This document shows, piece after piece, positions 1-64,000 of a stretch of 64,000 bases of DNA. How positions within the stretch are numbered: the stretch's first letter is position 1; each line of letters opens with the position of its first letter. The stretch spans positions 1-64,000 of the forward strand of contig PDSZ01000040.1 of NCBI GenBank assembly GCA_002748705.1. The letters run 5' to 3'. Under the pieces are notes generated by a model. The model saw nothing but the letters and a program-made list of their open reading frames with translations. It had not been told where the DNA came from and ran no database searches. The stretch comes from Candidatus Fermentibacterota bacterium. GTDB lineage: Bacteria; Fermentibacterota; Fermentibacteria; Fermentibacterales; Fermentibacteraceae. Position numbers and translations under genes: made by a program.

Positions 1-159
1 GTGCACTATCTGTCTGAAGGTGGGTGGTCATTCTCTAATCTTGCAGCGATGCTGCGAATGAACCTCTTTACTTACAGAGACTTACTCGAGTGGTTGAAGG
101 ATCCGTTCGGGTCTCCACCAATTGAACCTGAGCCACAACAGCTCAAGCTGGGAATCTGA
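1..159 (+). CDS. C-terminal end of a probable transposase (partial)
   Basis: The frame is open from the first base of the window to a TGA, giving the last 52 residues of a protein whose start lies outside. The tail contains RMNLFTYRDLLEWL followed by a proline-rich end (DPFGSPP). I associate this with the C-termini of DDE transposases, but the IS family cannot be named from so little. It is followed by about 400 bp without genes and then by gene remnants, which fits the edge of a mobile element in a decaying accessory region. The family call rests on recollection of the motif only. Confidence 0.45.
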   Translation: MHYLSEGGWSFSNLAAMLRMNLFTYRDLLEWLKDPFGSPPIEPEPQQLKLGI

Positions 160-570
160 ATCCTGGACAGCTGAAGTTCATCATTTACAGAAAAACCCCC
201 GAAAGGAGGCCTGGTCACGAGAATCTGAAATTGAACGCTCTAACTTGTTAGCCTGTCACACCGGCAAGGGGATTACTGCGCTGTTTTGGACAGCTCTGAT
301 CCTCCACCTCCAGAAACTCAATCCTGAAAGAAGGCTTCCTGCGTTTCTCTTTAGCCATTTTAGCTCCTCTCGATAAATTCTGATTTGCGTATTGCTGCTC
401 TGCCCTTCCTACAGAGCTTTTTTAGTACTTACATGACTATAACCTCAGCAGCCTGACACCGTTCAGGTGTCTACTAATCAGTTACCGTCATATTTCGGTA
501 TTTTTCAAGGAGCTTACGGAAAAGTACAAAATGGTGGAAAGATGTTTCTGCCGGAAGCTGTCTATCTGCC
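160..570. other. Non-coding stretch after the transposase end
   Basis: No ORF here resembles a known protein, and the only open frame of any length (about 84 codons, plus strand) has no recognisable features. The stretch probably consists of the outer end of the mobile element plus decayed sequence. I see no clear terminal inverted repeat or terminator. Confidence 0.4.
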
Positions 571-780
571 TTACTGAAGATGCTCCGTCAGGAACTCCTC
601 CATGGCCAGGCAGAATTCGAACTGGTTCTCTTCTTTGAAAAAACCGTGCGCCTCATCCTCTTTCAAAATGTATCTGACAGGAATACCCCTCCTGCGCAAA
701 CCATTCACAATCTGGTCAGACTCAGTTCTGTTTGATCCGAGATCATTGGCTCCCCTGCTGATCAGAAGAAGCGTTTTCAT
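571..780 (-). pseudogene. Remnant of an S9-type peptidase / alpha-beta hydrolase C-terminus
   Basis: A 69-residue frame resembles the last part of prolyl-oligopeptidase-like (S9) hydrolases. It has a G-A-N-D stretch followed by S-E/D-Q-I-V-x-x-L-R-R-R-G-I-P-V, then a D-E-A-H-G-F segment carrying the family's catalytic Asp region and His, and the usual helical end. The full family domain is 200 or more residues and the nucleophile serine region is absent, so this is only the 3' end of a gene. It abuts a broken sbcD, so the junction was probably produced by deletion or recombination. It is unlikely to be functional. Confidence 0.6.
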
Positions 781-1347
781 TCTGTATTCATTGCCGGAAA
801 CATTGCTTTCAGGCGATCCCTGTCTTTCTCCAGATGGCCGATGTCATATCCCTCAGGCATTCCCGATATGGGGCATGTTCTCAAGTATTGTAAAGAGGTT
901 TGAAACTCCTGCAAGCTCCGCTGCAGCAGCATAGAGCTTAAATACGGCACTGCACAGACAACAGCTTCCGGCTTACCCCCTGACTGAAGAACAAATACCT
1001 CATCTGCAGGATCATCTGTAATAGAACCGACTACATATACATTCAGCACATGGAGCAGTTCCTTCGGAGCATTCAGAAATGACGGTGAATCATGATTTCC
1101 GGCAACAACCCACAACATGACGGCAGCAGGATGCTGCCATGCGGCATAGAAAACTATAGTAAAGCTCCTGCGCCCGGTTTCCAGGCGTACCGGTACTAAA
1201 CACATCACCTGCAACCAGCAGCGTATCAACCTTTTCATCCTCAATAGTCTGAGCCAGCCAGTCCAGAAAAGCAGAAAACTCCTCATAACGCTTCCGACCA
1301 TACAACGACCGCCCTAAATGCCAGTCTGATGTGTGGAGAATTTTCAT
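777..1347 (-). pseudogene. sbcD: Broken sbcD-like nuclease gene (frameshift and truncation)
   Basis: The N-terminus reads MKILHTSDWHLGRSLYGR and continues into L-V-A-G-D-V-F, the metallophosphoesterase motifs of the SbcD/Mre11 nuclease that works with SbcC on DNA ends and hairpins. Near 1130-1150 the reading shifts to another frame, which continues with the expected G-N-H-D motif (VVAGNHDSPSFL). The similarity then stops after about 185 residues, against about 400 in intact SbcD. The capping domain and the final metal ligands are missing and no sbcC follows. The gene is dead by frameshift plus 3' deletion. Its start overlaps the stop of the fragment upstream (ATGA), so it once belonged to an operon. 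Confidence 0.8.
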
Positions 1348-1673
1348 TGAACCTCCACTATTGTTTGAAGCTCTTCAGCAGCTTCCTCGGTTACGCCAAT
1401 ACTCTGGAGTAAAGCTGAATACTGCTACTCGGGGTCCTTTTCCTTGGTTTTCCACAAAATGAAGTTTGCTGCGGTCTTCATTTCCGGAACATCAACAGGT
1501 AAAACACTTCTCTCAAATACGCCCGCTTGATGGGAAAACTCATTGTTGATGCGATCCGTTAGTGACACAGCCAATGCATCATCTACTAAAACAGTTTGCA
1601 AAAAACAGGAGGTACAGACAGGTACAGATGTTTTCAACCCCCAAAAACACCATGAGCAAGAATCATTACTCAT
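1344..1673 (-). pseudogene. Fragment of an unidentified gene upstream of sbcD, with an in-frame TAG
   Basis: One frame runs for 82 codons to a TAG. It then continues in the same frame for 26 more sense codons, rich in glutamate and leucine, and ends in a TGA that overlaps the ATG of the sbcD remnant. The segment around the TAG (ILWKTKEKDPE, stop, QYSALLQSIG) reads like continuous protein sequence, so the TAG is probably a nonsense mutation. I do not recognise the family. Its position, translationally coupled to sbcD, suggests a DNA-repair partner, but that is inference only. Confidence 0.35.
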
Positions 1674-2775
1674 TATAGCATTCTTTTATTGAGGCTTCGA
1701 TCTGCTTAACAGCTTTGTCGAAGTCTGATTCTATGCGCTGAGTTTTGTTGAATGTGTCATATTCAGCAAAAGCCTTTTCTTCTGCCTGTTTGCGGGAAAT
1801 ACTGCCATACCCTTCAAGAATTTGGTATTCGTTGAACTCCAGAAAACGGTTTACGCTTTCGGCAAAGCTCTCCATGGTAAAGGTGGTACGGTTTTCGATG
1901 ATGCGCTCAATGTAGTCGAAGAAAGCGCTGACGGTCCTCTCCAGTTTTTTGATTTCATCTTCCCGCAGGTAGTTTTTGCCAATGGCTGTATCGGATTTCA
2001 GCACACGCCCGTCAGGCGCGTTTTTGTAGGTCTGCATTCCCATCAACGGTTTGTTTGCATTCGCATTCAAGTAAATTATTTCTGCCGCAGTGTGGCCGGT
2101 GATGGCGAAATGAAATTTATCCTGTACATGGGCAAAGAATTTTCGGGTGGTTTCTGATTTTGGATCATAATCAATACTGCATTCTGTAAAAATATCGGTT
2201 ATCTGCTGATAAATACGGCGTTCGGAAGCACGGATTGAGCGAACCCGTTCCAGGAGTTCACGAAAATAATCTTTGCCGAAAAAATGACCGTTTTTCAGTC
2301 GCTCATCATCCATGGCAAAGCCTTTGGTGATATATTCTTTTATCAGTTGCGTAGCCCAGATACGGAACTGTGTGGCCTTGGATGAATTGACCCTATAACC
2401 AACGGAAATGATGGCGTCCAGATTGTAGAATTCCAGGTTTCTTCTGACCTGGCGGGAGCCTTCCTGCTGAACTGTTTCCAAAATGGAAACAGTTGCTTTG
2501 CGTTGCAACTCACCATCAGAAAAGATGTTATCAAGATGCTTGGAAACAGCCGGCACACCGACACCGAACAATTCCGCTATGCGCTTTTGAGGCAGCCAGA
2601 TAGTCTCATCGCGCAGAATGCACTCCACTTTCACTTGTCCATCTGGAGCCGTATAGAGAAAAAATTCCGTCAGCTCGTCTCGTGTTGTCAAGCGACGCTC
2701 TTCCTTGTTTTCTGTGTGTCCCGTGGAGCCACCTGATTCGTGTTTATTCGTGTCCATTCGTGGTTTCTTTTTCAT
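1666..2775 (-). CDS. RhuM-family (virulence RhuM-like) protein
   Basis: About 369 residues, the usual length for RhuM-family proteins, which are found in many bacteria on islands and beside restriction or toxin-type loci; their biochemical role is not established. Visible landmarks are the N-terminal winged-helix-like segment (WLPQKRIAELFGV, then VSKHLDNIF), the conserved block EFYNLDAIISVGYRVNS followed by FRIWATQLIKEYI, and later FFAHVQDKFHFAITGHTAAEII. All are typical of the family, and the frame is intact. I prefer the ATG at 2775, which has AGGAG upstream, over the GTG one codon earlier. The first ~30 residues are low-complexity and are encoded partly by a short tandem repeat, so they may be an add-on and translation could start later. 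The gene is flanked by pseudogenes and an IS remnant, which indicates horizontally acquired DNA. Confidence 0.85.
   Translation of the reverse strand: MKKKPRMDTNKHESGGSTGHTENKEERRLTTRDELTEFFLYTAPDGQVKVECILRDETIWLPQKRIAELFGVGVPAVSKHLDNIFSDGELQRKATVSILETVQQEGSRQVRRNLEFYNLDAIISVGYRVNSSKATQFRIWATQLIKEYITKGFAMDDERLKNGHFFGKDYFRELLERVRSIRASERRIYQQITDIFTECSIDYDPKSETTRKFFAHVQDKFHFAITGHTAAEIIYLNANANKPLMGMQTYKNAPDGRVLKSDTAIGKNYLREDEIKKLERTVSAFFDYIERIIENRTTFTMESFAESVNRFLEFNEYQILEGYGSISRKQAEEKAFAEYDTFNKTQRIESDFDKAVKQIEASIKECYNE
2736..2765. repeat. Three tandem 10-bp units (ATTCGTGnnn)
   Basis: Three adjacent units ATTCGTGTTT, ATTCGTGTCC and ATTCGTGGTT lie over the 5' end of the RhuM-family gene and encode part of its low-complexity start (MDTNKHES). 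Similar ATTCGTG tandem units occur in intergenic DNA of other environmental bacteria, as far as I recall. Confidence 0.7.
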
Positions 2776-2797
2776 CACAAACTCCTTACATCAAAAA

Positions 2798-3865
2798 TCA
2801 CAGCCTGCTTGAGAATCTGAACCGCATTGGTTTCAACCACGAAAAACAGACCAAAATTGGCGTTGTGGATACTGAAACGGAACATAGAACCTGCAAAAGA
2901 GTTTGTGGACATTCTGTAAGCGACAAACAACTTTGTGTATCATTAACCAGGAAATACAGTACACAAGCATTACAACGGTAAAGATCCATGGGAAGTGCCT
3001 TAAAACCAACCTCTTCAAGAAGAGAATCAACATGAGCAAGATCCCTGCGAACATATCCAGGCTGCCGGGCTTTCCTCAGTCGGCTGCCTCCGGGCTGTTT
3101 CTTCTTCTGTACCGAAAGAAAGACCTTGCGAACTCTCTGCAGGTAAGTCCATGGGTTCCGAAAACCCGGCTCAAGCTCTGAGTGAAGCAGATCAACCATA
3201 CTCTCCAAAAGCTCTCGGCTCTTGTTCAACAGCTTCAGGTCAGTGGGAAAGGTTATGTCTGAAGGATGGGCAGTGGCATCAGCGAGAAGCTGACCAATGT
3301 CAGAAGAACCACCTTCAGCATCTCCGTCGTGTATGTCGATATCAGTGTTCTTCCTGCGGAAAGCCCTGATGATCTCATTGTTGTTCTCTGCTATGGCTTC
3401 CGCAGAAAACCGCTTCTTGAATCTGCACACCTGAGAGTGATCCAGAGGAGGTTTTATCTGAAACTTCTGCAGCCCTATGAACCACTGAAGGTATGGATTC
3501 TCCTGTATGTTTTCAACAGTTCCTCTGTCAGTAAACCCCAGTCTTTCCTGTGTAACCAATACACCGAACGCAAAACGGCTTGTGCAGGCTCTCTGCCCCT
3601 TTCTCTTCCTTTCGGGCTGACTAACATAGACATCCACCACTTTGTCCCATGGAATCAGCTTCAAGAGCCTGACCCATCTGTTTTCAGTATTCAGCGAAGT
3701 TCTGAACGGGGTCTTGAAGGCTTCAATCTGACGAGAGTTATGCTGATACAATTGAATCTCCAGGTGCAGGGGTTTTAAGTTGAATGGCTCATTTTGTGTG
3801 CACTTACGAACCTTTAATATAGCACTATAATGTTGCGCTGTAAATGGTTGAAAACTCAGCACCAA
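2798..3865 (-). pseudogene. Truncated IS5-family transposase
   Basis: The frame closely parallels the intact transposase at 46484-47974. Shared blocks include FRTSLNTENRWV, ENPYLQWFIGLQKFQIKPPLD and ADATAHPSDITFPTDLKLLNK, which holds the first catalytic Asp. Similarity ends abruptly after PMDLYR, near position 2978. The remaining ~60 residues are unrelated readthrough, so the second Asp and the Glu of the DDE triad are lost. A few indels relative to the intact copy and a degraded 5' terminal repeat near 3858-3875 mark an old, inactive copy. The first ~32 residues of this frame probably lie upstream of the true start, because the intact copy begins at the equivalent of LHLEIQLYQHN. The element probably entered the accessory block and then lost its 3' half. 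Confidence 0.85.
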
Positions 3866-3960
3866 GCCCCGGATTAGCTTTGTGATGTACTCGAATAACC
3901 TGAAAGAAAGCAGTCATACTGTATAGAATGCTTTTGAGAAACGGTTTGTTTTTTTCTCAA

Positions 3961-4313
3961 TGGTGGAGGCGGCGGGATTCGAACCCGCGTCCGTTTACGG
4001 GGACTGAACAGGCACTACATGCTTAGTCCGCTTTTAGTTCTCATCCTTGCGGTAGGTGCGGACAACCACGCCTGGACCAGTTTTCATTAATCTCGCCGAT
4101 TCCCCCGGAAAACACGGGTTGGCGGCCAGTTCTCTGATCAACGCCCCTTCCGGGTCCGAGAACACGACACCGGAGGAACGGCTGCCCTTTATGCGGGCAG
4201 CTGTCGCAATTTATGCGGCAGTTATTTCTATTCCCACCTTTTTAACGAGGCCGGTGGAACCTCGGCATGCTCCTGAAAAGCCACTTCCGTACCCGTCGAG
4301 ACCTGTCGCCCCC
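3961..4313 (-). ncRNA. ssrA: tmRNA (SsrA)
   Basis: The 3' end is a tRNA-like half with T-arm GGTTCGAATCC and an encoded CCA. The 5' end begins GGGGGCGACAGG and runs into TCGACGGG, and its first seven bases pair with the 3' acceptor strand. A pseudoknot-like segment with CGAGG and CCTCG is followed by TTAAAAAGG, as in other tmRNAs just before the tag reading frame. The best tag frame ends G-I-E-I-T-A-A with TAA at 4211-4213, fitting the usual hydrophobic Ala-Ala degron end, but the resume codon is not certain. A hairpin (GCTGCCC/GGGCAGC) follows. tmRNA rescues stalled ribosomes together with SmpB. Its 3' end is also a common integration site, and the accessory debris begins just beyond it. Confidence 0.92.
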
Positions 4314-4362
4314 ACTGTCAGAATCTGAAATATATACAATTTCCCGCTTATGAGGTTCCAGC

Positions 4363-4391
4363 TTGATTTTGCGCGGTGGATTTGCTATATA
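4363..4391 (+). promoter_or_regulatory. Sigma-70-type promoter of rpmB
   Basis: TTGATT and TATATA are separated by exactly 17 bp, about 35 bp before the rpmB ATG. A ribosome-binding site (AAGGGAG) sits 8 nt before the start codon. Confidence 0.65.
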
Positions 4392-4425
4392 TCTCTCTCA
4401 TTAGAAAACGAAAAGGGAGACAACA

Positions 4426-4614
4426 ATGTCCTGGAAGTGCGATATATGCGGTAAGGGACCTGCGGTCGGCAACAGAGTCAGCCACTCTGACAAGAAGACA
4501 AAGCATATTTTCAAGCCTAATCTTCAGAGTGTGAGAGCAGTTATCGACGGTAAGCCTAAAAAGATCAAAGCATGTACAACCTGCATCAAGAGCGGCAAGG
4601 TTGTAAAGGGCTAG
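4426..4614 (+). CDS. rpmB: 50S ribosomal protein L28
   Basis: A 62-residue basic protein beginning [21 protein letters not shown]. It has the L28 pattern of two Cys pairs (C5-x2-C8 and a second C-x2-C near residue 52), typical of zinc-binding L28 forms, and the family segment N-R-V-S-H-S-x-x-K-T-K followed by K-P-N-L-Q. The length is normal for the short zinc form. It is monocistronic, between its own promoter and a strong terminator, divergent from the tmRNA gene. It is a structural component of the large ribosomal subunit. Confidence 0.95.
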
Positions 4615-4637
4615 ATCGGCTGAAACGCTATCAAACA

Positions 4638-4665
4638 GGGGGGGGGAATCGCTTCCCCCCTTTTC
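4638..4665 (+). terminator. Rho-independent terminator of rpmB
   Basis: The stem GGGGGGAA / TTCCCCCC with a TCGC loop is followed by TTTTCTT, 24 nt after the rpmB stop. Confidence 0.85.
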
Positions 4666-4730
4666 TTATCGGTTCTGTCAATTCTGCCGGTTTCAGAATA
4701 TGCTGTTGAGACTCTTTTTTTTACGGTATC

Positions 4731-4820
4731 AGGGTTGATTCTGCTGGTTACCTGAAGACTCCACCTCAGTGCTGCGGTTGTAAGAGCTGTGACAGGGTTG
4801 ATTCTGCTGGTTATCTGAAG
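4731..4820. repeat. Short direct repeat pair (about 27 bp)
   Basis: AGGGTTGATTCTGCTGGTTA, continuing with YCTGAAG, occurs at 4731-4757 and again at 4794-4820, with one mismatch. It lies in the gene-free block before the larger repeats. I see no coding potential. Confidence 0.75.
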
Positions 4821-4855
4821 GCTGAGGGTCTATCGGTTCCATGGGTTCTGTTGGG

Positions 4856-5070
4856 TTTCTGCCTGTTTTGAAATGGCTTTACTCGAATGCGTAACTGATT
4901 CTCAACTCTGGGGAAGAGATGATTCCGGTTGCCTTTACGCGGCTGTGTGATGGGTTTTCTGTTCCAGCTAAAGGAGTTTGAACCTCAAGCCAGTTTACAT
5001 CAATCTACGGAAGGGACCACAGAGGGCAAAGACCATGATTGAACCACCGGGTTTGATGGTTCTATGGGTT
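4856..5070. repeat. Long non-coding direct repeat, copy 1 (~210 bp)
   Basis: This segment is nearly identical to 5133-5344, with the unit offset by about 277 bp. Scattered substitutions and small indels separate the copies. No long frame is conserved between them. Landmarks shared by both include GAAATGGCTTTACTCGAATG and CAAGCCRGTTTACATCAATC. It could be a decayed element, a duplicated small-RNA locus or another structured non-coding unit. Confidence 0.85.
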
Positions 5071-5132
5071 TCGGGTCAGTTGTATCTTGTTCCCGATCGC
5101 TTTCTCTGAATTCTGAAGAGCTGAAGCTTTTG

Positions 5133-5344
5133 TTTCTGCCTGTTTCGAAATGGCTTTACTCGAATGCGTAACTGATTCTCAGCTCAAAGAAGGAATGATT
5201 CCGGTTGCCTTTATGCGGCTGTGTGATGGGTTTTCAGTTCCAGCTAAAGGAGTTTGAACCTCAAGCCGGTTTACATCAATCTACGGAAGGGACCCAGAGG
5301 GCAAAGACCATGATTGAACCACCGGGGTTGACGGTTCTATGGGC
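5133..5344. repeat. Long non-coding direct repeat, copy 2 (~210 bp)
   Basis: Second copy of the unit at 4856-5070. The block from 4680 to 5480 holds only these repeats and no supported gene. Confidence 0.85.
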
Positions 5345-5482
5345 TTATTACGGTATGAACTGTAGATGAAGGAAGAATGCTGGAAAGCGAAGGAAGGCTG
5401 GTCTTCGGCGCTATAGGCTTACTGCTGTTGGCACTATCGGTGATTGGGTTCCATAGCTTCCACAGGGCTGGAAGCGGTATTT

Positions 5483-7126
5483 CTAGAATTCTTCCTCTTC
5501 TTCAGGGTTGTCTTCGTTGGCTGCCTGTGCCATGAGGAATTCCCTGGCGAGTCTGGTGTAGCCGAAGCCCATGTTCAGGAACTCCCATGGGAGCCTGGTT
5601 TCCTGGTTTGAAGGTTCAAAGACTGAACTCATATCTATGCCTGCATGCTCGAAGGCGGTATTCCAGCCCACGCCTTCAAGTTTTTTGACAAGGGCGTTTC
5701 CAACCCGTTTGTCGCCTCTGATGAGAAGTGCCTGAATGTGGGTTTCTCTGGGGTCAAAGCCTTTGATTTCCTCTATGCCAAGCTTGTTCAGCTGAGTTTT
5801 CAGATCAGCCAGATGCTGTCTAACATCCCTCAGCCCTGCCATTGGTGACCACTGGAAAGCTGTCCAGGGCCTGGGAATGAACTGGTCGATTCTTACCTTA
5901 AGCGGAAGCTTTGTGATTGATTTGATTTTCTTTACAAACTTAATATTCTCTGCTCTGTGTTCATCTGTTTCAAAAGGAAATCCCAGCTGAAGATTTATCT
6001 GAACCGACTTTATGGATTTTGGTCTCTTTCTGACAGCATTGAAGTAGCTGCTGTTTGTTCTGTACTTGCCAATAATCTTTCTGAGTTTCTCGCTGCCTGT
6101 TTCCGCAGTAAGGAGCAGGGTTTCCTTATCCATTATGGTTGGCAGTTCTTCTGCCAGCTCAGGAGTTTCACGCATGTGAGAGCTGATTCTGGCATTCAGA
6201 CCTGCTTTATTCGACATGCGCATAAGGTCTTTAAGCTCTTCGTGATCTTCAGGAATACAGGAAGTGTACACCACTGTGTTTCCCTCAGGAAAACTCTTTA
6301 TCTTCTCCTCCAGATCCTCTGCTCTCTGCTCCCTGTAGGGAAGAAGCAGGTATCCTGTCATGCAGAATCTGCAGTTGTAAGGGCAGCCTCTTGCTATTTC
6401 CAGAACATACATATCAGGAAGTATTGAGTTGGCGGAAACGGTGTCGGTAAGCGCTCCCACGCTCTCTGCACTGGCCCACTGACGCATTATGGAATGCCTG
6501 GGTTCTGTGCCGTGCACAGCTGGAACATAAAGGCCCGGAAGATAAGAGAGCCCCTGGAGTATTTCAGCCTTGGGCCTCCGCCTGGAACCAAGACTTTTGA
6601 TGATATCAAGCACAGGCCCCAGTGTAGGTTCAGTCTCACCTATGATGAAGGCGTCAAAGAAACTGCTCAGTGGTATAGGGTTAGCTGTAACGCTCATGCC
6701 GGCAGCCAGAAGAATTGGCCATTTGTGTTCTCTGTTCCGGTTCTCCAGAGTTATTCGAGAGAGTTCAAGCATCTCCAGAGCAGGCATCCAGTCGGTCTCA
6801 GAGGGCATGAAAAAAACCAGCAGATCAGAATCCTTTATGGATTTTCCTGTATCTGTGGTTTCTATGGGTCTTTCCTGCCGCTTACGCCAGTTGAACTCGT
6901 CCTTTTCAGGCATAAAAGCCCTGGCACAGACAGTGTCAGGCCAGGTTGACAGCTGCTTGTACAGCCTGTGAAATCCCAGATGCCCCATGGCCTGTGAGTA
7001 CTCACGGGGGAATGCTGCAAGGGTCTCAAAAACGCCTTCTGAATTGCCGGAAGAAAGCCTCTGCTCAGCATTTACCAGCTGGCATCTTCTCTCTTCGTAC
7101 TTGTCACTGGCTGACTTGCGGCTCAT
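5483..7126 (-). CDS. Radical SAM protein with B12-binding-like N-terminus
   Basis: 547 residues. The radical SAM cluster motif is C248-x3-C252-x2-C255 (ARGCPYNCRFC), followed by typical barrel segments (T-A-E-T-G-S-E at about 340 and INLQLGFPFET). The N-terminal ~200 residues contain LLVFFMPSE, E-M-L-E-L-S and F-I-I-G-E-T-E-P-T. This resembles the cobalamin-binding-like domain of B12-type radical SAM enzymes of the family with P-L-S-x-F-x-D-x-x-x-I-G-E-x-E motifs. I see no obvious DxHxxG ligand, so cobalamin may not be bound. The end is very acidic (EEEEEF). Such proteins modify unknown substrates, and I cannot name the reaction. The gene follows ftsZ in the same direction, separated by 87 bp, so it could be read through from the dcw operon. 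Confidence 0.8.
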   Translation of the reverse strand: MSRKSASDKYEERRCQLVNAEQRLSSGNSEGVFETLAAFPREYSQAMGHLGFHRLYKQLSTWPDTVCARAFMPEKDEFNWRKRQERPIETTDTGKSIKDSDLLVFFMPSETDWMPALEMLELSRITLENRNREHKWPILLAAGMSVTANPIPLSSFFDAFIIGETEPTLGPVLDIIKSLGSRRRPKAEILQGLSYLPGLYVPAVHGTEPRHSIMRQWASAESVGALTDTVSANSILPDMYVLEIARGCPYNCRFCMTGYLLLPYREQRAEDLEEKIKSFPEGNTVVYTSCIPEDHEELKDLMRMSNKAGLNARISSHMRETPELAEELPTIMDKETLLLTAETGSEKLRKIIGKYRTNSSYFNAVRKRPKSIKSVQINLQLGFPFETDEHRAENIKFVKKIKSITKLPLKVRIDQFIPRPWTAFQWSPMAGLRDVRQHLADLKTQLNKLGIEEIKGFDPRETHIQALLIRGDKRVGNALVKKLEGVGWNTAFEHAGIDMSSVFEPSNQETRLPWEFLNMGFGYTRLAREFLMAQAANEDNPEEEEEF

Positions 7127-7213
7127 AAAATTCTACTCTCCGTTCAAAAGTTGAACAGGAATATACTCAATGAGGTTGGAGTCACCCAAAAATCGTCATT
7201 TTATTGACTATCT

Positions 7214-8362
7214 TTAATCCACATCCCTTCTGAGAAAAATGGGCATTTCAACATCACCGGTGCTCATTCTGCCGGGACTGCCGGTGGAAAATCTCCTTGG
7301 CAGTTCTTCTGTTCCCTTTCGTTCCGCGCTGAAAGGGAATGTCGGCTGATCCCTTGTAATAGAAAGCTCATCAGGTGCACTTTCTTCTGATCTGCCGAAA
7401 CCGGTTGCAATTACTGTAACCTTTATCTCATCGCCCATCTTCTCATCAACGCTGCGACCTATTCTCAGTTCCACATTGTCTCCCACCACATCCGCAATGG
7501 CTTTCTGTGCCTTGCTGAACTCGAAGTACTTGAGTTTCTGCGATGAGTGGATGTTTACCAGTACCTCTCTGGCTCCTTCTATGGAGATGTTCTCCAGAAG
7601 CTCATTTGAGATTGCCTGTCTGGCAGCCTCCTCGGCTCTGTCAGGGCCAACTGCCACACCGGTACCCATCATGGCGCCGCCTCCACTGGCAATAACCCTT
7701 CGAATATCCTCAAAATCCAGATTGATCTCACCTGGGCATGAGATGATGCTGCTGATTCCCTCAACTGCATTGGAAAGAACGCCGTTGGCTATTCCCATTG
7801 CCTCGTCGAAAGTGGCATCTTCATCAACAACGCTGTCAAGACGGTCATTGGGTATGGTAATCAGTGTATCCAGTTCCCGTTTCAGACGCTGAATACCATC
7901 CATTGCTCTCTTGGCCCTTATGGCACCCTCGTAGGCGAAAGGCAGTGTAACCACACCTACTGTAATGATACCGTTGTCTTTGGCAAGCCTGGCTATCACA
8001 GGGGCTGCACCGGTTCCTGTTCCACCGCCCATGCCTGCTGTTATGAAGAGAATGTCTGCGCCGCTTATCACATCCTCAATGGCATTAACACTCTCTTCAG
8101 CAGCCTGCTCGCCCAGTTCCTGATTGCCTCCGGTTCCTCTGTTTCTGGTTACTCTGCTGCCTATAAGGAGCTGCTCTGTACACAGACATCCTTTGAAATC
8201 CTGCTGATCTGTGTTGACTGCTATGTACTCAACGCCCTTAACCTGATCCCTGATCATTCTTGTTATGGCATTGCATCCGCAACCGCCGACACCGATAACC
8301 ATAACACGGATGCTGCCATTGAGATCCTCACCTACCTCTTTGAGATCAAATACTGCTGCCAT
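7214..8362 (-). CDS. ftsZ: Cell division protein FtsZ
   Basis: 382-residue tubulin-like GTPase that forms the division ring. It has the N-terminal GTP-binding start (VIGVGGCGCNA, residues 22-32), the tubulin signature GGGTGTG at 112-118, and the T7 synergy loop N-L-D-F-x-D that completes the GTPase site of the next subunit. A short variable linker leads to a conserved tail ending M-P-I-F-L-R-R-D, the peptide that binds FtsA. Both the body and the tail look intact. A strong AGGAGG lies before the ATG, 11 bp after ftsA. It is the last gene of the dcw operon. Confidence 0.98.
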   Translation of the reverse strand: MAAVFDLKEVGEDLNGSIRVMVIGVGGCGCNAITRMIRDQVKGVEYIAVNTDQQDFKGCLCTEQLLIGSRVTRNRGTGGNQELGEQAAEESVNAIEDVISGADILFITAGMGGGTGTGAAPVIARLAKDNGIITVGVVTLPFAYEGAIRAKRAMDGIQRLKRELDTLITIPNDRLDSVVDEDATFDEAMGIANGVLSNAVEGISSIISCPGEINLDFEDIRRVIASGGGAMMGTGVAVGPDRAEEAARQAISNELLENISIEGAREVLVNIHSSQKLKYFEFSKAQKAIADVVGDNVELRIGRSVDEKMGDEIKVTVIATGFGRSEESAPDELSITRDQPTFPFSAERKGTEELPRRFSTGSPGRMSTGDVEMPIFLRRDVD

Positions 8363-8373
8363 AACTATTCCTC

Positions 8374-9618
8374 CTACTTGAGTTTATTTATAAATTCTCT
8401 GAATTTCCTTATCATTCTTCCGGTCTCGGTTTTTCTTCCTGTACTGAAGCCGGTTCCACTGCTTCCGGCTCCGTGCACCACCAGACCCACAGCAGTTGCC
8501 ATCTCCGGAATACAGACAAGTTTGCTGTCTGAGGTGATTCCTCTGGGAACTCCCGGTTCCACCTGATGACCTGTTATCTCTGAAGCTGCTTTGAGTATGC
8601 CGTTCATTCTTGCACCTCCGCCGGTTACCACAATACCCCCTGTAAGGCTTTCCGGAGACAGTCCTGAAGCAACTATCTCTTCTGAGACATAGCTGAACAT
8701 CTCCTCTACCCTGCTGGAAGCAATCTGCACAAGAACAGGAAGGCTTATGGAAACGCTTCGCCGTCCTCCAACCTTTCTGACAGAAAGCTCCTTGGATTCA
8801 GCAAACATTTTTATGGCGGTAACACTCTCTTTTTTAATCTTATCGGCTTCTGCCCAGGAGATTCCAAGGCTCTGAATGTCGCTTGTTATTCTGTTGCCGC
8901 CCATTGCAAATGAAGAGATGTAAACAGGTGACCCTCTGTGGAAGATTACCATGTCAGTGTTGGAAGCGCCTATGTCCACAACAACAGTGCCAACCATTTT
9001 TTCATCATCGTTGAGAACAGCTTCAGCACTGGCAACTGAAGATGGAATTACTCCCTCCACATCAACCCCTGCGTCGGCTATGACTGAAACAAGGTTGTCT
9101 GTGGATATTCTGTCTGCATAGATAGTGAAAACTCTTGCCTGAACCGAAGCTGCAATGAGTCCTAAAGGAGGTTCAGGAATTTCTGTAAATCCGTCAAAAG
9201 AGTAATCTCTGACCTTTCGTTCAAGAATCCGGCAGCCTGAGGGCAGATTAATGTTTTCTGCAGCCTTTACCACTTTTCTTATCATATCCCAGGTGATTTT
9301 TTCAGGCTCACCATTTCTGTTTTCACTTATCTGGTTCGTGTGGGAACTGAGCATTCCACGGACATGAAGACCGGTAATTCCAGCCCAGGCAGACTCTATT
9401 TCCAGCCCTGAAGTCTGTTCAGCTTCTTCTACCGCCCTTCTTACAGCCTCTGATGCAACACCTGCATTGATAAGCACACCCTGTCTTATGTGTCCGGAGC
9501 ATGGGGCAATACCGACTCCTGCGATTTCAGGCATTTCACCTGGAGTATCCAGCGCTATTGCGCATTTAACCCCTGAACAGCCTATGTCTATTCCGGCAAG
9601 AACCCTCTGACGGCTCAT
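8374..9618 (-). CDS. ftsA: Cell division protein FtsA
   Basis: Actin-fold ATPase of about 414 residues that anchors FtsZ to the membrane. The phosphate-1 region is AGIDIGCSGVKCAI and the phosphate-2 region is TVVVDIGASNTDMVIF. GGIVVTGGGARMNGI is the adenosine motif. The C-terminus ends in a short basic amphipathic stretch (RMIRKFREFINKLK), the expected membrane-targeting helix. The ATG at 9618 is chosen because it overlaps the ftsQ stop as ATGA; a longer upstream frame exists but overlaps ftsQ by 67 bp. Confidence 0.96.
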   Translation of the reverse strand: MSRQRVLAGIDIGCSGVKCAIALDTPGEMPEIAGVGIAPCSGHIRQGVLINAGVASEAVRRAVEEAEQTSGLEIESAWAGITGLHVRGMLSSHTNQISENRNGEPEKITWDMIRKVVKAAENINLPSGCRILERKVRDYSFDGFTEIPEPPLGLIAASVQARVFTIYADRISTDNLVSVIADAGVDVEGVIPSSVASAEAVLNDDEKMVGTVVVDIGASNTDMVIFHRGSPVYISSFAMGGNRITSDIQSLGISWAEADKIKKESVTAIKMFAESKELSVRKVGGRRSVSISLPVLVQIASSRVEEMFSYVSEEIVASGLSPESLTGGIVVTGGGARMNGILKAASEITGHQVEPGVPRGITSDSKLVCIPEMATAVGLVVHGAGSSGTGFSTGRKTETGRMIRKFREFINKLK

Positions 9619-10289
9619 ACACCTGTCCCTTCTCCGCTGCGGACAACTGCCTGCCCTGAGTATCTCAGATCGACAATGCACGGGGTTTCTCCAATAAGGT
9701 CTCTCAATGAAGTCCAGGTGTTCCAGTCGGCTCTGGTGGAGAGTCCGCTCATCAGTATCAGATTGTCTCTCTCCCTGACTTTCAGCCCTGAGTTATCCAC
9801 AGTAATTGAAACTTCTTCGGCAAGATTATTCTTTACCAGAAGATCAATGCCTGAAACAATGTATGCTTCATCGGGATTTCCCTGAATTCTCAGTTCAGGA
9901 AGATCGCTGCTGTCCCATGCAGAAGGCAGAACTCTGCCTTCCATATCAACAGGGAACCAGCCACCTTCATTTAGTATTCGTGCCACAGGAGCCCTGGGAA
10001 CCATTGCCACAACCATTGAATTAGGGAAATGCATTTCAACGGTTACAGAACTGAGCCCTTCTATTTCCATAATTGCATTTCTCACAGAATCCGGATCAAG
10101 AGAGAGGAGTGATTCACCGAAGAAAGGTTTGAGAACCTCTGCAACAAGCGCGGAATCCACAGGCCCTGAATTGTCCACCCTGACCGTTGTAAGATCAAAC
10201 TGTCCTTCTCTTTCAGCATGGCGGAAAATCAGTACTCCCACCACAGCAGCAATCACCAGAACTCCAGATATCCAGATTCTCTTTTTCAT
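9615..10289 (-). CDS. ftsQ: Cell division protein FtsQ
   Basis: 224 residues. A short basic start is followed by one membrane segment (about 5-22) and a POTRA-like domain (about 30-100) containing the typical run I-x-x-I-E-G-L-x-S-V-T-V-E-x-x-F-P-N. A beta-rich periplasmic domain follows. FtsQ bridges the early and late divisome as the FtsQLB complex. The start overlaps the murC stop by 4 nt and the stop overlaps the ftsA start by 4 nt. FtsQ is poorly conserved, so the call leans on both the POTRA pattern and the position. Confidence 0.88.
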   Translation of the reverse strand: MKKRIWISGVLVIAAVVGVLIFRHAEREGQFDLTTVRVDNSGPVDSALVAEVLKPFFGESLLSLDPDSVRNAIMEIEGLSSVTVEMHFPNSMVVAMVPRAPVARILNEGGWFPVDMEGRVLPSAWDSSDLPELRIQGNPDEAYIVSGIDLLVKNNLAEEVSITVDNSGLKVRERDNLILMSGLSTRADWNTWTSLRDLIGETPCIVDLRYSGQAVVRSGEGTGV

Positions 10290-11602
10290 AGGTTACTGCA
10301 CAACTCCCTGGCATATCTGTCCACCGAACCTGCACCCATGAAAATCAGAACACCTCCAGTGAGATTTTCAACCGCCTGCATCAAATCTTCAGGCTCAATC
10401 GGTGAGCAGTCTGCTCCTGTTTTCCTTGCCGACTGAACCACAAGTGAAGAGTCAACCCCCGGCACCGGAAGCTCCCTTGCAGGATAAATGGGCAGCACAT
10501 AGGATTTGGTGGCTATTTTCAGAGCAACACCCATTTCCCTGTGAAGAAGTGATGTTCGGGAATAAAGGTGAGGCTGAAAGACCACTGTAACCGGTCCGTC
10601 AACAAATTTTCTGAGGGATCCCAGTGCAGCTGCCATTTCATCAGGATGGTGGGCGTAATCACTAACGAAAACTGTATCTCTGAATTCACCGAGCTTTTCA
10701 AGCCTTCTGGATACTCCCGGCCAGCTTTCCAGAGCTGCCACAGCATCACCTGGTTCAACACCGAATGCTCTGCATAGCGCCACTGCAACCTGAGCGTTTC
10801 TTACATTGTGTGCTCCGGGAGCAGGTAGAAAACCTCTGTGTCCAAGAAGGGTGTACTTTTCTCCCCAACCGGAATATTCACCAAGCTTTGCGTCAATCTC
10901 TCCTCCTGAACCGCTTCTGAGAACTTTTCTGCCTATTCTCTTTGCCCAGTACCCAAGGCCTGGTTTTTCAACAGGAACAATCACAGTACCTCCAGGCAGC
11001 ACAGACTCAAGAAAAGCCTGAAATGCCCACTCAAGAGCCTCTGGAGAACCGTAGCATTCAAGGTGTTCAAGGGCATAGCTGGTAACAGCTGCGTGGGCAG
11101 GTGTGAGCCTGAGAAAGGTTCTGTCGTATTCATCTGATTCAACTATCGCAAGGTTTCCGCCAGGTCTGAAATTTCCGTTCCAGCAGTTCACATTGCCCCC
11201 TACAAAAACAGTAGGGTCAAGACCGCACTCCTGGGCAATCCAGCCAGCCATGGATGTTGTTGTGGTTTTTCCGTGGGCTCCTGCAATTGCAACCACTGAA
11301 TGGGAAGAGCAAAGCTCTGCAAGAGCCTCACTTCTTCTGAGAACAGGAATACCCGTTTCAGCAGCAGCGTTCAGCTCAGAGGTGTCCGGTGGAAGAGCAG
11401 CTGTGAACACTACTCTGTCAACGCCTTTCAGGTGTTCAGGGGAATGGCCTTTCTGAACAGCTATTCCAAGTTCCGCAAGGGAAGCTTCCTTCTCTGGAGA
11501 GGGAGATCCGTCGCAGCCGGTAACTTCAGCTCCGAGAGCCTTGTACCAGGCGGCAAGGGCACTCATTCCAGCTCCGCAGATACCTATGAGATGAACCCTC
11601 AT
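10286..11602 (-). CDS. murC: UDP-N-acetylmuramate--L-alanine ligase
   Basis: 438 residues, normal for MurC, which adds L-Ala to UDP-MurNAc in the cytoplasm. It starts with the Rossmann-like MRVHLIGICGAGMSALA. The ATP-binding loop is AGAHGKTTTTSM (about 108-119), and VESDEYDRTFL and DYAHHPDEM are family signatures. All three Mur-ligase domains are present. It overlaps murG by 4 nt (ATGA) and ftsQ by 4 nt. In many bacteria murB and ddl lie between murC and ftsQ; neither is found here. Confidence 0.96.
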   Translation of the reverse strand: MRVHLIGICGAGMSALAAWYKALGAEVTGCDGSPSPEKEASLAELGIAVQKGHSPEHLKGVDRVVFTAALPPDTSELNAAAETGIPVLRRSEALAELCSSHSVVAIAGAHGKTTTTSMAGWIAQECGLDPTVFVGGNVNCWNGNFRPGGNLAIVESDEYDRTFLRLTPAHAAVTSYALEHLECYGSPEALEWAFQAFLESVLPGGTVIVPVEKPGLGYWAKRIGRKVLRSGSGGEIDAKLGEYSGWGEKYTLLGHRGFLPAPGAHNVRNAQVAVALCRAFGVEPGDAVAALESWPGVSRRLEKLGEFRDTVFVSDYAHHPDEMAAALGSLRKFVDGPVTVVFQPHLYSRTSLLHREMGVALKIATKSYVLPIYPARELPVPGVDSSLVVQSARKTGADCSPIEPEDLMQAVENLTGGVLIFMGAGSVDRYARELCSNL

Positions 11603-12648
11603 TCAACCATCTCCTTCAGAATACCAACTATCTTCTCTGCAGGTTCAGCAGGAAACAGATTCCCCATGGCCTGCTCCATTCGTTTGAGTTCTTTCCTATG
11701 GGTGATAAGCCGGTGCAGCAGTTGCGACAGCTTTTCAGGCGAAGACCCCTTCTGCTTCATCATTACCGCTGCGCCGGCTTTCTCAGCGACGGCAGCATTT
11801 GCCGTCTGATGGTCTTCAGCAGCATAGGGGAAGGGAACGAGCACTGCAGGCAGTGAGGTGGCCGACAATTCCGCAATAGTCTGCCCACCTGCTCTGGCAA
11901 CTGCCAGCTCGGCTGCTGAATACCAAAGTGAAAGATCATTCAGAAATGCTTCTGCAATAATGCCGGTTCTTCCGGCAACTGCTTTTCTTACCCTCTCTTC
12001 GTCCCTGACGCCGCACTGCAGAAGAACTGTAAACTCACTGCCGAGGCCGAGAGCAAGGTCATTAACTGCACTTGCTCCCTGGCTGCCCCCCAGAAAGAGT
12101 ACAACAGGTTTGTCCAGAGGAATGCCAAGGATTCTGCGGGCTTCATTTCCTGGAATCCGTTTCACCGAAGAAGAGACAGGAGTTCCTGTGTGGTGAACGG
12201 CGCACCTGAGCCCCTTTCCTCCTCCGGGAAGCCCTGTAAAGGCAGATCTGCAGAATCTGGAAGCTATTCTGTTACTGCGGCCTGCATGGGCATTGCTCTC
12301 GAAGAGGGCGGCAGGTTTGCCCATAAGCCTTGCTGCAGCCAAAGCAAAGAAGGCAGAATAGCCACCAGTTCCCAGAACTATGTCTATTCGATTCTTTCTT
12401 ATGTACCCCATTGCCCTGAAAAGAGCGGCGGAAGCAGTAAAAGGAAAAAGAAACTTCATACCCTTGTCTATTCTGGGGGGATTCATTACGGTAACTCTAT
12501 CAGCTACAATTGAATACATTGTTTTGTCCACAGGTCTCGGTGTTGAAAGCCATGATACCTGAAATGACTTCTCCGCAGCAAAACCCACAGCAAGAGCAGG
12601 AGAGATGTGTCCTCCTGTGCCACCTCCTGCTATAAGCAGTTTCTTCAT
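11599..12648 (-). CDS. murG: UDP-GlcNAc:lipid I N-acetylglucosaminyltransferase
   Basis: 349-residue GT-B glycosyltransferase that converts lipid I to lipid II on the inner face of the membrane. It has the N-terminal G-loop GGGTGGHISPALAV, the second glycine-rich region (VLFLGGSQGASAVN), and the donor-binding region ARAGGQTIAEL followed by PFPYAAEDHQTANA. The length and domain order are normal. It is translationally coupled to its neighbours by 4-nt overlaps on both sides. Confidence 0.97.
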   Translation of the reverse strand: MKKLLIAGGGTGGHISPALAVGFAAEKSFQVSWLSTPRPVDKTMYSIVADRVTVMNPPRIDKGMKFLFPFTASAALFRAMGYIRKNRIDIVLGTGGYSAFFALAAARLMGKPAALFESNAHAGRSNRIASRFCRSAFTGLPGGGKGLRCAVHHTGTPVSSSVKRIPGNEARRILGIPLDKPVVLFLGGSQGASAVNDLALGLGSEFTVLLQCGVRDEERVRKAVAGRTGIIAEAFLNDLSLWYSAAELAVARAGGQTIAELSATSLPAVLVPFPYAAEDHQTANAAVAEKAGAAVMMKQKGSSPEKLSQLLHRLITHRKELKRMEQAMGNLFPAEPAEKIVGILKEMVE

Positions 12649-13751
12649 GACGCAGCCCTTCCAGCCATACCTGCAACTGTACCGATACAGATCATATTAA
12701 CAACCATTGAACTGCCACCCCATGAGATAAGCGGCAGAGGCATTCCGGTAACTGGAATCATTCCGGTATTCACCAGAGTGTGTATCATCATGCCTGTAAA
12801 AATCACTGCGGTGAGACCTGTTCCAGCTATGGCATCGAACGCGGATGAAGCCTTTCGGGCAATGTGAAGGCACGAGCCAAAAAGAACTCCGAAAAGAGCC
12901 AGAACAGTAAAGGTTCCAATAAAACCTGCTTCCTCGCCTATCACAGCAAGTATGTAGTCGGTATGGGGTTCAGGAAGGAAACCCCGTTTCTGTCTGCTCT
13001 GCCCCAGCCCTCTCCCTGAAAAACCGCCGCTGCCCAGGGTTACTCTGGCCTGATAAGGCTGATAATTAGCATCGCTGTTGCCCTCTGAGTTGTGAAGAAC
13101 AGCCTGTATTCTGCCAAGCTGATAGTCGTCTTTTATTACTATCATGGAGCCTCCGACAAGAAGAATTGCTCCTATGAGAATTGCCAGGTGCTTAAATCTG
13201 GCTCCCCCTGCAAAGAGAACCACAAGCATGACGAAAATGGTAAAAGCAGTGCCTGAGAGATCAGGCTGCAGATATGTAATCAAACCGGGAACCAGAGCCA
13301 GTAAAGATATTAACAGAAATCCCCTGAATTTCCTTATGTCAACTGAGCCTCTGGATATCATCAGAGATGCGAGAAGAACAAAACCAAGCCTCAGAAAATC
13401 TGAAGGAAGAATATTTGTGCCCAGATCAAGCCAGCGACTGGAACCGTTGGCCTTATGAACAATCTGTGAATCTGGAAAGATCACAGTAACAGCAACTGCA
13501 GCAACACTGAGAATGTATACAGGAACAGCCGTTTTGCGAAGTATGGCAGCAGGGCATTTCGCAGCAAGAAAACCAAAAACCGTTGCGACAACCAGCTTTG
13601 CAATGTGCTGGTTGAGATAATGGCTCCATGAGCCGTGGTCTCTGAAGGCAAGGAAGGAGCTGGCACTTCCAACGGCAAAGATACCAATAAGTACAAGTAC
13701 TGCTGTTACAGATATCAGAATAGTTCTTGCTCTTGCAACTCCGGAGGTCAT
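12645..13751 (-). CDS. ftsW: FtsW-type lipid II polymerase (SEDS family)
   Basis: 368 residues with about ten hydrophobic segments. It has the SEDS signatures L-Q-P-D-L-S-G-T (about 163-170), VIGEEAGFIGT and G-M-I-P-V-T-G-M-P-L-P-L-I-S-W-G-G-S-S near the end. These mark the septal glycan polymerase that works with the FtsI-type transpeptidase. RodA is the alternative by sequence alone, but the position between murD and murG in the dcw cluster favours FtsW. It overlaps both neighbours by 4 nt. Confidence 0.94.
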   Translation of the reverse strand: MTSGVARARTILISVTAVLVLIGIFAVGSASSFLAFRDHGSWSHYLNQHIAKLVVATVFGFLAAKCPAAILRKTAVPVYILSVAAVAVTVIFPDSQIVHKANGSSRWLDLGTNILPSDFLRLGFVLLASLMISRGSVDIRKFRGFLLISLLALVPGLITYLQPDLSGTAFTIFVMLVVLFAGGARFKHLAILIGAILLVGGSMIVIKDDYQLGRIQAVLHNSEGNSDANYQPYQARVTLGSGGFSGRGLGQSRQKRGFLPEPHTDYILAVIGEEAGFIGTFTVLALFGVLFGSCLHIARKASSAFDAIAGTGLTAVIFTGMMIHTLVNTGMIPVTGMPLPLISWGGSSMVVNMICIGTVAGMAGRAAS

Positions 13752-15097
13752 TGAATTCCTCCTACTATTTCTCTGAAATCTTCTCCCCGTTCCTCGAAAT
13801 TTCTGTACTGGTCAAAGCTTGCGCATCCAGGTGAAAGAAGAACAATGTCTCCAGCTGCGGCAACCTCAAGGGCCTTTTCAACAGCCTCTTCAAGATTGTT
13901 CACAACCACTTCCGGTACAGTGTTCATCCACTGTTTCTGAAGAGCCTCCCCACCGGAGCCGAAGAGAATAATCCTGCAGGTCTTTTCCCTGAGAAGGCTG
14001 CTGAGAACCGAGTAATCGCTCTCCTTCTCCTGGCCGCCTGCAAGAAGAATGACCTTTCGGGACATGCTCTCCAGAGCCACCTTGAGAGAATCCACATTGG
14101 TGGACTTTGAATCGTTGATCCACTGTACTCCTCTGTGCTCACCGAGGTTTTCCAGGCGGTGCGCAACACCTCTGAACCTGGGAAGCGCCTCTCCTATACC
14201 CTCAGGATTCATTCCACAGGCAGCACAGAGACACACCACTGCAAGAGCGTTTGAGAGATTGTGTCTTCCAGGCAGAGGCAGTCTGTCTTTATGAATAACC
14301 CTGGTTGACCGGCTGCTGATGGAGAGCGTCAGATATCCTTCACTGTCCACCCATGCTCCGTGCTCAACAGGTTTTTCAGCTGAGAAAAGCATAACTTTTC
14401 CCCCTGCGTCTTTTTTAAACCGTTCAAGCCCTGGATCATCCAGATTAAGGATGGAGGTATCGTCCTTGTTCTGATTCATGAATATTCTTGCCTTGGCATC
14501 ACCATACGCTTCCATGGTTCCATGTCTGGCAAGGTGGTCAGGGGTCAGATTCAGAAATACTGCTGCACTGGCTTTCAGATCCTGAATCATTTCCAGCTGA
14601 TAGCTGCTCAGTTCCAGAACAAATACAGGACAGTCCGGATTATCAAGAACAGCATCGGAAAATGCATAGCCAACATTGCCTGCTGCTTTTGCTCCGTGAA
14701 ACCGTGAATCTGAACCAAGAACCTGAGATGCCCAGATTACTGTGGTGGTCTTACCGTTGGAGCCTGTTACAGCCAGAATATCCGCTGAGGTTGCCGCCCA
14801 TGCCAGTTCAACCTCTGCTGCCAGAGGAACTCCCTTATCACGGCACATTCTGCATATCTCTGAATCCGGCGGAACTCCAGGGCTGAGAACCATCATGGAA
14901 AGCTGGTTTATATCTCCTGCTGAAGGAACTCCTGTTATCAGTCTGCTGACATGTTCAGGCTTTGCTGCTTCCATGGAACTGTCAAAGCCGACAACAGAAT
15001 ACCCTAAGGAGGCCAGAAGCCTTGATGCAGCCGCTCCGCTTCTGCCCATTCCTGCAACTCCCGCAGTCATTCCCTTTCCGGAAGGAATAGATATCAT
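13748..15097 (-). CDS. murD: UDP-N-acetylmuramoylalanine--D-glutamate ligase
   Basis: 449 residues. The ATP loop is AVTGSNGKTTTV (about 113-124). The start GVAGMGRSGAAASRLL matches MurD's UDP-binding Rossmann domain, and INDSKSTNVDSL and LLSPGCASFDQYRNFEERG are near-universal MurD signatures. It adds D-Glu to UDP-MurNAc-L-Ala. Only 7 bp separate it from mraY upstream, and its stop overlaps the ftsW start. Confidence 0.97.
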   Translation of the reverse strand: MISIPSGKGMTAGVAGMGRSGAAASRLLASLGYSVVGFDSSMEAAKPEHVSRLITGVPSAGDINQLSMMVLSPGVPPDSEICRMCRDKGVPLAAEVELAWAATSADILAVTGSNGKTTTVIWASQVLGSDSRFHGAKAAGNVGYAFSDAVLDNPDCPVFVLELSSYQLEMIQDLKASAAVFLNLTPDHLARHGTMEAYGDAKARIFMNQNKDDTSILNLDDPGLERFKKDAGGKVMLFSAEKPVEHGAWVDSEGYLTLSISSRSTRVIHKDRLPLPGRHNLSNALAVVCLCAACGMNPEGIGEALPRFRGVAHRLENLGEHRGVQWINDSKSTNVDSLKVALESMSRKVILLAGGQEKESDYSVLSSLLREKTCRIILFGSGGEALQKQWMNTVPEVVVNNLEEAVEKALEVAAAGDIVLLSPGCASFDQYRNFEERGEDFREIVGGIQ

Positions 15098-15104
15098 TAC
15101 CGTC

Positions 15105-16268
15105 CTACCTTATCTTGAAGGTGCTCAAAGCCAGAAGAGCCAGTATGGCTGCCACTATCCAGAAACGAACAACCACTTTTGTCTCCGACCAGCCAAGAAG
15201 TTCAAAATGGTGGTGTATGGGAGCCATTCTGAAGACCCTTTTTCCGGTTCGTTTGAAATGGGAAACCTGTATCATCACGCTAAGTGTTTCTGCAACGAAT
15301 ACACCGCCTGTAAGAACAAGAAGAAGCTCGCTCCTTGTAACCACCGCCATAGAACCGATGGCCCCTCCCAGAGCAAGTGAACCTGTATCCCCCATAAAGA
15401 TTTCCGCAGGATGAGAGTTGTACCAGAGGAAGCCCAGACACGCACCTCCTGCTGCACCGGCAAAAACAAAAACTTCACCTACACCTGGAAGGTGAGAGAA
15501 CTGGAGATATTCAGCAAAACTGGCATGTCCAAGAAAATAGGCCAGAGCGCCGAAGGCGAGGATTGAAATAAGGCTTACTCCAGTGGCCAGTCCGTCCAGA
15601 CCGTCTGTAAGATTTACCGCGTTTGATGTGCCTGCCAGAACCAGCATCACCAAAAGCACATAGAAGATTCCAAGATCAAGACGAATGTTCTTGAAGAAGG
15701 GAACTGTTGTCTCTGATGATGTTATAGTTATCTCACCGGAATCCTCCGATAGATCAATGGTTCTCACAGACGGTACAAGATCAGGAGTTTCAGTAGAAAC
15801 CGACGGCTGGGGAGGTGTAAGAAAAAGCCAGACACCTGCGATAAGCCCCAGAAGAACCTGACCTGCAAGCTTGTAACGCCCTATAAGCCCCCTGGAAGAA
15901 TGTCTTACCACTTTCAGGTAATCGTCCATAAGACCTATAAGGCCCATCCACACAGTAGAGACAAGTACAACAAGAAGCGCTGTGGAATCCAGCCTTCCCC
16001 AGAGAAGAACAGGTACAAGTATTGAAAGAAGAATTATCAGCCCTCCCATTGTGGGAGTTCCCTGCTTCTTCAGGTGACTCTGAGGTCCGTCATCTCTTAC
16101 TTCCTGTCCTATCTGCTTTTTTCTCAGATATGCAATAATTCTGGCACCGAAGAGAAAACTGATAATCATGGCAGTAAGGGTGGCACCTGCACTTCTGATG
16201 GTAATGTATCCGAACAAATTGAAGAATGAGGCAGAGTCTCTCAGAGGATAAAGAAGCCAGTAAAACAT
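15105..16268 (-). CDS. mraY: Phospho-N-acetylmuramoyl-pentapeptide-transferase
   Basis: About 387 residues and ten membrane segments. It transfers phospho-MurNAc-pentapeptide to undecaprenyl phosphate, forming lipid I. Signatures are K-K-Q-G-T-P-T-M-G-G, WMGLIGLMDDYLKV with the Asp pair, NAVNLTDGLDGLA, and MAPIHHHFELLGWSE near the end. I use the ATG at 16268 (MFYWLLYPL), which shares a base with the murF stop (TGATG). A longer frame runs 78 bp into murF and is unlikely. A hydrophilic insert of ~45 residues rich in Thr/Ser/Glu (about 170-215) lies between membrane segments and would face the periplasm. It is longer than in E. coli MraY, but such loops occur elsewhere. Confidence 0.97.
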   Translation of the reverse strand: MFYWLLYPLRDSASFFNLFGYITIRSAGATLTAMIISFLFGARIIAYLRKKQIGQEVRDDGPQSHLKKQGTPTMGGLIILLSILVPVLLWGRLDSTALLVVLVSTVWMGLIGLMDDYLKVVRHSSRGLIGRYKLAGQVLLGLIAGVWLFLTPPQPSVSTETPDLVPSVRTIDLSEDSGEITITSSETTVPFFKNIRLDLGIFYVLLVMLVLAGTSNAVNLTDGLDGLATGVSLISILAFGALAYFLGHASFAEYLQFSHLPGVGEVFVFAGAAGGACLGFLWYNSHPAEIFMGDTGSLALGGAIGSMAVVTRSELLLVLTGGVFVAETLSVMIQVSHFKRTGKRVFRMAPIHHHFELLGWSETKVVVRFWIVAAILALLALSTFKIR

Positions 16269-17569
16269 CAGACTCCTTCCTTTCGAATCTGCGCAACCAG
16301 TTTTTCCAGACCTGTTGAGTGGCTTCCCTTTACCAGAATCCTGCACTTGTCCGGCACATTGGCTTTCAGAAGTTCAAGCGCTTCCTGCCAGTCCTCTGCA
16401 AGAATGACAGAGGGCAGACTGATATCTTTTGCCGCCTGGGCATAGTTTTTACCCACAAGAATCAGGTGTTCATAGCCTTCTTCGGATGCACTCATCAGTA
16501 TTTCCTTGTGGTAATCAACTGCCCTGTTACCCATTTCCAGCATATCCCCGAGAACGGCAGCAAGCGGTTCTCTGCTCTCTGCTGCCACTGCTCTGAGACA
16601 GGCTGCAGTTGAATCAGGGTTCGCATTGTAGCTTTCATCAAATACAGTTCTGTTTCTCCACAGGAATCTGGCCCCTCTTCCGTCAGAGGGGTTCAGAGCA
16701 GCTATGGCATTAAAAGCATCTCTGGGCTCAATTCCCATTCTTTCAGCAAAGGCAATGGCGGAAACCGCATTCATCATGTTGTGACAGCCTGCATAACCAA
16801 GTTCAAGCCTTATTCCCCAGGGCATGCCGTACATACCGTCCAGCCAGCAGTCACCATCTTCACCGTGTGTGATTATCTCCAATTCCTTTTCTCCGGCCAC
16901 TTTCAGCAGAATTTCCTCACCGGCTGGAAGAACAGCTATTCCACCTGGAGCAGTTGTTTCAAGCATCTCTGCTTTTGCGTGGGCTATTCCTTCTATGGAC
17001 TCAAAGAATTCCATATGGGCACGGCCTATATTGGTTATCAGAGCATGGTCAGGCTTTGCAGCCCAACCGAGTTTCAGCAGTTCACCGTGGTGATTCATAC
17101 CCATCTCAAGAACCAGAAACTCAGCATCATCAGGTGTATTCAGAAGTGTCAGCGGAACTCCCAGATGATTATTGAGATTGCCTTTAGTCTGTGCAGTATT
17201 GAATTTTACTGAAAGGGCTTGAGCAAGCATCTTTCTTGTGGTTGTCTTTCCACTGGAACCGGTAACACCAACCACAGGGCAGCCCATGGGCTCCCTTGCC
17301 CATGCCCCTGCTTCCAGCAGAGCGCCCTCCACTGAATCCACTTCAAGCACATTACCGGTAAAGCCGCCTTCTGATACCACAGCTGCCCCTCCGGCACCGA
17401 GGACTTCAGGCACAAAACGGTGACCGTCTGCCCGGCTTCCGGCAAGGGCAAAAAACAGAGCACCTGGAACAGCTTCCCTGGAATCAATGATTGCCTTATG
17501 GAACAAGAACTCTTCAGGAGCAGGACACCCAAGCCTTGCTGCCAGTGATACCAGTGATCTCATCGGCAC
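16268..17569 (-). CDS. murF: UDP-N-acetylmuramoyl-tripeptide--D-alanyl-D-alanine ligase
   Basis: 433 residues. The N-terminal substrate-binding part contains IDSREAVPGALFFAL. The ATP loop is VTGSSGKTTTRKML, followed by the MurF-type T-K-G-N-L-N-N-H-L-G-V-P-L motif and E-M-G-M-N-H-x-G-E. YNANPDST lies in the C-terminal half. It adds D-Ala-D-Ala to complete the UDP-MurNAc pentapeptide. The start overlaps the murE stop by 10 nt. Confidence 0.97.
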   Translation of the reverse strand: MPMRSLVSLAARLGCPAPEEFLFHKAIIDSREAVPGALFFALAGSRADGHRFVPEVLGAGGAAVVSEGGFTGNVLEVDSVEGALLEAGAWAREPMGCPVVGVTGSSGKTTTRKMLAQALSVKFNTAQTKGNLNNHLGVPLTLLNTPDDAEFLVLEMGMNHHGELLKLGWAAKPDHALITNIGRAHMEFFESIEGIAHAKAEMLETTAPGGIAVLPAGEEILLKVAGEKELEIITHGEDGDCWLDGMYGMPWGIRLELGYAGCHNMMNAVSAIAFAERMGIEPRDAFNAIAALNPSDGRGARFLWRNRTVFDESYNANPDSTAACLRAVAAESREPLAAVLGDMLEMGNRAVDYHKEILMSASEEGYEHLILVGKNYAQAAKDISLPSVILAEDWQEALELLKANVPDKCRILVKGSHSTGLEKLVAQIRKEGV

Positions 17570-19002
17570 CCTCTGTTCTTCAAAGCCTCAACTGCTTTCT
17601 CACGGTCATCAAAGTGTACCTTTACAGTACCCAGTATCTGGTAGTCCTCGTGGCCCTTACCTGCAATAATCACCACATCTCCTGTCATTGCATGGTTGAT
17701 GGCATACCTTATTGCCAGTGATCTGTCAGGCTGAACCACAATTCCATTTTTTCTGTTTATTCCCTCCATGATGTCCTGTATTATTCTGTCAGGGTCTTCT
17801 GTTCTGGGGTTGTCACTGGTTACCACAGCCAGATCTGCTGTTTCAGAAGCGATGTGCCCCATTACAGGCCGTTTCTTTCGGTCTCTGTCGCCTCCGCAGC
17901 CGAAAACAGCGATGAGCTTTCCTTCAGCCAGTTGTTTTCCCTGTTCAAGAACCCGCTCCAGAGCGTCAGGTGTGTGGGCATAGTCAACTGCAACCAGAAA
18001 ATCCTGCCCGCAGTTAACCGCTTCCATTCGACCTGGAACACCGGTGAATGTTTCCAGAGCTGCCGCTGCAGCCGGAGGGCTTACTCCCAGTTCCACAGCT
18101 GCTGCCAGAGCCCCTGCTGAATTGAACACATTGAATCTTCCAGGGGCAGCCACTTTCACAGGGATTTCTTCACTGTTCAGGTGAAGGGTATACTCTGAAC
18201 CTGTAATGAACACTTTTTCATCAGAGATTCTGTAGCAGTCGCTGTTTCCTGTGCCGAAGGTTCGCACACCTTGAACAGCAGGGATTCCAGAAGCATAGGA
18301 ACCAGCCAGACCCGTGCCTTTATCCTTCAGCAGATTAAATATCTCAAGCTTGGTATTCAGGTATTCGTTCATGTCAAGGTGAAAATCCAGATGATCCTGT
18401 GATATATTGGTGAACACAGCCGCGTCGAACCTGACAGAGCTTACCCTTTTCAGAGCAATTGCATGGCTGGAAACCTCCATAACGCAGACCTTGTCGCCTG
18501 AGTCCGCCATCTGTCTCATGTATTGTGCGATGTGAACAGATTCAGGGGTTGTAACTGAAGCAGGAATCTCTTTCCCTCCTGCTATGTGTCCCACTGTTCC
18601 CATTACTCCAGTTGAAATACCGTTCTGCTCCAGTATCCACCTGAGCATGTGGGCAGTGCTGGTCTTGCCGTTTGTACCGGTTATTCCCACTGTTTTCATA
18701 TCCATCCAGGGGTACCTGTAAAAAGCTGCTGATGTTTCTGCAAGGAATTTTCTGTTGTCTCCCTCGGGGTTTACAAATACAGGTATTCCGAAAAGGGTTC
18801 GTTCCGCAACCACAGCTGCAGCTCCAGCTTCAATGGCTTTTTTAACATAATCATGCCCGTCTGACCTGTAACCTCTGACTGCTACGAAGAGACTTCCCGG
18901 CTTAACTTCTCTTGAATCGTTGGTGATGGATGTGATTTCCGTATCTGATTCTGACAGCATGGATGCATAACCGGCTGTCCTGAGTATATCGTTCAGTTTC
19001 AT
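17560..19002 (-). CDS. murE: UDP-MurNAc-L-Ala-D-Glu--meso-diaminopimelate ligase
   Basis: About 480 residues from the ATG at 19002, one base after the ftsI stop; a longer frame reaches back into ftsI. Motifs are D-S-R-E-V-K-P-G-S-L-F-V-A at the N-terminus, the ATP loop GITGTNGKTSTAHML, and TSDNPRTEDP near 400. The DNPR motif is what MurE enzymes specific for meso-diaminopimelate carry, so the peptidoglycan is predicted to be of the DAP type. The carbamylated lysine region (VMEVSSHAIALKRV) is also present. Confidence 0.96.
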   Translation of the reverse strand: MKLNDILRTAGYASMLSESDTEITSITNDSREVKPGSLFVAVRGYRSDGHDYVKKAIEAGAAAVVAERTLFGIPVFVNPEGDNRKFLAETSAAFYRYPWMDMKTVGITGTNGKTSTAHMLRWILEQNGISTGVMGTVGHIAGGKEIPASVTTPESVHIAQYMRQMADSGDKVCVMEVSSHAIALKRVSSVRFDAAVFTNISQDHLDFHLDMNEYLNTKLEIFNLLKDKGTGLAGSYASGIPAVQGVRTFGTGNSDCYRISDEKVFITGSEYTLHLNSEEIPVKVAAPGRFNVFNSAGALAAAVELGVSPPAAAAALETFTGVPGRMEAVNCGQDFLVAVDYAHTPDALERVLEQGKQLAEGKLIAVFGCGGDRDRKKRPVMGHIASETADLAVVTSDNPRTEDPDRIIQDIMEGINRKNGIVVQPDRSLAIRYAINHAMTGDVVIIAGKGHEDYQILGTVKVHFDDREKAVEALKNRGCR

Positions 19003-19003
19003 G

Positions 19004-20710
19004 CTATCGTCCTCCAACCACCGCAGCAATCATTTCATCACCTGGGACACTCTCTCCAATGGCTATTTCAGGAGATGTAGCAAGCACACCGGAAACAACC
19101 TGACTGAATACCGGAGCTGCCAGAGCACTGCCCCACCTGTATTCGTATTCAGGCTGGTCAAATACAACCACTGCGACAAGTTGCGGATTATCTGCAGGAA
19201 CCATTCCTGCAAAAGCACTGAGATATTCACCTTGAATCAGTCTCTCAGCTGTTCCTGTTTTACCTGCAACAGTCACCCCTGGTACCGCTGCTGAAGAACC
19301 TGTACCGGTCTCCACCACAGTGGTCAGAACGCTTCTCACCTGAGCGGCAGTTTCAGTTGAGACAACCCTGTGTCCAGGGGAGTTGGCAAGTTCTCTCTGG
19401 ACTCCGTTCTCAAAAGTTGCCTGAAGAAGCCTGGGGCGGTAGAGAACTCCGCCGTTTGCGATTGCTCCGTAAGCAGCTGCCAGCTGAAGGGGAGTCACTG
19501 ACACTTCCTGACCGATGGCTATGCTGGCCTTGGAAAGCCCTGACCAGTTTGAAGGTGCAGGAAGAGAACCTCTCTGTTCAGAGGGAAAATCAATTCTGCT
19601 TCTTTCCCCGAAACCGAAGGAATGACAGTATGAAAAGAGAACAGAGTCAGGTATCAGCTCTGCCAGCTGAACAGTGCCAATGTTGCTTGACCGGGCAATA
19701 ACCTCCCGCAGGCTTAGTATTTCTCTTATTGGGTGGCTGTCATGTATTCTGTGTCCGAAAAGCTCTATGTAGTCTTTGGTGCAGTCAAAATCATCTTCAA
19801 GATCTGCATATCCCCCGTCAATTGCCGCTGCAAGAGTAATGGCCTTGAACACCGAACCAGGTTCGTGTGAACTCTGAACACAGTGGTTTCGAGCAAGTGT
19901 TCCATCCTGGTTGAAAACAGGATAGCTGGCCATTGCAAGCACATCTCCGTTGGAGGGATCAAGAAGAACAATGGCTCCCCACTGGGATTCAGAGCTTTCA
20001 ACAGCATCTTCAAGAATCTGCTGGGCGGTTTCCTGATATCTGGCATCAATTGTGAGCTGAACATCCCTTCCGTGAACAGGCGCCTGATTGTCTGCTTCCG
20101 CGTCAAGTGCTCTCAGACCATTCCATTCGCTTCTCTGGTAACAGGTTAAACCATCAATACCGAGGAGAATATCATCTATGTGGTGCTCCAGACCCTGAGA
20201 TGCATTCTCAGTATAGCTTCCTATCACCGGAGACATGGATACTCCCATGGGATAGGTTCTTCTGGTGACATATCTGCAATCAACAAAATCAGGCATTGAG
20301 GCTATGATATTCTCAGCTTCTTCCCATGAAACATCACTTGCAATAACAAGATTACTGCCGGTTCGGCTGAGGGGATATTCGCAGTCAAGATACTCTGAAA
20401 TACCACTGGCAAAACTATCCAGAAGACACTCTTCAGCTTCAGAGACATTGGGCCAGAATATGCTGAATGATGCGCTTGTCACATTTCCAGCAAGAAGAAA
20501 ACCGTTTCTGTCAAGAATACAGCCCCTGAGAGCCTCCACAGAGACCTGATAAGACTGCTGGTTATCTGCCAGTGCCAGACACTCACTGTGATGCATTATC
20601 TGTATTCCTGCAAGCTTGGCAGCGGAGAGAAAGAGAAAAGTAATAATCAGAAAGAGAATCAGACTGATTCTTGCTGAAACCCTCTCCATGCAGTTTACCT
20701 GCCAGCTCAT
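19004..20710 (-). CDS. ftsI: Peptidoglycan transpeptidase FtsI (PBP3/PBP2-like)
   Basis: 568-residue class B penicillin-binding protein. One N-terminal membrane anchor (about 15-35) is followed by the dimerisation domain (EALRGCILDRNG at about 59-70). The transpeptidase domain has S286-V-F-K289 (nucleophile), S341-S-N343 and K484-T-G486. It cross-links septal peptidoglycan in partnership with FtsW. There is no C-terminal PASTA domain, so it is FtsI-like, not a sporulation-type SpoVD. The ATG at 20710 overlaps the ftsL stop (ATGA). Confidence 0.95.
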   Translation of the reverse strand: MSWQVNCMERVSARISLILFLIITFLFLSAAKLAGIQIMHHSECLALADNQQSYQVSVEALRGCILDRNGFLLAGNVTSASFSIFWPNVSEAEECLLDSFASGISEYLDCEYPLSRTGSNLVIASDVSWEEAENIIASMPDFVDCRYVTRRTYPMGVSMSPVIGSYTENASQGLEHHIDDILLGIDGLTCYQRSEWNGLRALDAEADNQAPVHGRDVQLTIDARYQETAQQILEDAVESSESQWGAIVLLDPSNGDVLAMASYPVFNQDGTLARNHCVQSSHEPGSVFKAITLAAAIDGGYADLEDDFDCTKDYIELFGHRIHDSHPIREILSLREVIARSSNIGTVQLAELIPDSVLFSYCHSFGFGERSRIDFPSEQRGSLPAPSNWSGLSKASIAIGQEVSVTPLQLAAAYGAIANGGVLYRPRLLQATFENGVQRELANSPGHRVVSTETAAQVRSVLTTVVETGTGSSAAVPGVTVAGKTGTAERLIQGEYLSAFAGMVPADNPQLVAVVVFDQPEYEYRWGSALAAPVFSQVVSGVLATSPEIAIGESVPGDEMIAAVVGGR

Positions 20711-20982
20711 TCTGCCACCTCCGCCATGACAAAGCTCTCTACCGGCAGAGGATGGAGATCAAGCAGTTTGCCCATAGCGCTCAGTCTGGATGGAGATTCA
20801 AGGTATGCAATTCTGGATTCCAGGGCCTGAATGGTTCTCTGCAGTTCAGCTGTCCTGTCAGCCTCAGACGCAAGTTCAACTGATGCGGTCAAGTAAAAAT
20901 TCCTGCTGGCCAGCTGGGCTGCAAATGCCAGGAAGGTACCTGCAGCTGTTGCCATGAGAAGCCTTCTGCCGTACTTCCTCAC
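20707..20982 (-). CDS. ftsL: FtsL-like divisome protein
   Basis: 91 residues: a short basic N-terminus, one membrane segment (about 8-25), then a coiled-coil stretch (roughly 33-62, with E-L-Q-R-T-I-Q-A-L-E-S-R-I-A-Y-L-E), followed by P-S-R-L and a D-L-H-P-L-P-V end. This is the architecture of FtsL, which forms the FtsQLB complex. Sequence conservation of FtsL is weak, so the call relies on topology and on the position between rsmH and ftsI, coupled to both by 4-nt overlaps. Confidence 0.85.
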   Translation of the reverse strand: MRKYGRRLLMATAAGTFLAFAAQLASRNFYLTASVELASEADRTAELQRTIQALESRIAYLESPSRLSAMGKLLDLHPLPVESFVMAEVAE

Positions 20983-21833
20983 AGCCTCACCCCCAGTCTG
21001 AGCCTTGCACTCCTTGACCTGGAGTTGGCTCTTATCTCTTCCTTTGAAGGTACCATCCAGGGAGGATCAAACCTGGAGAAAAACTCAGAGTCTCTGAAGT
21101 GGAGCTTCACCATACGGTCTTCCAGGGAATGGAAGGTCAGTATTGCTATTCGGCATCCCCGGGCAGTCCACTGGTGCATCTCTGAAAGCATTCTCTCCAG
21201 ATGCTCAAGTTCTTCGTTCACCAGTATTCTCAGTGCCTGAAATACTCTGGAGAAAGGTTTTACAGGATTACCCCTGACAGCCCTGCGAACAGCCTGGGCA
21301 AGTTCTTCAGTTGTTCTTATTTTTCCTGATCGCTTTATCTCACGGGCAATTACTCTTGACCTGCCCTCTTCTCCGTACCTGTATATCACATCGGCAAGCT
21401 GCTTCTCGGTCATTCTCATCATGTGCTCCCAGGCAGGTTTTCCTGAAGTTCTGTCAAATCGCATATCAAGAGGGCCTGAAAGTCTGTGGGAAAAGCCTCT
21501 CTCACCTTCATCCAGCTGAATGGAACTGAGCCCCAGATCAAAAAGCGCAGCAGTGGCAGGAGCAAGATTGTTCTCGCTGATTACCTTTGGAATTGAGGTA
21601 TAGCTCCCTGTAAAAACCTGAACACCGGTCCCTGCAAATCTTTTGCGCAGAAATGCAGCTGTGTCAGGGTCCCTTTCAAAAGCCAGAACCGGATTACCCT
21701 GAAAAGCCTGGTAGAGAAGTACCGTATGCCCTCCGCCGCCTGCAGTACCGTCAACAACAGTTCCAGGGGCGGCATCGCAGAGATATTCCATTATCTCCAC
21801 CGGCATTACCGAAACATGACCTGAGTCCATCAT
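20979..21833 (-). CDS. rsmH: 16S rRNA (cytosine-1402-N4)-methyltransferase
   Basis: 284 residues. The start HVSVMPVEIMEYL is followed by the SAM loop VVDGTAGGGGHT. F-D-L-G-L-S-S-I-Q-L-D-E, G-F-S-x-R-x-x-G-P-L-D-M-R-F-D and ILTFHSLEDRMVK are RsmH/MraW hallmarks. It methylates C1402 in the ribosomal P site. It is the second gene of the dcw operon, 8 bp after mraZ. The C-terminal ~40 residues are short compared with E. coli but carry the usual R-S-R-S-A-R-L-R motif. Confidence 0.96.
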   Translation of the reverse strand: MMDSGHVSVMPVEIMEYLCDAAPGTVVDGTAGGGGHTVLLYQAFQGNPVLAFERDPDTAAFLRKRFAGTGVQVFTGSYTSIPKVISENNLAPATAALFDLGLSSIQLDEGERGFSHRLSGPLDMRFDRTSGKPAWEHMMRMTEKQLADVIYRYGEEGRSRVIAREIKRSGKIRTTEELAQAVRRAVRGNPVKPFSRVFQALRILVNEELEHLERMLSEMHQWTARGCRIAILTFHSLEDRMVKLHFRDSEFFSRFDPPWMVPSKEEIRANSRSRSARLRLGVRL

Positions 21834-21841
21834 CGCACTCC

Positions 21842-22276
21842 CTAAAGAGGCAGATCATAGTCCTCGGCTATATCCTCCAATGGAATCTCCTGGCTCTCAC
21901 AATGGGCTTCGTACCGTTCTGGCTGCCAGAGCTCCATCAGGTCTATCTGACCAAGGAACAAGACCTCACCGGTTATTCCGGCTTTTTCAGCAAGATCTGC
22001 CGGAACAGAGATCCTTCCCTGGGAATCAAGGCTGACCGCTCTCAGGTTCTGTGCCAGCTTCCGTCTCAGATACCTGGCTTTCCTGCTGCCTCTGGATATT
22101 TCCAGAAGTTTTTCTTCAAGCTGATGCCATCTTTCTGACGGATAGAGCACAAGACACCCTTCCATCCCGACATTCAGATACATGTCCTCTGCGGTGAGTC
22201 GTTTTCTGAACTGTGCAGGTACGCTGACTCTCCCCTTGTCGTCAAGCGTATGAATGTGGGTGCCAATGAAAGCTGC
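21842..22276 (-). CDS. mraZ: Transcriptional regulator MraZ
   Basis: 144 residues from the ATG at 22276 (MAAFIGTHIHTLDDKGRVSVP), which has GGAAGGGAA upstream; a longer frame reaches into the promoter repeats and is rejected. There are two SpoVT/AbrB-like halves, each with the D-x-K/Q-G-R-x-S-V-P core (near 14-21 and 94-101). MraZ forms a ring that binds TGGG repeats and controls the dcw operon. A run of such repeats lies directly upstream, so autoregulation is likely. Confidence 0.96.
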   Translation of the reverse strand, partial: AAFIGTHIHTLDDKGRVSVPAQFRKRLTAEDMYLNVGMEGCLVLYPSERWHQLEEKLLEISRGSRKARYLRRKLAQNLRAVSLDSQGRISVPADLAEKAGITGEVLFLGQIDLMELWQPERYEAHCESQEIPLEDIAEDYDLPL

Positions 22277-22301
22277 CATAGTGTTCCCTTCCACAGCTAT
22301 C

Positions 22302-22361
22302 ATTATCCCACTTTGCCCCACTGTCAACCCATAATATCCCATTCTATCCCATTTCATCCCC
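22302..22361 (-). promoter_or_regulatory. MraZ operator (TGGG repeats) and dcw promoter
   Basis: On the minus strand, TGGG occurs at 22348-22351, 22338-22341, 22328-22331, 22317-22320 and 22307-22310, with GGGG at 22358-22361. The spacing is about 10 bp (one helical turn), as in known MraZ operators. TTGACA (22322-22327) with TAATGA about 16 bp downstream gives a plausible -35/-10 pair embedded in the array, so MraZ binding would cover the promoter. Confidence 0.85.
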
Positions 22362-22378
22362 CAACTTTTATAAACACA

Positions 22379-22405
22379 AGAAGAGACCCCGAAGGGCCTC
22401 TTAGC
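22379..22405 (-). terminator. Terminator between the polysaccharide operon and the dcw operon
   Basis: The minus strand reads AGAGGCCC-TTCG-GGGTCTCT, a hairpin with a stable TTCG loop and one or two mismatches. A T-rich stretch follows. It lies ~30 bp after the tyrosine-kinase gene and just before the MraZ operator. Confidence 0.75.
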
Positions 22406-22432
22406 TTATTCACATATGCTGCAATAACTTAG

Positions 22433-24628
22433 CTAGGATTTACCTGAATAGTAGTACTGATATCTGTAGGTGTAGTAGGAATAGGATGTGTATGAACTGA
22501 TAGGATCAAAATCGTTCATCACAGCACCTGAGAGATGGGCGCCTGTTCTGAGAAGCTTCTGCCAGACTCCCTGAACAACCTTCTGCTGAACCTTTCCTGA
22601 TCTGGAGACAAGCAATACCGAATCCATTGATGGAGCCATTGAAACTGCATCGGTCACAACTGCCGCAGGGGGAGAATCAACAATGATCAGGTCTGCGTGC
22701 TCTTCAATCCTGTTAAATATTTCCTGTCTTACAGCAGACTCTATAATTTCTGCAGGGTTACTGGGGATATGTCCGCTGCAAATTACTGAAAGACCTGGAA
22801 TATCAGTCTTCCTAATCACCTCTTCCACTGTGGCCTGGCCTGTTATAAGCTCAGTAAAACCAGGCTTTCGCTGAAAACCGAAAGCCTTGTTGATCACTGG
22901 TCTTCGAAGGTCACAGTCAATCAGAATAACTCTTTTTCCAGCATGAGCCTCAGCAACTGCCAGGTTGGAGGAAATGCTGGATTTACCCTCCTGAGGGCCG
23001 GAACTGGTTATAAGAAGTTTCGAGATCCCTTCACCGGGCCTGACAAACGACATACTGGTTCTGAGATCTCTTATAGCCTCTGCAGAGGGTGATTTAGGGC
23101 TTTCAAGAATAGCAAGAAGGAATGTACTCTTTTTTATGCTGAACTGTGGAATTACTCCCAGAAGAGTTATTCCCATTTTTTCCAGCTGCTCAGGACTTCT
23201 CAGTGTGTTGTTCACCTGATTAAGCATGAATACAATGCCAATACCCAGCGCAAACCCCACAAGAATACCCATGATCAGATTCCGTCTTGTGGTGGGTTTT
23301 ATCATGCTCCCTGAAAGAGCGGTATCAACAATGGTTACATTACCCATCTGACCCACTTCAGCAATACGGATTTCCTCAAACCTGGTTCGAAGAAGAATGT
23401 AAATATTCTCACTAACAGTTCTGTTCCTCTCCAGAGCCACAAGCTGATATTCCATATCAGGCAGCTCGGAGAGCCCGGCAGACATCAAATCAAGTTCATG
23501 CTGGAGAGCCTGCTTTCGCGCAGAGCTTGATCTGAAGTCAGCCTCAGCTGAAGCAAGTGAAGAGAACAGGTTCTCCATTCCTCTTCTGGGCTCATATGGA
23601 TAATCCATCTCAGAAATTTCAGAGAGGGCTTCTTCCAGTTCCTGTCGCCTGGTTTCAATGTTCTGTTCCATTGCAGTCACAGGGTCGGAATCAGGGGCTG
23701 CTCCCTGCGCAAGAAGTGATGCTCTGGCACTTTCGTATCTTGCCAGATCACGCTGTATCTGATCCACATACGCACTGTTTGCATCAGATATTTCCACCTC
23801 TACAGATTCTCTCTGCTGATTGAGAAGCTCTGTCAGATAGTCCCGCCTTACCCTTGCTGCTTCACGGTCTGCTCCAGCTGCCCTCATCTGGGTCTCGAAA
23901 CCGGCAAGCCTGTTAATAAGCTGTCCCGTCTCAGCATCTATATCTGTAATGCCATTGGTCTCCTTGAAAACCAAGAGTGCATTCTCATCGTCGGCCAGCT
24001 GTGAAGAGACAAGATTCAGCTGTTCCTCAAGAAAAAGCCTGACTTCACGGTTCTCTCCTCTTGCCTGAAGCCTGTTCCACCTGTAATAAACATGAAGAAC
24101 AAGATTGGTAATTACTGCAGATGCCTCTGGAGTGTAGCCGGTTCCTGTAAGAACAAAGAAGTCGGAATCCTTTATCCAGCTCACTGAAACACAGGACTGG
24201 GCCAGACCTGCAAGGGAGTTTCTTATGTACTGTCTTTCAGGGATATCTCCCTGAAAGAGCACTGCAATCAAACTGTCTGCGTCAGGAGACTGAAGAACAG
24301 AATCTGCTACCTGTTCAGCCAGTGTTCTGCTGTTGATAAGATATATCTGGTCATTCCTCATGGCATCCATCTGGAACCAGGATGATACAGGCATATCCAG
24401 AGTACGGGCCATGCTGTTGTCGGTGTTATAGATAAAAGTGGAACTCGAGCTGTATACAGGTACAGTGGTCATGTTGATCCAGCCTGCGGCCAGAAGCCCG
24501 AGCAGAACGCAGATCAGTATGATCCATTTCCCCCTGCGAAGCATCCACAGATAGTAATGAATATCTATGGACTCCTCTTCACTGGAGAAGTCTTCTGTAT
24601 TTATCAACCTGCCTGAAGGATTTTCCAT
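22433..24628 (-). CDS. Wzc-type exopolysaccharide co-polymerase with BY tyrosine kinase
   Basis: 731 residues from the ATG at 24628, which shares a base with the SLBB stop (TGATG); a frame six codons longer is possible. The N-terminal Wzz-like chain-length domain has two membrane segments (near 35-55 and 450-470) around a long coiled-coil region. The C-terminal kinase domain has the P-loop S-S-G-P-Q-E-G-K-S-S, the Walker A' ILIDCDLRRP and IIVDSPPAAVVTDA. The tail is tyrosine-rich (ten Tyr in the last ~20 residues), the usual autophosphorylation cluster. It regulates polymerisation and export of an extracellular polysaccharide. It is the last gene of the operon; no polymerase or glycosyltransferases are linked here. 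Confidence 0.93.
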   Translation of the reverse strand: MENPSGRLINTEDFSSEEESIDIHYYLWMLRRGKWIILICVLLGLLAAGWINMTTVPVYSSSSTFIYNTDNSMARTLDMPVSSWFQMDAMRNDQIYLINSRTLAEQVADSVLQSPDADSLIAVLFQGDIPERQYIRNSLAGLAQSCVSVSWIKDSDFFVLTGTGYTPEASAVITNLVLHVYYRWNRLQARGENREVRLFLEEQLNLVSSQLADDENALLVFKETNGITDIDAETGQLINRLAGFETQMRAAGADREAARVRRDYLTELLNQQRESVEVEISDANSAYVDQIQRDLARYESARASLLAQGAAPDSDPVTAMEQNIETRRQELEEALSEISEMDYPYEPRRGMENLFSSLASAEADFRSSSARKQALQHELDLMSAGLSELPDMEYQLVALERNRTVSENIYILLRTRFEEIRIAEVGQMGNVTIVDTALSGSMIKPTTRRNLIMGILVGFALGIGIVFMLNQVNNTLRSPEQLEKMGITLLGVIPQFSIKKSTFLLAILESPKSPSAEAIRDLRTSMSFVRPGEGISKLLITSSGPQEGKSSISSNLAVAEAHAGKRVILIDCDLRRPVINKAFGFQRKPGFTELITGQATVEEVIRKTDIPGLSVICSGHIPSNPAEIIESAVRQEIFNRIEEHADLIIVDSPPAAVVTDAVSMAPSMDSVLLVSRSGKVQQKVVQGVWQKLLRTGAHLSGAVMNDFDPISSYTSYSYYTYRYQYYYSGKS

Positions 24629-25047
24629 CACCGGCTCATGACCCATACCACATTGACCATGATAAGAACCTTGTAGCTGAAATCAACAATATCTTTCCAC
24701 CACTCATAGCTGGATACTCCAACATAAACAGTAACGCCAGGCTCCATTACAGGAACAGGTAAACCGTCTCCGTGAAGAAAAGCTTTCAGGTCGTACTTTA
24801 TCTCCAGATCATTTGAGACTATCCGTATACAGGAAAGGTCAGCGGTACTCACAGGACCTCCTGCAGCTGATAGAGCATCCCTCAAGTCGGAATTCCATGG
24901 TATAAAATGACGACCTGGGTTTCTCACCTCACCCCAGACATTTACCTGTATGTTGACAACATCAGACTCCACTCCTGGAAGAGTGTACTCCGACGGCTCA
25001 GCCAACAGCGTAAATGCAAGCAAAGGCAGCAGGTAAAGAATCTTCAC
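24628..25047 (-). CDS. SLBB-domain polysaccharide export protein (short)
   Basis: 139 residues. A signal-like hydrophobic start (MKILYLLPLLAFTLLA) is followed by a single SLBB-type domain with N-I-Q-V-N-V-W-G-E-V-R-N-P-G, then W-N-S-D-L-R-D-A-L-S-A-A-G-G. It ends with a predicted membrane segment (about 118-135). It lacks the N-terminal poly-export domain of Wza, so it is a reduced accessory form; the outer-membrane pore may be elsewhere. Overlaps with both neighbours (ATGA with the upstream dehydrogenase, TGATG with the kinase) point to co-translation. Confidence 0.75.
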   Translation of the reverse strand: MKILYLLPLLAFTLLAEPSEYTLPGVESDVVNIQVNVWGEVRNPGRHFIPWNSDLRDALSAAGGPVSTADLSCIRIVSNDLEIKYDLKAFLHGDGLPVPVMEPGVTVYVGVSSYEWWKDIVDFSYKVLIMVNVVWVMSR

Positions 25048-26360
25048 GCCTTGTATATCCTCTTTTCAGACACAACATCAACACAGGCGTTTCTGGTGTC
25101 AACAACTATACTGCTGTTATCAACTATCCACTGGTAATCATAGCAGTCATGATCGGTTATGACAACGCAGCAATCGTAACAAGCAAGGCTCTCAGCACTG
25201 AGTTCTACAGATCTGGGCTGAAGGATTGTCTGCCTGGTGGCAGGGGGTATTGATGGAATGAAGGGATCGTTGTAATCCACCTCTGCCCCTCTCTCCATTA
25301 GTTTATGCATCACCTTTAGAGCAGGAGTTTCCCTGTAATCATCTATATTCGGTTTGTATGCCATACCAAGCAGAAGCACTCTGCTTCCCTTCAGAGACTT
25401 TTCAGCATCGTTGAGAGCATCGCAAACCCTGTCGACAACATATGAAGGCATTGATGTATTTACCTCACCAGCCAGTTCGATGAACTTTGTAGGCAGCTCA
25501 TACTGATGAGCTTTCCATGTGAGGTAAAAAGGATCAATTGGAATACAGTGGCCGCCGAGACCAGGGCCTGGGTAAAATGGAGTAAAGCCGAAAGGCTTGG
25601 TTGCAGCAGCATTGATAACCTCCCAGATATCAATGCCCATTCTGTGCGCAAGAACTTTCAGTTCGTTTACCAGGGCAATGTTTACAGCTCTGTAAGTGTT
25701 CTCCATGATTTTTGCCATTTCAGCAACCTCAGGAGAACTGACAGGCACCACATTATCAATGGCAAAACCATAAACGAATACACTTGCATCGGTACACCGG
25801 GGAGTAAATCCGCCTACAAGCTTGGGAATGGTTCTTGTATTGAAGTTCTTGTTTCCAGGATCTTCCCTCTCAGGCGAAAAAGCAATGTGAAAATCTTTAC
25901 CTGCTTTAAGACCGCTCTCTTCAAGAACAGGGATCATCTCTTCCCTGGTGGTACCTGGATAAGTTGTGGACTCAAGAATTATCAGCTGTCCTCTGGTGAG
26001 ATAACGGGCCACTTCCCTGCACGAATTGAGTACAAAACTCAGATCAGGCTGACGGCTCTTTCCCAGAGGAGTGGGAACAGCTATCAAAATAGCATCTGTC
26101 TCACCAAGAACCGAAAAGTCAGTGGTGGCTTCAAGAAGACCTGTATCCATCGCTGCTGCAATCTTCTCGTCGGGAAAGTGCTTCAGATAGCTCTTTCTTT
26201 TCTCAAGAAGGACAGGTTTCTCAGGGTCTACATCAATACCCAGTACCCTGCATCCTCCCAGAGCAAACTCCATTGCAAGAGGAAGCCCCACATAACCGAG
26301 ACCGATTACTCCTATAACCGGTTTATCCCTGCCATTCATTCTCTCTTTGAAAGAACTCAT
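25044..26360 (-). CDS. Nucleotide-sugar dehydrogenase (UDP-N-acetylhexosamine 6-dehydrogenase type)
   Basis: 438 residues. The NAD-binding start is VIGVIGLGYVGLPLAMEFA. The middle has A-F-S-P-E-R-E-D-P-G, the catalytic cysteine motif is GPGLGGHCIPIDPFYL, and the C-terminal domain is VLLLGMAYKPNIDDYRETPA. The P-E-R-x-x-P-G and G-G-H-C-I-P-x-D-P variants belong to the WbpA/WecC/TuaD-like branch acting on UDP-GlcNAc or UDP-ManNAc, unlike the UDP-glucose enzyme beside it. It supplies a uronic acid sugar for the extracellular polysaccharide. The exact substrate is not determined by sequence. Confidence 0.9.
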   Translation of the reverse strand: MSSFKERMNGRDKPVIGVIGLGYVGLPLAMEFALGGCRVLGIDVDPEKPVLLEKRKSYLKHFPDEKIAAAMDTGLLEATTDFSVLGETDAILIAVPTPLGKSRQPDLSFVLNSCREVARYLTRGQLIILESTTYPGTTREEMIPVLEESGLKAGKDFHIAFSPEREDPGNKNFNTRTIPKLVGGFTPRCTDASVFVYGFAIDNVVPVSSPEVAEMAKIMENTYRAVNIALVNELKVLAHRMGIDIWEVINAAATKPFGFTPFYPGPGLGGHCIPIDPFYLTWKAHQYELPTKFIELAGEVNTSMPSYVVDRVCDALNDAEKSLKGSRVLLLGMAYKPNIDDYRETPALKVMHKLMERGAEVDYNDPFIPSIPPATRQTILQPRSVELSAESLACYDCCVVITDHDCYDYQWIVDNSSIVVDTRNACVDVVSEKRIYKA

Positions 26361-27664
26361 AAGTCTCCTCTGCCTATTCCGTAATAGACAAAACCCTTCT
26401 TACGGAGAGAACTGGGGTTCCAGATATTCCTGCCGTCAAAAATCGTTCTGGTTCTGAGAAGCTTGCCTATTCTGTCAAAATCAGGTTCTCTGAACTCAGT
26501 CCACTCGGTGACCAGAACAAGAGCATCTGCCCCTTCAATGGCATCATAGCAGGTACTGGAATACTCTATTCTGTCTCCCAGAATTGTTCTTGCATAATCA
26601 GTGGCCTCAGGATCGTATGCCTTGACAGAAGCGCCTCTTTCCAGAAGCTCATTGATTATCACAATAGCAGGTGCCTCTCTCATATCGTCGGTGTTCGGTT
26701 TGAATGAGAGACCCCAGATACCAAAAGTCCTGCCTTTGAGATCTTCACCGAACTCTCTGGTAATCTTTCGCCCCATGACCTTTTTCTGAGCAATGTTAAC
26801 CTCTGTAACCGCCTGAAGAATATCCAGATGGTAACCGTATTCATCTGATGTGTGTCTGAGAGCCTTTACATCCTTGGGAAAACAGCTGCCGCCGAAGCCC
26901 ACTCCAGGAAAGATGAAATGAGGACCTATACGGGTATCGCTGCCGATTCCACGCCTGATATCCTGAACATCAGCCCCTACAACATCGCAAAGGTTGGCTA
27001 TCTCGTTCATGAAACTTATCTTGGTGGCCAGAAGACTGTTGGCAACATATTTGGTAAGTTCTGCAGACCTGTTGCTCATTATGTAGATAGGATTGTTGGT
27101 TCTGACAAAGGGCCTGTAAAGTTCCTCCATGGTCTCGGCAACCTGCTGGTCATCGGTTCCTATCACCACCCTGTCAGGCTTCATGAAGTCATCAATGGCG
27201 GCGCCTTCCTTGAGAAATTCAGGGTTACTTACCACATCAACCCTGAAATCAGTGAATTTCTTCACCTCTTCAGACACGAGTTCTGCCGTACCCACAGGAA
27301 CTGTACTCTTGTTGACAACTATTCTAGGGCCGTCCATTGCTCTTCCGATATCTCCGGCTACTGCAAGAACATGCTTCAGGTCGGCACTGCCGTCTTCGTC
27401 GGGAGGGGTTCCCACAGCAATAAACACTATACTGCTGTTTCGCACAGCCATAGCGGTATCGGTGGTGAAAGAAAGCCGCTTCTCTCTTACATTTCTCTCT
27501 ATGAGCACATCAAGACCTGGCTCATAAATAGGAAGAATCCCATTTTCAAGCCCTGCTATCTTCTTTTCGTCCTTGTCTACAGAAATGACGGTATTGCCCA
27601 TTTCTGAGAGACACGCAGCGGCTACAAGACCTACATATCCGCTTCCTACTACTGCTATTTTCAT
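26357..27664 (-). CDS. ugd: UDP-glucose 6-dehydrogenase
   Basis: 435 residues. It starts MKIAVVGSGYVGLVAAACL and continues with the substrate loop N-P-E-F-L-K-E-G-A-A, the catalytic cysteine motif GVGFGGSCFPKDVKAL and the C-terminal GLSFKPNTDDMREAPA. These are diagnostic of UDP-glucose dehydrogenase, which makes UDP-glucuronate. It is the first gene of a four-gene polysaccharide operon and overlaps the next gene by 4 nt. About 160 bp upstream separate it from selB, leaving room for a promoter. Confidence 0.95.
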   Translation of the reverse strand: MKIAVVGSGYVGLVAAACLSEMGNTVISVDKDEKKIAGLENGILPIYEPGLDVLIERNVREKRLSFTTDTAMAVRNSSIVFIAVGTPPDEDGSADLKHVLAVAGDIGRAMDGPRIVVNKSTVPVGTAELVSEEVKKFTDFRVDVVSNPEFLKEGAAIDDFMKPDRVVIGTDDQQVAETMEELYRPFVRTNNPIYIMSNRSAELTKYVANSLLATKISFMNEIANLCDVVGADVQDIRRGIGSDTRIGPHFIFPGVGFGGSCFPKDVKALRHTSDEYGYHLDILQAVTEVNIAQKKVMGRKITREFGEDLKGRTFGIWGLSFKPNTDDMREAPAIVIINELLERGASVKAYDPEATDYARTILGDRIEYSSTCYDAIEGADALVLVTEWTEFREPDFDRIGKLLRTRTIFDGRNIWNPSSLRKKGFVYYGIGRGDL

Positions 27665-27744
27665 CTGGTTTCTCCTCTGATCTGGGAGTATAGAAGATTT
27701 ATTTCTGCTCTTTTCCGTATTCTAGCTGAAAGGCCGAGAATACG

Positions 27745-27775
27745 AAAAATACAGCCGTTTGTAAAGAACGGCTTA
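27745..27775 (-). terminator. Terminator of selAB
   Basis: On the minus strand AGCCGTT-CTTTACA-AACGGCT is followed by GTATTTTTCG. It lies ~50 bp after the selB stop. Confidence 0.8.
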
Positions 27776-27827
27776 ACTGAACACTGACAAGGGTAAGGTA
27801 CCCTGATCAGCGGCGGTGGTTCAACCA

Positions 27828-29723
27828 TTATGTTTTATCTTTGCCTGTGAGCACCCTGCAATCATCTATCCTTTTTGTATCACCGGAACTGTCCATAAGC
27901 TCAGCCCACAGCAATGCTATTCTGCGTGATACTCCAAGGCTCTCCCTGAGTTCCCCCAATCGGAACTGGTTTGTTCCGAAACTCTCACTAACTTTTCTCA
28001 CAGCTTCTGAGTAGATACCTGGAGTGGAAACCAGACCTTCTGTGAGAAGAATAACCATACCTCTGGCAATAAGTCCATCCACATCCTCAGAAGTACAGTT
28101 GCTCAAAGGAAGCTGACACCCCTTTAATCCGGCTTTCTCTATATCGGAGACTATGTACCTTGCAGCAACTGCATGTTCACCTTCAAGGTCTGCAGGAAAA
28201 TCGGCAACAGCAAGGAACTCTCCTCTTCTTTCAATCTCTCCCTTTTCCTCAAGATCAGCCAGAGAGAACCTTATGGCCCATACAGGTGTCTCTGATGGCA
28301 GATTTCTGGCCAGAAAAGCAGAAGGAAGACCTGGACTCAGAGGCACCCTTCGGTGAAAGGTTTTCACACTTCCCAGTATTTTCTTCTGAAGATCTTCCAC
28401 TGCAGCGGTGAGCATTATTCTTGCTGATTTTCCCTCGCCCACTGTAACTGCTCTGCCCTGCTTCTCCAGAGATTCAACTGCCTCCTGAAACTCCACAGGT
28501 TCCACTCCTGTACGGTCTATCCAGCTCATGACCTGAATGAAGTGGCCTTGAGCGTCTTCCATTGCTTCATAAAGCAAATCCTCAACATCACCGTGGGAGA
28601 GGAGATCCAGGTGTTCCATTCTGGCAGCTCTGAACCTGGACCTGACTTTGCTTGTATCAGTGTCAAGTATTACCCCGCCACCGATGGTAACCACAGGGGA
28701 GTACCTTCTTATTACAAAGCGGTCTCCAGGCATTGCCACCACAGGATGTTCAAGCTGAAAATGAACATATCCTGTTTCGCCTCTGGGAAGAGGGCGGCCT
28801 TCAACAGGTACAGCCCTTGCCATAACTTCGGCGGTTCCCACATGAAACCTTACCCTTTGCCTGACAAGCAGATCAATATTCACTGAAAGCATGGTGCAAA
28901 TGGTATCCAGACTGCTGAGTATTTTAAGAAATCCCGGCTCACCTGCAACACTTCCCCTGTGAACATCTTCCTTTTTCAGTCCAGTTAGATTAAGGGCTAT
29001 TCTGTCCCCTGCTGTACCGCTCTTCACATTCCTGGTGTCGTTAACCCCAAGCTCTCTGAGCCTGTACTGTTTCCCTGCAGGCTGAAGTTCAATTGTATCT
29101 CCCTCTCTCACCGTTCCAGAAAGCCCGGTTCCGCAGATAATTGTACCGAAACCCTTAAGGGAGAATATTCTGTCCACAGGCATCTTGAAACGGCCCTCAG
29201 AGCTTTTGCCCTCTATACTCTCAGCCATATTCACTATGGCTTCACGGAGCTGCTCAATGCCCTGACCGGTAACTGATGAAACCCTCACAACAGGGGCGCC
29301 TTCAGCCGGGGTTCCCTTCAATGCTTCCATAATTTCTTCCTGAGCCAGTTCAATAAGCTCTTCATCCACAAGATCGCACTTGGAGAGCGCCACTATACCC
29401 CTGTCAACTTCCAGCAGTCTCAGTATGTCAAGATGCTCTCTTGTCTGGGGCATAACACCCTCGTCGGCGGAAACCACCAGCAGAAAACAGTCAACCGTTG
29501 AAACACCTGCCACCATTGTCTTTACAAATTTCTCGTGACCGGGAACATCTATGCAGGATATGGTCTTACCTGATGGGGTCTCCATGAAAACATAGCCCAG
29601 CTCAATGGTGATACCTCTGGCTTTCTCTTCCTTCAGTCGATCAGGATCCCTTCCGGTGAGCTTCAGCATAAGGGTACTCTTGCCGTGGTCTATGTGCCCT
29701 GCGGTTCCTATTATTACCCCCAC
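27828..29723 (-). CDS. selB: Selenocysteine-specific elongation factor SelB
   Basis: 631 residues, full length for SelB. It has the EF-Tu-like GTPase start [14 protein letters not shown], with D-x-x-G as [12 protein letters not shown] and S-K-C-D as the guanine-specificity motif. Domains 2 and 3 follow, then a C-terminal half with winged-helix repeats (about 380-631) that recognise the SECIS hairpin in selenoprotein mRNAs. It delivers Sec-tRNA to UGA codons. It overlaps selA by 10 nt. Its presence makes UGA recoding in this genome credible, including the two candidate ORFs described in this window. Confidence 0.96.
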
Positions 29724-31096
29724 AGCTCACCTGCTTTTTCTGCTACAAGCCCTGCAAGCATTTCATCCTGCTCAGGAGCTACCGCTCTCAGATCAAGCTG
29801 CAGAGCATCGTTCTCCACCCGGCACGCAACAGCAGGGCTTGAAAGCCTCAGGGCAGAGGCCAGCTTTTCAGGATCAGGACACCTTACAGAAACACCTGCA
29901 GAGGGAATGGCAAAGTCAGGCAGACTTCCGCTGCCTACAAAACTGTCCATGCTGCCCACTGAAACAACAAGATTCTCTGACTGTTCAAGAATCCCTGTAA
30001 TTACCTGAGCCCTCTCTCTGAGTTTTTCAACAGGAACAGAGAAAGAACGGTACACAGGATGGTTCTCTGCGATGTATTCAGGGGTTTCCAGGAAAATGCG
30101 AAGAGAAGCCTGCAGCGCTGCTATAGTTAGTTTTCCAACCCTGAGAGCCCTTGCCAGAGGATGTTTCTTTATTCTGCTCAGATACTTTTCTCTGCCAAGA
30201 ATAATACCTGCCTGTGGACCCCCGATCAGTTTGTCTCCGGAACAGGTTATTACATCAGCACCTGTTTTTACACTGTGAACTATGGTAGGCTCAGATGGAA
30301 TACCGAACTTATTCAATGGAATCAGGCTTCCTGCACCGAGATCATCTATTACAGGAATTCCCCGCTGCCGGCCCAGAGCCACCAGTTCCTCAAGTTCCAC
30401 CTCACCGGTGAAACCCTTTACCCTGTAGTTGGAGGGATGAACCCTGAGAATGGCAGCAGTGTTTTCTGTTACAGCATTCTCATAATCCCTAAGATGGGTC
30501 CTGTTGGTACACCCTACTTCAACCATTGTGCAATTGCTCTGCTTCATGACTTCAGGTATTCTGAATGAACCGCCTATCTCTACCAGCTGTCCTCTGGAAA
30601 CAATAACTTCCTTTCCTGCTGCCATAGCCGATAGAACCAGAAGAGTGGCTCCTGCATTGTTGTTAGCAACTGTTGCAGCTTCAGCGCCTGTAATGGCAGT
30701 TATCAAGTGAGCAATATGCTCATCCCTGCTGCCCCTCTTTCCTGTTTTTCTGTTCCACTGCAGAACAGAATACCCGCTTGCCACCCTGCGAACCGCCTCT
30801 ATAGCCGCAGGAGGCAGGCTGGCCCTTCCCAGTGCTGTGTGCAGAACTATACCGGTTGCGTTTATAACAGTCTCCATAGTTGGTCTGCTTCCGGCAGAGG
30901 CCAGCTCAACACATCTGCTTATTATCTGATCAATACCTGGCAGTTCGCCTCCTGACGCAACTGTCTCACGAGCCCATAGAATACCGGCTCTTGCCGCTTC
31001 CCTCAGTTCAAGAGGGGTCAGACCTGTTAATTTGTCGTTGATTACCGGTACTATCTGGTGAACTGCCGGCAGGTTCTTAAGTTGTTCCATCCCCAT
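29714..31096 (-). CDS. selA: L-seryl-tRNA(Sec) selenium transferase
   Basis: 460 residues, PLP-dependent. Visible features are the N-terminal helical region (about 1-70), [15 protein letters not shown], and the PLP-lysine segment [16 protein letters not shown]. It converts Ser-tRNA(Sec) to Sec-tRNA(Sec) using selenophosphate in the bacterial one-step pathway. It is the first gene of a two-gene operon with selB. No selC or selD is visible in the window, so they must lie elsewhere if the pathway is complete. Confidence 0.97.
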
Positions 31097-31746
31097 GATA
31101 ACTCCTGACAGAAGAATGAATGCTGCTGTTTTTCATCCTCTGAAGAATAGGAGGAAGTGATAGCTGAAGCAAGCACCGGAGAGCAGCGGAAGAATCAGTA
31201 AACCGTTACAACTCTGAATGACGCATGGAACAGCTTCTTCATAAAACTGCAGCCAATGCGTAAGACATTATTAAATCAAGTCTTTCATGTGATTTGGCAG
31301 GAGAGAAAAGCCATTAATGTTTTCTGCTTCCTTTTCTGTTTTAACTAAGATAAGAACCTGGTAAAAGAGTATGCAGGTTTCAGGCCTGCCAGAGAGAAAA
31401 CAGGTATTACCATGAGACTTTACATATTTTATATAGCAATAAAGTGAGTGCAGATTCAATATTATTAATTTAAAAGGTAGAACATTTCAACTGCTCAGGT
31501 TTTGATTCCTGCCGATACACCTTACAGAATACCAGCTATTCCATAACTGAGATTTCACACAGAACTTGAAAAGTTAACTTCTTAATCTTTCTAATGTTAC
31601 TCCTGCTGTATCTGAAAAATCTGCTTACGAACTGCTTGAATCAACACACCTGCCTGCATACTCCGGCACTTCAGCCTGAGCGGTCATCGTTCACCTTACA
31701 GGTATTCATTGCTGCCGGTCAGGCCGGAAACCAAAGATCATTCAGA
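31097..31746. other. 650-bp gene-free region upstream of selA
   Basis: No supported ORF or RNA gene. I looked for a long-variable-arm tRNA(Sec) on both strands and found no T-arm consensus. The region is AT-richer than its surroundings and separates two minus-strand genes, so it should carry the selA promoter, but no convincing -35/-10 pair stands out. Confidence 0.4.
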
Positions 31747-33924
31747 CTAAGGAATAACAACGCTCCTTGTGACAGCTGTTCTTCCCAGGGCTTCCACTGT
31801 TACGAAATACATTCCAGGAAGAAGATTACAGCTGAGTTCCAGTCTGCCTGATTCAGGAACCGAGTATCTGGAGTCTACAATTCTTCCGGAAGTGTCGTAT
31901 ATACTTACAAGGGCAGGTTCACCTTCGGGATAACCGGAGATACTGAGTGAAATCATGCCGTTTACGGATGGATTAAGAGCGCAAAGCCCGAAACCCTGAG
32001 AAGGGCTTTCTTCCTCAACACCCAAAGGATCAATATCTATTGTGAGAAGATGATCACCGTCAGGTCTTGAACCGGCCACCGCAAAAAGCCTGTCTCCGCT
32101 TCTGAGTTCCCATGGAATTGAATTGCCGTCCAGATAAACTCCATTGACAATATCAGATGGACCAAGCATGGCGCAGAAGGTAAGTCCCTCAGGCACATAT
32201 CCGTTAAAAGCCAGACTGAGTTCATCCCCCTGGCCAACTATAGAGGTGGTATTTATATTAAAACAGTCTTCAAGAAAATCTCCGTATTCACCTGGAAACA
32301 TCCACATAAAGTTTTCGTAGTCGTTTTCCAGGCTTGTGAGAACGCTGTCCACTCTGTTGTAGGCAGTGGGGTTAACAGTTCCGCAGCCAGCGTCAAGCAT
32401 GTTAATGGGATGACATCCCATCAGCCCGAACTTACCCCTGTCCATCGAATAAGCAAGAATCTCACCTGGAACCGGAACACTGTAGTCACCCCACCAGACG
32501 GAATTAGAACCCCATATTCTACCATTTACTGTCTGATAACGGGATATCCACTGGTTCTTGAATTGCTTTCCTGCATACCAGTCGATAAGCCTCCATCCGT
32601 TGCAGAAGAATGTGAAGCCATGGTCAATTATGGCCTGCAGACCGCTCAAGGAAGTACGGTGACCGGAGAATCGTATAACTCTTACCATGTTGGTGTCCAG
32701 ACCGCAGGCGTCCAGATCCAGCATATTTACCCTGAATCTCTCCTGATGCTCTTCAGGTTCATAGGTAATGAACTCGTGGAATTCTCCGTATGAAGAATCA
32801 GGATTGGGAGTATGATGGTATCCGTGACTGCCCATTCGAACCCTGTCAGCCCAGGGGTAAATGTCGTTCTGAATGTTCAGCATCCACTGAAGATACTCAG
32901 GAGTGGCTTCTGTTGACATGCGCCAAGTGCCGTGCCAGTGGGACCAGCTGTCCTCATAGCCAGGCTCGTACCATACTGAATCCCTGTTAGGTGTCAGTAT
33001 TCCATCTGGAAGGATTATCCAGTTCATTTTCATTTCCGGATGGATTTCAAGCAGGTTTATCAGAGCGGCACTCACAACCTCATCGCCCTCCGGTGTCTCC
33101 GAAAAACCCCATATGTCTCCCTGATCCGGATGAATGAATGTAAGCTCATCCATCATCCATGCCGCTGCCCTTTCAGCGCCGTTCAGATGACCGCTGATGA
33201 ACACAGGGGCAAAATACTCATCAAGTGAAAGCCTTACATAGTATTCTTCTGTCTGTCCGGCAGGAATTATGGAATGAAGATCAGGCCCTACTGCAGTTTC
33301 CCTGGGCTCCTCAACCTCAAGTATTCGAAGGGAAAGGTAGGCATAACTGTCATGATCCAGAACCACCGACATACTCTTAGCAGTGTTGGGCATAAGGAAC
33401 ACAGCAGAGGGGAGCCCTCCTGAAAGCCTGAAAACCTGATCACCTGAGAATCTCTGCCAGTCATGTGTTCCGTCGAGAGCAAATACTTCATCCACAGCGC
33501 TCTGGTTCATGGCGCTGATGGTGTCCCAGCCCATAATGCCGTAATCTATCTCAAGCGGTGACAACACCTCTGTATCTTCCGTGAAAAGGAATTTGTATCT
33601 CATCTCGAGACCTCTGCCTACAAGGGTGTAGTCGATGGTTATTGCCACAGGAAGAGCGTCAGAGCCATCGGTCATGTGGGTGGAGTGAAAGGTGAGGGAT
33701 GTATCGCTGGAAACGGTTACAACACCGTTTGCCGGAAGATAGCAACCGGTATTGATACCGGAGAACTGAAGCCCTGAGGTAATCTCAGAACCTGACCACT
33801 TGTCCTTAAGAAGGACAATAGCGCCAGGTCTGTAAGCGCAGAGAGCATCGTTCACTGTAACCGAAACCGAACCATTTTGAATAGTATGATATGTTGAAAA
33901 GAGAACGAGTATAAGGGAGAACAT
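31747..33924 (-). CDS. Secreted polysaccharide-deacetylase-like protein with C-terminal sorting domain
   Basis: 725 residues. A signal peptide (about 1-12) is followed by a beta-rich N-terminal half (about 15-260). The central domain (about 270-560) carries DELTFIHPDQGD, a histidine motif in GSHGYHHTPNPDS, and V-I-R-F-S-G-H-R-T. This resembles the NodB-type deacetylase / glycoside hydrolase fold with its metal-binding histidines. The last ~75 residues form a type-A-like sorting domain (S-I-Y-D-T-S-G-R-I-V, ending G-M-Y-F-V-T-V-E), the kind that directs proteins through type IX-like secretion in FCB bacteria. It is monocistronic. Substrate unknown; the enzymatic class is inferred from motifs only. 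Confidence 0.65.
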   Translation of the reverse strand: MFSLILVLFSTYHTIQNGSVSVTVNDALCAYRPGAIVLLKDKWSGSEITSGLQFSGINTGCYLPANGVVTVSSDTSLTFHSTHMTDGSDALPVAITIDYTLVGRGLEMRYKFLFTEDTEVLSPLEIDYGIMGWDTISAMNQSAVDEVFALDGTHDWQRFSGDQVFRLSGGLPSAVFLMPNTAKSMSVVLDHDSYAYLSLRILEVEEPRETAVGPDLHSIIPAGQTEEYYVRLSLDEYFAPVFISGHLNGAERAAAWMMDELTFIHPDQGDIWGFSETPEGDEVVSAALINLLEIHPEMKMNWIILPDGILTPNRDSVWYEPGYEDSWSHWHGTWRMSTEATPEYLQWMLNIQNDIYPWADRVRMGSHGYHHTPNPDSSYGEFHEFITYEPEEHQERFRVNMLDLDACGLDTNMVRVIRFSGHRTSLSGLQAIIDHGFTFFCNGWRLIDWYAGKQFKNQWISRYQTVNGRIWGSNSVWWGDYSVPVPGEILAYSMDRGKFGLMGCHPINMLDAGCGTVNPTAYNRVDSVLTSLENDYENFMWMFPGEYGDFLEDCFNINTTSIVGQGDELSLAFNGYVPEGLTFCAMLGPSDIVNGVYLDGNSIPWELRSGDRLFAVAGSRPDGDHLLTIDIDPLGVEEESPSQGFGLCALNPSVNGMISLSISGYPEGEPALVSIYDTSGRIVDSRYSVPESGRLELSCNLLPGMYFVTVEALGRTAVTRSVVIP

Positions 33925-34046
33925 TTCTAACCTCCATTCTGCTATGGTTTATTGATATGCATAACCCCCCGTTCCGTCAATCCCAACTGATAACATACTA
34001 ATATGATAAAGATTACCTTCGGGCAATGCAGCAGTTTACCATATTC

Positions 34047-34084
34047 GGTTGAAGCGGGACTTTACTCAAAGTCCTGCTTCAACC
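34047..34084 (-). terminator. Hairpin after the rnf operon
   Basis: A near-perfect long inverted repeat GGTTGAAGC-GGGACTTT / AAAGTCC-TGCTTCAACC with a 4-nt loop lies just after the rnfB stop. There is no strong T-run on the minus strand, so it may act as an mRNA-end stabiliser as much as a terminator. Confidence 0.65.
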
Positions 34085-34086
34085 GG

Positions 34087-35136
34087 TCAGCATCTCTGTG
34101 CGAGAACGCCGCCCATCATTTTGATGGATTTTTTTGGGCATTTCTCTACACACTGGCCGCAACCAATACACTTATCCGCTATTACCTGATGCTTTTCTTT
34201 GACAGAACCCTCAATTGCATCAGTGGGGCAAACCCTTGTGCAGAGTGTACAGCCGATACAGGTACTGTCGATGAAGGCTTTAGGCCTGACAGGTATTCCA
34301 TCCACTATTGCGCCTATGGGGCACTCAGAAGCACAGAGACCGCAGTTTATGCACTTCTCAGGATTGATTTTCGCAAGAAAGCCGTCAATCTCGATTGCAT
34401 CTGCAGGGCAGACCTTTGCGCACTTTCTGCATCCGATGCAGGCAACAGAACAGGCTTTTCTGGCAACACCGCCTTTGTCTCTGCTTGAACAGGAGACTAT
34501 CACCTTTCTGCTTTCAGGCCAGAGTGTAATGATGTTCCTGGGACATTCCTCTATGCACTTGCCGCATGCAACGCACATTTCAGGGTCAATATCAGGAACG
34601 CCGTTATCCCCCATCTCCATTGCATTGAAGGAACATACCTCTATGCAGTCTCCGAATCCAAGACAGCCGTATGAGCAGCTTTTCTGGCCGTTCATCACGA
34701 GAGCAGCTGATTTGCAGCTTAGAGGGCCATTGTAGTTGAAGGCGTTTACAGCGGATTTTCCTCCGTTACAGAGAATAACCGCAATCTGCTTCTCCTTTTC
34801 CTCAACCTGGGCGCCCATGATCCTTCCGATTTCAGCTGCTGCAGCTGCGCCTGCAGGAGCACAGCCGTTTACAGGAGCTTTGCCCTCCACCACAGCCGAG
34901 GCATAAGCAGCGCATCCTGGAAAACCGCATCCGCCGCAGTTGGCCCCTGGAAGAACTGCCTCAATAGCCTCCATTCTCGGATCCCTGGGCACTGCAAACT
35001 TCCTGGCTGCAAATGCCAGCCCCAGGCCAAGAAGCAGACCTATGGCGCCCATTACTATTGCCGGACCGCCAACTGCTGAAAGGGTGTCCTGCTGCCGGGA
35101 AACAATGGTCAGCGCAATCATTGCTGTTGTGAGCAT
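34087..35136 (-). CDS. rnfB: Rnf complex subunit RnfB
   Basis: 349 residues. One N-terminal membrane segment is followed by the Fe-S domain N-C-G-G-C-G-F-P-G-C, then a run of six further cysteine groups of ferredoxin type (for example CVACGKCIEECP, CIGCRKCAKVCP, CINCGLCASECP, CIGCTLCTRVCP and CIGCGQCVEKCP). RnfB passes electrons from reduced ferredoxin into the membrane complex. This long, cluster-rich form resembles that of anaerobic fermenters and acetogens, not the short E. coli RsxB. It is the last gene of rnfCDGEAB, 3 bp after rnfA. Confidence 0.95.
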   Translation of the reverse strand: MLTTAMIALTIVSRQQDTLSAVGGPAIVMGAIGLLLGLGLAFAARKFAVPRDPRMEAIEAVLPGANCGGCGFPGCAAYASAVVEGKAPVNGCAPAGAAAAAEIGRIMGAQVEEKEKQIAVILCNGGKSAVNAFNYNGPLSCKSAALVMNGQKSCSYGCLGFGDCIEVCSFNAMEMGDNGVPDIDPEMCVACGKCIEECPRNIITLWPESRKVIVSCSSRDKGGVARKACSVACIGCRKCAKVCPADAIEIDGFLAKINPEKCINCGLCASECPIGAIVDGIPVRPKAFIDSTCIGCTLCTRVCPTDAIEGSVKEKHQVIADKCIGCGQCVEKCPKKSIKMMGGVLAQRC

Positions 35137-35139
35137 CGC

Positions 35140-35784
35140 TTAACCTCCCAGCCCTGCAAAGCCAAGAAAAGCTATGGACATCGCGCCGGCAATAAGAAAC
35201 GCAATAGGCAGACCCTTCAGCGCAGGGGGCACAGCTGCTGTTTCCATTCGCTCACGGAGTCCGGCCATGAGCACCAGGGCCAGTGTAAAGCCAATACCTG
35301 CAGCCACAGAGTTTATCAGAGAGTAGCCAAGGTTGAACTTCTCTTCAATGTTCAGCACAGCAACACCGAGAATGGCGCAGTTGGTGGTAATCAGAGGCAG
35401 ATAGATTCCCAGTGAGTCATAGAGAGCCGGGCTGAACTTCTGAAGAATCATCTCCACCAGCTGAACCAGGCTCGCTATGATGATAATGAAGGAAATAGTT
35501 CTGAGATAAACCATATTGTAGGGCATCAGCACATTGTGATAGACAAGCCATGATCCAAGTGTTGCAAGAACCATGACGAAAATCACAGCCGCTCCCATTC
35601 CGACAGCGCTGTCCAGCTGCCTGGACACACCAAGGAACGGACAGATACCGAGGAATCTCATAAGAACAAAGTTGTTAACAAAGATAGCGGAAAGAATTAT
35701 GGCCATCATTCTGGCTATGCTGAAAGATGGTTCGCCCCCTTCGGGAGCTGCAAGTATCACAGAAAGGAGTGCTGCAGGAGTCAT
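35140..35784 (-). CDS. rnfA: Rnf complex subunit RnfA
   Basis: 214 residues, six membrane segments. The conserved core is F-V-N-N-F-V-L-M-R-F-L-G-I-C-P-F-L-G-V-S, which holds the membrane-buried cysteine that with RnfE coordinates an Fe-S centre. L-P-L-I-T-T-N-C-A-I-L-G-V-A holds the second such cysteine. It is the Na+/H+-translocating membrane core. The start overlaps the rnfE stop by 4 nt. Confidence 0.95.
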   Translation of the reverse strand: MTPAALLSVILAAPEGGEPSFSIARMMAIILSAIFVNNFVLMRFLGICPFLGVSRQLDSAVGMGAAVIFVMVLATLGSWLVYHNVLMPYNMVYLRTISFIIIIASLVQLVEMILQKFSPALYDSLGIYLPLITTNCAILGVAVLNIEEKFNLGYSLINSVAAGIGFTLALVLMAGLRERMETAAVPPALKGLPIAFLIAGAMSIAFLGFAGLGG

Positions 35785-36392
35785 TTGTTACCTTCCTTTC
35801 TGCGCTTCTCCATGATGTTGAAGAAACCAAGAATGAAGCCCATGAGTATGAAAGCCCCTGGAGCCAGAATAGCTATAAGAACAGGCTGATTCTGGTAGGC
35901 TTCACCAAGAAGATTGATGTTAAGCCATGAACCATTGCCGATAATCTCCCTGAATGTTGCCATGATCACCATTGCGATGGTGAAGCCAAACCCCATTCCT
36001 ATACCGTCAAGGATTGAGGGAAACACCTTGTTCTTGTTGGCAAAACCCTCTGCTCTGCCCAGAATGATGCAGTTCACCACGATAAGCGGTATGAAGATAC
36101 CCAGACTCTGATGAAGTGATGGCAGATAGGCATTCATCAGCAGATCCACCAGTGTAACAAAGGTAGCTATAATAACGATGTATGCGGGAATTCTCACCTT
36201 TGCAGGAATAGCTTTTCTGAAAAGTGAAACAAGAAAATTGGAACACACCAGCACAAAAGTTGCAGCAGCGCCCATACCGAGAGCATTCTCAACACTGCTG
36301 GTAACCGCAAGGAAAGGGCACATTCCAAGAGCCTGCCTGAACACAGGATTCTCTTTGAAGAGACCCTTTGTCAGTTCCTGCATGGCGCTCAT
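35781..36392 (-). CDS. rnfE: Rnf complex subunit RnfE
   Basis: 203 residues with six membrane segments, homologous to RnfA. It has E-N-P-V-F-R-Q-A-L-G-M-C-P-F-L-A-V and I-P-L-I-V-V-N-C-I-I-L-G-R-A-E, the latter typical of RnfE. Together with RnfA it forms the central ion channel. It overlaps rnfG and rnfA by 4 nt each. Confidence 0.95.
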   Translation of the reverse strand: MSAMQELTKGLFKENPVFRQALGMCPFLAVTSSVENALGMGAAATFVLVCSNFLVSLFRKAIPAKVRIPAYIVIIATFVTLVDLLMNAYLPSLHQSLGIFIPLIVVNCIILGRAEGFANKNKVFPSILDGIGMGFGFTIAMVIMATFREIIGNGSWLNINLLGEAYQNQPVLIAILAPGAFILMGFILGFFNIMEKRRKEGNK

Positions 36393-36991
36393 TCCTCACC
36401 TCCTTCCTGTGGAAGAAGACCGGCGCCTGCCAGGGCATCAAGACCGCTTCTGACCGAGTTGGTCACAGCACGGGAAGTGATGGTGCTTCCTGTTATCGCG
36501 TCAAGAGAACCTCCGTCCTTGGAAAGCATAAGCTCTGAAGCAGTGCTGCCGGAGAACTGGTAGAGGAACCTGGCAGGATCGGAAACATTGGCTCCCAGGC
36601 CAGGTGTTTCCTGCTGATAGAGAATAGTAGTGCCGGTAACAGTACCGAGTATGTCCACAGCAACCATTGTCTGAATGGTACTGGAGTATCCTCTGCCGTA
36701 CGCAACAAAAAGATAGCCAAGCTCTTTCCCGAGAGAGTCAGATACTGAGACTACGGCAAGTACCTGATCAGCATCTGCATAAGGGTTGGAAAGCCCGTCC
36801 ACTGAAAGGCTGTCGAAAGAGAGCTGGCCGGAACCCAGACTTCCTGCCACATCTATCATGGCATCCAGCTTTGCCTGCTCTTTCTGCAGGGCGATAACAG
36901 GTTCAGTAACAGAATTGACATATCCCAGGGCAACTGCAGCTATCACCGCAATAAGCATCAGAATAAAACCAAGCTTTAGTATTTCACCCAT
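36389..36991 (-). CDS. rnfG: Rnf complex subunit RnfG
   Basis: 200 residues: one N-terminal membrane helix (about 5-25) and a periplasmic FMN-binding domain. Near the end L-D-A-I-T-G-S-T-I-T-S is the flavinylation motif, with the threonine that carries covalent FMN (usual form S-G-A-T; here T-G-S-T). It accepts electrons on the outer face of the complex. It overlaps rnfD by 8 nt and rnfE by 4 nt. Confidence 0.93.
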   Translation of the reverse strand: MGEILKLGFILMLIAVIAAVALGYVNSVTEPVIALQKEQAKLDAMIDVAGSLGSGQLSFDSLSVDGLSNPYADADQVLAVVSVSDSLGKELGYLFVAYGRGYSSTIQTMVAVDILGTVTGTTILYQQETPGLGANVSDPARFLYQFSGSTASELMLSKDGGSLDAITGSTITSRAVTNSVRSGLDALAGAGLLPQEGGEE

Positions 36992-38066
36992 TCTTCTTCA
37001 CCTCCCCGAAAACTGAAGGTCTGGTGTATCGGTCGATAAGAGGAGTGGCAAGGTTCATAAGAAGTATTGAGTAGCTGCATCCCTCAGGATACCCTCCCCA
37101 TCTTCTTATAACCATGGTCAGAAACCCTGCGCCAATACCGAAGATGATACGGCCCTTCCTGGTCACAGGAGTGGTTACCATATCAGAAATCATAAAGAAT
37201 CCTCCCAGCATCACACCTCCTGCAAGAAGGTGGAAGAAAGGATTTCCGTCAAACCATCCCTGGCCGCCGAACAGCCATGCAAACAGAGCGACTGAACCGA
37301 GATAACTGAGAGGAAGACGAAGCTCAAGCACCCCTCTGAAAACAAGGTACAAGGCTCCAAGAATGAGCATGAGAGCACTTGTCTCACCTATGCAGCCCCC
37401 TATACGGCCCATAAAAAGGTTCTTCATGCTGCCGGAAGAGTAAAGCATTGAGCGAACCTCTTCGCTTCTGGTTTCCTCGCCTTCCCAATTGAACGACTGC
37501 TTCAGTGCGTTAAGGGGAGTTGCGCCGGTAAGGGCATCCAGCTCTCCCCGATCACTCAGTGAAGCTGTAGAGACGCCGCATGCCTGAACTTCAGTGCGGT
37601 CACCATTCTGCCACTCCATTGGAGCAGACCATCCTGCAGTCATAAGGACAGGGAAGCTGGCCACAAGAAAAGCTCTGCCCAGAAGTGCAGGGTTAACAAT
37701 GTTGTGCCCCAGACCGCCGAAGGCCTGCTTGGCCACAGCGATTGCAAATGCGCTTCCAAGCACTGGAAGCCACCAGGGTACCCCTGGAGGAACATTATAG
37801 GCAAGAAGAATACCAGTAACCACAGCACTGCCGTCAAAAGCATAGTTCAAAGGTCTCTTCATGAACTTGAGACAGAGCCACTCTGTAAGAACTGCAGTAA
37901 TAACACTGGCAGCCACCAGAAGCAGAGCAGAAGGCCCGAAAAACCATACTGCTGCTATCAGTGCAGGAACCAGAGCAATGGCAACATCCCACATTATTCG
38001 TTTCGTTGTCTGGGAAGAGCCCACATGAGGCGACACTGCAACATCGAATGTTCTGCTGTCAGCCAT
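36984..38066 (-). CDS. rnfD: Rnf complex subunit RnfD
   Basis: 360 residues with nine or ten membrane segments. P-H-V-G-S-S-Q-T-T-K-R-I-M at the N-terminus and D-A-L-T-G-A-T-P-L carrying the covalent FMN threonine (about 185) are typical, as is the late YPEGCSYSILLMNL. It is the ion-pumping membrane subunit. The stop of rnfC and the start of rnfD share one base. Confidence 0.95.
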   Translation of the reverse strand: MADSRTFDVAVSPHVGSSQTTKRIMWDVAIALVPALIAAVWFFGPSALLLVAASVITAVLTEWLCLKFMKRPLNYAFDGSAVVTGILLAYNVPPGVPWWLPVLGSAFAIAVAKQAFGGLGHNIVNPALLGRAFLVASFPVLMTAGWSAPMEWQNGDRTEVQACGVSTASLSDRGELDALTGATPLNALKQSFNWEGEETRSEEVRSMLYSSGSMKNLFMGRIGGCIGETSALMLILGALYLVFRGVLELRLPLSYLGSVALFAWLFGGQGWFDGNPFFHLLAGGVMLGGFFMISDMVTTPVTRKGRIIFGIGAGFLTMVIRRWGGYPEGCSYSILLMNLATPLIDRYTRPSVFGEVKKNG

Positions 38067-39379
38067 TATGCCTCCTTCGCCCGTTTAAGAGCTCGAATCT
38101 CGTTCTGAGCCCGTTTGATTCTGTGCACCAGATACCTTCCTGCAGGGCACACGAAGCTGCAGGTGCCGCACGCCATGCAGTTAAGGGCTCCAGCCTTGTC
38201 AGCCTCCTCCCACATACCGTACTGGGAGGCACTGGCAATAACACTGGGACAAAGTCGGAGGGGACACACATCAACACATTTTCCGCACCTGATACAGGGG
38301 CCTTCAGAGACATCCCTGACCTCTTTCGGTGAAAGGGCCAGAATACCGCTTGTTCCCTTTGTTACTGGAGCAGCATCTGTAAACATGGCTGTTCCCATCA
38401 TAGGGCCGCCGCTGATAAGCCTTTTCACATAACCTTTGTAGCCCCCTGCAGACTCAATAAGGTCAGAAACAGTGGTTCCCACACATACATCAAAGTTGCC
38501 TGGCGCAGCCACACCGAGACCGGAAACAGTGGTAATACGACGCATGACTGGAATGCCTCTGAGCACCGCATCAGCCACAGCCACACAGGTTCCCACATTC
38601 TGAACCACAACACCTATATGCAGAGGAAGGCCGCCTGCAGGGACTTCCAGGCCTGTTGCAGCATCTATCAGCTGTTTCTCAGCGCCCTGGGGGTACTGAA
38701 CCTTCAGAGGAAGCACCTTGACACCCCTTTTCTCAAGGAGTTCAATGGCATCAGGCTTGTTGACCTCAATACCTATGCACGGTTCAGCAACTCCAAGAAT
38801 GTGTGCAATGATATTCATGCCCTGAATGAGATCATCGGGTCTTTCGATCATCAGCCTGTGGTCAGCGGTTAGATATGGCTCACACTCAACACCGTTGATG
38901 ATAAGGTGTTTGATGGTGGCGCCTCTGGGCGGTGAGAGCTTGACATATGTAGGAAAGGATGCTCCACCCATTCCGCAGACCCCTGCTTCCTTTATTCTCT
39001 CCACAAGAATTGAAGGGGCAGTGGAACTCCAGGAAGGGATCGGTTCAAAGACCACTCCTCCATCCTCGGACGAGGTTTGAATAACAACAGCCGGACCGCT
39101 TCTCATGTGAGGCATAGGCGCATTCTCCACACGGAGAACCTTACCGTTCACAGGCGAATGGGTGGGAAGACTTATAAAACCGTTCTGTTCCCCGATAACG
39201 GCTCCTCGAATCACCTCATCACCAGGTTTTACAACCGGCTTTGATGGAGATCCGAGGTGCTGACAGAGGGGAACAGTCACTTTCTCCGGAGCAGGAACAG
39301 TAACAGCAGCTGCACCGCTGGTCAGTTCTTTATTGCCCGGAGGATGGGTCCCACCTGCAAAGCTCTTTACTCTGCTCAT
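38066..39379 (-). CDS. rnfC: Rnf complex subunit RnfC
   Basis: 437 residues. The N-terminal barrel is followed by a Nuo51-like FMN/NADH domain (INGVECEPYLTADHRLM) and an SLBB segment. Two 4Fe-4S motifs follow: CIRCGKCVDVCPLRLCP and CMACGTCSFVCPAGR. It is the NAD-binding subunit, coupling ferredoxin oxidation to NAD+ reduction and ion export. It is first in the operon; about 140 bp separate it from nrdR upstream, where a promoter should lie. Confidence 0.96.
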   Translation of the reverse strand: MSRVKSFAGGTHPPGNKELTSGAAAVTVPAPEKVTVPLCQHLGSPSKPVVKPGDEVIRGAVIGEQNGFISLPTHSPVNGKVLRVENAPMPHMRSGPAVVIQTSSEDGGVVFEPIPSWSSTAPSILVERIKEAGVCGMGGASFPTYVKLSPPRGATIKHLIINGVECEPYLTADHRLMIERPDDLIQGMNIIAHILGVAEPCIGIEVNKPDAIELLEKRGVKVLPLKVQYPQGAEKQLIDAATGLEVPAGGLPLHIGVVVQNVGTCVAVADAVLRGIPVMRRITTVSGLGVAAPGNFDVCVGTTVSDLIESAGGYKGYVKRLISGGPMMGTAMFTDAAPVTKGTSGILALSPKEVRDVSEGPCIRCGKCVDVCPLRLCPSVIASASQYGMWEEADKAGALNCMACGTCSFVCPAGRYLVHRIKRAQNEIRALKRAKEA

Positions 39380-39522
39380 GTTCCTCCAGTGTTTGTGTCT
39401 CTGTCTATCTTGCTACTGCACAATTTATTACAAGCATACCCCTTGCAGGAGCACAATCAACCTGAAAGGCAAAACAGGAAAACATATGGATTAGATGAAT
39501 ATACAAAATTGATAAGGCTGAT

Positions 39523-39975
39523 TCAGCCCTTCAAAAGTTTGTCCAGCTCTTCCCTGAACTGTGATACATCCCTAAACTGACGGTAAACACTTGCGAACCT
39601 CACATAAGCTACCTGGTCTACCTCCTGAAGGATATCCATTATGCACTCACCGATGAATTCAGCTTCAACCTCATCAGGGTATTCTCCTGTTATTCTTGAA
39701 ATTACCTTTTCAACCATTTCCTGTATCTGCTCACGGGAAACCGGCCGTTTCTCGCAGGACCGGGATATTCCCTTCTCGAGCTTGCGGGGATCGAATTGTT
39801 CCCTCTGGCCGTTCTTCTTCTTGACAGTCGGGTAACTCGTTTCGATGTACTCGTATGTTGTAAACCTGTACCCGCATTCGTTGCACTCCCGCCTTCTGCG
39901 GGTTGCGCGGCCTTCCTTAACCGATCTTGAATCGATCACTCTGTCATTGCTGCTTGAACATCTGGGACACCTCAT
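39523..39975 (-). CDS. nrdR: Transcriptional repressor NrdR
   Basis: About 150 residues from the ATG giving MRCPRCSSSNDRVIDSR; a frame seven codons longer is possible but less typical. It has a zinc ribbon (C3-x2-C6 and C-x2-C near 31-34), then the family signature R-R-R-R-E-C-x-x-C-G-x-R-F-T-T-Y-E and an ATP-cone domain (V-K-K-x-x-G-x-x-E-x-F-D-x-x-K). It represses ribonucleotide reductase genes in response to (d)ATP. No nrd genes are nearby. Confidence 0.96.
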   Translation of the reverse strand: MRCPRCSSSNDRVIDSRSVKEGRATRRRRECNECGYRFTTYEYIETSYPTVKKKNGQREQFDPRKLEKGISRSCEKRPVSREQIQEMVEKVISRITGEYPDEVEAEFIGECIMDILQEVDQVAYVRFASVYRQFRDVSQFREELDKLLKG

Positions 39976-40072
39976 AATGATGTTACTTACTCCCAATACT
40001 GCCGCAAGTCAAGATACCCGCCTCTGAACTTGACGAAGAGTATTTCCGGTTATAGGATTGGTGCACTTCTGT

Positions 40073-40149
40073 GGTGGGAGTAGTTCAGTTGGCAGAGCCC
40101 CTGACTGTGGCTCAGGTGGTCGCCGGTTCGAGCCCGGTCTCCCACCCCA
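40073..40149 (+). tRNA. tRNA-His (GTG)
   Basis: The acceptor GTGGGAG pairs with CTCCCAC, preceded by the extra G(-1) of histidine tRNAs. The anticodon loop CTGTGGC contains GTG, the T-arm is GGTTCGAGCC, and CCA is encoded. Confidence 0.95.
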
Positions 40150-40153
40150 AAAT

Positions 40154-40229
40154 GCGTCCCTGGCTCAATTGGTAGAGCAACGGACTCTTAATCCGTGGGT
40201 TCCGGGTTCGAGTCCCGGGGGGCGTACCA
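40154..40229 (+). tRNA. tRNA-Lys (CTT)
   Basis: Cloverleaf with D-arm GCTC...GAGC, anticodon stem ACGGA/TCCGT around the loop CTCTTAA (anticodon CTT), T-arm CCGGGTTCGAGTCCCGG and encoded CCA. It lies 4 bp after tRNA-His. Confidence 0.94.
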
Positions 40230-40270
40230 AAGGGGGCATCACGGATGTCCCCTTTAACATCTTTGTCGGT

Positions 40271-40347
<77 letters not shown>

Positions 40348-40728
40348 CATTGAATGCGTACTTCCTGAATCACAATACAAGTTTTCTGAATTGTGCTGTT
40401 CTTCACTGGTATCTGCATTTCTCTGTGTTCTTCAGCAGTAATAATACATTCAAGATTAATACATTTATCAGACACTTAAGGTGGCGCTCACTCAGGACTT
40501 GTCATAGGCTATTGATAAGGTTTTCCGGTACAGCATTCATGGGATGGCAATCTCCTGGTTTACCGAAAAAGCAGGATCGCCTGGAAAAGGCCTCTGACTT
40601 TTCATATTTCGTAAAATAAGTAGTATCAATTTTCAGGCCCTTGACAATGGGAAAGAACTTCAACAGATAGTAACGAACAATAGTTTAAGAAGTTAGACTG
40701 TTGTCAATCTGCGAGGGGTCGTGGTAAT
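40348..40728. other. Gap between the tRNA cluster and the sigma factor gene
   Basis: About 380 bp with no supported gene. TTGACA occurs at about 40639 but lacks a good -10 at normal spacing. A purine-rich GAGGGG about 12 nt before the sigma-factor TTG may be its ribosome-binding site. Confidence 0.4.
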
Positions 40729-41571
40729 TTGGGTATCCGAAGGGTAGAAGGAAAGTCTCTTGAGCTTTACCTGCGGGAAATCGGCTCGAAAGAATCTCTT
40801 ACTTCAGAAGAAGAAGCTGAGCTTGCAGGGAGAATCAAGAATAATGACACTGAAGCACAGGAGATACTTGTAGAAGCAAACCTCAGGTTTGTTGTGAGCA
40901 TAGCAAAACAGTACGCCAACCAGGGGGTTGCCCTTGAAGACCTGATAAGCGAAGGTAATTTAGGGCTTATCAGGGCTGCCAGAGGATTTGATGAGAGCAG
41001 AGGCTGCCGGTTTATCACATATGCTGTATGGTGGATAAGGCAGGCTATTCTTCAGACGCTGGCAGAGAATTCACGAATAGTACGGCTTCCTCTTAACAGG
41101 GTTAACGAACTGTACAGAATGGGCAGGGCCAGCAGAGAACTGGGGCACTCCCTTGGAAGGGCTCCTTCAGCTGATGAAATCGCAGGAAGGCTGGATCTTC
41201 CCAGAAAGAACATTGAAGGCATGCTCTCTATTCACAGCACACACCTCTCACTGGACAGACCTGTATACGATGGAAGCGACAAGACATTTCAGGAAATGAT
41301 GCCCTCCGACATTGAAAATACTCCGGAAGATGCCGCTGCAGAGGAATCAATGAGGAACAGTGTTTACGAAATGCTTACCGCTCTTGATATAAGGGAAAAA
41401 ACTATCATAAGCCTCTTTTTCGGCCTTAACACCAACCGAAGGCATACACTGGCTGAAATCGGCAGAACAATGGGAATCAGCAGGGAGAGGGTGCGGCAGC
41501 TCAAGAACCGTGCCATCGACAAGCTTCAGGAATGCACTGATCCTGATAAGATACTGATGTTCATTGAATAA
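40729..41571 (+). CDS. rpoD: RNA polymerase sigma-70 factor (short RpoD-like, group 1/2)
   Basis: 280 residues. Region 1.2 is S-L-E-L-Y-L-R-E-I-G. Region 2 has N-L-R-F-V-V-S-I-A-K-Q-Y, L-E-D-L-I-S-E-G-N-L-G-L and F-I-T-Y-A-V-W-W-I-R-Q-A-I. Region 3 follows, and region 4.2 is R-E-R-V-R-Q-L-K-N-R-A-I. Region 1.1 and the non-conserved insert of E. coli RpoD are absent, so it has the compact size of primary sigma factors in Bacteroidetes and relatives. Region 2.4 recognises the -10 element. The start is a TTG, the only start consistent with the family N-terminus. Whether it is the housekeeping or an alternative group 2 sigma cannot be settled here. It converges with the selenium cluster. Confidence 0.85.
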   Translation: MGIRRVEGKSLELYLREIGSKESLTSEEEAELAGRIKNNDTEAQEILVEANLRFVVSIAKQYANQGVALEDLISEGNLGLIRAARGFDESRGCRFITYAVWWIRQAILQTLAENSRIVRLPLNRVNELYRMGRASRELGHSLGRAPSADEIAGRLDLPRKNIEGMLSIHSTHLSLDRPVYDGSDKTFQEMMPSDIENTPEDAAAEESMRNSVYEMLTALDIREKTIISLFFGLNTNRRHTLAEIGRTMGISRERVRQLKNRAIDKLQECTDPDKILMFIE

Positions 41572-41829
41572 TCAGCGGGAATAGCAGCGACTTCCAGACA
41601 CAGGTCCCACTGACTCCTCAACTCTGTCAGGCTTAAGACCTTTCTTACCTAAAGCTTCCAGAAAAGCTGCACTATGTTCAGCATTCAGAATAATGCACAT
41701 TCCGCAATCTGTGGAAAGTTTTCTGGGAATGGGAACCATTCTGCACTGAACACCGGCTTCTCTGGCAGCCCTTTGAGCCATAAGCACATGTGTCATGGTC
41801 TTAAATATCATGTAAAGCCTGTCAGCCAT
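41572..41829 (-). CDS. Putative Se/S carrier-like protein (DUF3343), copy 2
   Basis: 85 residues with the DUF3343 pattern: an N-terminal strand-helix (L-Y-M-I-F-K-T-M-T-H-V-L-M-A-Q), then V-P-I-P-R-x-L-S-x-D-C-G-M-C. The C-G-M-C pair after P-I-P-R is the conserved centre of this family, which is associated with selenium and sulfur metabolism genes and is thought to carry Se or S. It overlaps the end of the desulfurase-like gene by 8 nt, so the two are co-translated. A paralogue lies at 43750-43980. Confidence 0.85.
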   Translation of the reverse strand: MADRLYMIFKTMTHVLMAQRAAREAGVQCRMVPIPRKLSTDCGMCIILNAEHSAAFLEALGKKGLKPDRVEESVGPVSGSRCYSR

Positions 41830-42961
41830 TGAATTCCTTCAAAGCCTTCAGAACTGTTTCTATTTCTTCAGCCTCTGTGAAGATGCCCGGACTGAGGCGG
41901 ACAGTTCCACCTGGAAAAGTGCCGATTGTTCTGTGGGCATACTGGGCACAATGGAAACCATGACGGCAGCAGATATCGTACTCTGAGGCAAGGTAGTGAG
42001 CTATTTCTGAAGTGGAGCAGCCTGCAAGGGTAAAGGAAACAACAGCCGTCCAGGGTTTGCCTTTCTTCGGACGATAGACCTTTGCTCCGGGAATGCCTGC
42101 TATTCCATCTGCAAGAGCGCCGGCAGTGAGCAACTTTCTTCGGTGAATCTCCTGAAGGCCAAGAGAGGAGACATACTCAACGCCAGCATGCAGACCTGCA
42201 ATGCCTGGGCCATTCATTGTTCCGGCCTCAAATCTGTCCGGCATGAAATCAGGATGTCTGTTTTCCTCTGAAAAACTGCCTGTCCCCCCTTGAGCAAGAG
42301 TTCTGATTCTTTCAGTATCAAAGCTGTCGGAAAACACCAGACCGCCGGTTCCAGGAGGCCCCAGAAGAGCCTTGTGGCCTGTAAAGGCAATGATATCTGC
42401 TCCTGAAGAAAGACTTACAGGGACTATACCGGCACTCTGAGCAGCATCAATAAGAAGAACAGTTCCGTTCTCTCTGCACATGGCGGCGATGCTCTCAACA
42501 TCCTGAACGGTTCCTGTTACATTAGAACCGTGGTTGATAACCGCAAGTATTGCTCCCTTGAGGTTTCTGCGGAAAATATCAAGATCCAGATTTCCTGTGG
42601 AGTCGCATGGAGAGTAGCAGACATCTGCACCTTTTCTTTCAAGTTCAGAGAGAGGTCTTGTTACAGCGTTATGCTCCATGGCAGTTGAAACCACCCTGTC
42701 ACCTTTACCAACCATTCCGTGAAGAACAGTGTTAATGCCCCAGGTTACATTGTGGGTAAAGACCACATTAAGTGGATTATTGGAACCAAAAAAGCCAGCT
42801 ATGCTCTCACGGCAGTCAAGAACAACTCCCATGGCTTCCACTGATGCGCTACAGTTACCCCTTGCTGGACTGGTTCCGATATTCCGCATAAAACCCGACA
42901 CAGCATCTATGACACTGTCAGGTTTAGGCCACGATGTGGATGCGTTATCAAGATAAATCAA
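41822..42961 (-). CDS. Cysteine desulfurase / selenocysteine lyase-like aminotransferase (class V)
   Basis: 379 residues, PLP fold type I. It starts MIYLDNASTSWPKPDSV, the shorter N-terminus typical of a clade distinct from IscS/SufS that often accompanies selenium genes. The PLP lysine is in TGHKALLGPPGTGG, and the substrate cysteine is in ICCRHGFHCAQYAHR. It probably mobilises S or Se from cysteine or selenocysteine and passes it to the adjacent carrier-like protein. The precise substrate is inference from context: yedF, two DUF3343 genes and a UGA-containing ORF adjoin it. Confidence 0.85.
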   Translation of the reverse strand: MIYLDNASTSWPKPDSVIDAVSGFMRNIGTSPARGNCSASVEAMGVVLDCRESIAGFFGSNNPLNVVFTHNVTWGINTVLHGMVGKGDRVVSTAMEHNAVTRPLSELERKGADVCYSPCDSTGNLDLDIFRRNLKGAILAVINHGSNVTGTVQDVESIAAMCRENGTVLLIDAAQSAGIVPVSLSSGADIIAFTGHKALLGPPGTGGLVFSDSFDTERIRTLAQGGTGSFSEENRHPDFMPDRFEAGTMNGPGIAGLHAGVEYVSSLGLQEIHRRKLLTAGALADGIAGIPGAKVYRPKKGKPWTAVVSFTLAGCSTSEIAHYLASEYDICCRHGFHCAQYAHRTIGTFPGGTVRLSPGIFTEAEEIETVLKALKEFNG

Positions 42962-42990
42962 TTCCCCATCCTTTCATCGTCGCAATATAA

Positions 42991-43025
42991 GGGAAGACAG
43001 CGATGGTGGTAACACTGTCTTCCCT
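42991..43025 (-). terminator. Terminator after the UGA-containing ORF
   Basis: A 10-bp stem GGGAAGACAG / CTGTCTTCCC with a 15-nt loop lies 8 bp past the TAG at 43033. The T-tract is weak (CCTTATATT), so some readthrough into the desulfurase gene is possible. Confidence 0.65.
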
Positions 43026-43032
43026 GTGTATG

Positions 43033-43641
43033 CTAGTTGCCCAGCGTGGCCTTTATGGCACCGAAGGTTGTGGCTGTTAAATCCAGTGCTCCGTTGAGCC
43101 TCATGTGCAGGCTCACCTTCTCCAGGTCACCTGAAGAAGCGCCATAGGATCCAAAGAGAGTCTGATTCAAGCCTGGATCCCAACCCCAGACATATATAGA
43201 GTTCGACCCTGAAGACCAGCTAAACTCCATGAGCAGGTTATCGTCTCCGTTGTACCAGAATGTACGGTCAAGGGGAACCTCAAGCCAACTACCTGGACCG
43301 GAGGAGGTTAAGGTGACAGTTGAACGGTCGTACACCTTTATCCTGGTTCCGGAAATAAAGTTGTCATCAAAGACTTCAGTCAGCTCATCATTGGCACAAG
43401 TACCCATGAATATCTGCAGTCCGTCAAGAGTAACTTCTGTTCCATATTGAACATGCCAGGACAAAGATGTGATATCCATAGCGGTTCCTATATCATCCGA
43501 ATCTACCACCAACTGGTGGCGTAAACTTTGATATCAAGAGCCGCAGAAGGGCTTTTGACTGGGCTGCTGCTGCATACCGAATTCAACATATTCACCGTAG
43601 AGAACGCCTGCAATGACGATCATAACGATTACTGCCTTCAT
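43033..43641 (-). CDS. Candidate selenoprotein with PFCGSU motif, exported (copy A)
   Basis: Read through an in-frame TGA at 43534-43536, this ORF encodes 202 residues. A signal peptide begins at the ATG at 43641 with AAGGGG upstream (about 1-16, MKAVIVMIVIAGVLYG). A short Gln-rich linker is followed by P-F-C33-G-S-U36, then a beta-sandwich-like domain to residue 202 containing F-W-Y-N-G-D-D-N-L-L-M-E-F and I-Y-V-W-G-W-D. The domain resembles modules common in secreted proteins of FCB bacteria. If TGA were a stop, only a 35-residue peptide would be made. The paralogue at 60603-61172 has the TGA in the same motif. The gene lies between the Se/S carrier gene/yedF and the desulfurase-like gene in the same direction. 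The protein reading is directly visible; Sec insertion is inference. A conventional stop with a dead downstream frame is the alternative. Confidence 0.75.
43491..43533 (-). promoter_or_regulatory. SECIS-like hairpin directly after the UGA (copy A)
   Basis: Counting from the base after TGA: TATCA (1-5) pairs with TGATA (39-43), and CCACC (15-19) pairs with GGTGG (24-28) around an AGTT loop. Bacterial SECIS elements begin immediately 3' of the UGA and are bound by SelB. Position and size fit; the loop lacks the exact E. coli form. Confidence 0.55.
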
Positions 43642-43749
43642 GCATCTCACCCCTTTCTTCAGACTAGTGTTTTTTTCTGCCGATAAGAACAGTATATCTA
43701 CCGCTCTACCAGCACTTGCTTTCGTTCATCCACCATTTCAAGGCCACAT

Positions 43750-43980
43750 TCATTCCTCAGGTTTTGTGTGAACCGCCTTTTCCCTGAGACCTGAAAGTGA
43801 CAGTATCTTCTGTACTGAATCTTCATTGCCTGACACAGTTCGGAGGCAGACTCCGCATGATGATGAGAACTCCCTGGGTATGGGAACAATCTTGCAGGCA
43901 AACCCATTCCTCTCCACAAATCTGGCAGCAGAGACAACTGCACTCACAGAGTCGAATATCCTGTATGTAAAACTGTTCAT
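43750..43980 (-). CDS. Putative Se/S carrier-like protein (DUF3343), copy 1
   Basis: 76 residues with the same design as the 41572-41829 protein: Y-R-I-F-D-S-V-S-A-V-V-S-A, then V-P-I-P-R-E-F-S-S-S-C-G-V-C. The C-G-x-C pair is retained. The ATG overlaps the yedF stop (ATGA), so it is co-translated with YedF, a frequent pairing in selenium-utilising bacteria. About 110 bp downstream starts the UGA-containing ORF. Confidence 0.85.
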   Translation of the reverse strand: MNSFTYRIFDSVSAVVSAARFVERNGFACKIVPIPREFSSSCGVCLRTVSGNEDSVQKILSLSGLREKAVHTKPEE

Positions 43981-44552
43981 ATTGAATAGTGCCGCTCTGC
44001 TCTGCCAAGCTCTGTCGCAATTTCAAACATGTTAGATATTTTGCCGGCAGACAATCTCTTCATAACATCAAAATGCTTCAGACATGTACCGCACACCAGA
44101 AGATTCACACCTCTCTCCTGAAGGGTCTTGAGGTCTTCCAGAACAGGAGAACTGTCAATAGTGAGCAATACTCCTCTGTCGTAGAAGATAATGGTGGAAG
44201 GCATCTCATCCAGTTCAGTAAGGGTGTGGAAGTAGGCTCGGCACAGGACATCCTCCAACTCTGAATCGCCGCCATGTCCGAACGAATCACCTGGAACAGA
44301 TATTGCCAGATTAACCAGCTTGCTTTTTTTCTCAGGGGAGGCCTCTTCAGAACAGCTGATTTCAACTGTATCGAATTGAGAACCCTGTGTTATCTCTGCA
44401 CTGACACCTGCCCTGAGAGCAACTCTCTTTATGTTCTCAGCCTGTCCTGAGCCGTTAACAAGAATACGAAAAGGATGTTTCTTAACTATCTCCTGCTTTG
44501 CAAGAATCACAGGTTCAGGGCAGGAAAGACCCCGTGCATCAATCTCTATCAC
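43977..44552 (-). CDS. yedF: Selenium metabolism protein YedF (SirA-like plus DsrE-like)
   Basis: About 191 residues. The N-terminal TusA/SirA-like domain has D-A-R-G-L-S-C-P-E-P-V, whose cysteine is the sulfur- or selenium-relay residue. The C-terminal DsrE-like half has I-I-F-Y-D-R-G-V-L-L and N-L-L-V-C-G-T-C-L. This two-domain form defines the YedF family, linked to selenium traits. The GTG at 44552 is preferred because AAAGGTG lies at normal distance; a GTG at 44561 also opens the frame. It is the first gene of the selenium cluster. Confidence 0.9.
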   Translation of the reverse strand: MIEIDARGLSCPEPVILAKQEIVKKHPFRILVNGSGQAENIKRVALRAGVSAEITQGSQFDTVEISCSEEASPEKKSKLVNLAISVPGDSFGHGGDSELEDVLCRAYFHTLTELDEMPSTIIFYDRGVLLTIDSSPVLEDLKTLQERGVNLLVCGTCLKHFDVMKRLSAGKISNMFEIATELGRAERHYSI

Positions 44553-44746
44553 AGCAATCACCTTTCAGTCACGCTCCGCCGGAACTCTTTCATGAAGGGT
44601 GAAGTGTCGCTTTCAGAAAGAATCAGATGGCGGAAGCTTACCGCCGGTACATACCTGTACCTGAAAAACAACAGATCAAATTAAAGGAATCTGCAGGCTT
44701 TTCATTCCGCCTCCTCTCAAAGATTTCAATAATGCTAAAAGTCTTT

Positions 44747-45958
44747 TCATGAAACAAGGGTCTTCTTCAAGGCATCTGCCAGCCATTCATACTGACTGAA
44801 GGAATTGTAAAGCTGTGCAGACAGTCTGACCAGTCTGTCAGACCCGAAGCCTGTTGAAGTAACTGGAACAACTATGCCGAACTCCTCTCTCAGTTTTCTC
44901 TGAAGTGGATCTATCCAGTTAAACTCTGAAGAAAGATCAGGAGAATAGCCGGGAAGAGGCACTGCTGCCATTGAGCCGACCATTGCGGAAGGATACGGAT
45001 GTTCCACTCCCAGGGAACTGCATATCATCTCTGAGGCTTTGATGGCAAGATTGCGGTTTCTTTCCATTACTCCAGACCAGCCATTCTCATCCATGGATGC
45101 CATCAATTTCATTGTAAAGGGAATTGTCAGCTCCGGAGTGGGATCAGGTGTTCCGTTCCATCTGAACATAATCTGATAGTCTGAAAGGTCTGAGGCTATC
45201 CGCCGGGGAAGATGGCTGATAACAAGAGGTTTGAAGTTTCTCTGAAAATCAGGCCTCACATAGAGCATTGCTGATGATCTTGGTGAGCATAGCCACTTGT
45301 GGCAGTTGCCTGCATAAGCCACACAACCCATTTCCTCAAGGGCAAGAGGAAGCTGACCAGGGCCGTGGGCTCCATCAACCATTGTTTCTATTCCGTGCTG
45401 CTTAAGCAGGGTTATGATCGACTCAAGCGGCATAACCATTCCAGTGGAGCTTATCACATGATCCACAAGGGCATACCTTACAGAAGAATCAATGGCACTC
45501 TGAAACCGTTCAAGTATCTGTTTTTCGCTTTTAACAGGCCAGGGCATTTCAACCACTTTCACATTGAAGCCACGATGTTCTGCCAGTGTTTCAAGGGCAT
45601 TGGCAGAGGAGAAATACTCCTGATCGGTGACCAGTACAGTATCACTGGAATCAATGTCCATATTTTCGAGAATGGTGTTCACCGCTGTGGTTGCGTTCTC
45701 AACCATTACTACAGAACCTGACTGGGCTCCTGTAAAGGTCTCAAGCTCCATGATGGTCTTTTCAAGAAGAGGCTGATGGTGTTCCAGAAGAAATTCCATA
45801 GGGTTTTTCTCAGCAGAGCGGAGAAGTTTTTCCCTGTAGACAAGGGCTTCTGCGGGGCATGCTCCGAAGGAACCGTGATTCAGGAACACTATGTCTCTGT
45901 CAAGGCACCAGTTTTCAGAAAGAGCGCTTCCTTCAGGTAACCCTTTATGAACACTCAC
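44747..45958 (-). CDS. Class V aminotransferase, isopenicillin-N-epimerase-like
   Basis: 403 residues. F-L-N-H-G-S-F-G-A-C-P near the start is the signature of the isopenicillin-N epimerase-like subgroup. The PLP lysine is in AGNCHKWLCSPRSSAML, and VDGAHGPGQLPL holds the PLP-binding Asp. The real substrate in non-antibiotic producers is unknown; such enzymes are PLP-dependent epimerases, lyases or desulfurases. The start overlaps the PEBP-family gene upstream by 14 nt. It follows the selenium cluster but has its own upstream partner and lacks the desulfurase cysteine motif, so a selenium role is not supported. Confidence 0.85.
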   Translation of the reverse strand: MSVHKGLPEGSALSENWCLDRDIVFLNHGSFGACPAEALVYREKLLRSAEKNPMEFLLEHHQPLLEKTIMELETFTGAQSGSVVMVENATTAVNTILENMDIDSSDTVLVTDQEYFSSANALETLAEHRGFNVKVVEMPWPVKSEKQILERFQSAIDSSVRYALVDHVISSTGMVMPLESIITLLKQHGIETMVDGAHGPGQLPLALEEMGCVAYAGNCHKWLCSPRSSAMLYVRPDFQRNFKPLVISHLPRRIASDLSDYQIMFRWNGTPDPTPELTIPFTMKLMASMDENGWSGVMERNRNLAIKASEMICSSLGVEHPYPSAMVGSMAAVPLPGYSPDLSSEFNWIDPLQRKLREEFGIVVPVTSTGFGSDRLVRLSAQLYNSFSQYEWLADALKKTLVS

Positions 45959-46391
45959 AGGTTAGTTCTGCCTCTGCAAGGATGTGACCTTCCATAAGTC
46001 TTACCAGTTGATCTGCTGTCAGATCTGATTCCTGCTCCTCAATCAGAGTATCCAGCGCATAAGCATGAACAGTAATGGTAAGACCTGGTTTCTTCTCGTA
46101 AGGACCTGTCCATCCTATTCGGGAATAGTCGTTGATTCCCTGCCTTATTCCATTACTTAAAAGCCTTTGAGCAGGCTGCTTACCGTAAATGGTCTTTGTA
46201 TCAGGAGGAATATTCCACAGAACCCAGTGCACCTGCTCCTCACTGGATATGCACACCACTGCCAGGGAAACTGTACCATCAGGTTCACCTGCCCAGCCCA
46301 GAGGAGGAGAAGAGTTGAGACCTGAAGCGCAGTACCAGCAGGGAAGATTGGCGCCTTGAGAAAATGCGCTGCTTGATACAAGAAACTCCAT
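45945..46391 (-). CDS. YbhB/YbcL-type PEBP (Raf kinase inhibitor-like) protein
   Basis: 148 residues from the ATG at 46391, with AGGAGG upstream. The PEBP pattern is visible as S-P-P-L-G-W, then S-L-A-V-V-C-I-S, H-W-V-L-W-N-I-P-P-D-T and G-I-N-D-Y-S-R-I-G-W-T-G-P-Y, close to the family's G-x-N-D-x-G-x-x-G-Y-x-G-P. These small phospholipid-binding-fold proteins have no firmly established bacterial role. It is coupled to the aminotransferase downstream. Confidence 0.88.
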   Translation of the reverse strand: MEFLVSSSAFSQGANLPCWYCASGLNSSPPLGWAGEPDGTVSLAVVCISSEEQVHWVLWNIPPDTKTIYGKQPAQRLLSNGIRQGINDYSRIGWTGPYEKKPGLTITVHAYALDTLIEEQESDLTADQLVRLMEGHILAEAELTCECS

Positions 46392-46453
46392 AAGAACCTC
46401 CTTGTCTGCATACAGTATAAACCAAAGCGGCTGCAAATTACAACAGCCATAAT

Positions 46454-48076
46454 TAGGGCTTGATGATCAACCCATCATCCCACTCAGCCCCGGCCATGCA
46501 TACCTGACCAGTCCAGTTTGACCCAAAGGACATCCAGTAACAAGCAGGCTTTCAGACTGTGATAAATCCTCATAAGGTATGAGGAAGCACCCTCCCTCAA
46601 CAGCCTCTCAAGATTCATTACCAGGTAGACCATGCTGATCACAGTCTCGCTCGTTTCCCGGAGCTTGGTCATTACCCGGTCGGTTGAATACCTCCGCTTA
46701 CCTTCTCCTATCTTACCCTCTATTGCGTTCCTGATGCGCTCATCTTCATAGCGCTGTTGACGAAGTGCCTTCATTACCGCAGGGTCTTCAAAAGGACGAC
46801 CGAGCTTGCGGCCGGAAATCCGTATCCCGCGATCCTTACAGAAACGCATGTTCTCTCGCGTCCGGTAGATCCGGTCAGCATGAACTGACTCAGGCCAGCA
46901 GCCGAACAGCCGGTGGTACTCCTTGATCTGACCGATCAGATCAAGACTCTCGTTGAAGTTGTCCCACTCTATCCGATGAATCATCGCAAGACCGGAGGAA
47001 AGCCCTATTGATACCTTTGCGCCAAACTCCCAGACTGCTCCGGCTTTGTTTCGCTTGATGGGACGTACATGCGGCTGTGATATGCTTACTATGCGGTGGG
47101 GTATCGTCCGCTTTCTCTCATCATACATCTCTTGCTGCTGACGGTATACCTCACGGATGACAAGCAGCTTTCTGTAAAGATCCAGATCCAGTACTCCAAA
47201 GCCAACTTCATCAAGCAGGGCATCCACATGACCAAGATCCCTGCGCACATAGCCAAGCTGCTTCCTCATTGCCTTTCTGAGTTTTCTGCTGCCGGGCCGT
47301 CTGGTTTTCTGCAGGCTAAGGAAAGCTTTCCGTGCTCTCTTCCGGTAGGTCCGGGGCTTTGTGCTGCCCGGCTCCCGTTCCGAATGGAGTACATCAACCA
47401 TCTTCTCAAGCAGCTCTCGCCCCTTGTTCAGCAGTTTCAGGTCTGTGGGGAATGTGATGTCAGCAGGGGTCGCTGTTGCATCAACGATCAACCGGCCTTT
47501 ATTCACAAAGCCTCCATCATCACTGGAAGACGATTCATCATCTCTGTGGCGCTTGCGGGCGGCCAGGAGGATTCTCTCGTTTATCTCAGCTATGGCCTGT
47601 GCGGGAAATCTCTTCCTGAACCTGCAAAGCTGTGACTGATCCAACGGAGGCTTGATCTGGAACTCCTGCAATCCTAAGAACCACTGGAGGTAAGGATTCT
47701 CTCTGATCGTGTCCACTGTCTCCCTGTCTGTCAGACCAAGTTTCTCCTGGATCAGTATGGAACCGAACGCGAATCTGCCGGGGAGGGCTCGCTGTCCTTC
47801 TTTCTTTCTCCCGAGACTTCGAAGATAAACTTCTTCCACGAAATCCCAGGGAACCAGCTTTGCCAGCTTGACCCATCTGTTCTCAGTATCCAGCGGTGTC
47901 CTGAATGGAGTCTTGAAGGCCTCAATTTCCAACTGACGGTTGTTATGCTGATACAATTGAATCTCCAGGTGCAAGGGTTTTGAGCAAATGTGCTCATATT
48001 GCGTGCATTTCTATGCACCTAATATACCCTCATTCCGTTGCGCTGTAAAGGTTTAAAGCTTCAGCATCAAGCCCTA
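46454..48076. mobile_element. Intact-looking IS5-family insertion sequence
   Basis: About 1.6 kb bounded by imperfect inverted repeats. The left end TAGGGCTTGATG (46454) matches the right end CATCAAGCCCTA (48065-48076), with weaker pairing further in. It contains a single transposase ORF on the minus strand. I could not identify a clear target-site duplication: the flanks are AAT on the left and TGT on the right. A decayed relative lies at 2798-3865. Confidence 0.8.
46484..47974 (-). CDS. IS5-family transposase (DDE)
   Basis: 496 residues with a TTG start giving MHLEIQLYQHNNR. The N-terminal DUF772-like domain (about 60-150) contains P-Y-L-Q-W-F-L-G-L. The first catalytic Asp is in RLIVDATATPADI, the second in ESVHADRIYRT, and the Glu in AIEGKIGEGKRRYS near the end, so the triad is complete and the frame intact. 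It is predicted to be active. Basic stretches with K-K/R-R suit DNA binding. It shares long identical blocks with the truncated copy in the accessory region. Confidence 0.9.
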   Translation of the reverse strand: MHLEIQLYQHNNRQLEIEAFKTPFRTPLDTENRWVKLAKLVPWDFVEEVYLRSLGRKKEGQRALPGRFAFGSILIQEKLGLTDRETVDTIRENPYLQWFLGLQEFQIKPPLDQSQLCRFRKRFPAQAIAEINERILLAARKRHRDDESSSSDDGGFVNKGRLIVDATATPADITFPTDLKLLNKGRELLEKMVDVLHSEREPGSTKPRTYRKRARKAFLSLQKTRRPGSRKLRKAMRKQLGYVRRDLGHVDALLDEVGFGVLDLDLYRKLLVIREVYRQQQEMYDERKRTIPHRIVSISQPHVRPIKRNKAGAVWEFGAKVSIGLSSGLAMIHRIEWDNFNESLDLIGQIKEYHRLFGCWPESVHADRIYRTRENMRFCKDRGIRISGRKLGRPFEDPAVMKALRQQRYEDERIRNAIEGKIGEGKRRYSTDRVMTKLRETSETVISMVYLVMNLERLLREGASSYLMRIYHSLKACLLLDVLWVKLDWSGMHGRG

Positions 48077-48381
48077 TGTTATTATTGACATTGTCAGCAG
48101 GTATGTGGCGGGCTGAATGGTTGCTCCACGAGAGAGTGCTCAGCTTGCCAAAAGGCTTATCAGAGAAACCTGTCGCAAGTAGGGTATAGAAAAGGGACAC
48201 GCTGACGCTTAAAGGAGATCGGGACAGCTCTATAAAGAGCAAATCTGTTGACAAAAAAATATTCATAACTTCAGCAGGAATGACTGTTTTTCTCTGAAGA
48301 GTGCTTTTCTGAGCACAAAAATATTTATCATTATCAATAGAGAATCTAACTACCAGTATTTAAATTGGCAGTATATGGCAT
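48077..48381. other. Gap between the IS and the nitronate monooxygenase-like gene
   Basis: About 300 bp without a supported gene. Short frames on the minus strand are Ser/Leu-rich and without family resemblance. The part near 48240-48380 is AT-rich and lies downstream of the monooxygenase-like gene. Confidence 0.35.
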
Positions 48382-49491
48382 TCAGTTGACAGCCGTATTC
48401 TGTGAAAAGTTTTCATACTCTTTCACAAGCGTTGAACAGAGTTCTTTCACTGAAACTATTTCTTTTACCCGATAGGCGTTTGCGCCGGCAAATGCGAAAC
48501 CATTGCAGAAGTCACCCATTTTTGCATTGTTAAGAGCTTTGCCGATACAGTAGGGAGCAGTCTTGACATCACAGGTTACCAGACACTGCCATATACATCC
48601 CAGCGGTTGCTTTATTCCCGCTCTGACCTGATCCAGAAATCTGCCGCCGATAGCTCTGCCTGGAAGACCTACAGGGCTGTCGATAATGACGATGTCTTCC
48701 TTTTCACAGTCAATATAGGCCTGTTTAAAACTCTGGTGAGCGTCACACTCATGAGTAGCCACGAACCTTGTTCCCATTTTGACCCCTGCTGCGCCAAGGG
48801 AGAGCATTCGGTGTATGTCTGCACCGGTGTAGATGCCTCCAGCTGCTATTACTGGAATACTGCCGTAATCATTTTCGTAAGGCTTTACAGAATTGATTAC
48901 ACCTTCCAGTATATCCTCAAGATTCTGGCTCTCAGTTTCAAGTTCATGTCTTGTAAAGCCCAGATGACCTCCTGCCAGGGGGCCTTCCACTACGAATCCA
49001 TCCGGCACTCGGTTGAAAAGCCTTTTCCATGATTTAAGTATAACAGCAGCTGCCCTTGCAGAAGATATTTTGGGTATCAGCTTTGTTTTGCAGTTTCTGA
49101 ACTCTTCAACTGTAAAGTTCTCTGGAAGTCTTATTGGAAGACCGGCACTTATGAAAGCTACATCAATACCTTCTTCAATTGAAGCTTTAAGCAGAGTATC
49201 GTAATCAGATAGAGCCATCATCAGGTTTACGCCTATAATGCCGTTGGACAATTCTCTTGCTCGTCTGATTTCTTTTCTGAGAGCCCTTTCATCAGCCGCT
49301 CTGAGGTCCTTGTAAAAATCCTTTTCTTCCCTGCCTATTCCTGCTGCTGAGATGACTCCTATACCGCCTTCTTCAGCCACAGCTGAAGCCAGGCCGGACA
49401 GTGAGATTCCCACCCCCATACCGCCCTGAACTATTGGCAGACTTAATTCCAAGTCTCCTATAACTAATGATGGCATGCGGTTAATGGTCAT
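48382..49491 (-). CDS. Nitronate monooxygenase / 2-nitropropane dioxygenase-family FMN enzyme
   Basis: 369 residues from the ATG at 49491 (GGAGG upstream); a longer frame exists but extends into AT-rich non-coding DNA. TIM-barrel FMN motifs are P-I-V-Q-G-G-M-G-V-G-I-S at the start, V-V-E-G-P-L-A-G-G-H-L-G, VIAAGGIYTGADI and GAAGVKMGTRF. The GPxAGGH motif places it with nitronate monooxygenase-like and FabK-like proteins. The C-terminal part has several cysteines (CIWQCLVTCD), possibly a metal site, as seen in some anaerobe versions. The physiological substrate is unknown. Confidence 0.8.
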   Translation of the reverse strand: MTINRMPSLVIGDLELSLPIVQGGMGVGISLSGLASAVAEEGGIGVISAAGIGREEKDFYKDLRAADERALRKEIRRARELSNGIIGVNLMMALSDYDTLLKASIEEGIDVAFISAGLPIRLPENFTVEEFRNCKTKLIPKISSARAAAVILKSWKRLFNRVPDGFVVEGPLAGGHLGFTRHELETESQNLEDILEGVINSVKPYENDYGSIPVIAAGGIYTGADIHRMLSLGAAGVKMGTRFVATHECDAHQSFKQAYIDCEKEDIVIIDSPVGLPGRAIGGRFLDQVRAGIKQPLGCIWQCLVTCDVKTAPYCIGKALNNAKMGDFCNGFAFAGANAYRVKEIVSVKELCSTLVKEYENFSQNTAVN

Positions 49492-49938
49492 TTGAAACCT
49501 CCAGAAAACAGTATGCTTAAGCAGGCTGGTATGATAAGGTATCTCACTCATTGAGTCAACCAAGTAGACATATTTCGTTCTTCTATTTGAATGAAATATA
49601 TCAGTAAGAGATATGATAACAAAAAATATAGACTTAAGCAATTATACATTATATCATTATACAATATCAATATTGATACATTGAATCAAATCAAGTCATT
49701 CAATTATACCTATATTATAAATAATAGGCTATAATAATTATGCAATTTCATTAAATTTTTGCTGTACATAACTAACAATACTTGATTGGTTATGCAATTT
49801 TATGTATCATATTTTATATCTATTCTGAAATGCTGCTGCAGGCATTCTTCACCGGCGAACCGTTGAAGTTATGCAACACCGTTGAATAAGTGCAAAAGCA
49901 ATGATTTTCAACATTGACTGAGTATGGTATACAGTACC
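49492..49938. other. Very AT-rich divergent intergenic region with TTATGCAA repeats
   Basis: About 450 bp with no gene, between divergent genes. The part from about 49600 to 49830 is far more AT-rich than anything else in the window. TTATGCAATTT occurs at 49738-49748 and 49790-49800, and TTATGCAA again at 49869-49876. It may be a regulatory or curved-DNA region. No transposon ends were found. Confidence 0.5.
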
Positions 49939-49957
49939 GTTGCAATTCTGCTATAAT
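49939..49957 (+). promoter_or_regulatory. Motif at the regulator start resembling its downstream UAS
   Basis: GTTGCAATTCTGCTATAAT closely resembles GTTGCAAATATGCTACTAT in the upstream activating site at 51330-51348. It contains TATAAT 7 bp before the ATG, so binding here could repress the regulator's own transcription. Confidence 0.4.
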
Positions 49958-49963
49958 ACCTTT

Positions 49964-51316
49964 ATGGAAACTATTACTGAAGCAATCCTTGAAAGCATCT
50001 CTGAAGGTGTTTTCGCAGTTGACAGGCAGTGGCGGATTACCTCTTTCAATCGGGCTGCCGAGGAAATTACAGGCATTCCCCGGGCTGAAGCTCTGGGCAG
50101 GCAGTGCAGTGAAGTTTTTCGGTCTTCCATGTGCGAGGTTGCATGCGCACTCCGAAAATCCATGTGCACAGGAAAACCGGTTCGCTCCCAAGCAGGCTAT
50201 ATTGTTAATGCATTGGGGGATAGGATACCTGTCAGTGTCTCAACTGCAGTACTTGTTGACGAAAACGGTAATGTGTCAGGAGGCGCGGAAACCTTTCGCG
50301 ACATGAGTGTTGTGGAAAGGCTCAAGGATCAGCTGAACTCCAGATATGGCGCAGGTGATCTGGTGAGCAGGAGTTCTGCAATGCAGAGCCTGTTTCGTCT
50401 TATGCCTGCTGTAGCATCGTCGCCTTCTACAGTTCTTCTTCAGGGGGAGACCGGAACAGGAAAAGAAGTGTTTGCAAGAGCCATTCATTCTGAAGGTCCC
50501 AGGGCATCTGAACCGTTCATTGGAGTGAATTGCGGTGCTCTGCCTGATACTCTTCTTGAGTCGGAATTGTTCGGATACAGGAAGGGAGCCTTTACCGGTG
50601 CAGAGAGGAACAGGGACGGTGTGTTCATCTCAGCTGGAAAGGGAACTCTCTTTCTGGATGAGATAGGAGAGATAAGTCCTGCAATGCAGGTGAGGCTTCT
50701 CAGGGTTCTTCAGGAAAGAGCTGTAACTCCCCTGGGTACAAGTTCATCGCTGCCTGTTTCTGCAAGGGTAATCTGTGCCACCAACAGAGATCTTTATCAG
50801 ATGGTTGAAGAAGGCCGGTTCAGAAGCGACCTCTATTACAGAATAAATGTTGTGAGAATGGTGATTCCACCTTTGAGAGAACGATCTGAGGACATTCCTC
50901 TTCTTCTGAAGTCTCTTCTTGAGAAACACTGTCTTGCCCAGGGACGGGATACCATGGACTATGACCCGGCTCTTCTGCCTCTGCTCATAGGTTACTCCTG
51001 GCCGGGGAATGTCAGGGAGCTTGAGAATCTTGTGGAGAGAGCTATTCTTCTCACTTCTGGAAATGTGATAGGGCTGGATTCCCTGCCTCCGGAGATCCTC
51101 CCCCAGTCTGCCTGCCCTTCTTCTTCAACTGATCTCAGGAGCGCAAGGGAAGAAGCTGAGAAGAGCCGTATACTTGCAGCCCTTTCATCCAACAACTTCA
51201 ACAGAGAAGCAGCTGCCAGGGAGCTTGAGGTTCACAAGACCACCCTCTACCGAAGAATGAAAACACTTGGAATCCCTTTGCCAGAAGTGGATGGCCGTAG
51301 CAGCAAAGCAACTTAA
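49964..51316 (+). CDS. Sigma-54-dependent PAS-domain activator (NtrC family)
   Basis: 450 residues from the ATG METITEAIL. The N-terminal PAS domain (about 5-115) has a four-cysteine pattern C-x8-C-x3-C-x6-C (CSEVFRSSMCEVACALRKSMC split over 20 or so residues), suggesting a redox, Fe-S or metal sensor. The AAA+ domain has G-E-T-G-T-G-K-E, the sigma-54 loop GAFTGA, and the Walker B motif LFLDEIGE. The C-terminus is a Fis-type helix-turn-helix (N-F-N-R-E-A-A-A-R-E-L-E-V-H-K-T-T-L-Y). The operon downstream has a perfect -24/-12 promoter with upstream inverted repeats, so it is the obvious target. No Shine-Dalgarno is visible at this ATG. An upstream in-frame TTG at 49940 is less likely. Confidence 0.92.
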   Translation: METITEAILESISEGVFAVDRQWRITSFNRAAEEITGIPRAEALGRQCSEVFRSSMCEVACALRKSMCTGKPVRSQAGYIVNALGDRIPVSVSTAVLVDENGNVSGGAETFRDMSVVERLKDQLNSRYGAGDLVSRSSAMQSLFRLMPAVASSPSTVLLQGETGTGKEVFARAIHSEGPRASEPFIGVNCGALPDTLLESELFGYRKGAFTGAERNRDGVFISAGKGTLFLDEIGEISPAMQVRLLRVLQERAVTPLGTSSSLPVSARVICATNRDLYQMVEEGRFRSDLYYRINVVRMVIPPLRERSEDIPLLLKSLLEKHCLAQGRDTMDYDPALLPLLIGYSWPGNVRELENLVERAILLTSGNVIGLDSLPPEILPQSACPSSSTDLRSAREEAEKSRILAALSSNNFNREAAARELEVHKTTLYRRMKTLGIPLPEVDGRSSKAT

Positions 51317-51326
51317 CAGCAGTGAT

Positions 51327-51348
51327 ATAGTTGCAAATATGCTACTAT
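51327..51348 (+). promoter_or_regulatory. Upstream activating site 1 (inverted repeat)
   Basis: ATAGTTGC-AAATAT-GCTACTAT has arms matching at 7 of 8 positions. It is centred about 85 bp before the -24 element, a usual distance for NtrC-type activators. Confidence 0.65.
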
Positions 51349-51391
51349 CGTGTGCTGAGTTACTACTCATGTGATTTAGATATTTCATTGT

Positions 51392-51415
51392 ATAGCAATA
51401 TTTCAGGCTTACTAT
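51392..51415 (+). promoter_or_regulatory. Possible upstream activating site 2 (weaker)
   Basis: ATAGCAAT and CTTACTAT at the ends of a 24-bp segment match as inverted arms at 6 of 8 positions and resemble site 1. Confidence 0.4.
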
Positions 51416-51422
51416 TCCAGAG

Positions 51423-51438
51423 TGGCATGATTCTTGCA
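51423..51438 (+). promoter_or_regulatory. Sigma-54 (-24/-12) promoter
   Basis: TGGCATGATTCTTGCA has GG and GC at exact sigma-54 spacing and matches the TGGCAY-N6-TTGCW consensus, 24 bp before the first gene of the operon. Confidence 0.9.
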
Positions 51439-51462
51439 TAGTGCATCACCGGAGGTGAAAGG

Positions 51463-51864
51463 ATGCGAGTAGCACTGTCTGTATGGAATGGAAGAATAGC
51501 TCCTCTATTTGATGTTGCGTGCAACATGCAGGTATACGACTCTGAAAGTGGAGAAGTAAGGGAGCTGAGTTTTCCTGAAGGAGCCGGAGTTATGGGAAGA
51601 ATTGATATTCTTTCCGCTTCTTCAGTTGATGTTCTCATATGCGGTGCTGTTTCAAGACCTGTTTACAGGATGATGGCTTCTTCGGGACTGGACATAAGGT
51701 CCTTTGTTTCAGGAGAGACCAATGAAGTGAGAAAAGCGTTTTTTTCCGGCGAACTTGATGACATTTCCTTCACAATGCCAGGCTGCTGGGGATGCAGATG
51801 CAGAGCTGGAACAGGCCGCCGCGGAAAGGGACATGGTTCCCGCTGTGGCAGGAAAGAGGTGTAG
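51463..51864 (+). CDS. NifX/NifB-type dinitrogenase cofactor-like protein with Cys-rich tail
   Basis: 133 residues. The start MRVALSVWNGRIAPLFDVA is the common opening of the NifX/NafY-like RNase H-fold domain that binds Fe-S or metal cofactors. The C-terminal ~30 residues are unusual: C-W-G-C-R-C-R-A followed by a Gly/Arg-rich, Cys-containing end. It is the first gene after the sigma-54 promoter with a GGAGG ribosome site. No nitrogenase genes are present, so a role in Fe-S handling or redox control is more likely than nitrogen fixation. Confidence 0.8.
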   Translation: MRVALSVWNGRIAPLFDVACNMQVYDSESGEVRELSFPEGAGVMGRIDILSASSVDVLICGAVSRPVYRMMASSGLDIRSFVSGETNEVRKAFFSGELDDISFTMPGCWGCRCRAGTGRRGKGHGSRCGRKEV

Positions 51865-51865
51865 A

Positions 51866-52123
51866 ATGCCAGGTGGAGACAGAACCGGACCTTTGGGAAG
51901 AGGCCCTGGTTCAGGAAAATGTGTCGGAGCCGTAATCAGACCATGCGGCAAAATGGGCAGAGGTGCGAGAATGGGATACAGACGGGGTTTTGCCTGGTCA
52001 GGCTACTGTCTGTCTGCTGATTCTGAGGAGGGTTTTAGAGAAGCTCTTGAGAACCGTGCAGCTTTCCTTGAGCGTGAGCTGGCAGCGGTGAAAAGTAAGC
52101 TTTCAGAGAACAAGATCCGGTAA
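51866..52123 (+). CDS. DUF5320-type small protein
   Basis: 85 residues from the ATG at 51866, two bases after the previous stop. It starts MPGGDRTGPLGRGPGSGKCVG, the strongly conserved opening of DUF5320-type proteins, which are repeatedly found next to NifX-like and MinD-type Fe-S ATPase genes in anaerobes. The Gly/Arg-rich first half is followed by a coiled-coil-like helix (about 50-80, with E-N-R-A-A-F-L-E-R-E-L). Function unknown. Confidence 0.8.
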   Translation: MPGGDRTGPLGRGPGSGKCVGAVIRPCGKMGRGARMGYRRGFAWSGYCLSADSEEGFREALENRAAFLERELAAVKSKLSENKIR

Positions 52124-52181
52124 CAGATATCACCTGTGACCGGCGCTGTTTTTTCGGTGCCGGTCCTGTATAAGGAGAAAA

Positions 52182-52541
52182 ATGAAAATAGCAGTGGCAT
52201 CATCAGGCAGGGAAATGAGTGCCCCACTTGATTCGAGATTCGGCAGGGCAGAAGCATTTGTGGTTTACGACACCGATTCAGAAACCTTTGAGGCTGTGAA
52301 CAATCAGATGAACCTTAACGCAGCTCAGGGAGCAGGAATTCAGGCGGCGCAGAATGCGGCTGCCACAGGCGCAGGAGCCATTATAGCAGCAAATATTGGC
52401 CCCAAGGCTGCAAAGGTGCTGCAGACAGCAGGGGTGAAGATGTATCTCTGTCAGGCTGGAACAGTCAGGGAAGCTCTGGAACAGTACAAATCAGGCAAAC
52501 TTACAGAGGCAGACGGAGCCAATACAGAGGGCCACTGGTAA
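52182..52541 (+). CDS. NifX-family iron-molybdenum cofactor-binding-like protein
   Basis: 119 residues with the whole NifX-like fold: M-K-I-A-V-A-S-S-G, S-A-P-L-D-S-R-F-G-R-A, then A-A-T-G-A-G-A-I-I-A-A-N-I-G-P-K-A and the end A-L-E-Q-Y-K-S-G-K-L. The stop and the next start overlap as TAATG. It probably carries or scaffolds a metal cofactor together with the ATPases downstream; this is inferred from the family and operon. Confidence 0.88.
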   Translation: MKIAVASSGREMSAPLDSRFGRAEAFVVYDTDSETFEAVNNQMNLNAAQGAGIQAAQNAAATGAGAIIAANIGPKAAKVLQTAGVKMYLCQAGTVREALEQYKSGKLTEADGANTEGHW

Positions 52542-53380
52542 TGATTCTTGCTGTGGCATCCGGCAAAGGAGGAACAGGAAAGACAACTGTTGCAGCAGCG
52601 CTTGCCTCTGCAGCGGAATGTACTGTTCAGTACATTGACTGTGATGTGGAAGAACCCAACGGTTCAATCTTTCTGAAACCATCGGTATCCTCTGTGGAGC
52701 CTGTCAATATGGAGATTCCTGTTATCAATGAGAACCTGTGTTCGTCTTGCGGAAAATGTGTCCGTTTCTGCAGATTCAATGCACTGGTTTCACTGGGAAC
52801 GACTCCTCTTGTTTTTTCTGAACTCTGTCACAGTTGCGGAGGCTGTGCCATTGTCTGCCCTGAGAATGCAATTTCCTGGGAGGAACACGAAACAGGCCAT
52901 CTGAGTTTCGGTCTTACTGAAAAGGGTATCAGTGTAATTCAGGGAAAGCTGAAAGTTGGAACAGTAATGGCTCCTCCTGTAATTCGCGCTGCTCGAAATG
53001 CCGGAGGTGAGTGCGCTCTTACCGTTGTTGACTGTCCTCCTGGAACATCCTGCCCTGTAATAGAGTCCCTGGAGGGTGTTGACTATGTCCTTCTGGTTAC
53101 TGAACCTACACCTTTCGGACTCCACGACCTTAAACTGGCTGTGGAGACAGTCCGCGAGATTGGAATTCCTTGCTCGGTGGTTATAAACAGATGTGATGAG
53201 GGGGATTCCGGTGTGGAGAATTACTGCAGCAGAGAGAACCTTCATGTGATGCTCCGTATTCCCCACAGCAGGAGAATGGCAGAAGCATACTCAAGAGGCG
53301 GCATCCTTACTGAAACCATGCCTGAGTTGCTCAATGAGTTCAGGAGTATTCCTGCAAAGGTGAAGGAAAGGCTCTCATGA
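52541..53380 (+). CDS. MinD/Mrp-type P-loop ATPase with inserted ferredoxin domain (1)
   Basis: 279 residues. The deviant Walker A is VASGKGGTGKTTVA (residues 5-18) and the switch is D-C-D-V-E-E-P-N. An inserted two-cluster ferredoxin segment (about 60-115) has CSSCGKCVRFC and CHSCGGCAIVCP. Walker B is V-V-D-C-P-P-G. These tandem ATPases occur in anaerobes beside NifX-like proteins and are believed to take part in Fe-S cluster handling. It is followed with a 4-nt overlap by its paralogue, and the two may form a heterodimer. Confidence 0.9.
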   Translation: MILAVASGKGGTGKTTVAAALASAAECTVQYIDCDVEEPNGSIFLKPSVSSVEPVNMEIPVINENLCSSCGKCVRFCRFNALVSLGTTPLVFSELCHSCGGCAIVCPENAISWEEHETGHLSFGLTEKGISVIQGKLKVGTVMAPPVIRAARNAGGECALTVVDCPPGTSCPVIESLEGVDYVLLVTEPTPFGLHDLKLAVETVREIGIPCSVVINRCDEGDSGVENYCSRENLHVMLRIPHSRRMAEAYSRGGILTETMPELLNEFRSIPAKVKERLS

Positions 53381-54249
53381 AAGAGATAACTGTTATCAGC
53401 GGAAAGGGAGGCACCGGCAAGACCAGCATAACCGGTTGTTTTGCAGCACTTGCTGAAAACGCTGTGGTTGCCGACTGCGATGTTGATGCTGCAGATCTTC
53501 ACATGCTGCTGGATCCTCAGATTCAGGAAACACATGACTTTATAAGTGGAAACATCGCTGTGATACGGGAAGAAGACTGTATCGGCTGCATGGAGTGCCT
53601 GAATAAGTGCAGGTTTAATGCTATCTCCTCTACAGACAATGCAAAATGTCGTGTAGGAGTCTGGGGCTGTGAGGGCTGCGGTGTTTGTACAGAGGTGTGT
53701 CCGGTGAATGCAATAGATTTTCCTCAGCGTCATTGCGGAGTATGGTATTTTTCCCATACCAGATTTGGCCCTATGGTTCATGCTCGTCTTGGCATTGCTC
53801 AGGAGAATTCCGGCAAGCTGGTGAGCACAGTTCGCAGACAAGCCGCCGCAAAGGCAGCTGAGCTGGAAAAAGAGCTTATATTAGTGGACGGTCCTCCAGG
53901 AATAGGATGTCCGGTTACAGCATCAATTACCGGAACATCACTTGTGGTAATTATCACAGAGCCAACCATGTCAGGGCTCCATGACATGACAAGGGTAATG
54001 GATCTGGCTGATCACTTTTCCATTCCTGCAGCGATAATAGTGAACAAGTGGGACATCAACCCTGATATGACCGTTAAAATAGAGGAACTTGCTGCAGGCC
54101 GCGGTGTTTCACCGGTGGGCAGAATTCCGTACGACAGAGCTTTTACCGAGGCTCAGATACATGGCAGGACCCTTCTCGAACACAGAAGGGGAGAGCCTGC
54201 AGAAAACATCAGAAAAATCTGGGAGAATGTATGCCGAAAAATGAGATGA
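53377..54249 (+). CDS. MinD/Mrp-type P-loop ATPase with inserted ferredoxin domain (2)
   Basis: 290 residues, paralogous to the preceding protein. Walker A is VISGKGGTGKTSIT and the switch is D-C-D-V-D-A-A-D. The ferredoxin insert has CIGCMECLNKC and CEGCGVCTEVCP. Walker B is L-V-D-G-P-P-G-I-G. The pairwise arrangement (VDAAD type next to VEEPN type) is the usual one for this family. The end overlaps the Mrp gene by 19 nt. Confidence 0.9.
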   Translation: MKEITVISGKGGTGKTSITGCFAALAENAVVADCDVDAADLHMLLDPQIQETHDFISGNIAVIREEDCIGCMECLNKCRFNAISSTDNAKCRVGVWGCEGCGVCTEVCPVNAIDFPQRHCGVWYFSHTRFGPMVHARLGIAQENSGKLVSTVRRQAAAKAAELEKELILVDGPPGIGCPVTASITGTSLVVIITEPTMSGLHDMTRVMDLADHFSIPAAIIVNKWDINPDMTVKIEELAAGRGVSPVGRIPYDRAFTEAQIHGRTLLEHRRGEPAENIRKIWENVCRKMR

Positions 54250-55142
54250 AAGAAACACAGGAGTGTTCCGGAAGCTGCGATTCCTGCGGAACATCAGGCT
54301 GTGATGCCATCGAGAAGAAGCCTGGAGAGAGTGATGAGGATTATCTGAAGCGACAGAAGATGGCCATAAGAATGAACTCCATTAAGCACAAGATAGTGGT
54401 GCTTTCAGGAAAAGGCGGAGTGGGGAAGAGCACTGTTGCTGTAAACATTGCAGTGGCTCTCTCGCTTGCAGGGAAGAAGGTTGGCCTTCTGGATGTGGAT
54501 ATCCACGGCCCATCCATTCCAACAATGCTCAACATTGCTGATGCAGGAGTTACATCTGATGGAGAAAACCTCAATCCGGTGGAGATAGGCTCACTGAAGG
54601 TAATGTCTGTGGGGCTTCTTCTTGAGAACAGGGACAGTGCGGTAATCTGGCGCGGTCCCATGAAGATGAGCGTTATTGAACAACTCCTGAGAGATGTTAA
54701 CTGGGGGCAGCTGGATTACCTTATCATCGATTCTCCTCCGGGAACCGGTGATGAACCGCTCTCTGTTGTTCAGCTTACAGGAACCATGGACGGAGCTGTT
54801 ATGGTTACCACTCCCCAGAAGGTTGCAGGTGCCGATGTGAGGAAGTCGTTTAACTTCTGCGCACAACTCAATCTGCATGTACTGGGTATTGTTGAGAACA
54901 TGAGCAGCTTCATCTGCCCTGACTGTGGAAGCGAGCACAGAATTTTCGCAGGAAACAATGGACGGGAAATGGCTGAAGCTTATGGAGTTCCATTTCTGGG
55001 CAGTATACCTATTGATCCCAATGTGGGTACTGCGTGTGATGACGGTACTCCGTTTGTTTACCATTACGGCAAGACGGAAACAGGAAAGAGATTCGAGAAG
55101 CTTATCGAACCTCTGCTGACCCTCCAGAAGAAGGAGAAATAA
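54231..55142 (+). CDS. Mrp/ApbC/NBP35-type iron-sulfur cluster carrier ATPase
   Basis: 303 residues. The Cys-rich N-terminus (C-S-G-S-C-D-S-C-G-T-S-G-C) resembles the N-terminal cluster site of NBP35-like forms. The deviant Walker A is VLSGKGGVGKSTVAVNIA, with D-V-D-I-H-G-P-S-I-P and I-I-D-S-P-P-G-T-G-D. A C-terminal C-P-D-C pair (in MSSFICPDCGSEH) bridges an Fe-S cluster between subunits. It delivers Fe-S clusters to apoproteins. Its stop overlaps the next start (TAATG). Confidence 0.93.
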   Translation: MPKNEMKETQECSGSCDSCGTSGCDAIEKKPGESDEDYLKRQKMAIRMNSIKHKIVVLSGKGGVGKSTVAVNIAVALSLAGKKVGLLDVDIHGPSIPTMLNIADAGVTSDGENLNPVEIGSLKVMSVGLLLENRDSAVIWRGPMKMSVIEQLLRDVNWGQLDYLIIDSPPGTGDEPLSVVQLTGTMDGAVMVTTPQKVAGADVRKSFNFCAQLNLHVLGIVENMSSFICPDCGSEHRIFAGNNGREMAEAYGVPFLGSIPIDPNVGTACDDGTPFVYHYGKTETGKRFEKLIEPLLTLQKKEK

Positions 55143-55474
55143 TGAGAGTAGCTATACCAATGGCAAACGGTGCACTCTGTATGCACTTCGGACACTGCAG
55201 CACTTTTGCCCTTGTGGATGTTGAGAACGGTGCTGTTTCATCTGTGAATGAAGTTGTTCCACCGCCTCACCAGCCTGGACTTCTGCCTGAATGGATAGCG
55301 GAACAGGGTGCAACAATGGTAATTGCCGGAGGAATGGGCTCCAGAGCACTTGCCCTTTTTCAGCAGAATGGTATCAAGGTGGTTACTGGTGCCAACGGCA
55401 CAACCCCTGAGGAAATTGTAAAGAATTATCTGGCAGGTACCCTTCAGACAGGTGCCAACGCCTGCGACCACTGA
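55142..55474 (+). CDS. NifX/NifB-family small protein
   Basis: 110 residues. M-R-V-A-I-P-M-A-N-G-A-L-C-M-H-F-G-H-C is the family opening, with extra Cys and His in the usual S/H-F-G position. A-G-G-M-G-S-R-A-L and V-V-T-G-A-N-G-T-T-P-E-E-I follow. It is the last gene of the sigma-54 operon and ends ~10 bp before a terminator. The likely role is cofactor or cluster binding. Confidence 0.87.
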   Translation: MRVAIPMANGALCMHFGHCSTFALVDVENGAVSSVNEVVPPPHQPGLLPEWIAEQGATMVIAGGMGSRALALFQQNGIKVVTGANGTTPEEIVKNYLAGTLQTGANACDH

Positions 55475-55482
55475 TCTCAAAC

Positions 55483-55508
55483 GGGGCGGTCACAGGGCCG
55501 CCCCTTGC
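55483..55508 (+). terminator. Terminator of the sigma-54 operon
   Basis: The stem GGGGCGG / CCGCCCC with a short loop is followed by TTGC. It lies 9 bp after the last stop; the T-tail is weak. Confidence 0.7.
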
Positions 55509-55670
55509 AGCTTCTCCATAGAATCATAAAAGTCCGTCTGAGACAGTTGCTCAGAGACTCAAAATGATATTTTCCGCAATCTGATTGTGATGTTCAACGG
55601 AGCATCAGAAGAATGCTCTGCAGAGAGAAATCAGACCGGCGCGGGAGTGGTAGTGATCCCCATAACAGGA

Positions 55671-55698
55671 AAAAGAGGGCAGAGTTTGTTCTGCCCTC
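55671..55698 (-). terminator. Terminator of the first RRM gene
   Basis: On the minus strand GAGGGCAGA-ACAAAC-TCTGCCCTC is followed by TTTTTCC, about 20 bp after the stop. Confidence 0.88.
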
Positions 55699-55718
55699 CC
55701 GTAATATCTGTACAGAAT

Positions 55719-55964
55719 TTAGCGTCTGGGTCTGGCTTCACTGACTCTGACAGGTCTTCCGTCAAGTTCAACACCGTCGCACTGAGCGATAGCGTTTCTT
55801 GCGGCTTCTTCAGGCATTTCTACAAAGCCGAAACCGCGACTGCGACCGGTTTCTCTGTCAGTGATGACTCTGGCATCTGTGACTTCGCCGTAGTTTTCGA
55901 AGAAAGATCTGAGTGAATCGTTGTCTACACCCCATGAGAGGTTTCCTACATAGAGGTTCATATG
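55719..55964 (-). CDS. RRM-domain RNA-binding protein (1)
   Basis: 81 residues consisting of one RRM. RNP2 is L-Y-V-G-N-L (residues 3-8) and RNP1 is R-G-F-G-F-V-E-M (about 42-49), both with the aromatic residues that stack on RNA. The ATG giving MNLYVGNLSW is the proper start, with AAAGGG upstream. Single-RRM proteins of this kind bind RNA, are often cold-induced and may act as chaperones. It is nearly identical to the next upstream gene (56137-56379), differing at only a few positions. Confidence 0.93.
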   Translation of the reverse strand, partial: HMNLYVGNLSWGVDNDSLRSFFENYGEVTDARVITDRETGRSRGFGFVEMPEEAARNAIAQCDGVELDGRPVRVSEARPRR

Positions 55965-56011
55965 GTACCCTTTCAAACACATGTCATCAAAATTAACGAA
56001 CCGATATCACG

Positions 56012-56064
56012 ATGACACAATGAACCTCGGTCGTATCCCCCTGTGGGAATCTGTCTGTAATATG
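56012..56064 (-). promoter_or_regulatory. Conserved leader block of RRM gene 1
   Basis: This 53-bp block resembles the one at the same relative position upstream of RRM gene 2. Shared elements on the minus strand are CATATTAC, TCCCA, GGGGGATAC, ACCG and TGTCAT. The sequence between this block and the start codon is much less conserved, so it is a candidate promoter or 5'-UTR regulatory element. Confidence 0.5.
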
Positions 56065-56094
56065 TTCAATAAACAGAGAGTGTAACAGGGCTAT

Positions 56095-56120
56095 GAAAAA
56101 GGCGGCTCCAGGGAGCCGCC
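56095..56120 (-). terminator. Terminator of the second RRM gene
   Basis: On the minus strand GGCGGCTCCC / GGAGCCGCC is followed by TTTTTC, 17 bp after the stop. Confidence 0.88.
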
Positions 56121-56136
56121 ATTAAGCCTTTGCCGG

Positions 56137-56379
56137 TTATCGTCTTGGTCTTGCTTCGCTGATCCTGAGAGGCCTTCCGTCGAGTTCAACCCCGTCTGCC
56201 TGTTCGATGGCGTTTCTGGCAGCTTCTTCCGGCATTTCCACAAATCCGAATCCACGGCTGCGACCGGTTTCCCTGTCTGTTATCACTCGTGCAGCAGTAA
56301 CTTCACCGTAGTTCTCAAAGAAAGATCTGAGAGAATCGTCATCAACACCCCAGCTCAGGTTGCCCACATACAGGTTCAT
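56137..56379 (-). CDS. RRM-domain RNA-binding protein (2)
   Basis: 80 residues, a tandem paralogue of the downstream RRM protein with the same RNP2 (L-Y-V-G-N-L) and RNP1 (R-G-F-G-F-V-E-M) motifs and the same C-terminal R-P-L-R-I-S-E-A-R-P-R-R. Each copy has its own terminator and leader, so each is a separate transcription unit. Function as for copy 1. Confidence 0.93.
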   Translation of the reverse strand: MNLYVGNLSWGVDDDSLRSFFENYGEVTAARVITDRETGRSRGFGFVEMPEEAARNAIEQADGVELDGRPLRISEARPRR

Positions 56380-56427
56380 TGCGTATCCCTTTCATATATG
56401 TCAATATCTAAATCAACCATGGTTCAC

Positions 56428-56480
56428 ATGACACCTATGAAGCCCGGTTGTATCCCCCCTGGGATTCTGTGAGTAATATG
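56428..56480 (-). promoter_or_regulatory. Conserved leader block of RRM gene 2
   Basis: Counterpart of 56012-56064, same length and order of shared elements, beginning about 50 bp upstream of the start codon. Confidence 0.5.
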
Positions 56481-56620
56481 CTACTTTATTATTGGATGTA
56501 AACACCTTGCACAGACCTGACTGATTGTTTGCAAAAGGTGTGCTGAAAACACCATATTACATAATTGGCAGCACTATTCTCTTTTGCTCTGTTTACACTT
56601 CTGAAAGCAGTTCGAGTCGT

Positions 56621-57394
56621 ATGATATTTTACATGTATCTAATAAATATCTCGATGTTCACTCTGGCAGGACCTGACGGTCTGGATGTGACAGCTGAAGG
56701 TTTGTTCTTCTGTCTTGAAGGGAGTGGAGCGGTTATGTTCAGAGACTGGTCAGGCAGGGATTCAGTTATCGCTGTCGGCTTGAACAATCCTGAAGGAATT
56801 TGTGTTACTCGTGAGGGAGAAGTGCTGGTAACAGAAGATGTGCCTGACGGCAGGCTGCTTCTAATAGATGAAGGCAGTATTTCTGAGCTTGCATCTGGTC
56901 TGTCATGTCCTGAGGGCGTGTGTGAGGCACCTGACGGTTCAATCTGGTTCACAACAGGAGGGATTGAAGCCGGTGAGCTGTTAAGTTCTTTGTGGACCAT
57001 TAAAGAGCAGGGGCCTGAGCAGGTTTTTTCTGTGCTTTCTGTGTTTTCCCTCTCTGATATTACCATTTCTCAAAGCGGTACAGTATACATCTGCAGCGAA
57101 GGGGCAGGTTTGTCAGGGAGGGTTTCGGTGCTCAGATACGATCCTGTTTCAAGCCTGGTTGAGCCCTTTGTATCAGGTGTTGCTGCATGTGAAGGTATCT
57201 GTCTTACTGAAGGCGGTTTTCCCATGTACCTTGCTGCAGAGGAAGAAGGTGTCTTTACAGTGGATGAAAATGGGAAGGTTTTACTTCTCTTTTCAGAGCT
57301 GGGGCTTACTGAGGACATTGCAGTGTACGGAGACTCTCTTTACGCAACCCATGACGGTGCAGGAGTTATAGGAAGATACGCTCTGCATGAATAG
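56621..57394 (+). CDS. SMP-30/NHL-like beta-propeller protein
   Basis: About 257 residues. It shows repeated propeller-blade patterns G-I-C-V-T-R-E-G-E-V-L-V-T, G-V-C-E-A-P-D-G-S-I-W-F-T and G-I-C-L-T-E-G-G-F-P. These give the 'P-E-G-(I/V)-C ... D-G-x-(I/V/L)-W/L-V/F-T' rhythm of SMP-30/gluconolaconase or NHL-type six-bladed propellers. The ATG at 56621 is chosen; an in-frame TTG at 56525 would add 32 residues with a hydrophobic segment and could supply a signal sequence. The end overlaps the MATE gene by 8 nt. The ligand is unknown. Confidence 0.7.
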   Translation: MIFYMYLINISMFTLAGPDGLDVTAEGLFFCLEGSGAVMFRDWSGRDSVIAVGLNNPEGICVTREGEVLVTEDVPDGRLLLIDEGSISELASGLSCPEGVCEAPDGSIWFTTGGIEAGELLSSLWTIKEQGPEQVFSVLSVFSLSDITISQSGTVYICSEGAGLSGRVSVLRYDPVSSLVEPFVSGVAACEGICLTEGGFPMYLAAEEEGVFTVDENGKVLLLFSELGLTEDIAVYGDSLYATHDGAGVIGRYALHE

Positions 57395-58778
57395 ATATCC
57401 TGATTCCTTCAGGGAAATACTCAGAGTATCGATTCCAATAATTGCAGGAATGGCAGGCAGAACAGTAATGATGTTCTGTGACAGGCTCTTTCTTGCTCAG
57501 CACAGTCAGCTTGAACTGCAGGCTGCACTTCCTGCAGGTATTCTGAGTTTTACTATGATGTGTATTATCTTTGGAACTGTGGGATATACCGGAACATTTG
57601 TTGCCCAGTATTTCGGTGCAGGGGACAGAAACGGGTGTTCCCGCTCCCTGGCCCAGGCACTGTTTCTTACACTGTTTTCCATTCCGGTTCTTGCAGCGCT
57701 AATTTTTCCAGGGCTTTATATACTCGGGCTCAGCGGTCATGCTCCTGAAGTGCTTGAACTGGAAAAAACCTACTTTACCATTCTTATGCTTTCTTCTGCA
57801 GGCCCCGTTTTCACCCAGGCTGCTTCATCATTCTGGAACGGAAGGGGTAAGACTGTTTCTGCAATGATGGCAGTTCTTGCAGGGGCCGGTCTGAACATTG
57901 TGCTTGATTACATCATGATATTCGGTAAGCTGGGGCTTCCTGAAATGGGAATCAGAGGAGCAGCTGTTGCAACTGCAATTTCATCCTTTGTGCCGGGAAC
58001 GATTCTTACTGTTGCTGCTTATACCGGCAAGACAGCCAGAAGGTACAGAACCTGCGAGAACTTCAGATTTTCCAGGTCGCTCACAGGAAGAATACTGCGA
58101 TTCGGACTTCCTTCAGGTCTTCAGATATTTCTTGATGTTTCCAGCTTTACAGTATTTATCTTCATTGCAGGAAGGCTCAGCCCTGTAGAGTTCACAGGGA
58201 ACAATCTTGCATTCAGTGTGAACAACCTTGCGTTCAACCCGCTGCTTGGATTCAGTTTTGCCACAACTGTTATAGTGGGAAGATGCATAGGTATGGGTAA
58301 GCCTGACATGGCAGTAAGGGCCACATTGCGAACACTGCTTCTCTCTCTCTGCTACTTTATTCCCCTTGCTGCAACATTTGTTCTTTTTCCAGGGTTTTAC
58401 ACTAAGCTGTTCTTCAGCCCGAATTCTGCCTGCACTCTTGAGGAATTAACAGACACAGCAGGGAAGCTTCTTGCCATAGTTGCAGTCTGGGGTGTGTTTG
58501 ATGCAGTAAACCTTGCTTACAGTGGAGCCCTGAGAGGAGCAGGAGATACCAGATTTGTGGTGATTGTTTCAGGTCTTCTGGCATGGCTCTTCTGGATACC
58601 GGGGGTTCTCTACCTGCATTATGTAATGGATGCCGGTATTGTACCCTTGTGGATATTTTCCAGCTTCTATGTTGCCGTTTTTGCCCTGGTCTTTTTCATC
58701 AGGTTCAGAAAAGGTGTATGGAGGCATATTGATCTGCTGGGAGATAAGAAGAATAACACCATTGCTGACTCTCTGTGA
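57387..58778 (+). CDS. MATE-family efflux transporter
   Basis: 463 residues with twelve predicted membrane segments. Landmarks are A-L-P-A-G-I-L-S-F, G-T-V-G-Y-T-G-T-F-V-A-Q-Y-F-G-A-G, L-N-I-V-L-D-Y-I-M-I-F-G and G-x-R-G-A-A-V-A-T, all typical of MATE proteins, with the second half-repeat (S-G-A-L-R-G-A-G-D-T-R-F) near 380-395. It exports cationic compounds using an ion gradient. Na+ coupling would fit the Rnf complex present, but this is speculation. It is coupled to the propeller gene upstream. Confidence 0.93.
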   Translation: MNRYPDSFREILRVSIPIIAGMAGRTVMMFCDRLFLAQHSQLELQAALPAGILSFTMMCIIFGTVGYTGTFVAQYFGAGDRNGCSRSLAQALFLTLFSIPVLAALIFPGLYILGLSGHAPEVLELEKTYFTILMLSSAGPVFTQAASSFWNGRGKTVSAMMAVLAGAGLNIVLDYIMIFGKLGLPEMGIRGAAVATAISSFVPGTILTVAAYTGKTARRYRTCENFRFSRSLTGRILRFGLPSGLQIFLDVSSFTVFIFIAGRLSPVEFTGNNLAFSVNNLAFNPLLGFSFATTVIVGRCIGMGKPDMAVRATLRTLLLSLCYFIPLAATFVLFPGFYTKLFFSPNSACTLEELTDTAGKLLAIVAVWGVFDAVNLAYSGALRGAGDTRFVVIVSGLLAWLFWIPGVLYLHYVMDAGIVPLWIFSSFYVAVFALVFFIRFRKGVWRHIDLLGDKKNNTIADSL

Positions 58779-58790
58779 ACGGAGGAAGGA

Positions 58791-60590
58791 TTGACTACGC
58801 TATTTTTTGTTTTCCTTATTGCAGGCCCTCTTGAACACTCATCTGAAGAATTGCCTGCTTATCCCTCGGTACATATGGCAGCTGTTGAATACTATGGTGA
58901 AGGAGAGAACCAGCCGGTTGAGATTACAGGATCAGATATGGGAAGGGAGCTTTACGGAACGGTATACGGCTTTCTTCCTTACTGGGTAAACCAGGCATGG
59001 CTTCAGTACGACCTCATAAGTGTGCTGGCGGTGTTCAGTGTGGATATGTCTTCATCGGGTAACATCAGCAACTACCACGGATTCCCTTCACATTTTACCT
59101 CCGCCATGGATCAGGCCCATGCTGCAGGCAGTGAAGTTGTGATTACAGTAACCAACTTTTCCGTCTCAGCAATTCATTCCATTCTTACCACTAACAGAGC
59201 CACTGCTATTGCAACCATTACTGATCTGGTGAACGGAACGGTGGTGGATGGTGTATGCATCGACTTCGAGAATGTCCAATCTGCAGATGCAGAGAGCCTT
59301 GTTACATTCATGCAGGACTTGAGAACGGCACTTCCAGATGCCCATATCTCCATATGCACACCTGTGGTGGACTGGGGAGGAGCCTTCAATTACAATGAAC
59401 TGGCAGAGAGTTGCAATGCTCTCATGATGATGTGCTATGCTTTTGCAGGCAGTTGGAGTTCTGTGGCCGGGCCTAACGCTCCACTTGTGGGCTGGGGTGC
59501 ATCTCCTGAGTCTGCCAGCAACATGGCATGGGCACTATGCGATTATGTGCGCTATGCTCCTCAGGTGCATGAGAAGCTTGTGGTCGGTCTGCCATACTAC
59601 GGGCACCAGTGGAAAACCTCTTCCCAGTCAACACATTCTCCCTGCAGCAGCTGTGCCACCCTTTTCTATACAACCCTCTCAGACAGAGCAGCTTCCTACG
59701 GCAGGCTTTGGGATGACGAGTCTCTTACTCCATGGTATGCATTCAATTCTGGAGGATGGAATCAGGGATGGTACGACGACGCAGAATCGCTTGAGTTGAA
59801 ATACAACATGGTACGAATGGCGGGAATGCAGGGTATCGGAATCTGGGCACTTGGCTATGACGGTGACAGGCCTGAACTGTGGAACCAGCTTTCAGAGAGC
59901 TTTACCGGACCTGTTTCAAATGACATGATGACAGATAACCTTGAGGACTGCTGCGTTCTCCATGGCCCGGCCAACTACTGGCATCCTTATACAGAAGGAG
60001 GTCAGTATCACACATTCTTCTTCACAGGCTCAATCTCTTCCCCTCCTGATGTGAACTGGATTGAGTGGAATTTCCATCTTCCTGACAGCTCAGGAACCTG
60101 TACACTGGAGGCATTCATACCTCCAACCGGTACTGCTGAAGTGACTTACCACATTCTTCATGAAGGCGGAGAGGACAGTGTTTCCGTTGACCAGCAGGCA
60201 TTTTCAGGCCAGTGGGTTTCCCTGGGAGGTCCTTATGCTTCCTCTTCAGGTCTTCAGGTCAGAATGGGTGACTGTACAGGTACAGAAGGCAACAGAATCG
60301 TTGCTGATGCTGTAAGATTCAGCAATGTATCCGGTACAGAAGGTTCCCGATTCTGTTTATTTGACTCAGGCTTTTCTGTTTCTGCGTCTCCTGCAGGCAG
60401 TGTAACTGTCATGGCACCGGAGGGGGGCAACCTTACTGTCTTTGATGTGAGCGGCAGGGCAGTATGTACAGAAACACTTGAATCAGGTGCAGGCTGGACA
60501 TGGAACAGTGACTGCCCCTCAGGTGTATATGTACTCAGTCTTGAATCAGAGGGAGTTCGTTATTCCTGTTCTGTTGTTATACTGAAGTAA
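58791..60590 (+). CDS. Secreted GH18-like (YaaH-type) glycosidase with golvesin-like and sorting domains
   Basis: 599 residues from a TTG start with GGAGGAAGG upstream. A signal peptide (about 1-15) is followed by the GH18 barrel (about 55-390), starting GTVYGFLPYW with the catalytic motif D153-G-V-C-I-D158-F-E160. The usual third Asp position is Cys156, but Glu160, the proton donor, is present. The stretch from about 410 to 530 resembles golvesin/xanthan-lyase-type carbohydrate-binding domains (W-V-S-L-G-G-P-Y). The last ~70 residues form a type-A-like sorting domain (L-T-V-F-D-V-S-G-R-A-V, ending G-V-Y-V-L-S-L). It probably hydrolyses peptidoglycan or chitin-like glycans outside the cell. 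It precedes the second UGA-containing ORF by 12 bp. Confidence 0.82.
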   Translation: MTTLFFVFLIAGPLEHSSEELPAYPSVHMAAVEYYGEGENQPVEITGSDMGRELYGTVYGFLPYWVNQAWLQYDLISVLAVFSVDMSSSGNISNYHGFPSHFTSAMDQAHAAGSEVVITVTNFSVSAIHSILTTNRATAIATITDLVNGTVVDGVCIDFENVQSADAESLVTFMQDLRTALPDAHISICTPVVDWGGAFNYNELAESCNALMMMCYAFAGSWSSVAGPNAPLVGWGASPESASNMAWALCDYVRYAPQVHEKLVVGLPYYGHQWKTSSQSTHSPCSSCATLFYTTLSDRAASYGRLWDDESLTPWYAFNSGGWNQGWYDDAESLELKYNMVRMAGMQGIGIWALGYDGDRPELWNQLSESFTGPVSNDMMTDNLEDCCVLHGPANYWHPYTEGGQYHTFFFTGSISSPPDVNWIEWNFHLPDSSGTCTLEAFIPPTGTAEVTYHILHEGGEDSVSVDQQAFSGQWVSLGGPYASSSGLQVRMGDCTGTEGNRIVADAVRFSNVSGTEGSRFCLFDSGFSVSASPAGSVTVMAPEGGNLTVFDVSGRAVCTETLESGAGWTWNSDCPSGVYVLSLESEGVRYSCSVVILK

Positions 60591-60602
60591 AGAAAGGCAC
60601 AT

Positions 60603-61172
60603 ATGCGAACAGCAGTTCTACTTACAATGATTGCAACTCTTTCGGCATTTGCAGCTGAAATAGTTGCAGGCGTTCAGGAGCATCCTTCAAGCGAACCGTT
60701 CTGCGGCAGTTGAGGCACATCTTCCAAACACCTCCAGGTGGTGGTGCCGGAATCATACTTTGACGGTCCGATGACAATTACCGAAGTTGGTTTTAAGAGG
60801 GCTGCTTTTGGCTCTTCATCGGTTACTCTTTACGATTTCAAACTCAGTCTGGGTTATGCAGGCGGCGTGGAGCTGGGCAGAAACTTTCATGAAAATGCGG
60901 CTTCTGAAACAGTACTTGCGCCTCTCTTCGCCGGAAGTACTGTTACAGCCGCAGATAATGGTCAGGGACAGGTGATGTTTACGCTGAATGAGCCCTTCGA
61001 ATACACTGGAGGCAATCTTCTGGTGGATCTGAGTTTTTCCGATATTTCAGGGAGCATGTATCTATGGGCATGGGATTCAGGTGAAAAAAGAGTTGTAACT
61101 GCTGACAGAATCTCCTGCGAAAACGGTAATGCCTGCAGTGTGCCTCCTGTGGTGGTTATCAAAGGGGATTAA
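60603..61172 (+). CDS. Candidate selenoprotein with PFCGSU motif, exported (copy B)
   Basis: Read through the in-frame TGA at 60711-60713, this encodes 189 residues. A signal peptide (about 1-17, MRTAVLLTMIATLSAFA) and a short linker are followed by E-P-F-C34-G-S-U37, then a beta-rich domain with the same landmarks as copy A (F-E-Y-T-G-G-N-L-L-V-D-L and M-Y-L-W-A-W-D). Overall identity to copy A is low but the architecture and TGA position are identical. An AAAGG ribosome site precedes the ATG, 12 bp after the GH18-like gene, so it is probably in that operon. The C-terminus has an extra cysteine pair (C-E-N-G-N-A-C). An ordinary stop would leave a 36-residue peptide and a well-conserved unused frame. 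Sec insertion is inferred, not proved. Confidence 0.75.
60714..60748 (+). promoter_or_regulatory. SECIS-like hairpin directly after the UGA (copy B)
   Basis: Counting from the base after TGA: GGCAC (1-5) pairs with GTGCC (31-35), and CACC (16-19) pairs with GGTG (24-27) around TCCA. The apical stem is at exactly the same distance from the UGA as in copy A, although the outer stems differ in sequence. Confidence 0.55.
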
Positions 61173-61603
61173 CCTGTTGCCATAAACTGATTCAGGGGCA
61201 GTGTGCCATCAAAAGCAATAACCAGAGCGCCTGCCCCTGCTGCTATTCCGGTTATCTCTGCTTCACCCTGATATTCTGTGTTACTGACAGCTTCTGCCAG
61301 GTCAAGCACAATGGTTCTGTCTACTCTGGTCAATCCCCATTCGGCTCCTTTCCTGGTGGCCATATCCAGAAGATTGCCAACAAAAGGACTGGAAATCATA
61401 CCTGCATCAACAGTGGCGGCAAGATGTTGTCCGTCAGTGGTGAAGGTGACATAAAAGGTAAATGAAATCAATTTCTTTACCTTTACTTCCATTCTGCCGT
61501 TATCTGACTTTACTTTGATGCTGTTTACAGGCAGTTCAAGCTTTTCAAGCAGACTGTTGATTTCCTCATCGGTTACTGTGAGTACTGCAGAGTTTATCTT
61601 CAT
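61169..61603 (-). CDS. Hypothetical protein
   Basis: 144 residues, no family recognised. It starts M-K-I-N-S-A-V-L-T-V-T-D-E-E-I-N-S-L-L-E-K-L, has alternating strand-like segments (M-E-V-K-V-K-K-L-I-S-F-T-F-Y-V-T-F) and a small hydrophobic Gly/Ala stretch near the end. There is no signal peptide or membrane segment, so it is probably cytoplasmic. The pattern faintly resembles LmeA/DUF2993-like or lipid-binding folds, but I would not assign it. It converges on copy B with a 4-nt overlap at the stops. Confidence 0.6.
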   Translation of the reverse strand: MKINSAVLTVTDEEINSLLEKLELPVNSIKVKSDNGRMEVKVKKLISFTFYVTFTTDGQHLAATVDAGMISSPFVGNLLDMATRKGAEWGLTRVDRTIVLDLAEAVSNTEYQGEAEITGIAAGAGALVIAFDGTLPLNQFMATG

Positions 61604-61645
61604 TTATCACTCCTGTATGTTATTGGAAACAAGGAGGCCGTTTCA

Positions 61646-62884
61646 ATGATCTCACGGAACACTTTAAGCACTCTGACCGCCGCTGCTGCCGGTCTGCTTT
61701 TAGTTCTGGCAGTAACCTATTCATCACCGGTTCAGAGAGGCGGATACTACATTCTTTCTGATCCTCTGGGAAGCCTTCTTGTTACGCAGAATATAATTGA
61801 TGAAGGGTCTGTGCAGCTTGATCGTTACTCCAATTGGCGAATAAATGAAGAAGAAGATCTGAAATATCAGATAATAGATGGTCATGTTTATTCATATTTT
61901 CCTGTGGGCAGTTCCATTGCAGCGATTCCGGCAGTTGCAGCGGCTAATATTCTGGGCAGGCATATGTCTGTTATTGAGTATGAAACATGGATGAACTGTG
62001 TTCTTGCCTCGGTCACTCTTGGAATTCTGTTCCTTCTTGTTTTTCTGGCTCTTAAAAACACATACGGTATGTTTCCTTCGCTGGCTTTTTCCCTGGCCGC
62101 AGTTCTTTCCACACCGGTGACTTCAACTGTCGGAGCAGCTTACTGGAGCGTTAATCCTGTTGTTCTTCTCTTTACCCTTGCAATAATTGGGGTACAAAAG
62201 AGGTGGAACGGTTACCTCACAGGTTCAATCCTTTTCTTCTCTGTTGTATGCCGGCCTCAGTCGTCTGTTTTTACAGTCTTGTTTCTAATCTATATGTTTT
62301 TCAGGGAAAGGAACCAGTTTTACAGGGCTGTCTCAGCTTTGGTGACAGGCACCATGCTCTTCATCATTTTCTCTATGAACCATTACTCACGAATACTTCC
62401 GGAATACTTTTCACCTGCCAGAGCTGGAAGTTTTCAACTGGAAGTCTTTTTTCAGTTACTTATAAGCCCCTCCAGGGGCATTCTGGTTTTCTTTCCCCAG
62501 GGAATTCTTATCTGCGCTGCGGTTCCTGCAGCTTTAAGGGAATACAGGCTTGAGCTTGTTCTCTGCATCACATATCTGTTGCTTATGATGGGTGTTGTGT
62601 CCGGCTTTCCCCACTGGTGGGGCGGCGTTTCCTATGGGCCAAGACTCCTTGTGGATACCATGCCTGTATGGTTCCTGACAGCACTGATTACCTGGAGTTC
62701 ACTTAAGGGTATGAGGAAATTATTTCTTGCAACGGGCATTCTGCTAAGTATTGCCGGAGGGTTCATCAATCTTAAGCAGGGCCTTCACAACCCTTCAACA
62801 GCTCTATGGAATACTGAGCCTGTGCATATTGACATTGAGCCTGAGAAGATTGCCGACTGGAATGATCCTCAATTTCTTCGTTAA
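61646..62884 (+). CDS. Polytopic membrane protein, glycosyltransferase-39/ArnT-like
   Basis: 412 residues with about ten hydrophobic segments. An early extracytoplasmic loop (about 35-90) contains D-P-L-G-S-L-L-V-T-Q and Y-S-Y-F-P-V-G-S-S, and W-W-G-G-V-S-Y-G-P-R-L-L-V-D-T-M-P lies near 325-345. The F-P-x-G loop and the W-G-G-x-x-Y-G-P-R-x-L motif recur in large membrane glycosyltransferase-like proteins of unknown specificity that probably use lipid-linked sugars. The call is to superfamily level only. It is divergent from 61169-61603 and followed by a strong hairpin. Confidence 0.6.
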   Translation: MISRNTLSTLTAAAAGLLLVLAVTYSSPVQRGGYYILSDPLGSLLVTQNIIDEGSVQLDRYSNWRINEEEDLKYQIIDGHVYSYFPVGSSIAAIPAVAAANILGRHMSVIEYETWMNCVLASVTLGILFLLVFLALKNTYGMFPSLAFSLAAVLSTPVTSTVGAAYWSVNPVVLLFTLAIIGVQKRWNGYLTGSILFFSVVCRPQSSVFTVLFLIYMFFRERNQFYRAVSALVTGTMLFIIFSMNHYSRILPEYFSPARAGSFQLEVFFQLLISPSRGILVFFPQGILICAAVPAALREYRLELVLCITYLLLMMGVVSGFPHWWGGVSYGPRLLVDTMPVWFLTALITWSSLKGMRKLFLATGILLSIAGGFINLKQGLHNPSTALWNTEPVHIDIEPEKIADWNDPQFLR

Positions 62885-62912
62885 AGAGGAGGGCCCTGAA
62901 GCCCTCCTCTCT
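62885..62912. terminator. Bidirectional terminator
   Basis: The 10-bp perfect stem AGAGGAGGGC / GCCCTCCTCT with loop CCTGAA lies between two converging genes. Short T/A stretches on both sides suit termination in either direction. Confidence 0.8.
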
Positions 62913-62926
62913 TGCGTATGGTTTCT

Positions 62927-64000
62927 CTACTCGCCGCCTGCCCAGCTCATTTGAGCCATCTGCTGGTAGAGATGGAATCTGCGGTCAATATCCTTCTGAG
63001 CTTCCGCAATCAGCCTGTCAGCATGGTCGGGGTTGCTCTTTATCAGTGTATTCCACCTGACCTCAGTCTCGGCGAAGTTCCTGAACGGCATTGAAGGTTT
63101 TCTGCTGTCAAGCTGAAGGGGACAGTCTCCGTTCTCAATCCTTCTCGGATCAAAGCGGAAGAGTGGCCACATGCCGCTGCTGACAGCGTTCTTCTGTTCA
63201 TTCATGCCTCTGGTCATGTTGATACCGTGGGCTATGCAGTGGCTGTATGCCAGAATTATGGAGGGGCCGTCGTAGCTCTCTGCCTCATTGAAGGCCTTTA
63301 CAGCCTGGTTCCAGTTTGCGCCCATGGCTATCTGGGCAACATAGATGTTACCATAGGTCATGCTTATCATTGCCAGGTCTTTTCTGGGCATAGGCTTGCC
63401 TGCTGCTGCAAATTTTGCCACTGCTCCCATCGGCGTTGCCTTGGAGCACTGTCCGCCTGTGTTGGAGTACACACCGGTATCCATAACAAGCACATTCACA
63501 TTCCTGCCCTGGGCAAGAACATGGTCCAGGCCGCCATATCCGATGTCGTAGGCCCATCCGTCGCCGCCCAGTATCCATACAGACCTTGGTACAAAGTAGT
63601 CTGCAAGGGACTCGAGCTGTCTGGCTTCAGGGGAGTCTATTTCAGCAAGGGCCTTTCTCAGGTATTCAACTCTTTCCCTCTGCTGGGCTATCTCTATCTC
63701 ACTTGAGCAGCTGGATTCAAGAAGGCTCTCTATCAGGTTGTCATCCAGTTTGCCGCCAAGGGACCTGAGTAGTTCCGTTGCTGTTTCAGTATGCTTGTCG
63801 GCAGTAAGTCTGAAACCGAAGCCGAACTCGGCAGCATCTTCAAAGAGGCTGTTGTTCCAGCTTGGTCCTCTTCCTGCAGGATCAGTAGCGTAGGGGGTAG
63901 TGGGAAGGTTTCCGCCGTAGATAGATGAGCATCCGGTAGCGTTTGCTATAACAGCCCTGTCACCGAAGAGCTGGGAGAGAAGCTTCACATAAGGGGTTTC
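62927..64000 (-). CDS. nifJ: Pyruvate:ferredoxin (flavodoxin) oxidoreductase, C-terminal part
   Basis: About 358 residues are visible; the frame runs off the right edge of the window, so the start is outside. The thiamine-diphosphate domain is clear: A-N-A-T-G-C-S-S-I-Y-G-G-N-L-P, then I-L-G-G-D-G-W-A-Y-D-I-G-Y-G-G-L-D-H and M-D-T-G-V-Y-S-N-T-G-G-Q. The C-terminal cysteine/histidine stretch Y-S-H-C-I-A-H-G and the R-F-D-P-R-R segment match the single-chain PFOR. It oxidises pyruvate to acetyl-CoA and reduces ferredoxin, the electron donor of the Rnf complex encoded in this window. Confidence 0.95.
   Translation of the reverse strand, partial: ETPYVKLLSQLFGDRAVIANATGCSSIYGGNLPTTPYATDPAGRGPSWNNSLFEDAAEFGFGFRLTADKHTETATELLRSLGGKLDDNLIESLLESSCSSEIEIAQQRERVEYLRKALAEIDSPEARQLESLADYFVPRSVWILGGDGWAYDIGYGGLDHVLAQGRNVNVLVMDTGVYSNTGGQCSKATPMGAVAKFAAAGKPMPRKDLAMISMTYGNIYVAQIAMGANWNQAVKAFNEAESYDGPSIILAYSHCIAHGINMTRGMNEQKNAVSSGMWPLFRFDPRRIENGDCPLQLDSRKPSMPFRNFAETEVRWNTLIKSNPDHADRLIAEAQKDIDRRFHLYQQMAQMSWAGGE

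Follow-up and report, generated by a model that had tools for sequence, protein, structure and literature searches.

A candidate family of exported jelly-roll selenoproteins in two bacterial phyla

Copy A and the selenium genes around it

The window analyzed here, meaning the whole 64-kb stretch of DNA, carries on its minus strand a gene (copy A) whose reading frame runs through an in-frame UGA. This raises the question of whether the UGA is a stop or a Sec codon and, in the latter case, what the protein might do. The gene has the following features.

43033..43641, minus strand: copy A, very probable selenoprotein gene of 202 residues with the UGA read through, from ATG to TAG
43648..43656, minus strand: ribosome-binding-site-like sequence AAAGGGGTG of copy A
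43594..43641, minus strand: signal-peptide-like N terminus of copy A, a hydrophobic stretch in the sequence (helix 2-13 in the structure model)
43534..43536, minus strand: in-frame UGA of copy A, likely Sec36, in P-F-C-G-S-U
42990..43025, minus strand: terminator-like inverted repeat AGGGAAGACAG...CTGTCTTCCCT past copy A

Copy A starts with the ATG at 43641, with AAAGGGGTG upstream and the opening frame MKAVIVMIVIAGVLYGEYVEFGMQQQPSQKPFCGS. After the TGA (43536-43534), the frame continues for 166 codons to the TAG at 43035-43033, beyond which lies the inverted repeat (43025-42990), followed by TATATT. An earlier note had described this arrangement of ATG, ribosome site, signal peptide, in-frame UGA, open downstream frame, and hairpin after the TAG, and each part was confirmed on the minus strand. 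UGA is an ordinary stop codon in the window, where it terminates 20 of the 38 listed ORFs.

Copy A is encoded among genes of selenium metabolism, which are listed here with one further neighbor, an aminotransferase gene.

27828..29723, minus strand: SelB, the Sec-specific elongation factor (GTP_EFTU, SelB beta-barrel, and SelB winged-helix domains)
29714..31096, minus strand: SelA, Sec synthase (PF03841, 446 bits)
41572..41829, minus strand: second Se_S_carrier (DUF3343) protein (PF11823, E=4.3e-17)
41822..42961, minus strand: cysteine-desulfurase-family enzyme related to the Sec lyase SclA (TIGR01977, 397.5 bits; cut-off, 377)
43750..43980, minus strand: Se_S_carrier (DUF3343) protein directly upstream of copy A (PF11823, E=4.3e-14)
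43977..44561, minus strand: YedF selenium-metabolism protein (TIGR03527, 151 bits; cut-off, 110)
44747..45958, minus strand: aminotransferase class V enzyme upstream of YedF (PF00266, E=6.1e-23)

The selA and selB genes that the earlier note had placed in the window were found there, and the YedF protein, the two DUF3343 carriers, and the desulfurase-like enzyme that it had named as flanking genes have profile matches and lie on the same strand as copy A. The desulfurase-family enzyme scores 315.5 bits against the SclA model, below that model's cut-off of 525. An 81-aa ORF at 43698-43943 was rejected because it is in the wrong frame; the actual DUF3343 gene is the one at 43750-43980. With the SelA of the window as the query, only two distant loci were found. 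Elsewhere in the window, a DDE transposase gene (DUF772; 46484-47974) lies between the selenium cluster and an NMO gene, a Nitro_FeMo-Co and ParA/NUBPL-type ATPase cluster with ferredoxin domains occupies 51463-55474, and a tmRNA at 3961-4313 is matched by Rfam and absent from the ARAGORN list.

A second, diverged copy of the gene lies on the plus strand of the window.

60603..61172, plus strand: copy B, second very probable selenoprotein gene, 189 residues, PFCGS-UGA (tblastn E=5e-17; 32% identical to copy A)
60711..60713, plus strand: in-frame UGA of copy B, likely Sec37, at the same column as that of copy A
58791..60590, plus strand: GH18/Golvesin-C protein, separated by 12 nt from copy B downstream, a pairing also found in relatives

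The two copies are 32% identical over their aligned length, with coding conservation on both sides of the UGA, and the P-F-C-G-S-UGA motif first read in copy A is borne out by the TGA of copy B at the same column. The Pro and Ser codons before the UGA differ (CCC TTC TGC GGC TCT TGA versus CCG TTC TGC GGC AGT TGA), and the use of TCT in one copy and AGT in the other indicates that the Ser residue itself has been kept, not merely the bases. No third family member was found in the 64-kb window by tblastn.

Distribution of the family

Six-frame whole-genome searches found the family in 40 of the 42 genomes of a first phylum and in 11 of the 14 genomes of a second. From two database proteins that bear the name Candidatus Sabulitectum (a Candidatus Fermentibacterota genus) and from the tree, we infer that the first phylum is Fermentibacterota. 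Among the matches listed, 166 further distinct genes carry the UGA, with 112 in the first phylum and 54 in the second. The first-phylum set comprised 110 loci (L011-L120), the window, and one second-phylum locus (L005), giving 130 distinct genes, and 128 readable genes were obtained after two truncated rows without the site were left out. In both phyla, the genes read are mainly the higher-scoring matches among those listed; identical sequences were counted once, and no two of these 128 genes, or of the 110 genes read in the second phylum, have an identical core. The second phylum also contains gene arrays: in G438, eight genes stand in 5.8 kb, seven of them with TGA, and 13 of the 22 matches listed on its 2.34-Mb contig are TGA genes. 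Tandem arrays at L140 (G438:C1:2060500-2070000), L149, and L160 mix Sec genes with PYYGGG paralogs, whose site lacks both Cys and Sec.

Two wider, overlapping sets of 385 and 386 genomes contained representatives of both phyla. Beyond the genomes already counted, one set gave just G318 and G574 and the other G285, G318, G385, G574, and G624, and the matches in these five genomes have no TGA inside their open frames of 419 to 4155 residues. A profile search of genome contigs with the two-copy alignment gave 130 pattern hits and zero relatives, viral contigs (searched twice) and plasmids contained no relatives, and the first 100 relatives of a Neomarinimicrobiota genome gave one weak match of a different type (E 0.0036).

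The UGA column across relatives

At the column of the UGA, TGA is found in 115 and Cys in 13 of the 128 readable sites, with no TAA, TAG, or other residue, which supports the earlier reading of this UGA as Sec; seven genes with another codon in the HMM column are offset by one, with TGA adjacent, and were counted as TGA. The 115 TGA genes contain no second TGA in 22,484 codons. In the second phylum, 54 of the 110 genes read carry a TGA at the site and no further one in 10,701 codons. In the remaining 56, the site holds another residue in motifs such as PWRGAS, PWWGSS, and PYYGGG, which means that the domain also exists without Sec; no Cys form was seen among these 110 genes. In the first set, Sec is exchanged strictly for Cys, and the wider domain exists without either residue. 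In a tree of 231 genes, copy A sits in a clade of 8 rows, all of them Sec (SH-aLRT 96), and copy B in an all-Sec clade of 10 rows (SH-aLRT 100); three changes account for the non-Sec forms and another three, two of them forced, for the Cys forms. Immediately 5' of the site, 105 of the 115 Sec genes have a T, versus 7 of the 13 Cys genes, and this strong NNU-UGA context may be relevant to read-through. In the second phylum, L126 also contains a TAG and is possibly broken.

If the UGA were a real stop, copy A would be either a decayed gene or a gene for an exported peptide of 35 residues, with an independent reading frame behind it. Such a reading would fit the protein database, where 34 close relatives of copies A and B and two fragments from the window, at 121 to 170 aa, all start 3' of the UGA column in a search whose size range took in full-length proteins; in addition, an internal TTG at 43512 could open a 159-aa ORF. 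However, a decayed or split gene does not account for a UGA that 115 of the 128 genes keep in the same column and the others replace by Cys, never by TAA or TAG, or for 32%-identical paralogs that are conserved on both sides of it. This conservation through the UGA, seen also in 71 aligned full-length genes, bears out the earlier claim of a coding frame downstream. The truncation of the 34 database relatives at the UGA indicates that gene finders miss the family.

A SECIS-like hairpin downstream of the UGA

SECIS-like hairpins follow the UGA in both copies of the window.

43504..43521, minus strand: copy A, SECIS-like stem-loop CGCCACC-AGUU-GGUGGUA with six pairs, its loop 19 nt 3' of the UGA
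60729..60746, plus strand: SECIS-like hairpin of copy B, CACCUCC-AGGU-GGUGGUG, one U-U mismatch, loop 22 nt after the UGA, in the family register

The limits listed for bSECIS elements in PMC13188914 are a loop of 3 to 9 nt with a G in the first two positions, a stem of at least 4 bp, a distance of 16 to 37 nt from the UGA, and an MFE of at most -7.5, and the hairpin of copy A lies within them, with its AGUU loop, 6 bp, 19 nt, and -13.1 kcal/mol (z -2.74 versus shuffles for 45 nt). Its 18 nt are identical in the ortholog L004. Considered by itself, the hairpin of copy B does not outperform shuffles (z 0.06), and no SECIS family of Rfam was matched in the whole window at gathering scores or in the copy A region at a loose threshold.

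Stem-loops of the same kind occur across the family (e.g., GCUACC-AGGU-GGUAGU, GCUAUC-AGGU-GAUAGC, and CCACC-AGGU-GGUGG). Among the 108 distinct Sec sequences of the first phylum and the window, each of the six pairs is formed in 105 to 107, pair 2 covaries (72 CG and 32 TA), most loops are AGGT (87) or AGTT (11), and the distance from the UGA to the loop is 19 nt in 83 and 22 nt in 23. The proportion of paired cells among 104 unique sequences is 0.995, versus 0.931 in shuffles, with 0 of 500 shuffles as high. When the arms are slid, 21 to 57% pair, and the 3' arm shifted by -3 still pairs at 91.5% because of the GTG GTN repeat. Of the 13 Cys genes, 3 form pair 1, none forms pair 2, and 2 form pair 6, with pairs 3 and 5 still formed in 11 and pair 4 in 7, and the residues after the Gln, which are mostly VVV in Sec genes, are TLY, VLY, MLA, or VLL in the Cys genes. 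On synonymous recoding, the mean z is -1.56 for the first-phylum Sec sequences (47 of 113 at p<=0.05) and +0.18 for the Cys genes of the first set (0 of 13), and in the second phylum, it is -2.25 for the Sec sequences (36 of 54) and -0.57 for the non-Sec sequences (10 of 56). That only 47 of the 113 first-phylum Sec sequences pass this synonymous null may reflect an amino acid sequence that already suits the hairpin.

The machinery for Sec is widespread in the relatives: SelA is found in 38 of the 42 first-phylum and 13 of the 14 second-phylum genomes, and tRNA-Sec of at least 68 bits is found in 36 of the 42 first-phylum genomes, with weak tRNA-Sec matches, which occur in all 14 control genomes, excluded from the counts. 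A SelD gene adjoins one ortholog of copy A. In the first phylum, G408 is without the family, SelA, or a good tRNA-Sec, G416 has SelA and tRNA-Sec with no family gene, and G394, G409, and G410 have the family with no SelA match, which could be explained by incomplete genomes. Of the second-phylum genomes, G443 and G446 encode SelA without a family gene, and G441 has neither.

These results bear on the real stop as well, since a covarying hairpin that accompanies the UGA forms and is broken up in the Cys forms, SelA and SelB in the window, and SelA and tRNA-Sec in the relatives all speak against it, and we regard it as very improbable. The UGA might also be read as another amino acid, such as Trp or Gly, or be subject to plain read-through, and the other residues at the site in the non-Sec domain (PWWGSS, PWRGAS, and YPFYTF) would agree with this. 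It is hard to reconcile with the role of UGA as the terminator of more than half of the window's listed ORFs, with a single TGA per gene throughout the codons read in both phyla, with Cys as the sole alternative residue in the first set, or with the SelA, SelB, and tRNA-Sec machinery and the SECIS-like hairpin, and we consider such a reading extremely improbable. To judge from these sequence comparisons, the UGA of copy A is almost certainly translated as Sec.

Predicted fold and the proposed Cys partner of Sec

The predicted model made with full-length sequences has an all-beta jelly-roll core (pLDDT 93.7), in keeping with the beta-sandwich that the earlier note had guessed; its non-strand parts are N- and C-terminal helices and two 4-residue turns, and it contains no thioredoxin-like alpha/beta fold. 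The Sec loop (residues 34-38) has a pLDDT of <50 in a model from mostly truncated proteins, and no stretch lies below 50 with full-length sequences. Thioredoxin is absent from the best 50 structure matches listed, which is no proof in itself, and the modeled jelly roll resembles carbohydrate-binding domains rather than known redox folds. Among the 71 members scanned, nothing exceeded the curated cut-offs of Pfam (best E 0.052, one member) or NCBIfam (best E 0.01, one member). The family is also absent from the selenoprotein tables consulted in PMC13188914 (Table 1), PMC12013277, and PMC9312934 and from the results of literature searches, which agrees with the earlier statement that no selenoprotein family of this type was known to have been described.

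The CxxU motif that the earlier note had proposed is present and is the commonest in the family, though other spacings occur. Nearly all Sec genes have a Cys at most 3 residues upstream of Sec: 111 of 114 in the group made up of the first phylum and the window, and 53 of 54 in the second phylum. In the former group, 96 genes have it at -3 (two of these carry another at -2), 12 at -1, and 3 at -2 alone, and in the other three (IGIGU), the first Cys upstream is at -7. One gene of the family (LSGU) lacks a Cys in the motif. The Cys-form genes are CxxC, which is the classic redox spacing. In the second phylum, a Cys stands between the Pro and the Arg in 53 of 54 Sec genes versus 6 of 55 non-Sec genes, and in these 6, it stands directly before the Arg, which suggests that Cys and Sec have largely been gained or lost together, as expected of a working pair, whose chemistry would be as proposed below.

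Neighboring genes and possible functions

In the relatives, 485 neighboring ORFs were clustered, and the GH18 and polyferredoxin clusters were each named from one representative. A membrane polyferredoxin with Fer4_5 domains occurs in 27 loci of 27 genomes, downstream and on the same strand in 35 of 35 pairs, and has exported repeats of the type CPLGFAPDEAC...CALFTDSNGDNLCD. One such protein, with exported CPLG...C.LFTDSNGDNLCD repeats, is encoded at L101:3492-5342. The polyferredoxin is present in 37 of the 42 first-phylum genomes, and its motif was not found in the window. In G394 and G395, which are outside the 27 ORF-called loci, it lies by coordinates about 480 nt downstream of the family gene; in G411 and G415, a family fragment lies upstream of it at a contig end, and in G347 and G424, it stands alone. 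The other of the two commonest kinds of neighbor, with 27 ORFs spread over 26 loci, matches no Pfam family and varies in strand. An exported protein (RVVL.EDFTN...) adjoins the four Cys-form genes at L044, L046, L019, and L020 and in L046 has a CGPC motif and a T9SS-type tail; the cluster to which it belongs comprises 12 members spread over 12 loci, and 9 of these members lie within 100 nt of a family gene.

In the copy A clade, six loci have readable flanks (L011-L016, with L017 left aside at a contig edge), and in each of them, the family gene adjoins either YedE (four loci) or YedF (two loci); one locus is also near SelD, and two contain Se_S_carrier proteins. The genes of the copy B clade lie downstream of a GH18/Golvesin-C protein on the same strand in 9 of 9 cases, as in the window. 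These neighbors suggest a function in extracytoplasmic redox or selenium handling.

The motif and the neighbors together lead us to favor, with some reserve, a redox activity of the Cys-Sec pair. Another role for a selenoprotein with this pair would be the binding of a metal, or of selenium or sulfur species that the A-type clade would pass to the YedE transporter. The position of the A-type genes beside YedE or YedF, with SelD near one of them and Se_S_carrier genes in two loci and twice in the window, would suit such a role, and a binding site might tolerate the shift of the Cys among -3, -2, -1, and -7. However, 27 other loci are paired with an iron-sulfur membrane protein, the Cys forms have the redox spacing, and the near-invariant columns of the 71 aligned full-length genes contain no Cys, His, or acidic residue besides the Cys-Sec pair, so that binding without a redox couple appears rather unlikely. 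The protein might instead be a module for binding carbohydrates or surfaces, with the Cys and Sec forming only a stable Se-S cross-link. A cross-link of this kind has no known gain from Sec over Cys, yet 115 of the 128 genes retain the costly Sec and its hairpin, and the polyferredoxin operon would be left unexplained; we consider it quite improbable.

The preferred explanation, which we hold to be moderately probable, is that copy A is an exported jelly-roll selenoprotein whose Cys and Sec switch between the thiol/selenol state and an Se-S bond outside the cytoplasm. SelB and tRNA-Sec would, in all likelihood, decode the UGA owing to the hairpin whose loop lies 19 nt downstream. The N-terminal signal would then export the protein, which is predicted to adopt a CBM/PHR-like jelly roll and not a thioredoxin fold. 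The Cys at -3 (in relatives also at -2, -1, or -7) and the Sec would plausibly form a reversible selenylsulfide, and in the operons of the paralogs, the electrons may come from the membrane polyferredoxin encoded next door. The copy A clade, beside YedE and YedF, would serve selenium uptake or reduction. As a tentative extension, the two phyla might possess an extracytoplasmic selenium electron relay that runs from the Cys-rich repeats of the polyferredoxin to secreted jelly-roll selenoproteins, with the copy A branch devoted to selenium acquisition.

If this is true, the genes form a large selenoprotein family whose fold and cellular place, an exported jelly roll, are missing from the published catalogs cited here. 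The family would also offer a natural experiment, in which Sec changed to Cys at two to three places in the tree, the hairpin broke, and the residues changed mostly from QVVV to QTLY or similar. One review describes Sec-to-Cys changes as rare in bacteria.

Comparison with known systems

Several known systems resemble the family in part. One consists of secreted proteins with a non-Sec jelly-roll domain. The proteins of L006-L010 have the same domain by profile (E 1e-10 to 1e-5), and P0039 is a weak profile match (E 0.014); they share the P-[FW]...R.Q-like signature with the family and differ from it in having no TGA inside. The CBM-like domain of the carbohydrate esterases PbeAcXE and CspAcXE and the PHR domains share the predicted fold alone, at 5 to 8% identity, and a Cys-Sec site is not known to be part of these folds. 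With the CxxU selenoproteins SelW-like, AhpD-like, and GrdA (PMC13188914, Table 1), the family shares the CxxU motif, the single Sec, the UGA with a downstream hairpin, and CxxC Cys forms. Unlike these proteins, it is predicted to be an all-beta jelly roll with a signal peptide, and its Cys may stand at -1, -2, or -3. The set of YedE, YedF, DUF3343, and SelD genes is the setting in which copy A and its clade are encoded; the cataloged YeeE/YedE-type selenoprotein (GUxSG, PF04143) is the transporter itself, whereas copy A is predicted to be an exported jelly roll.
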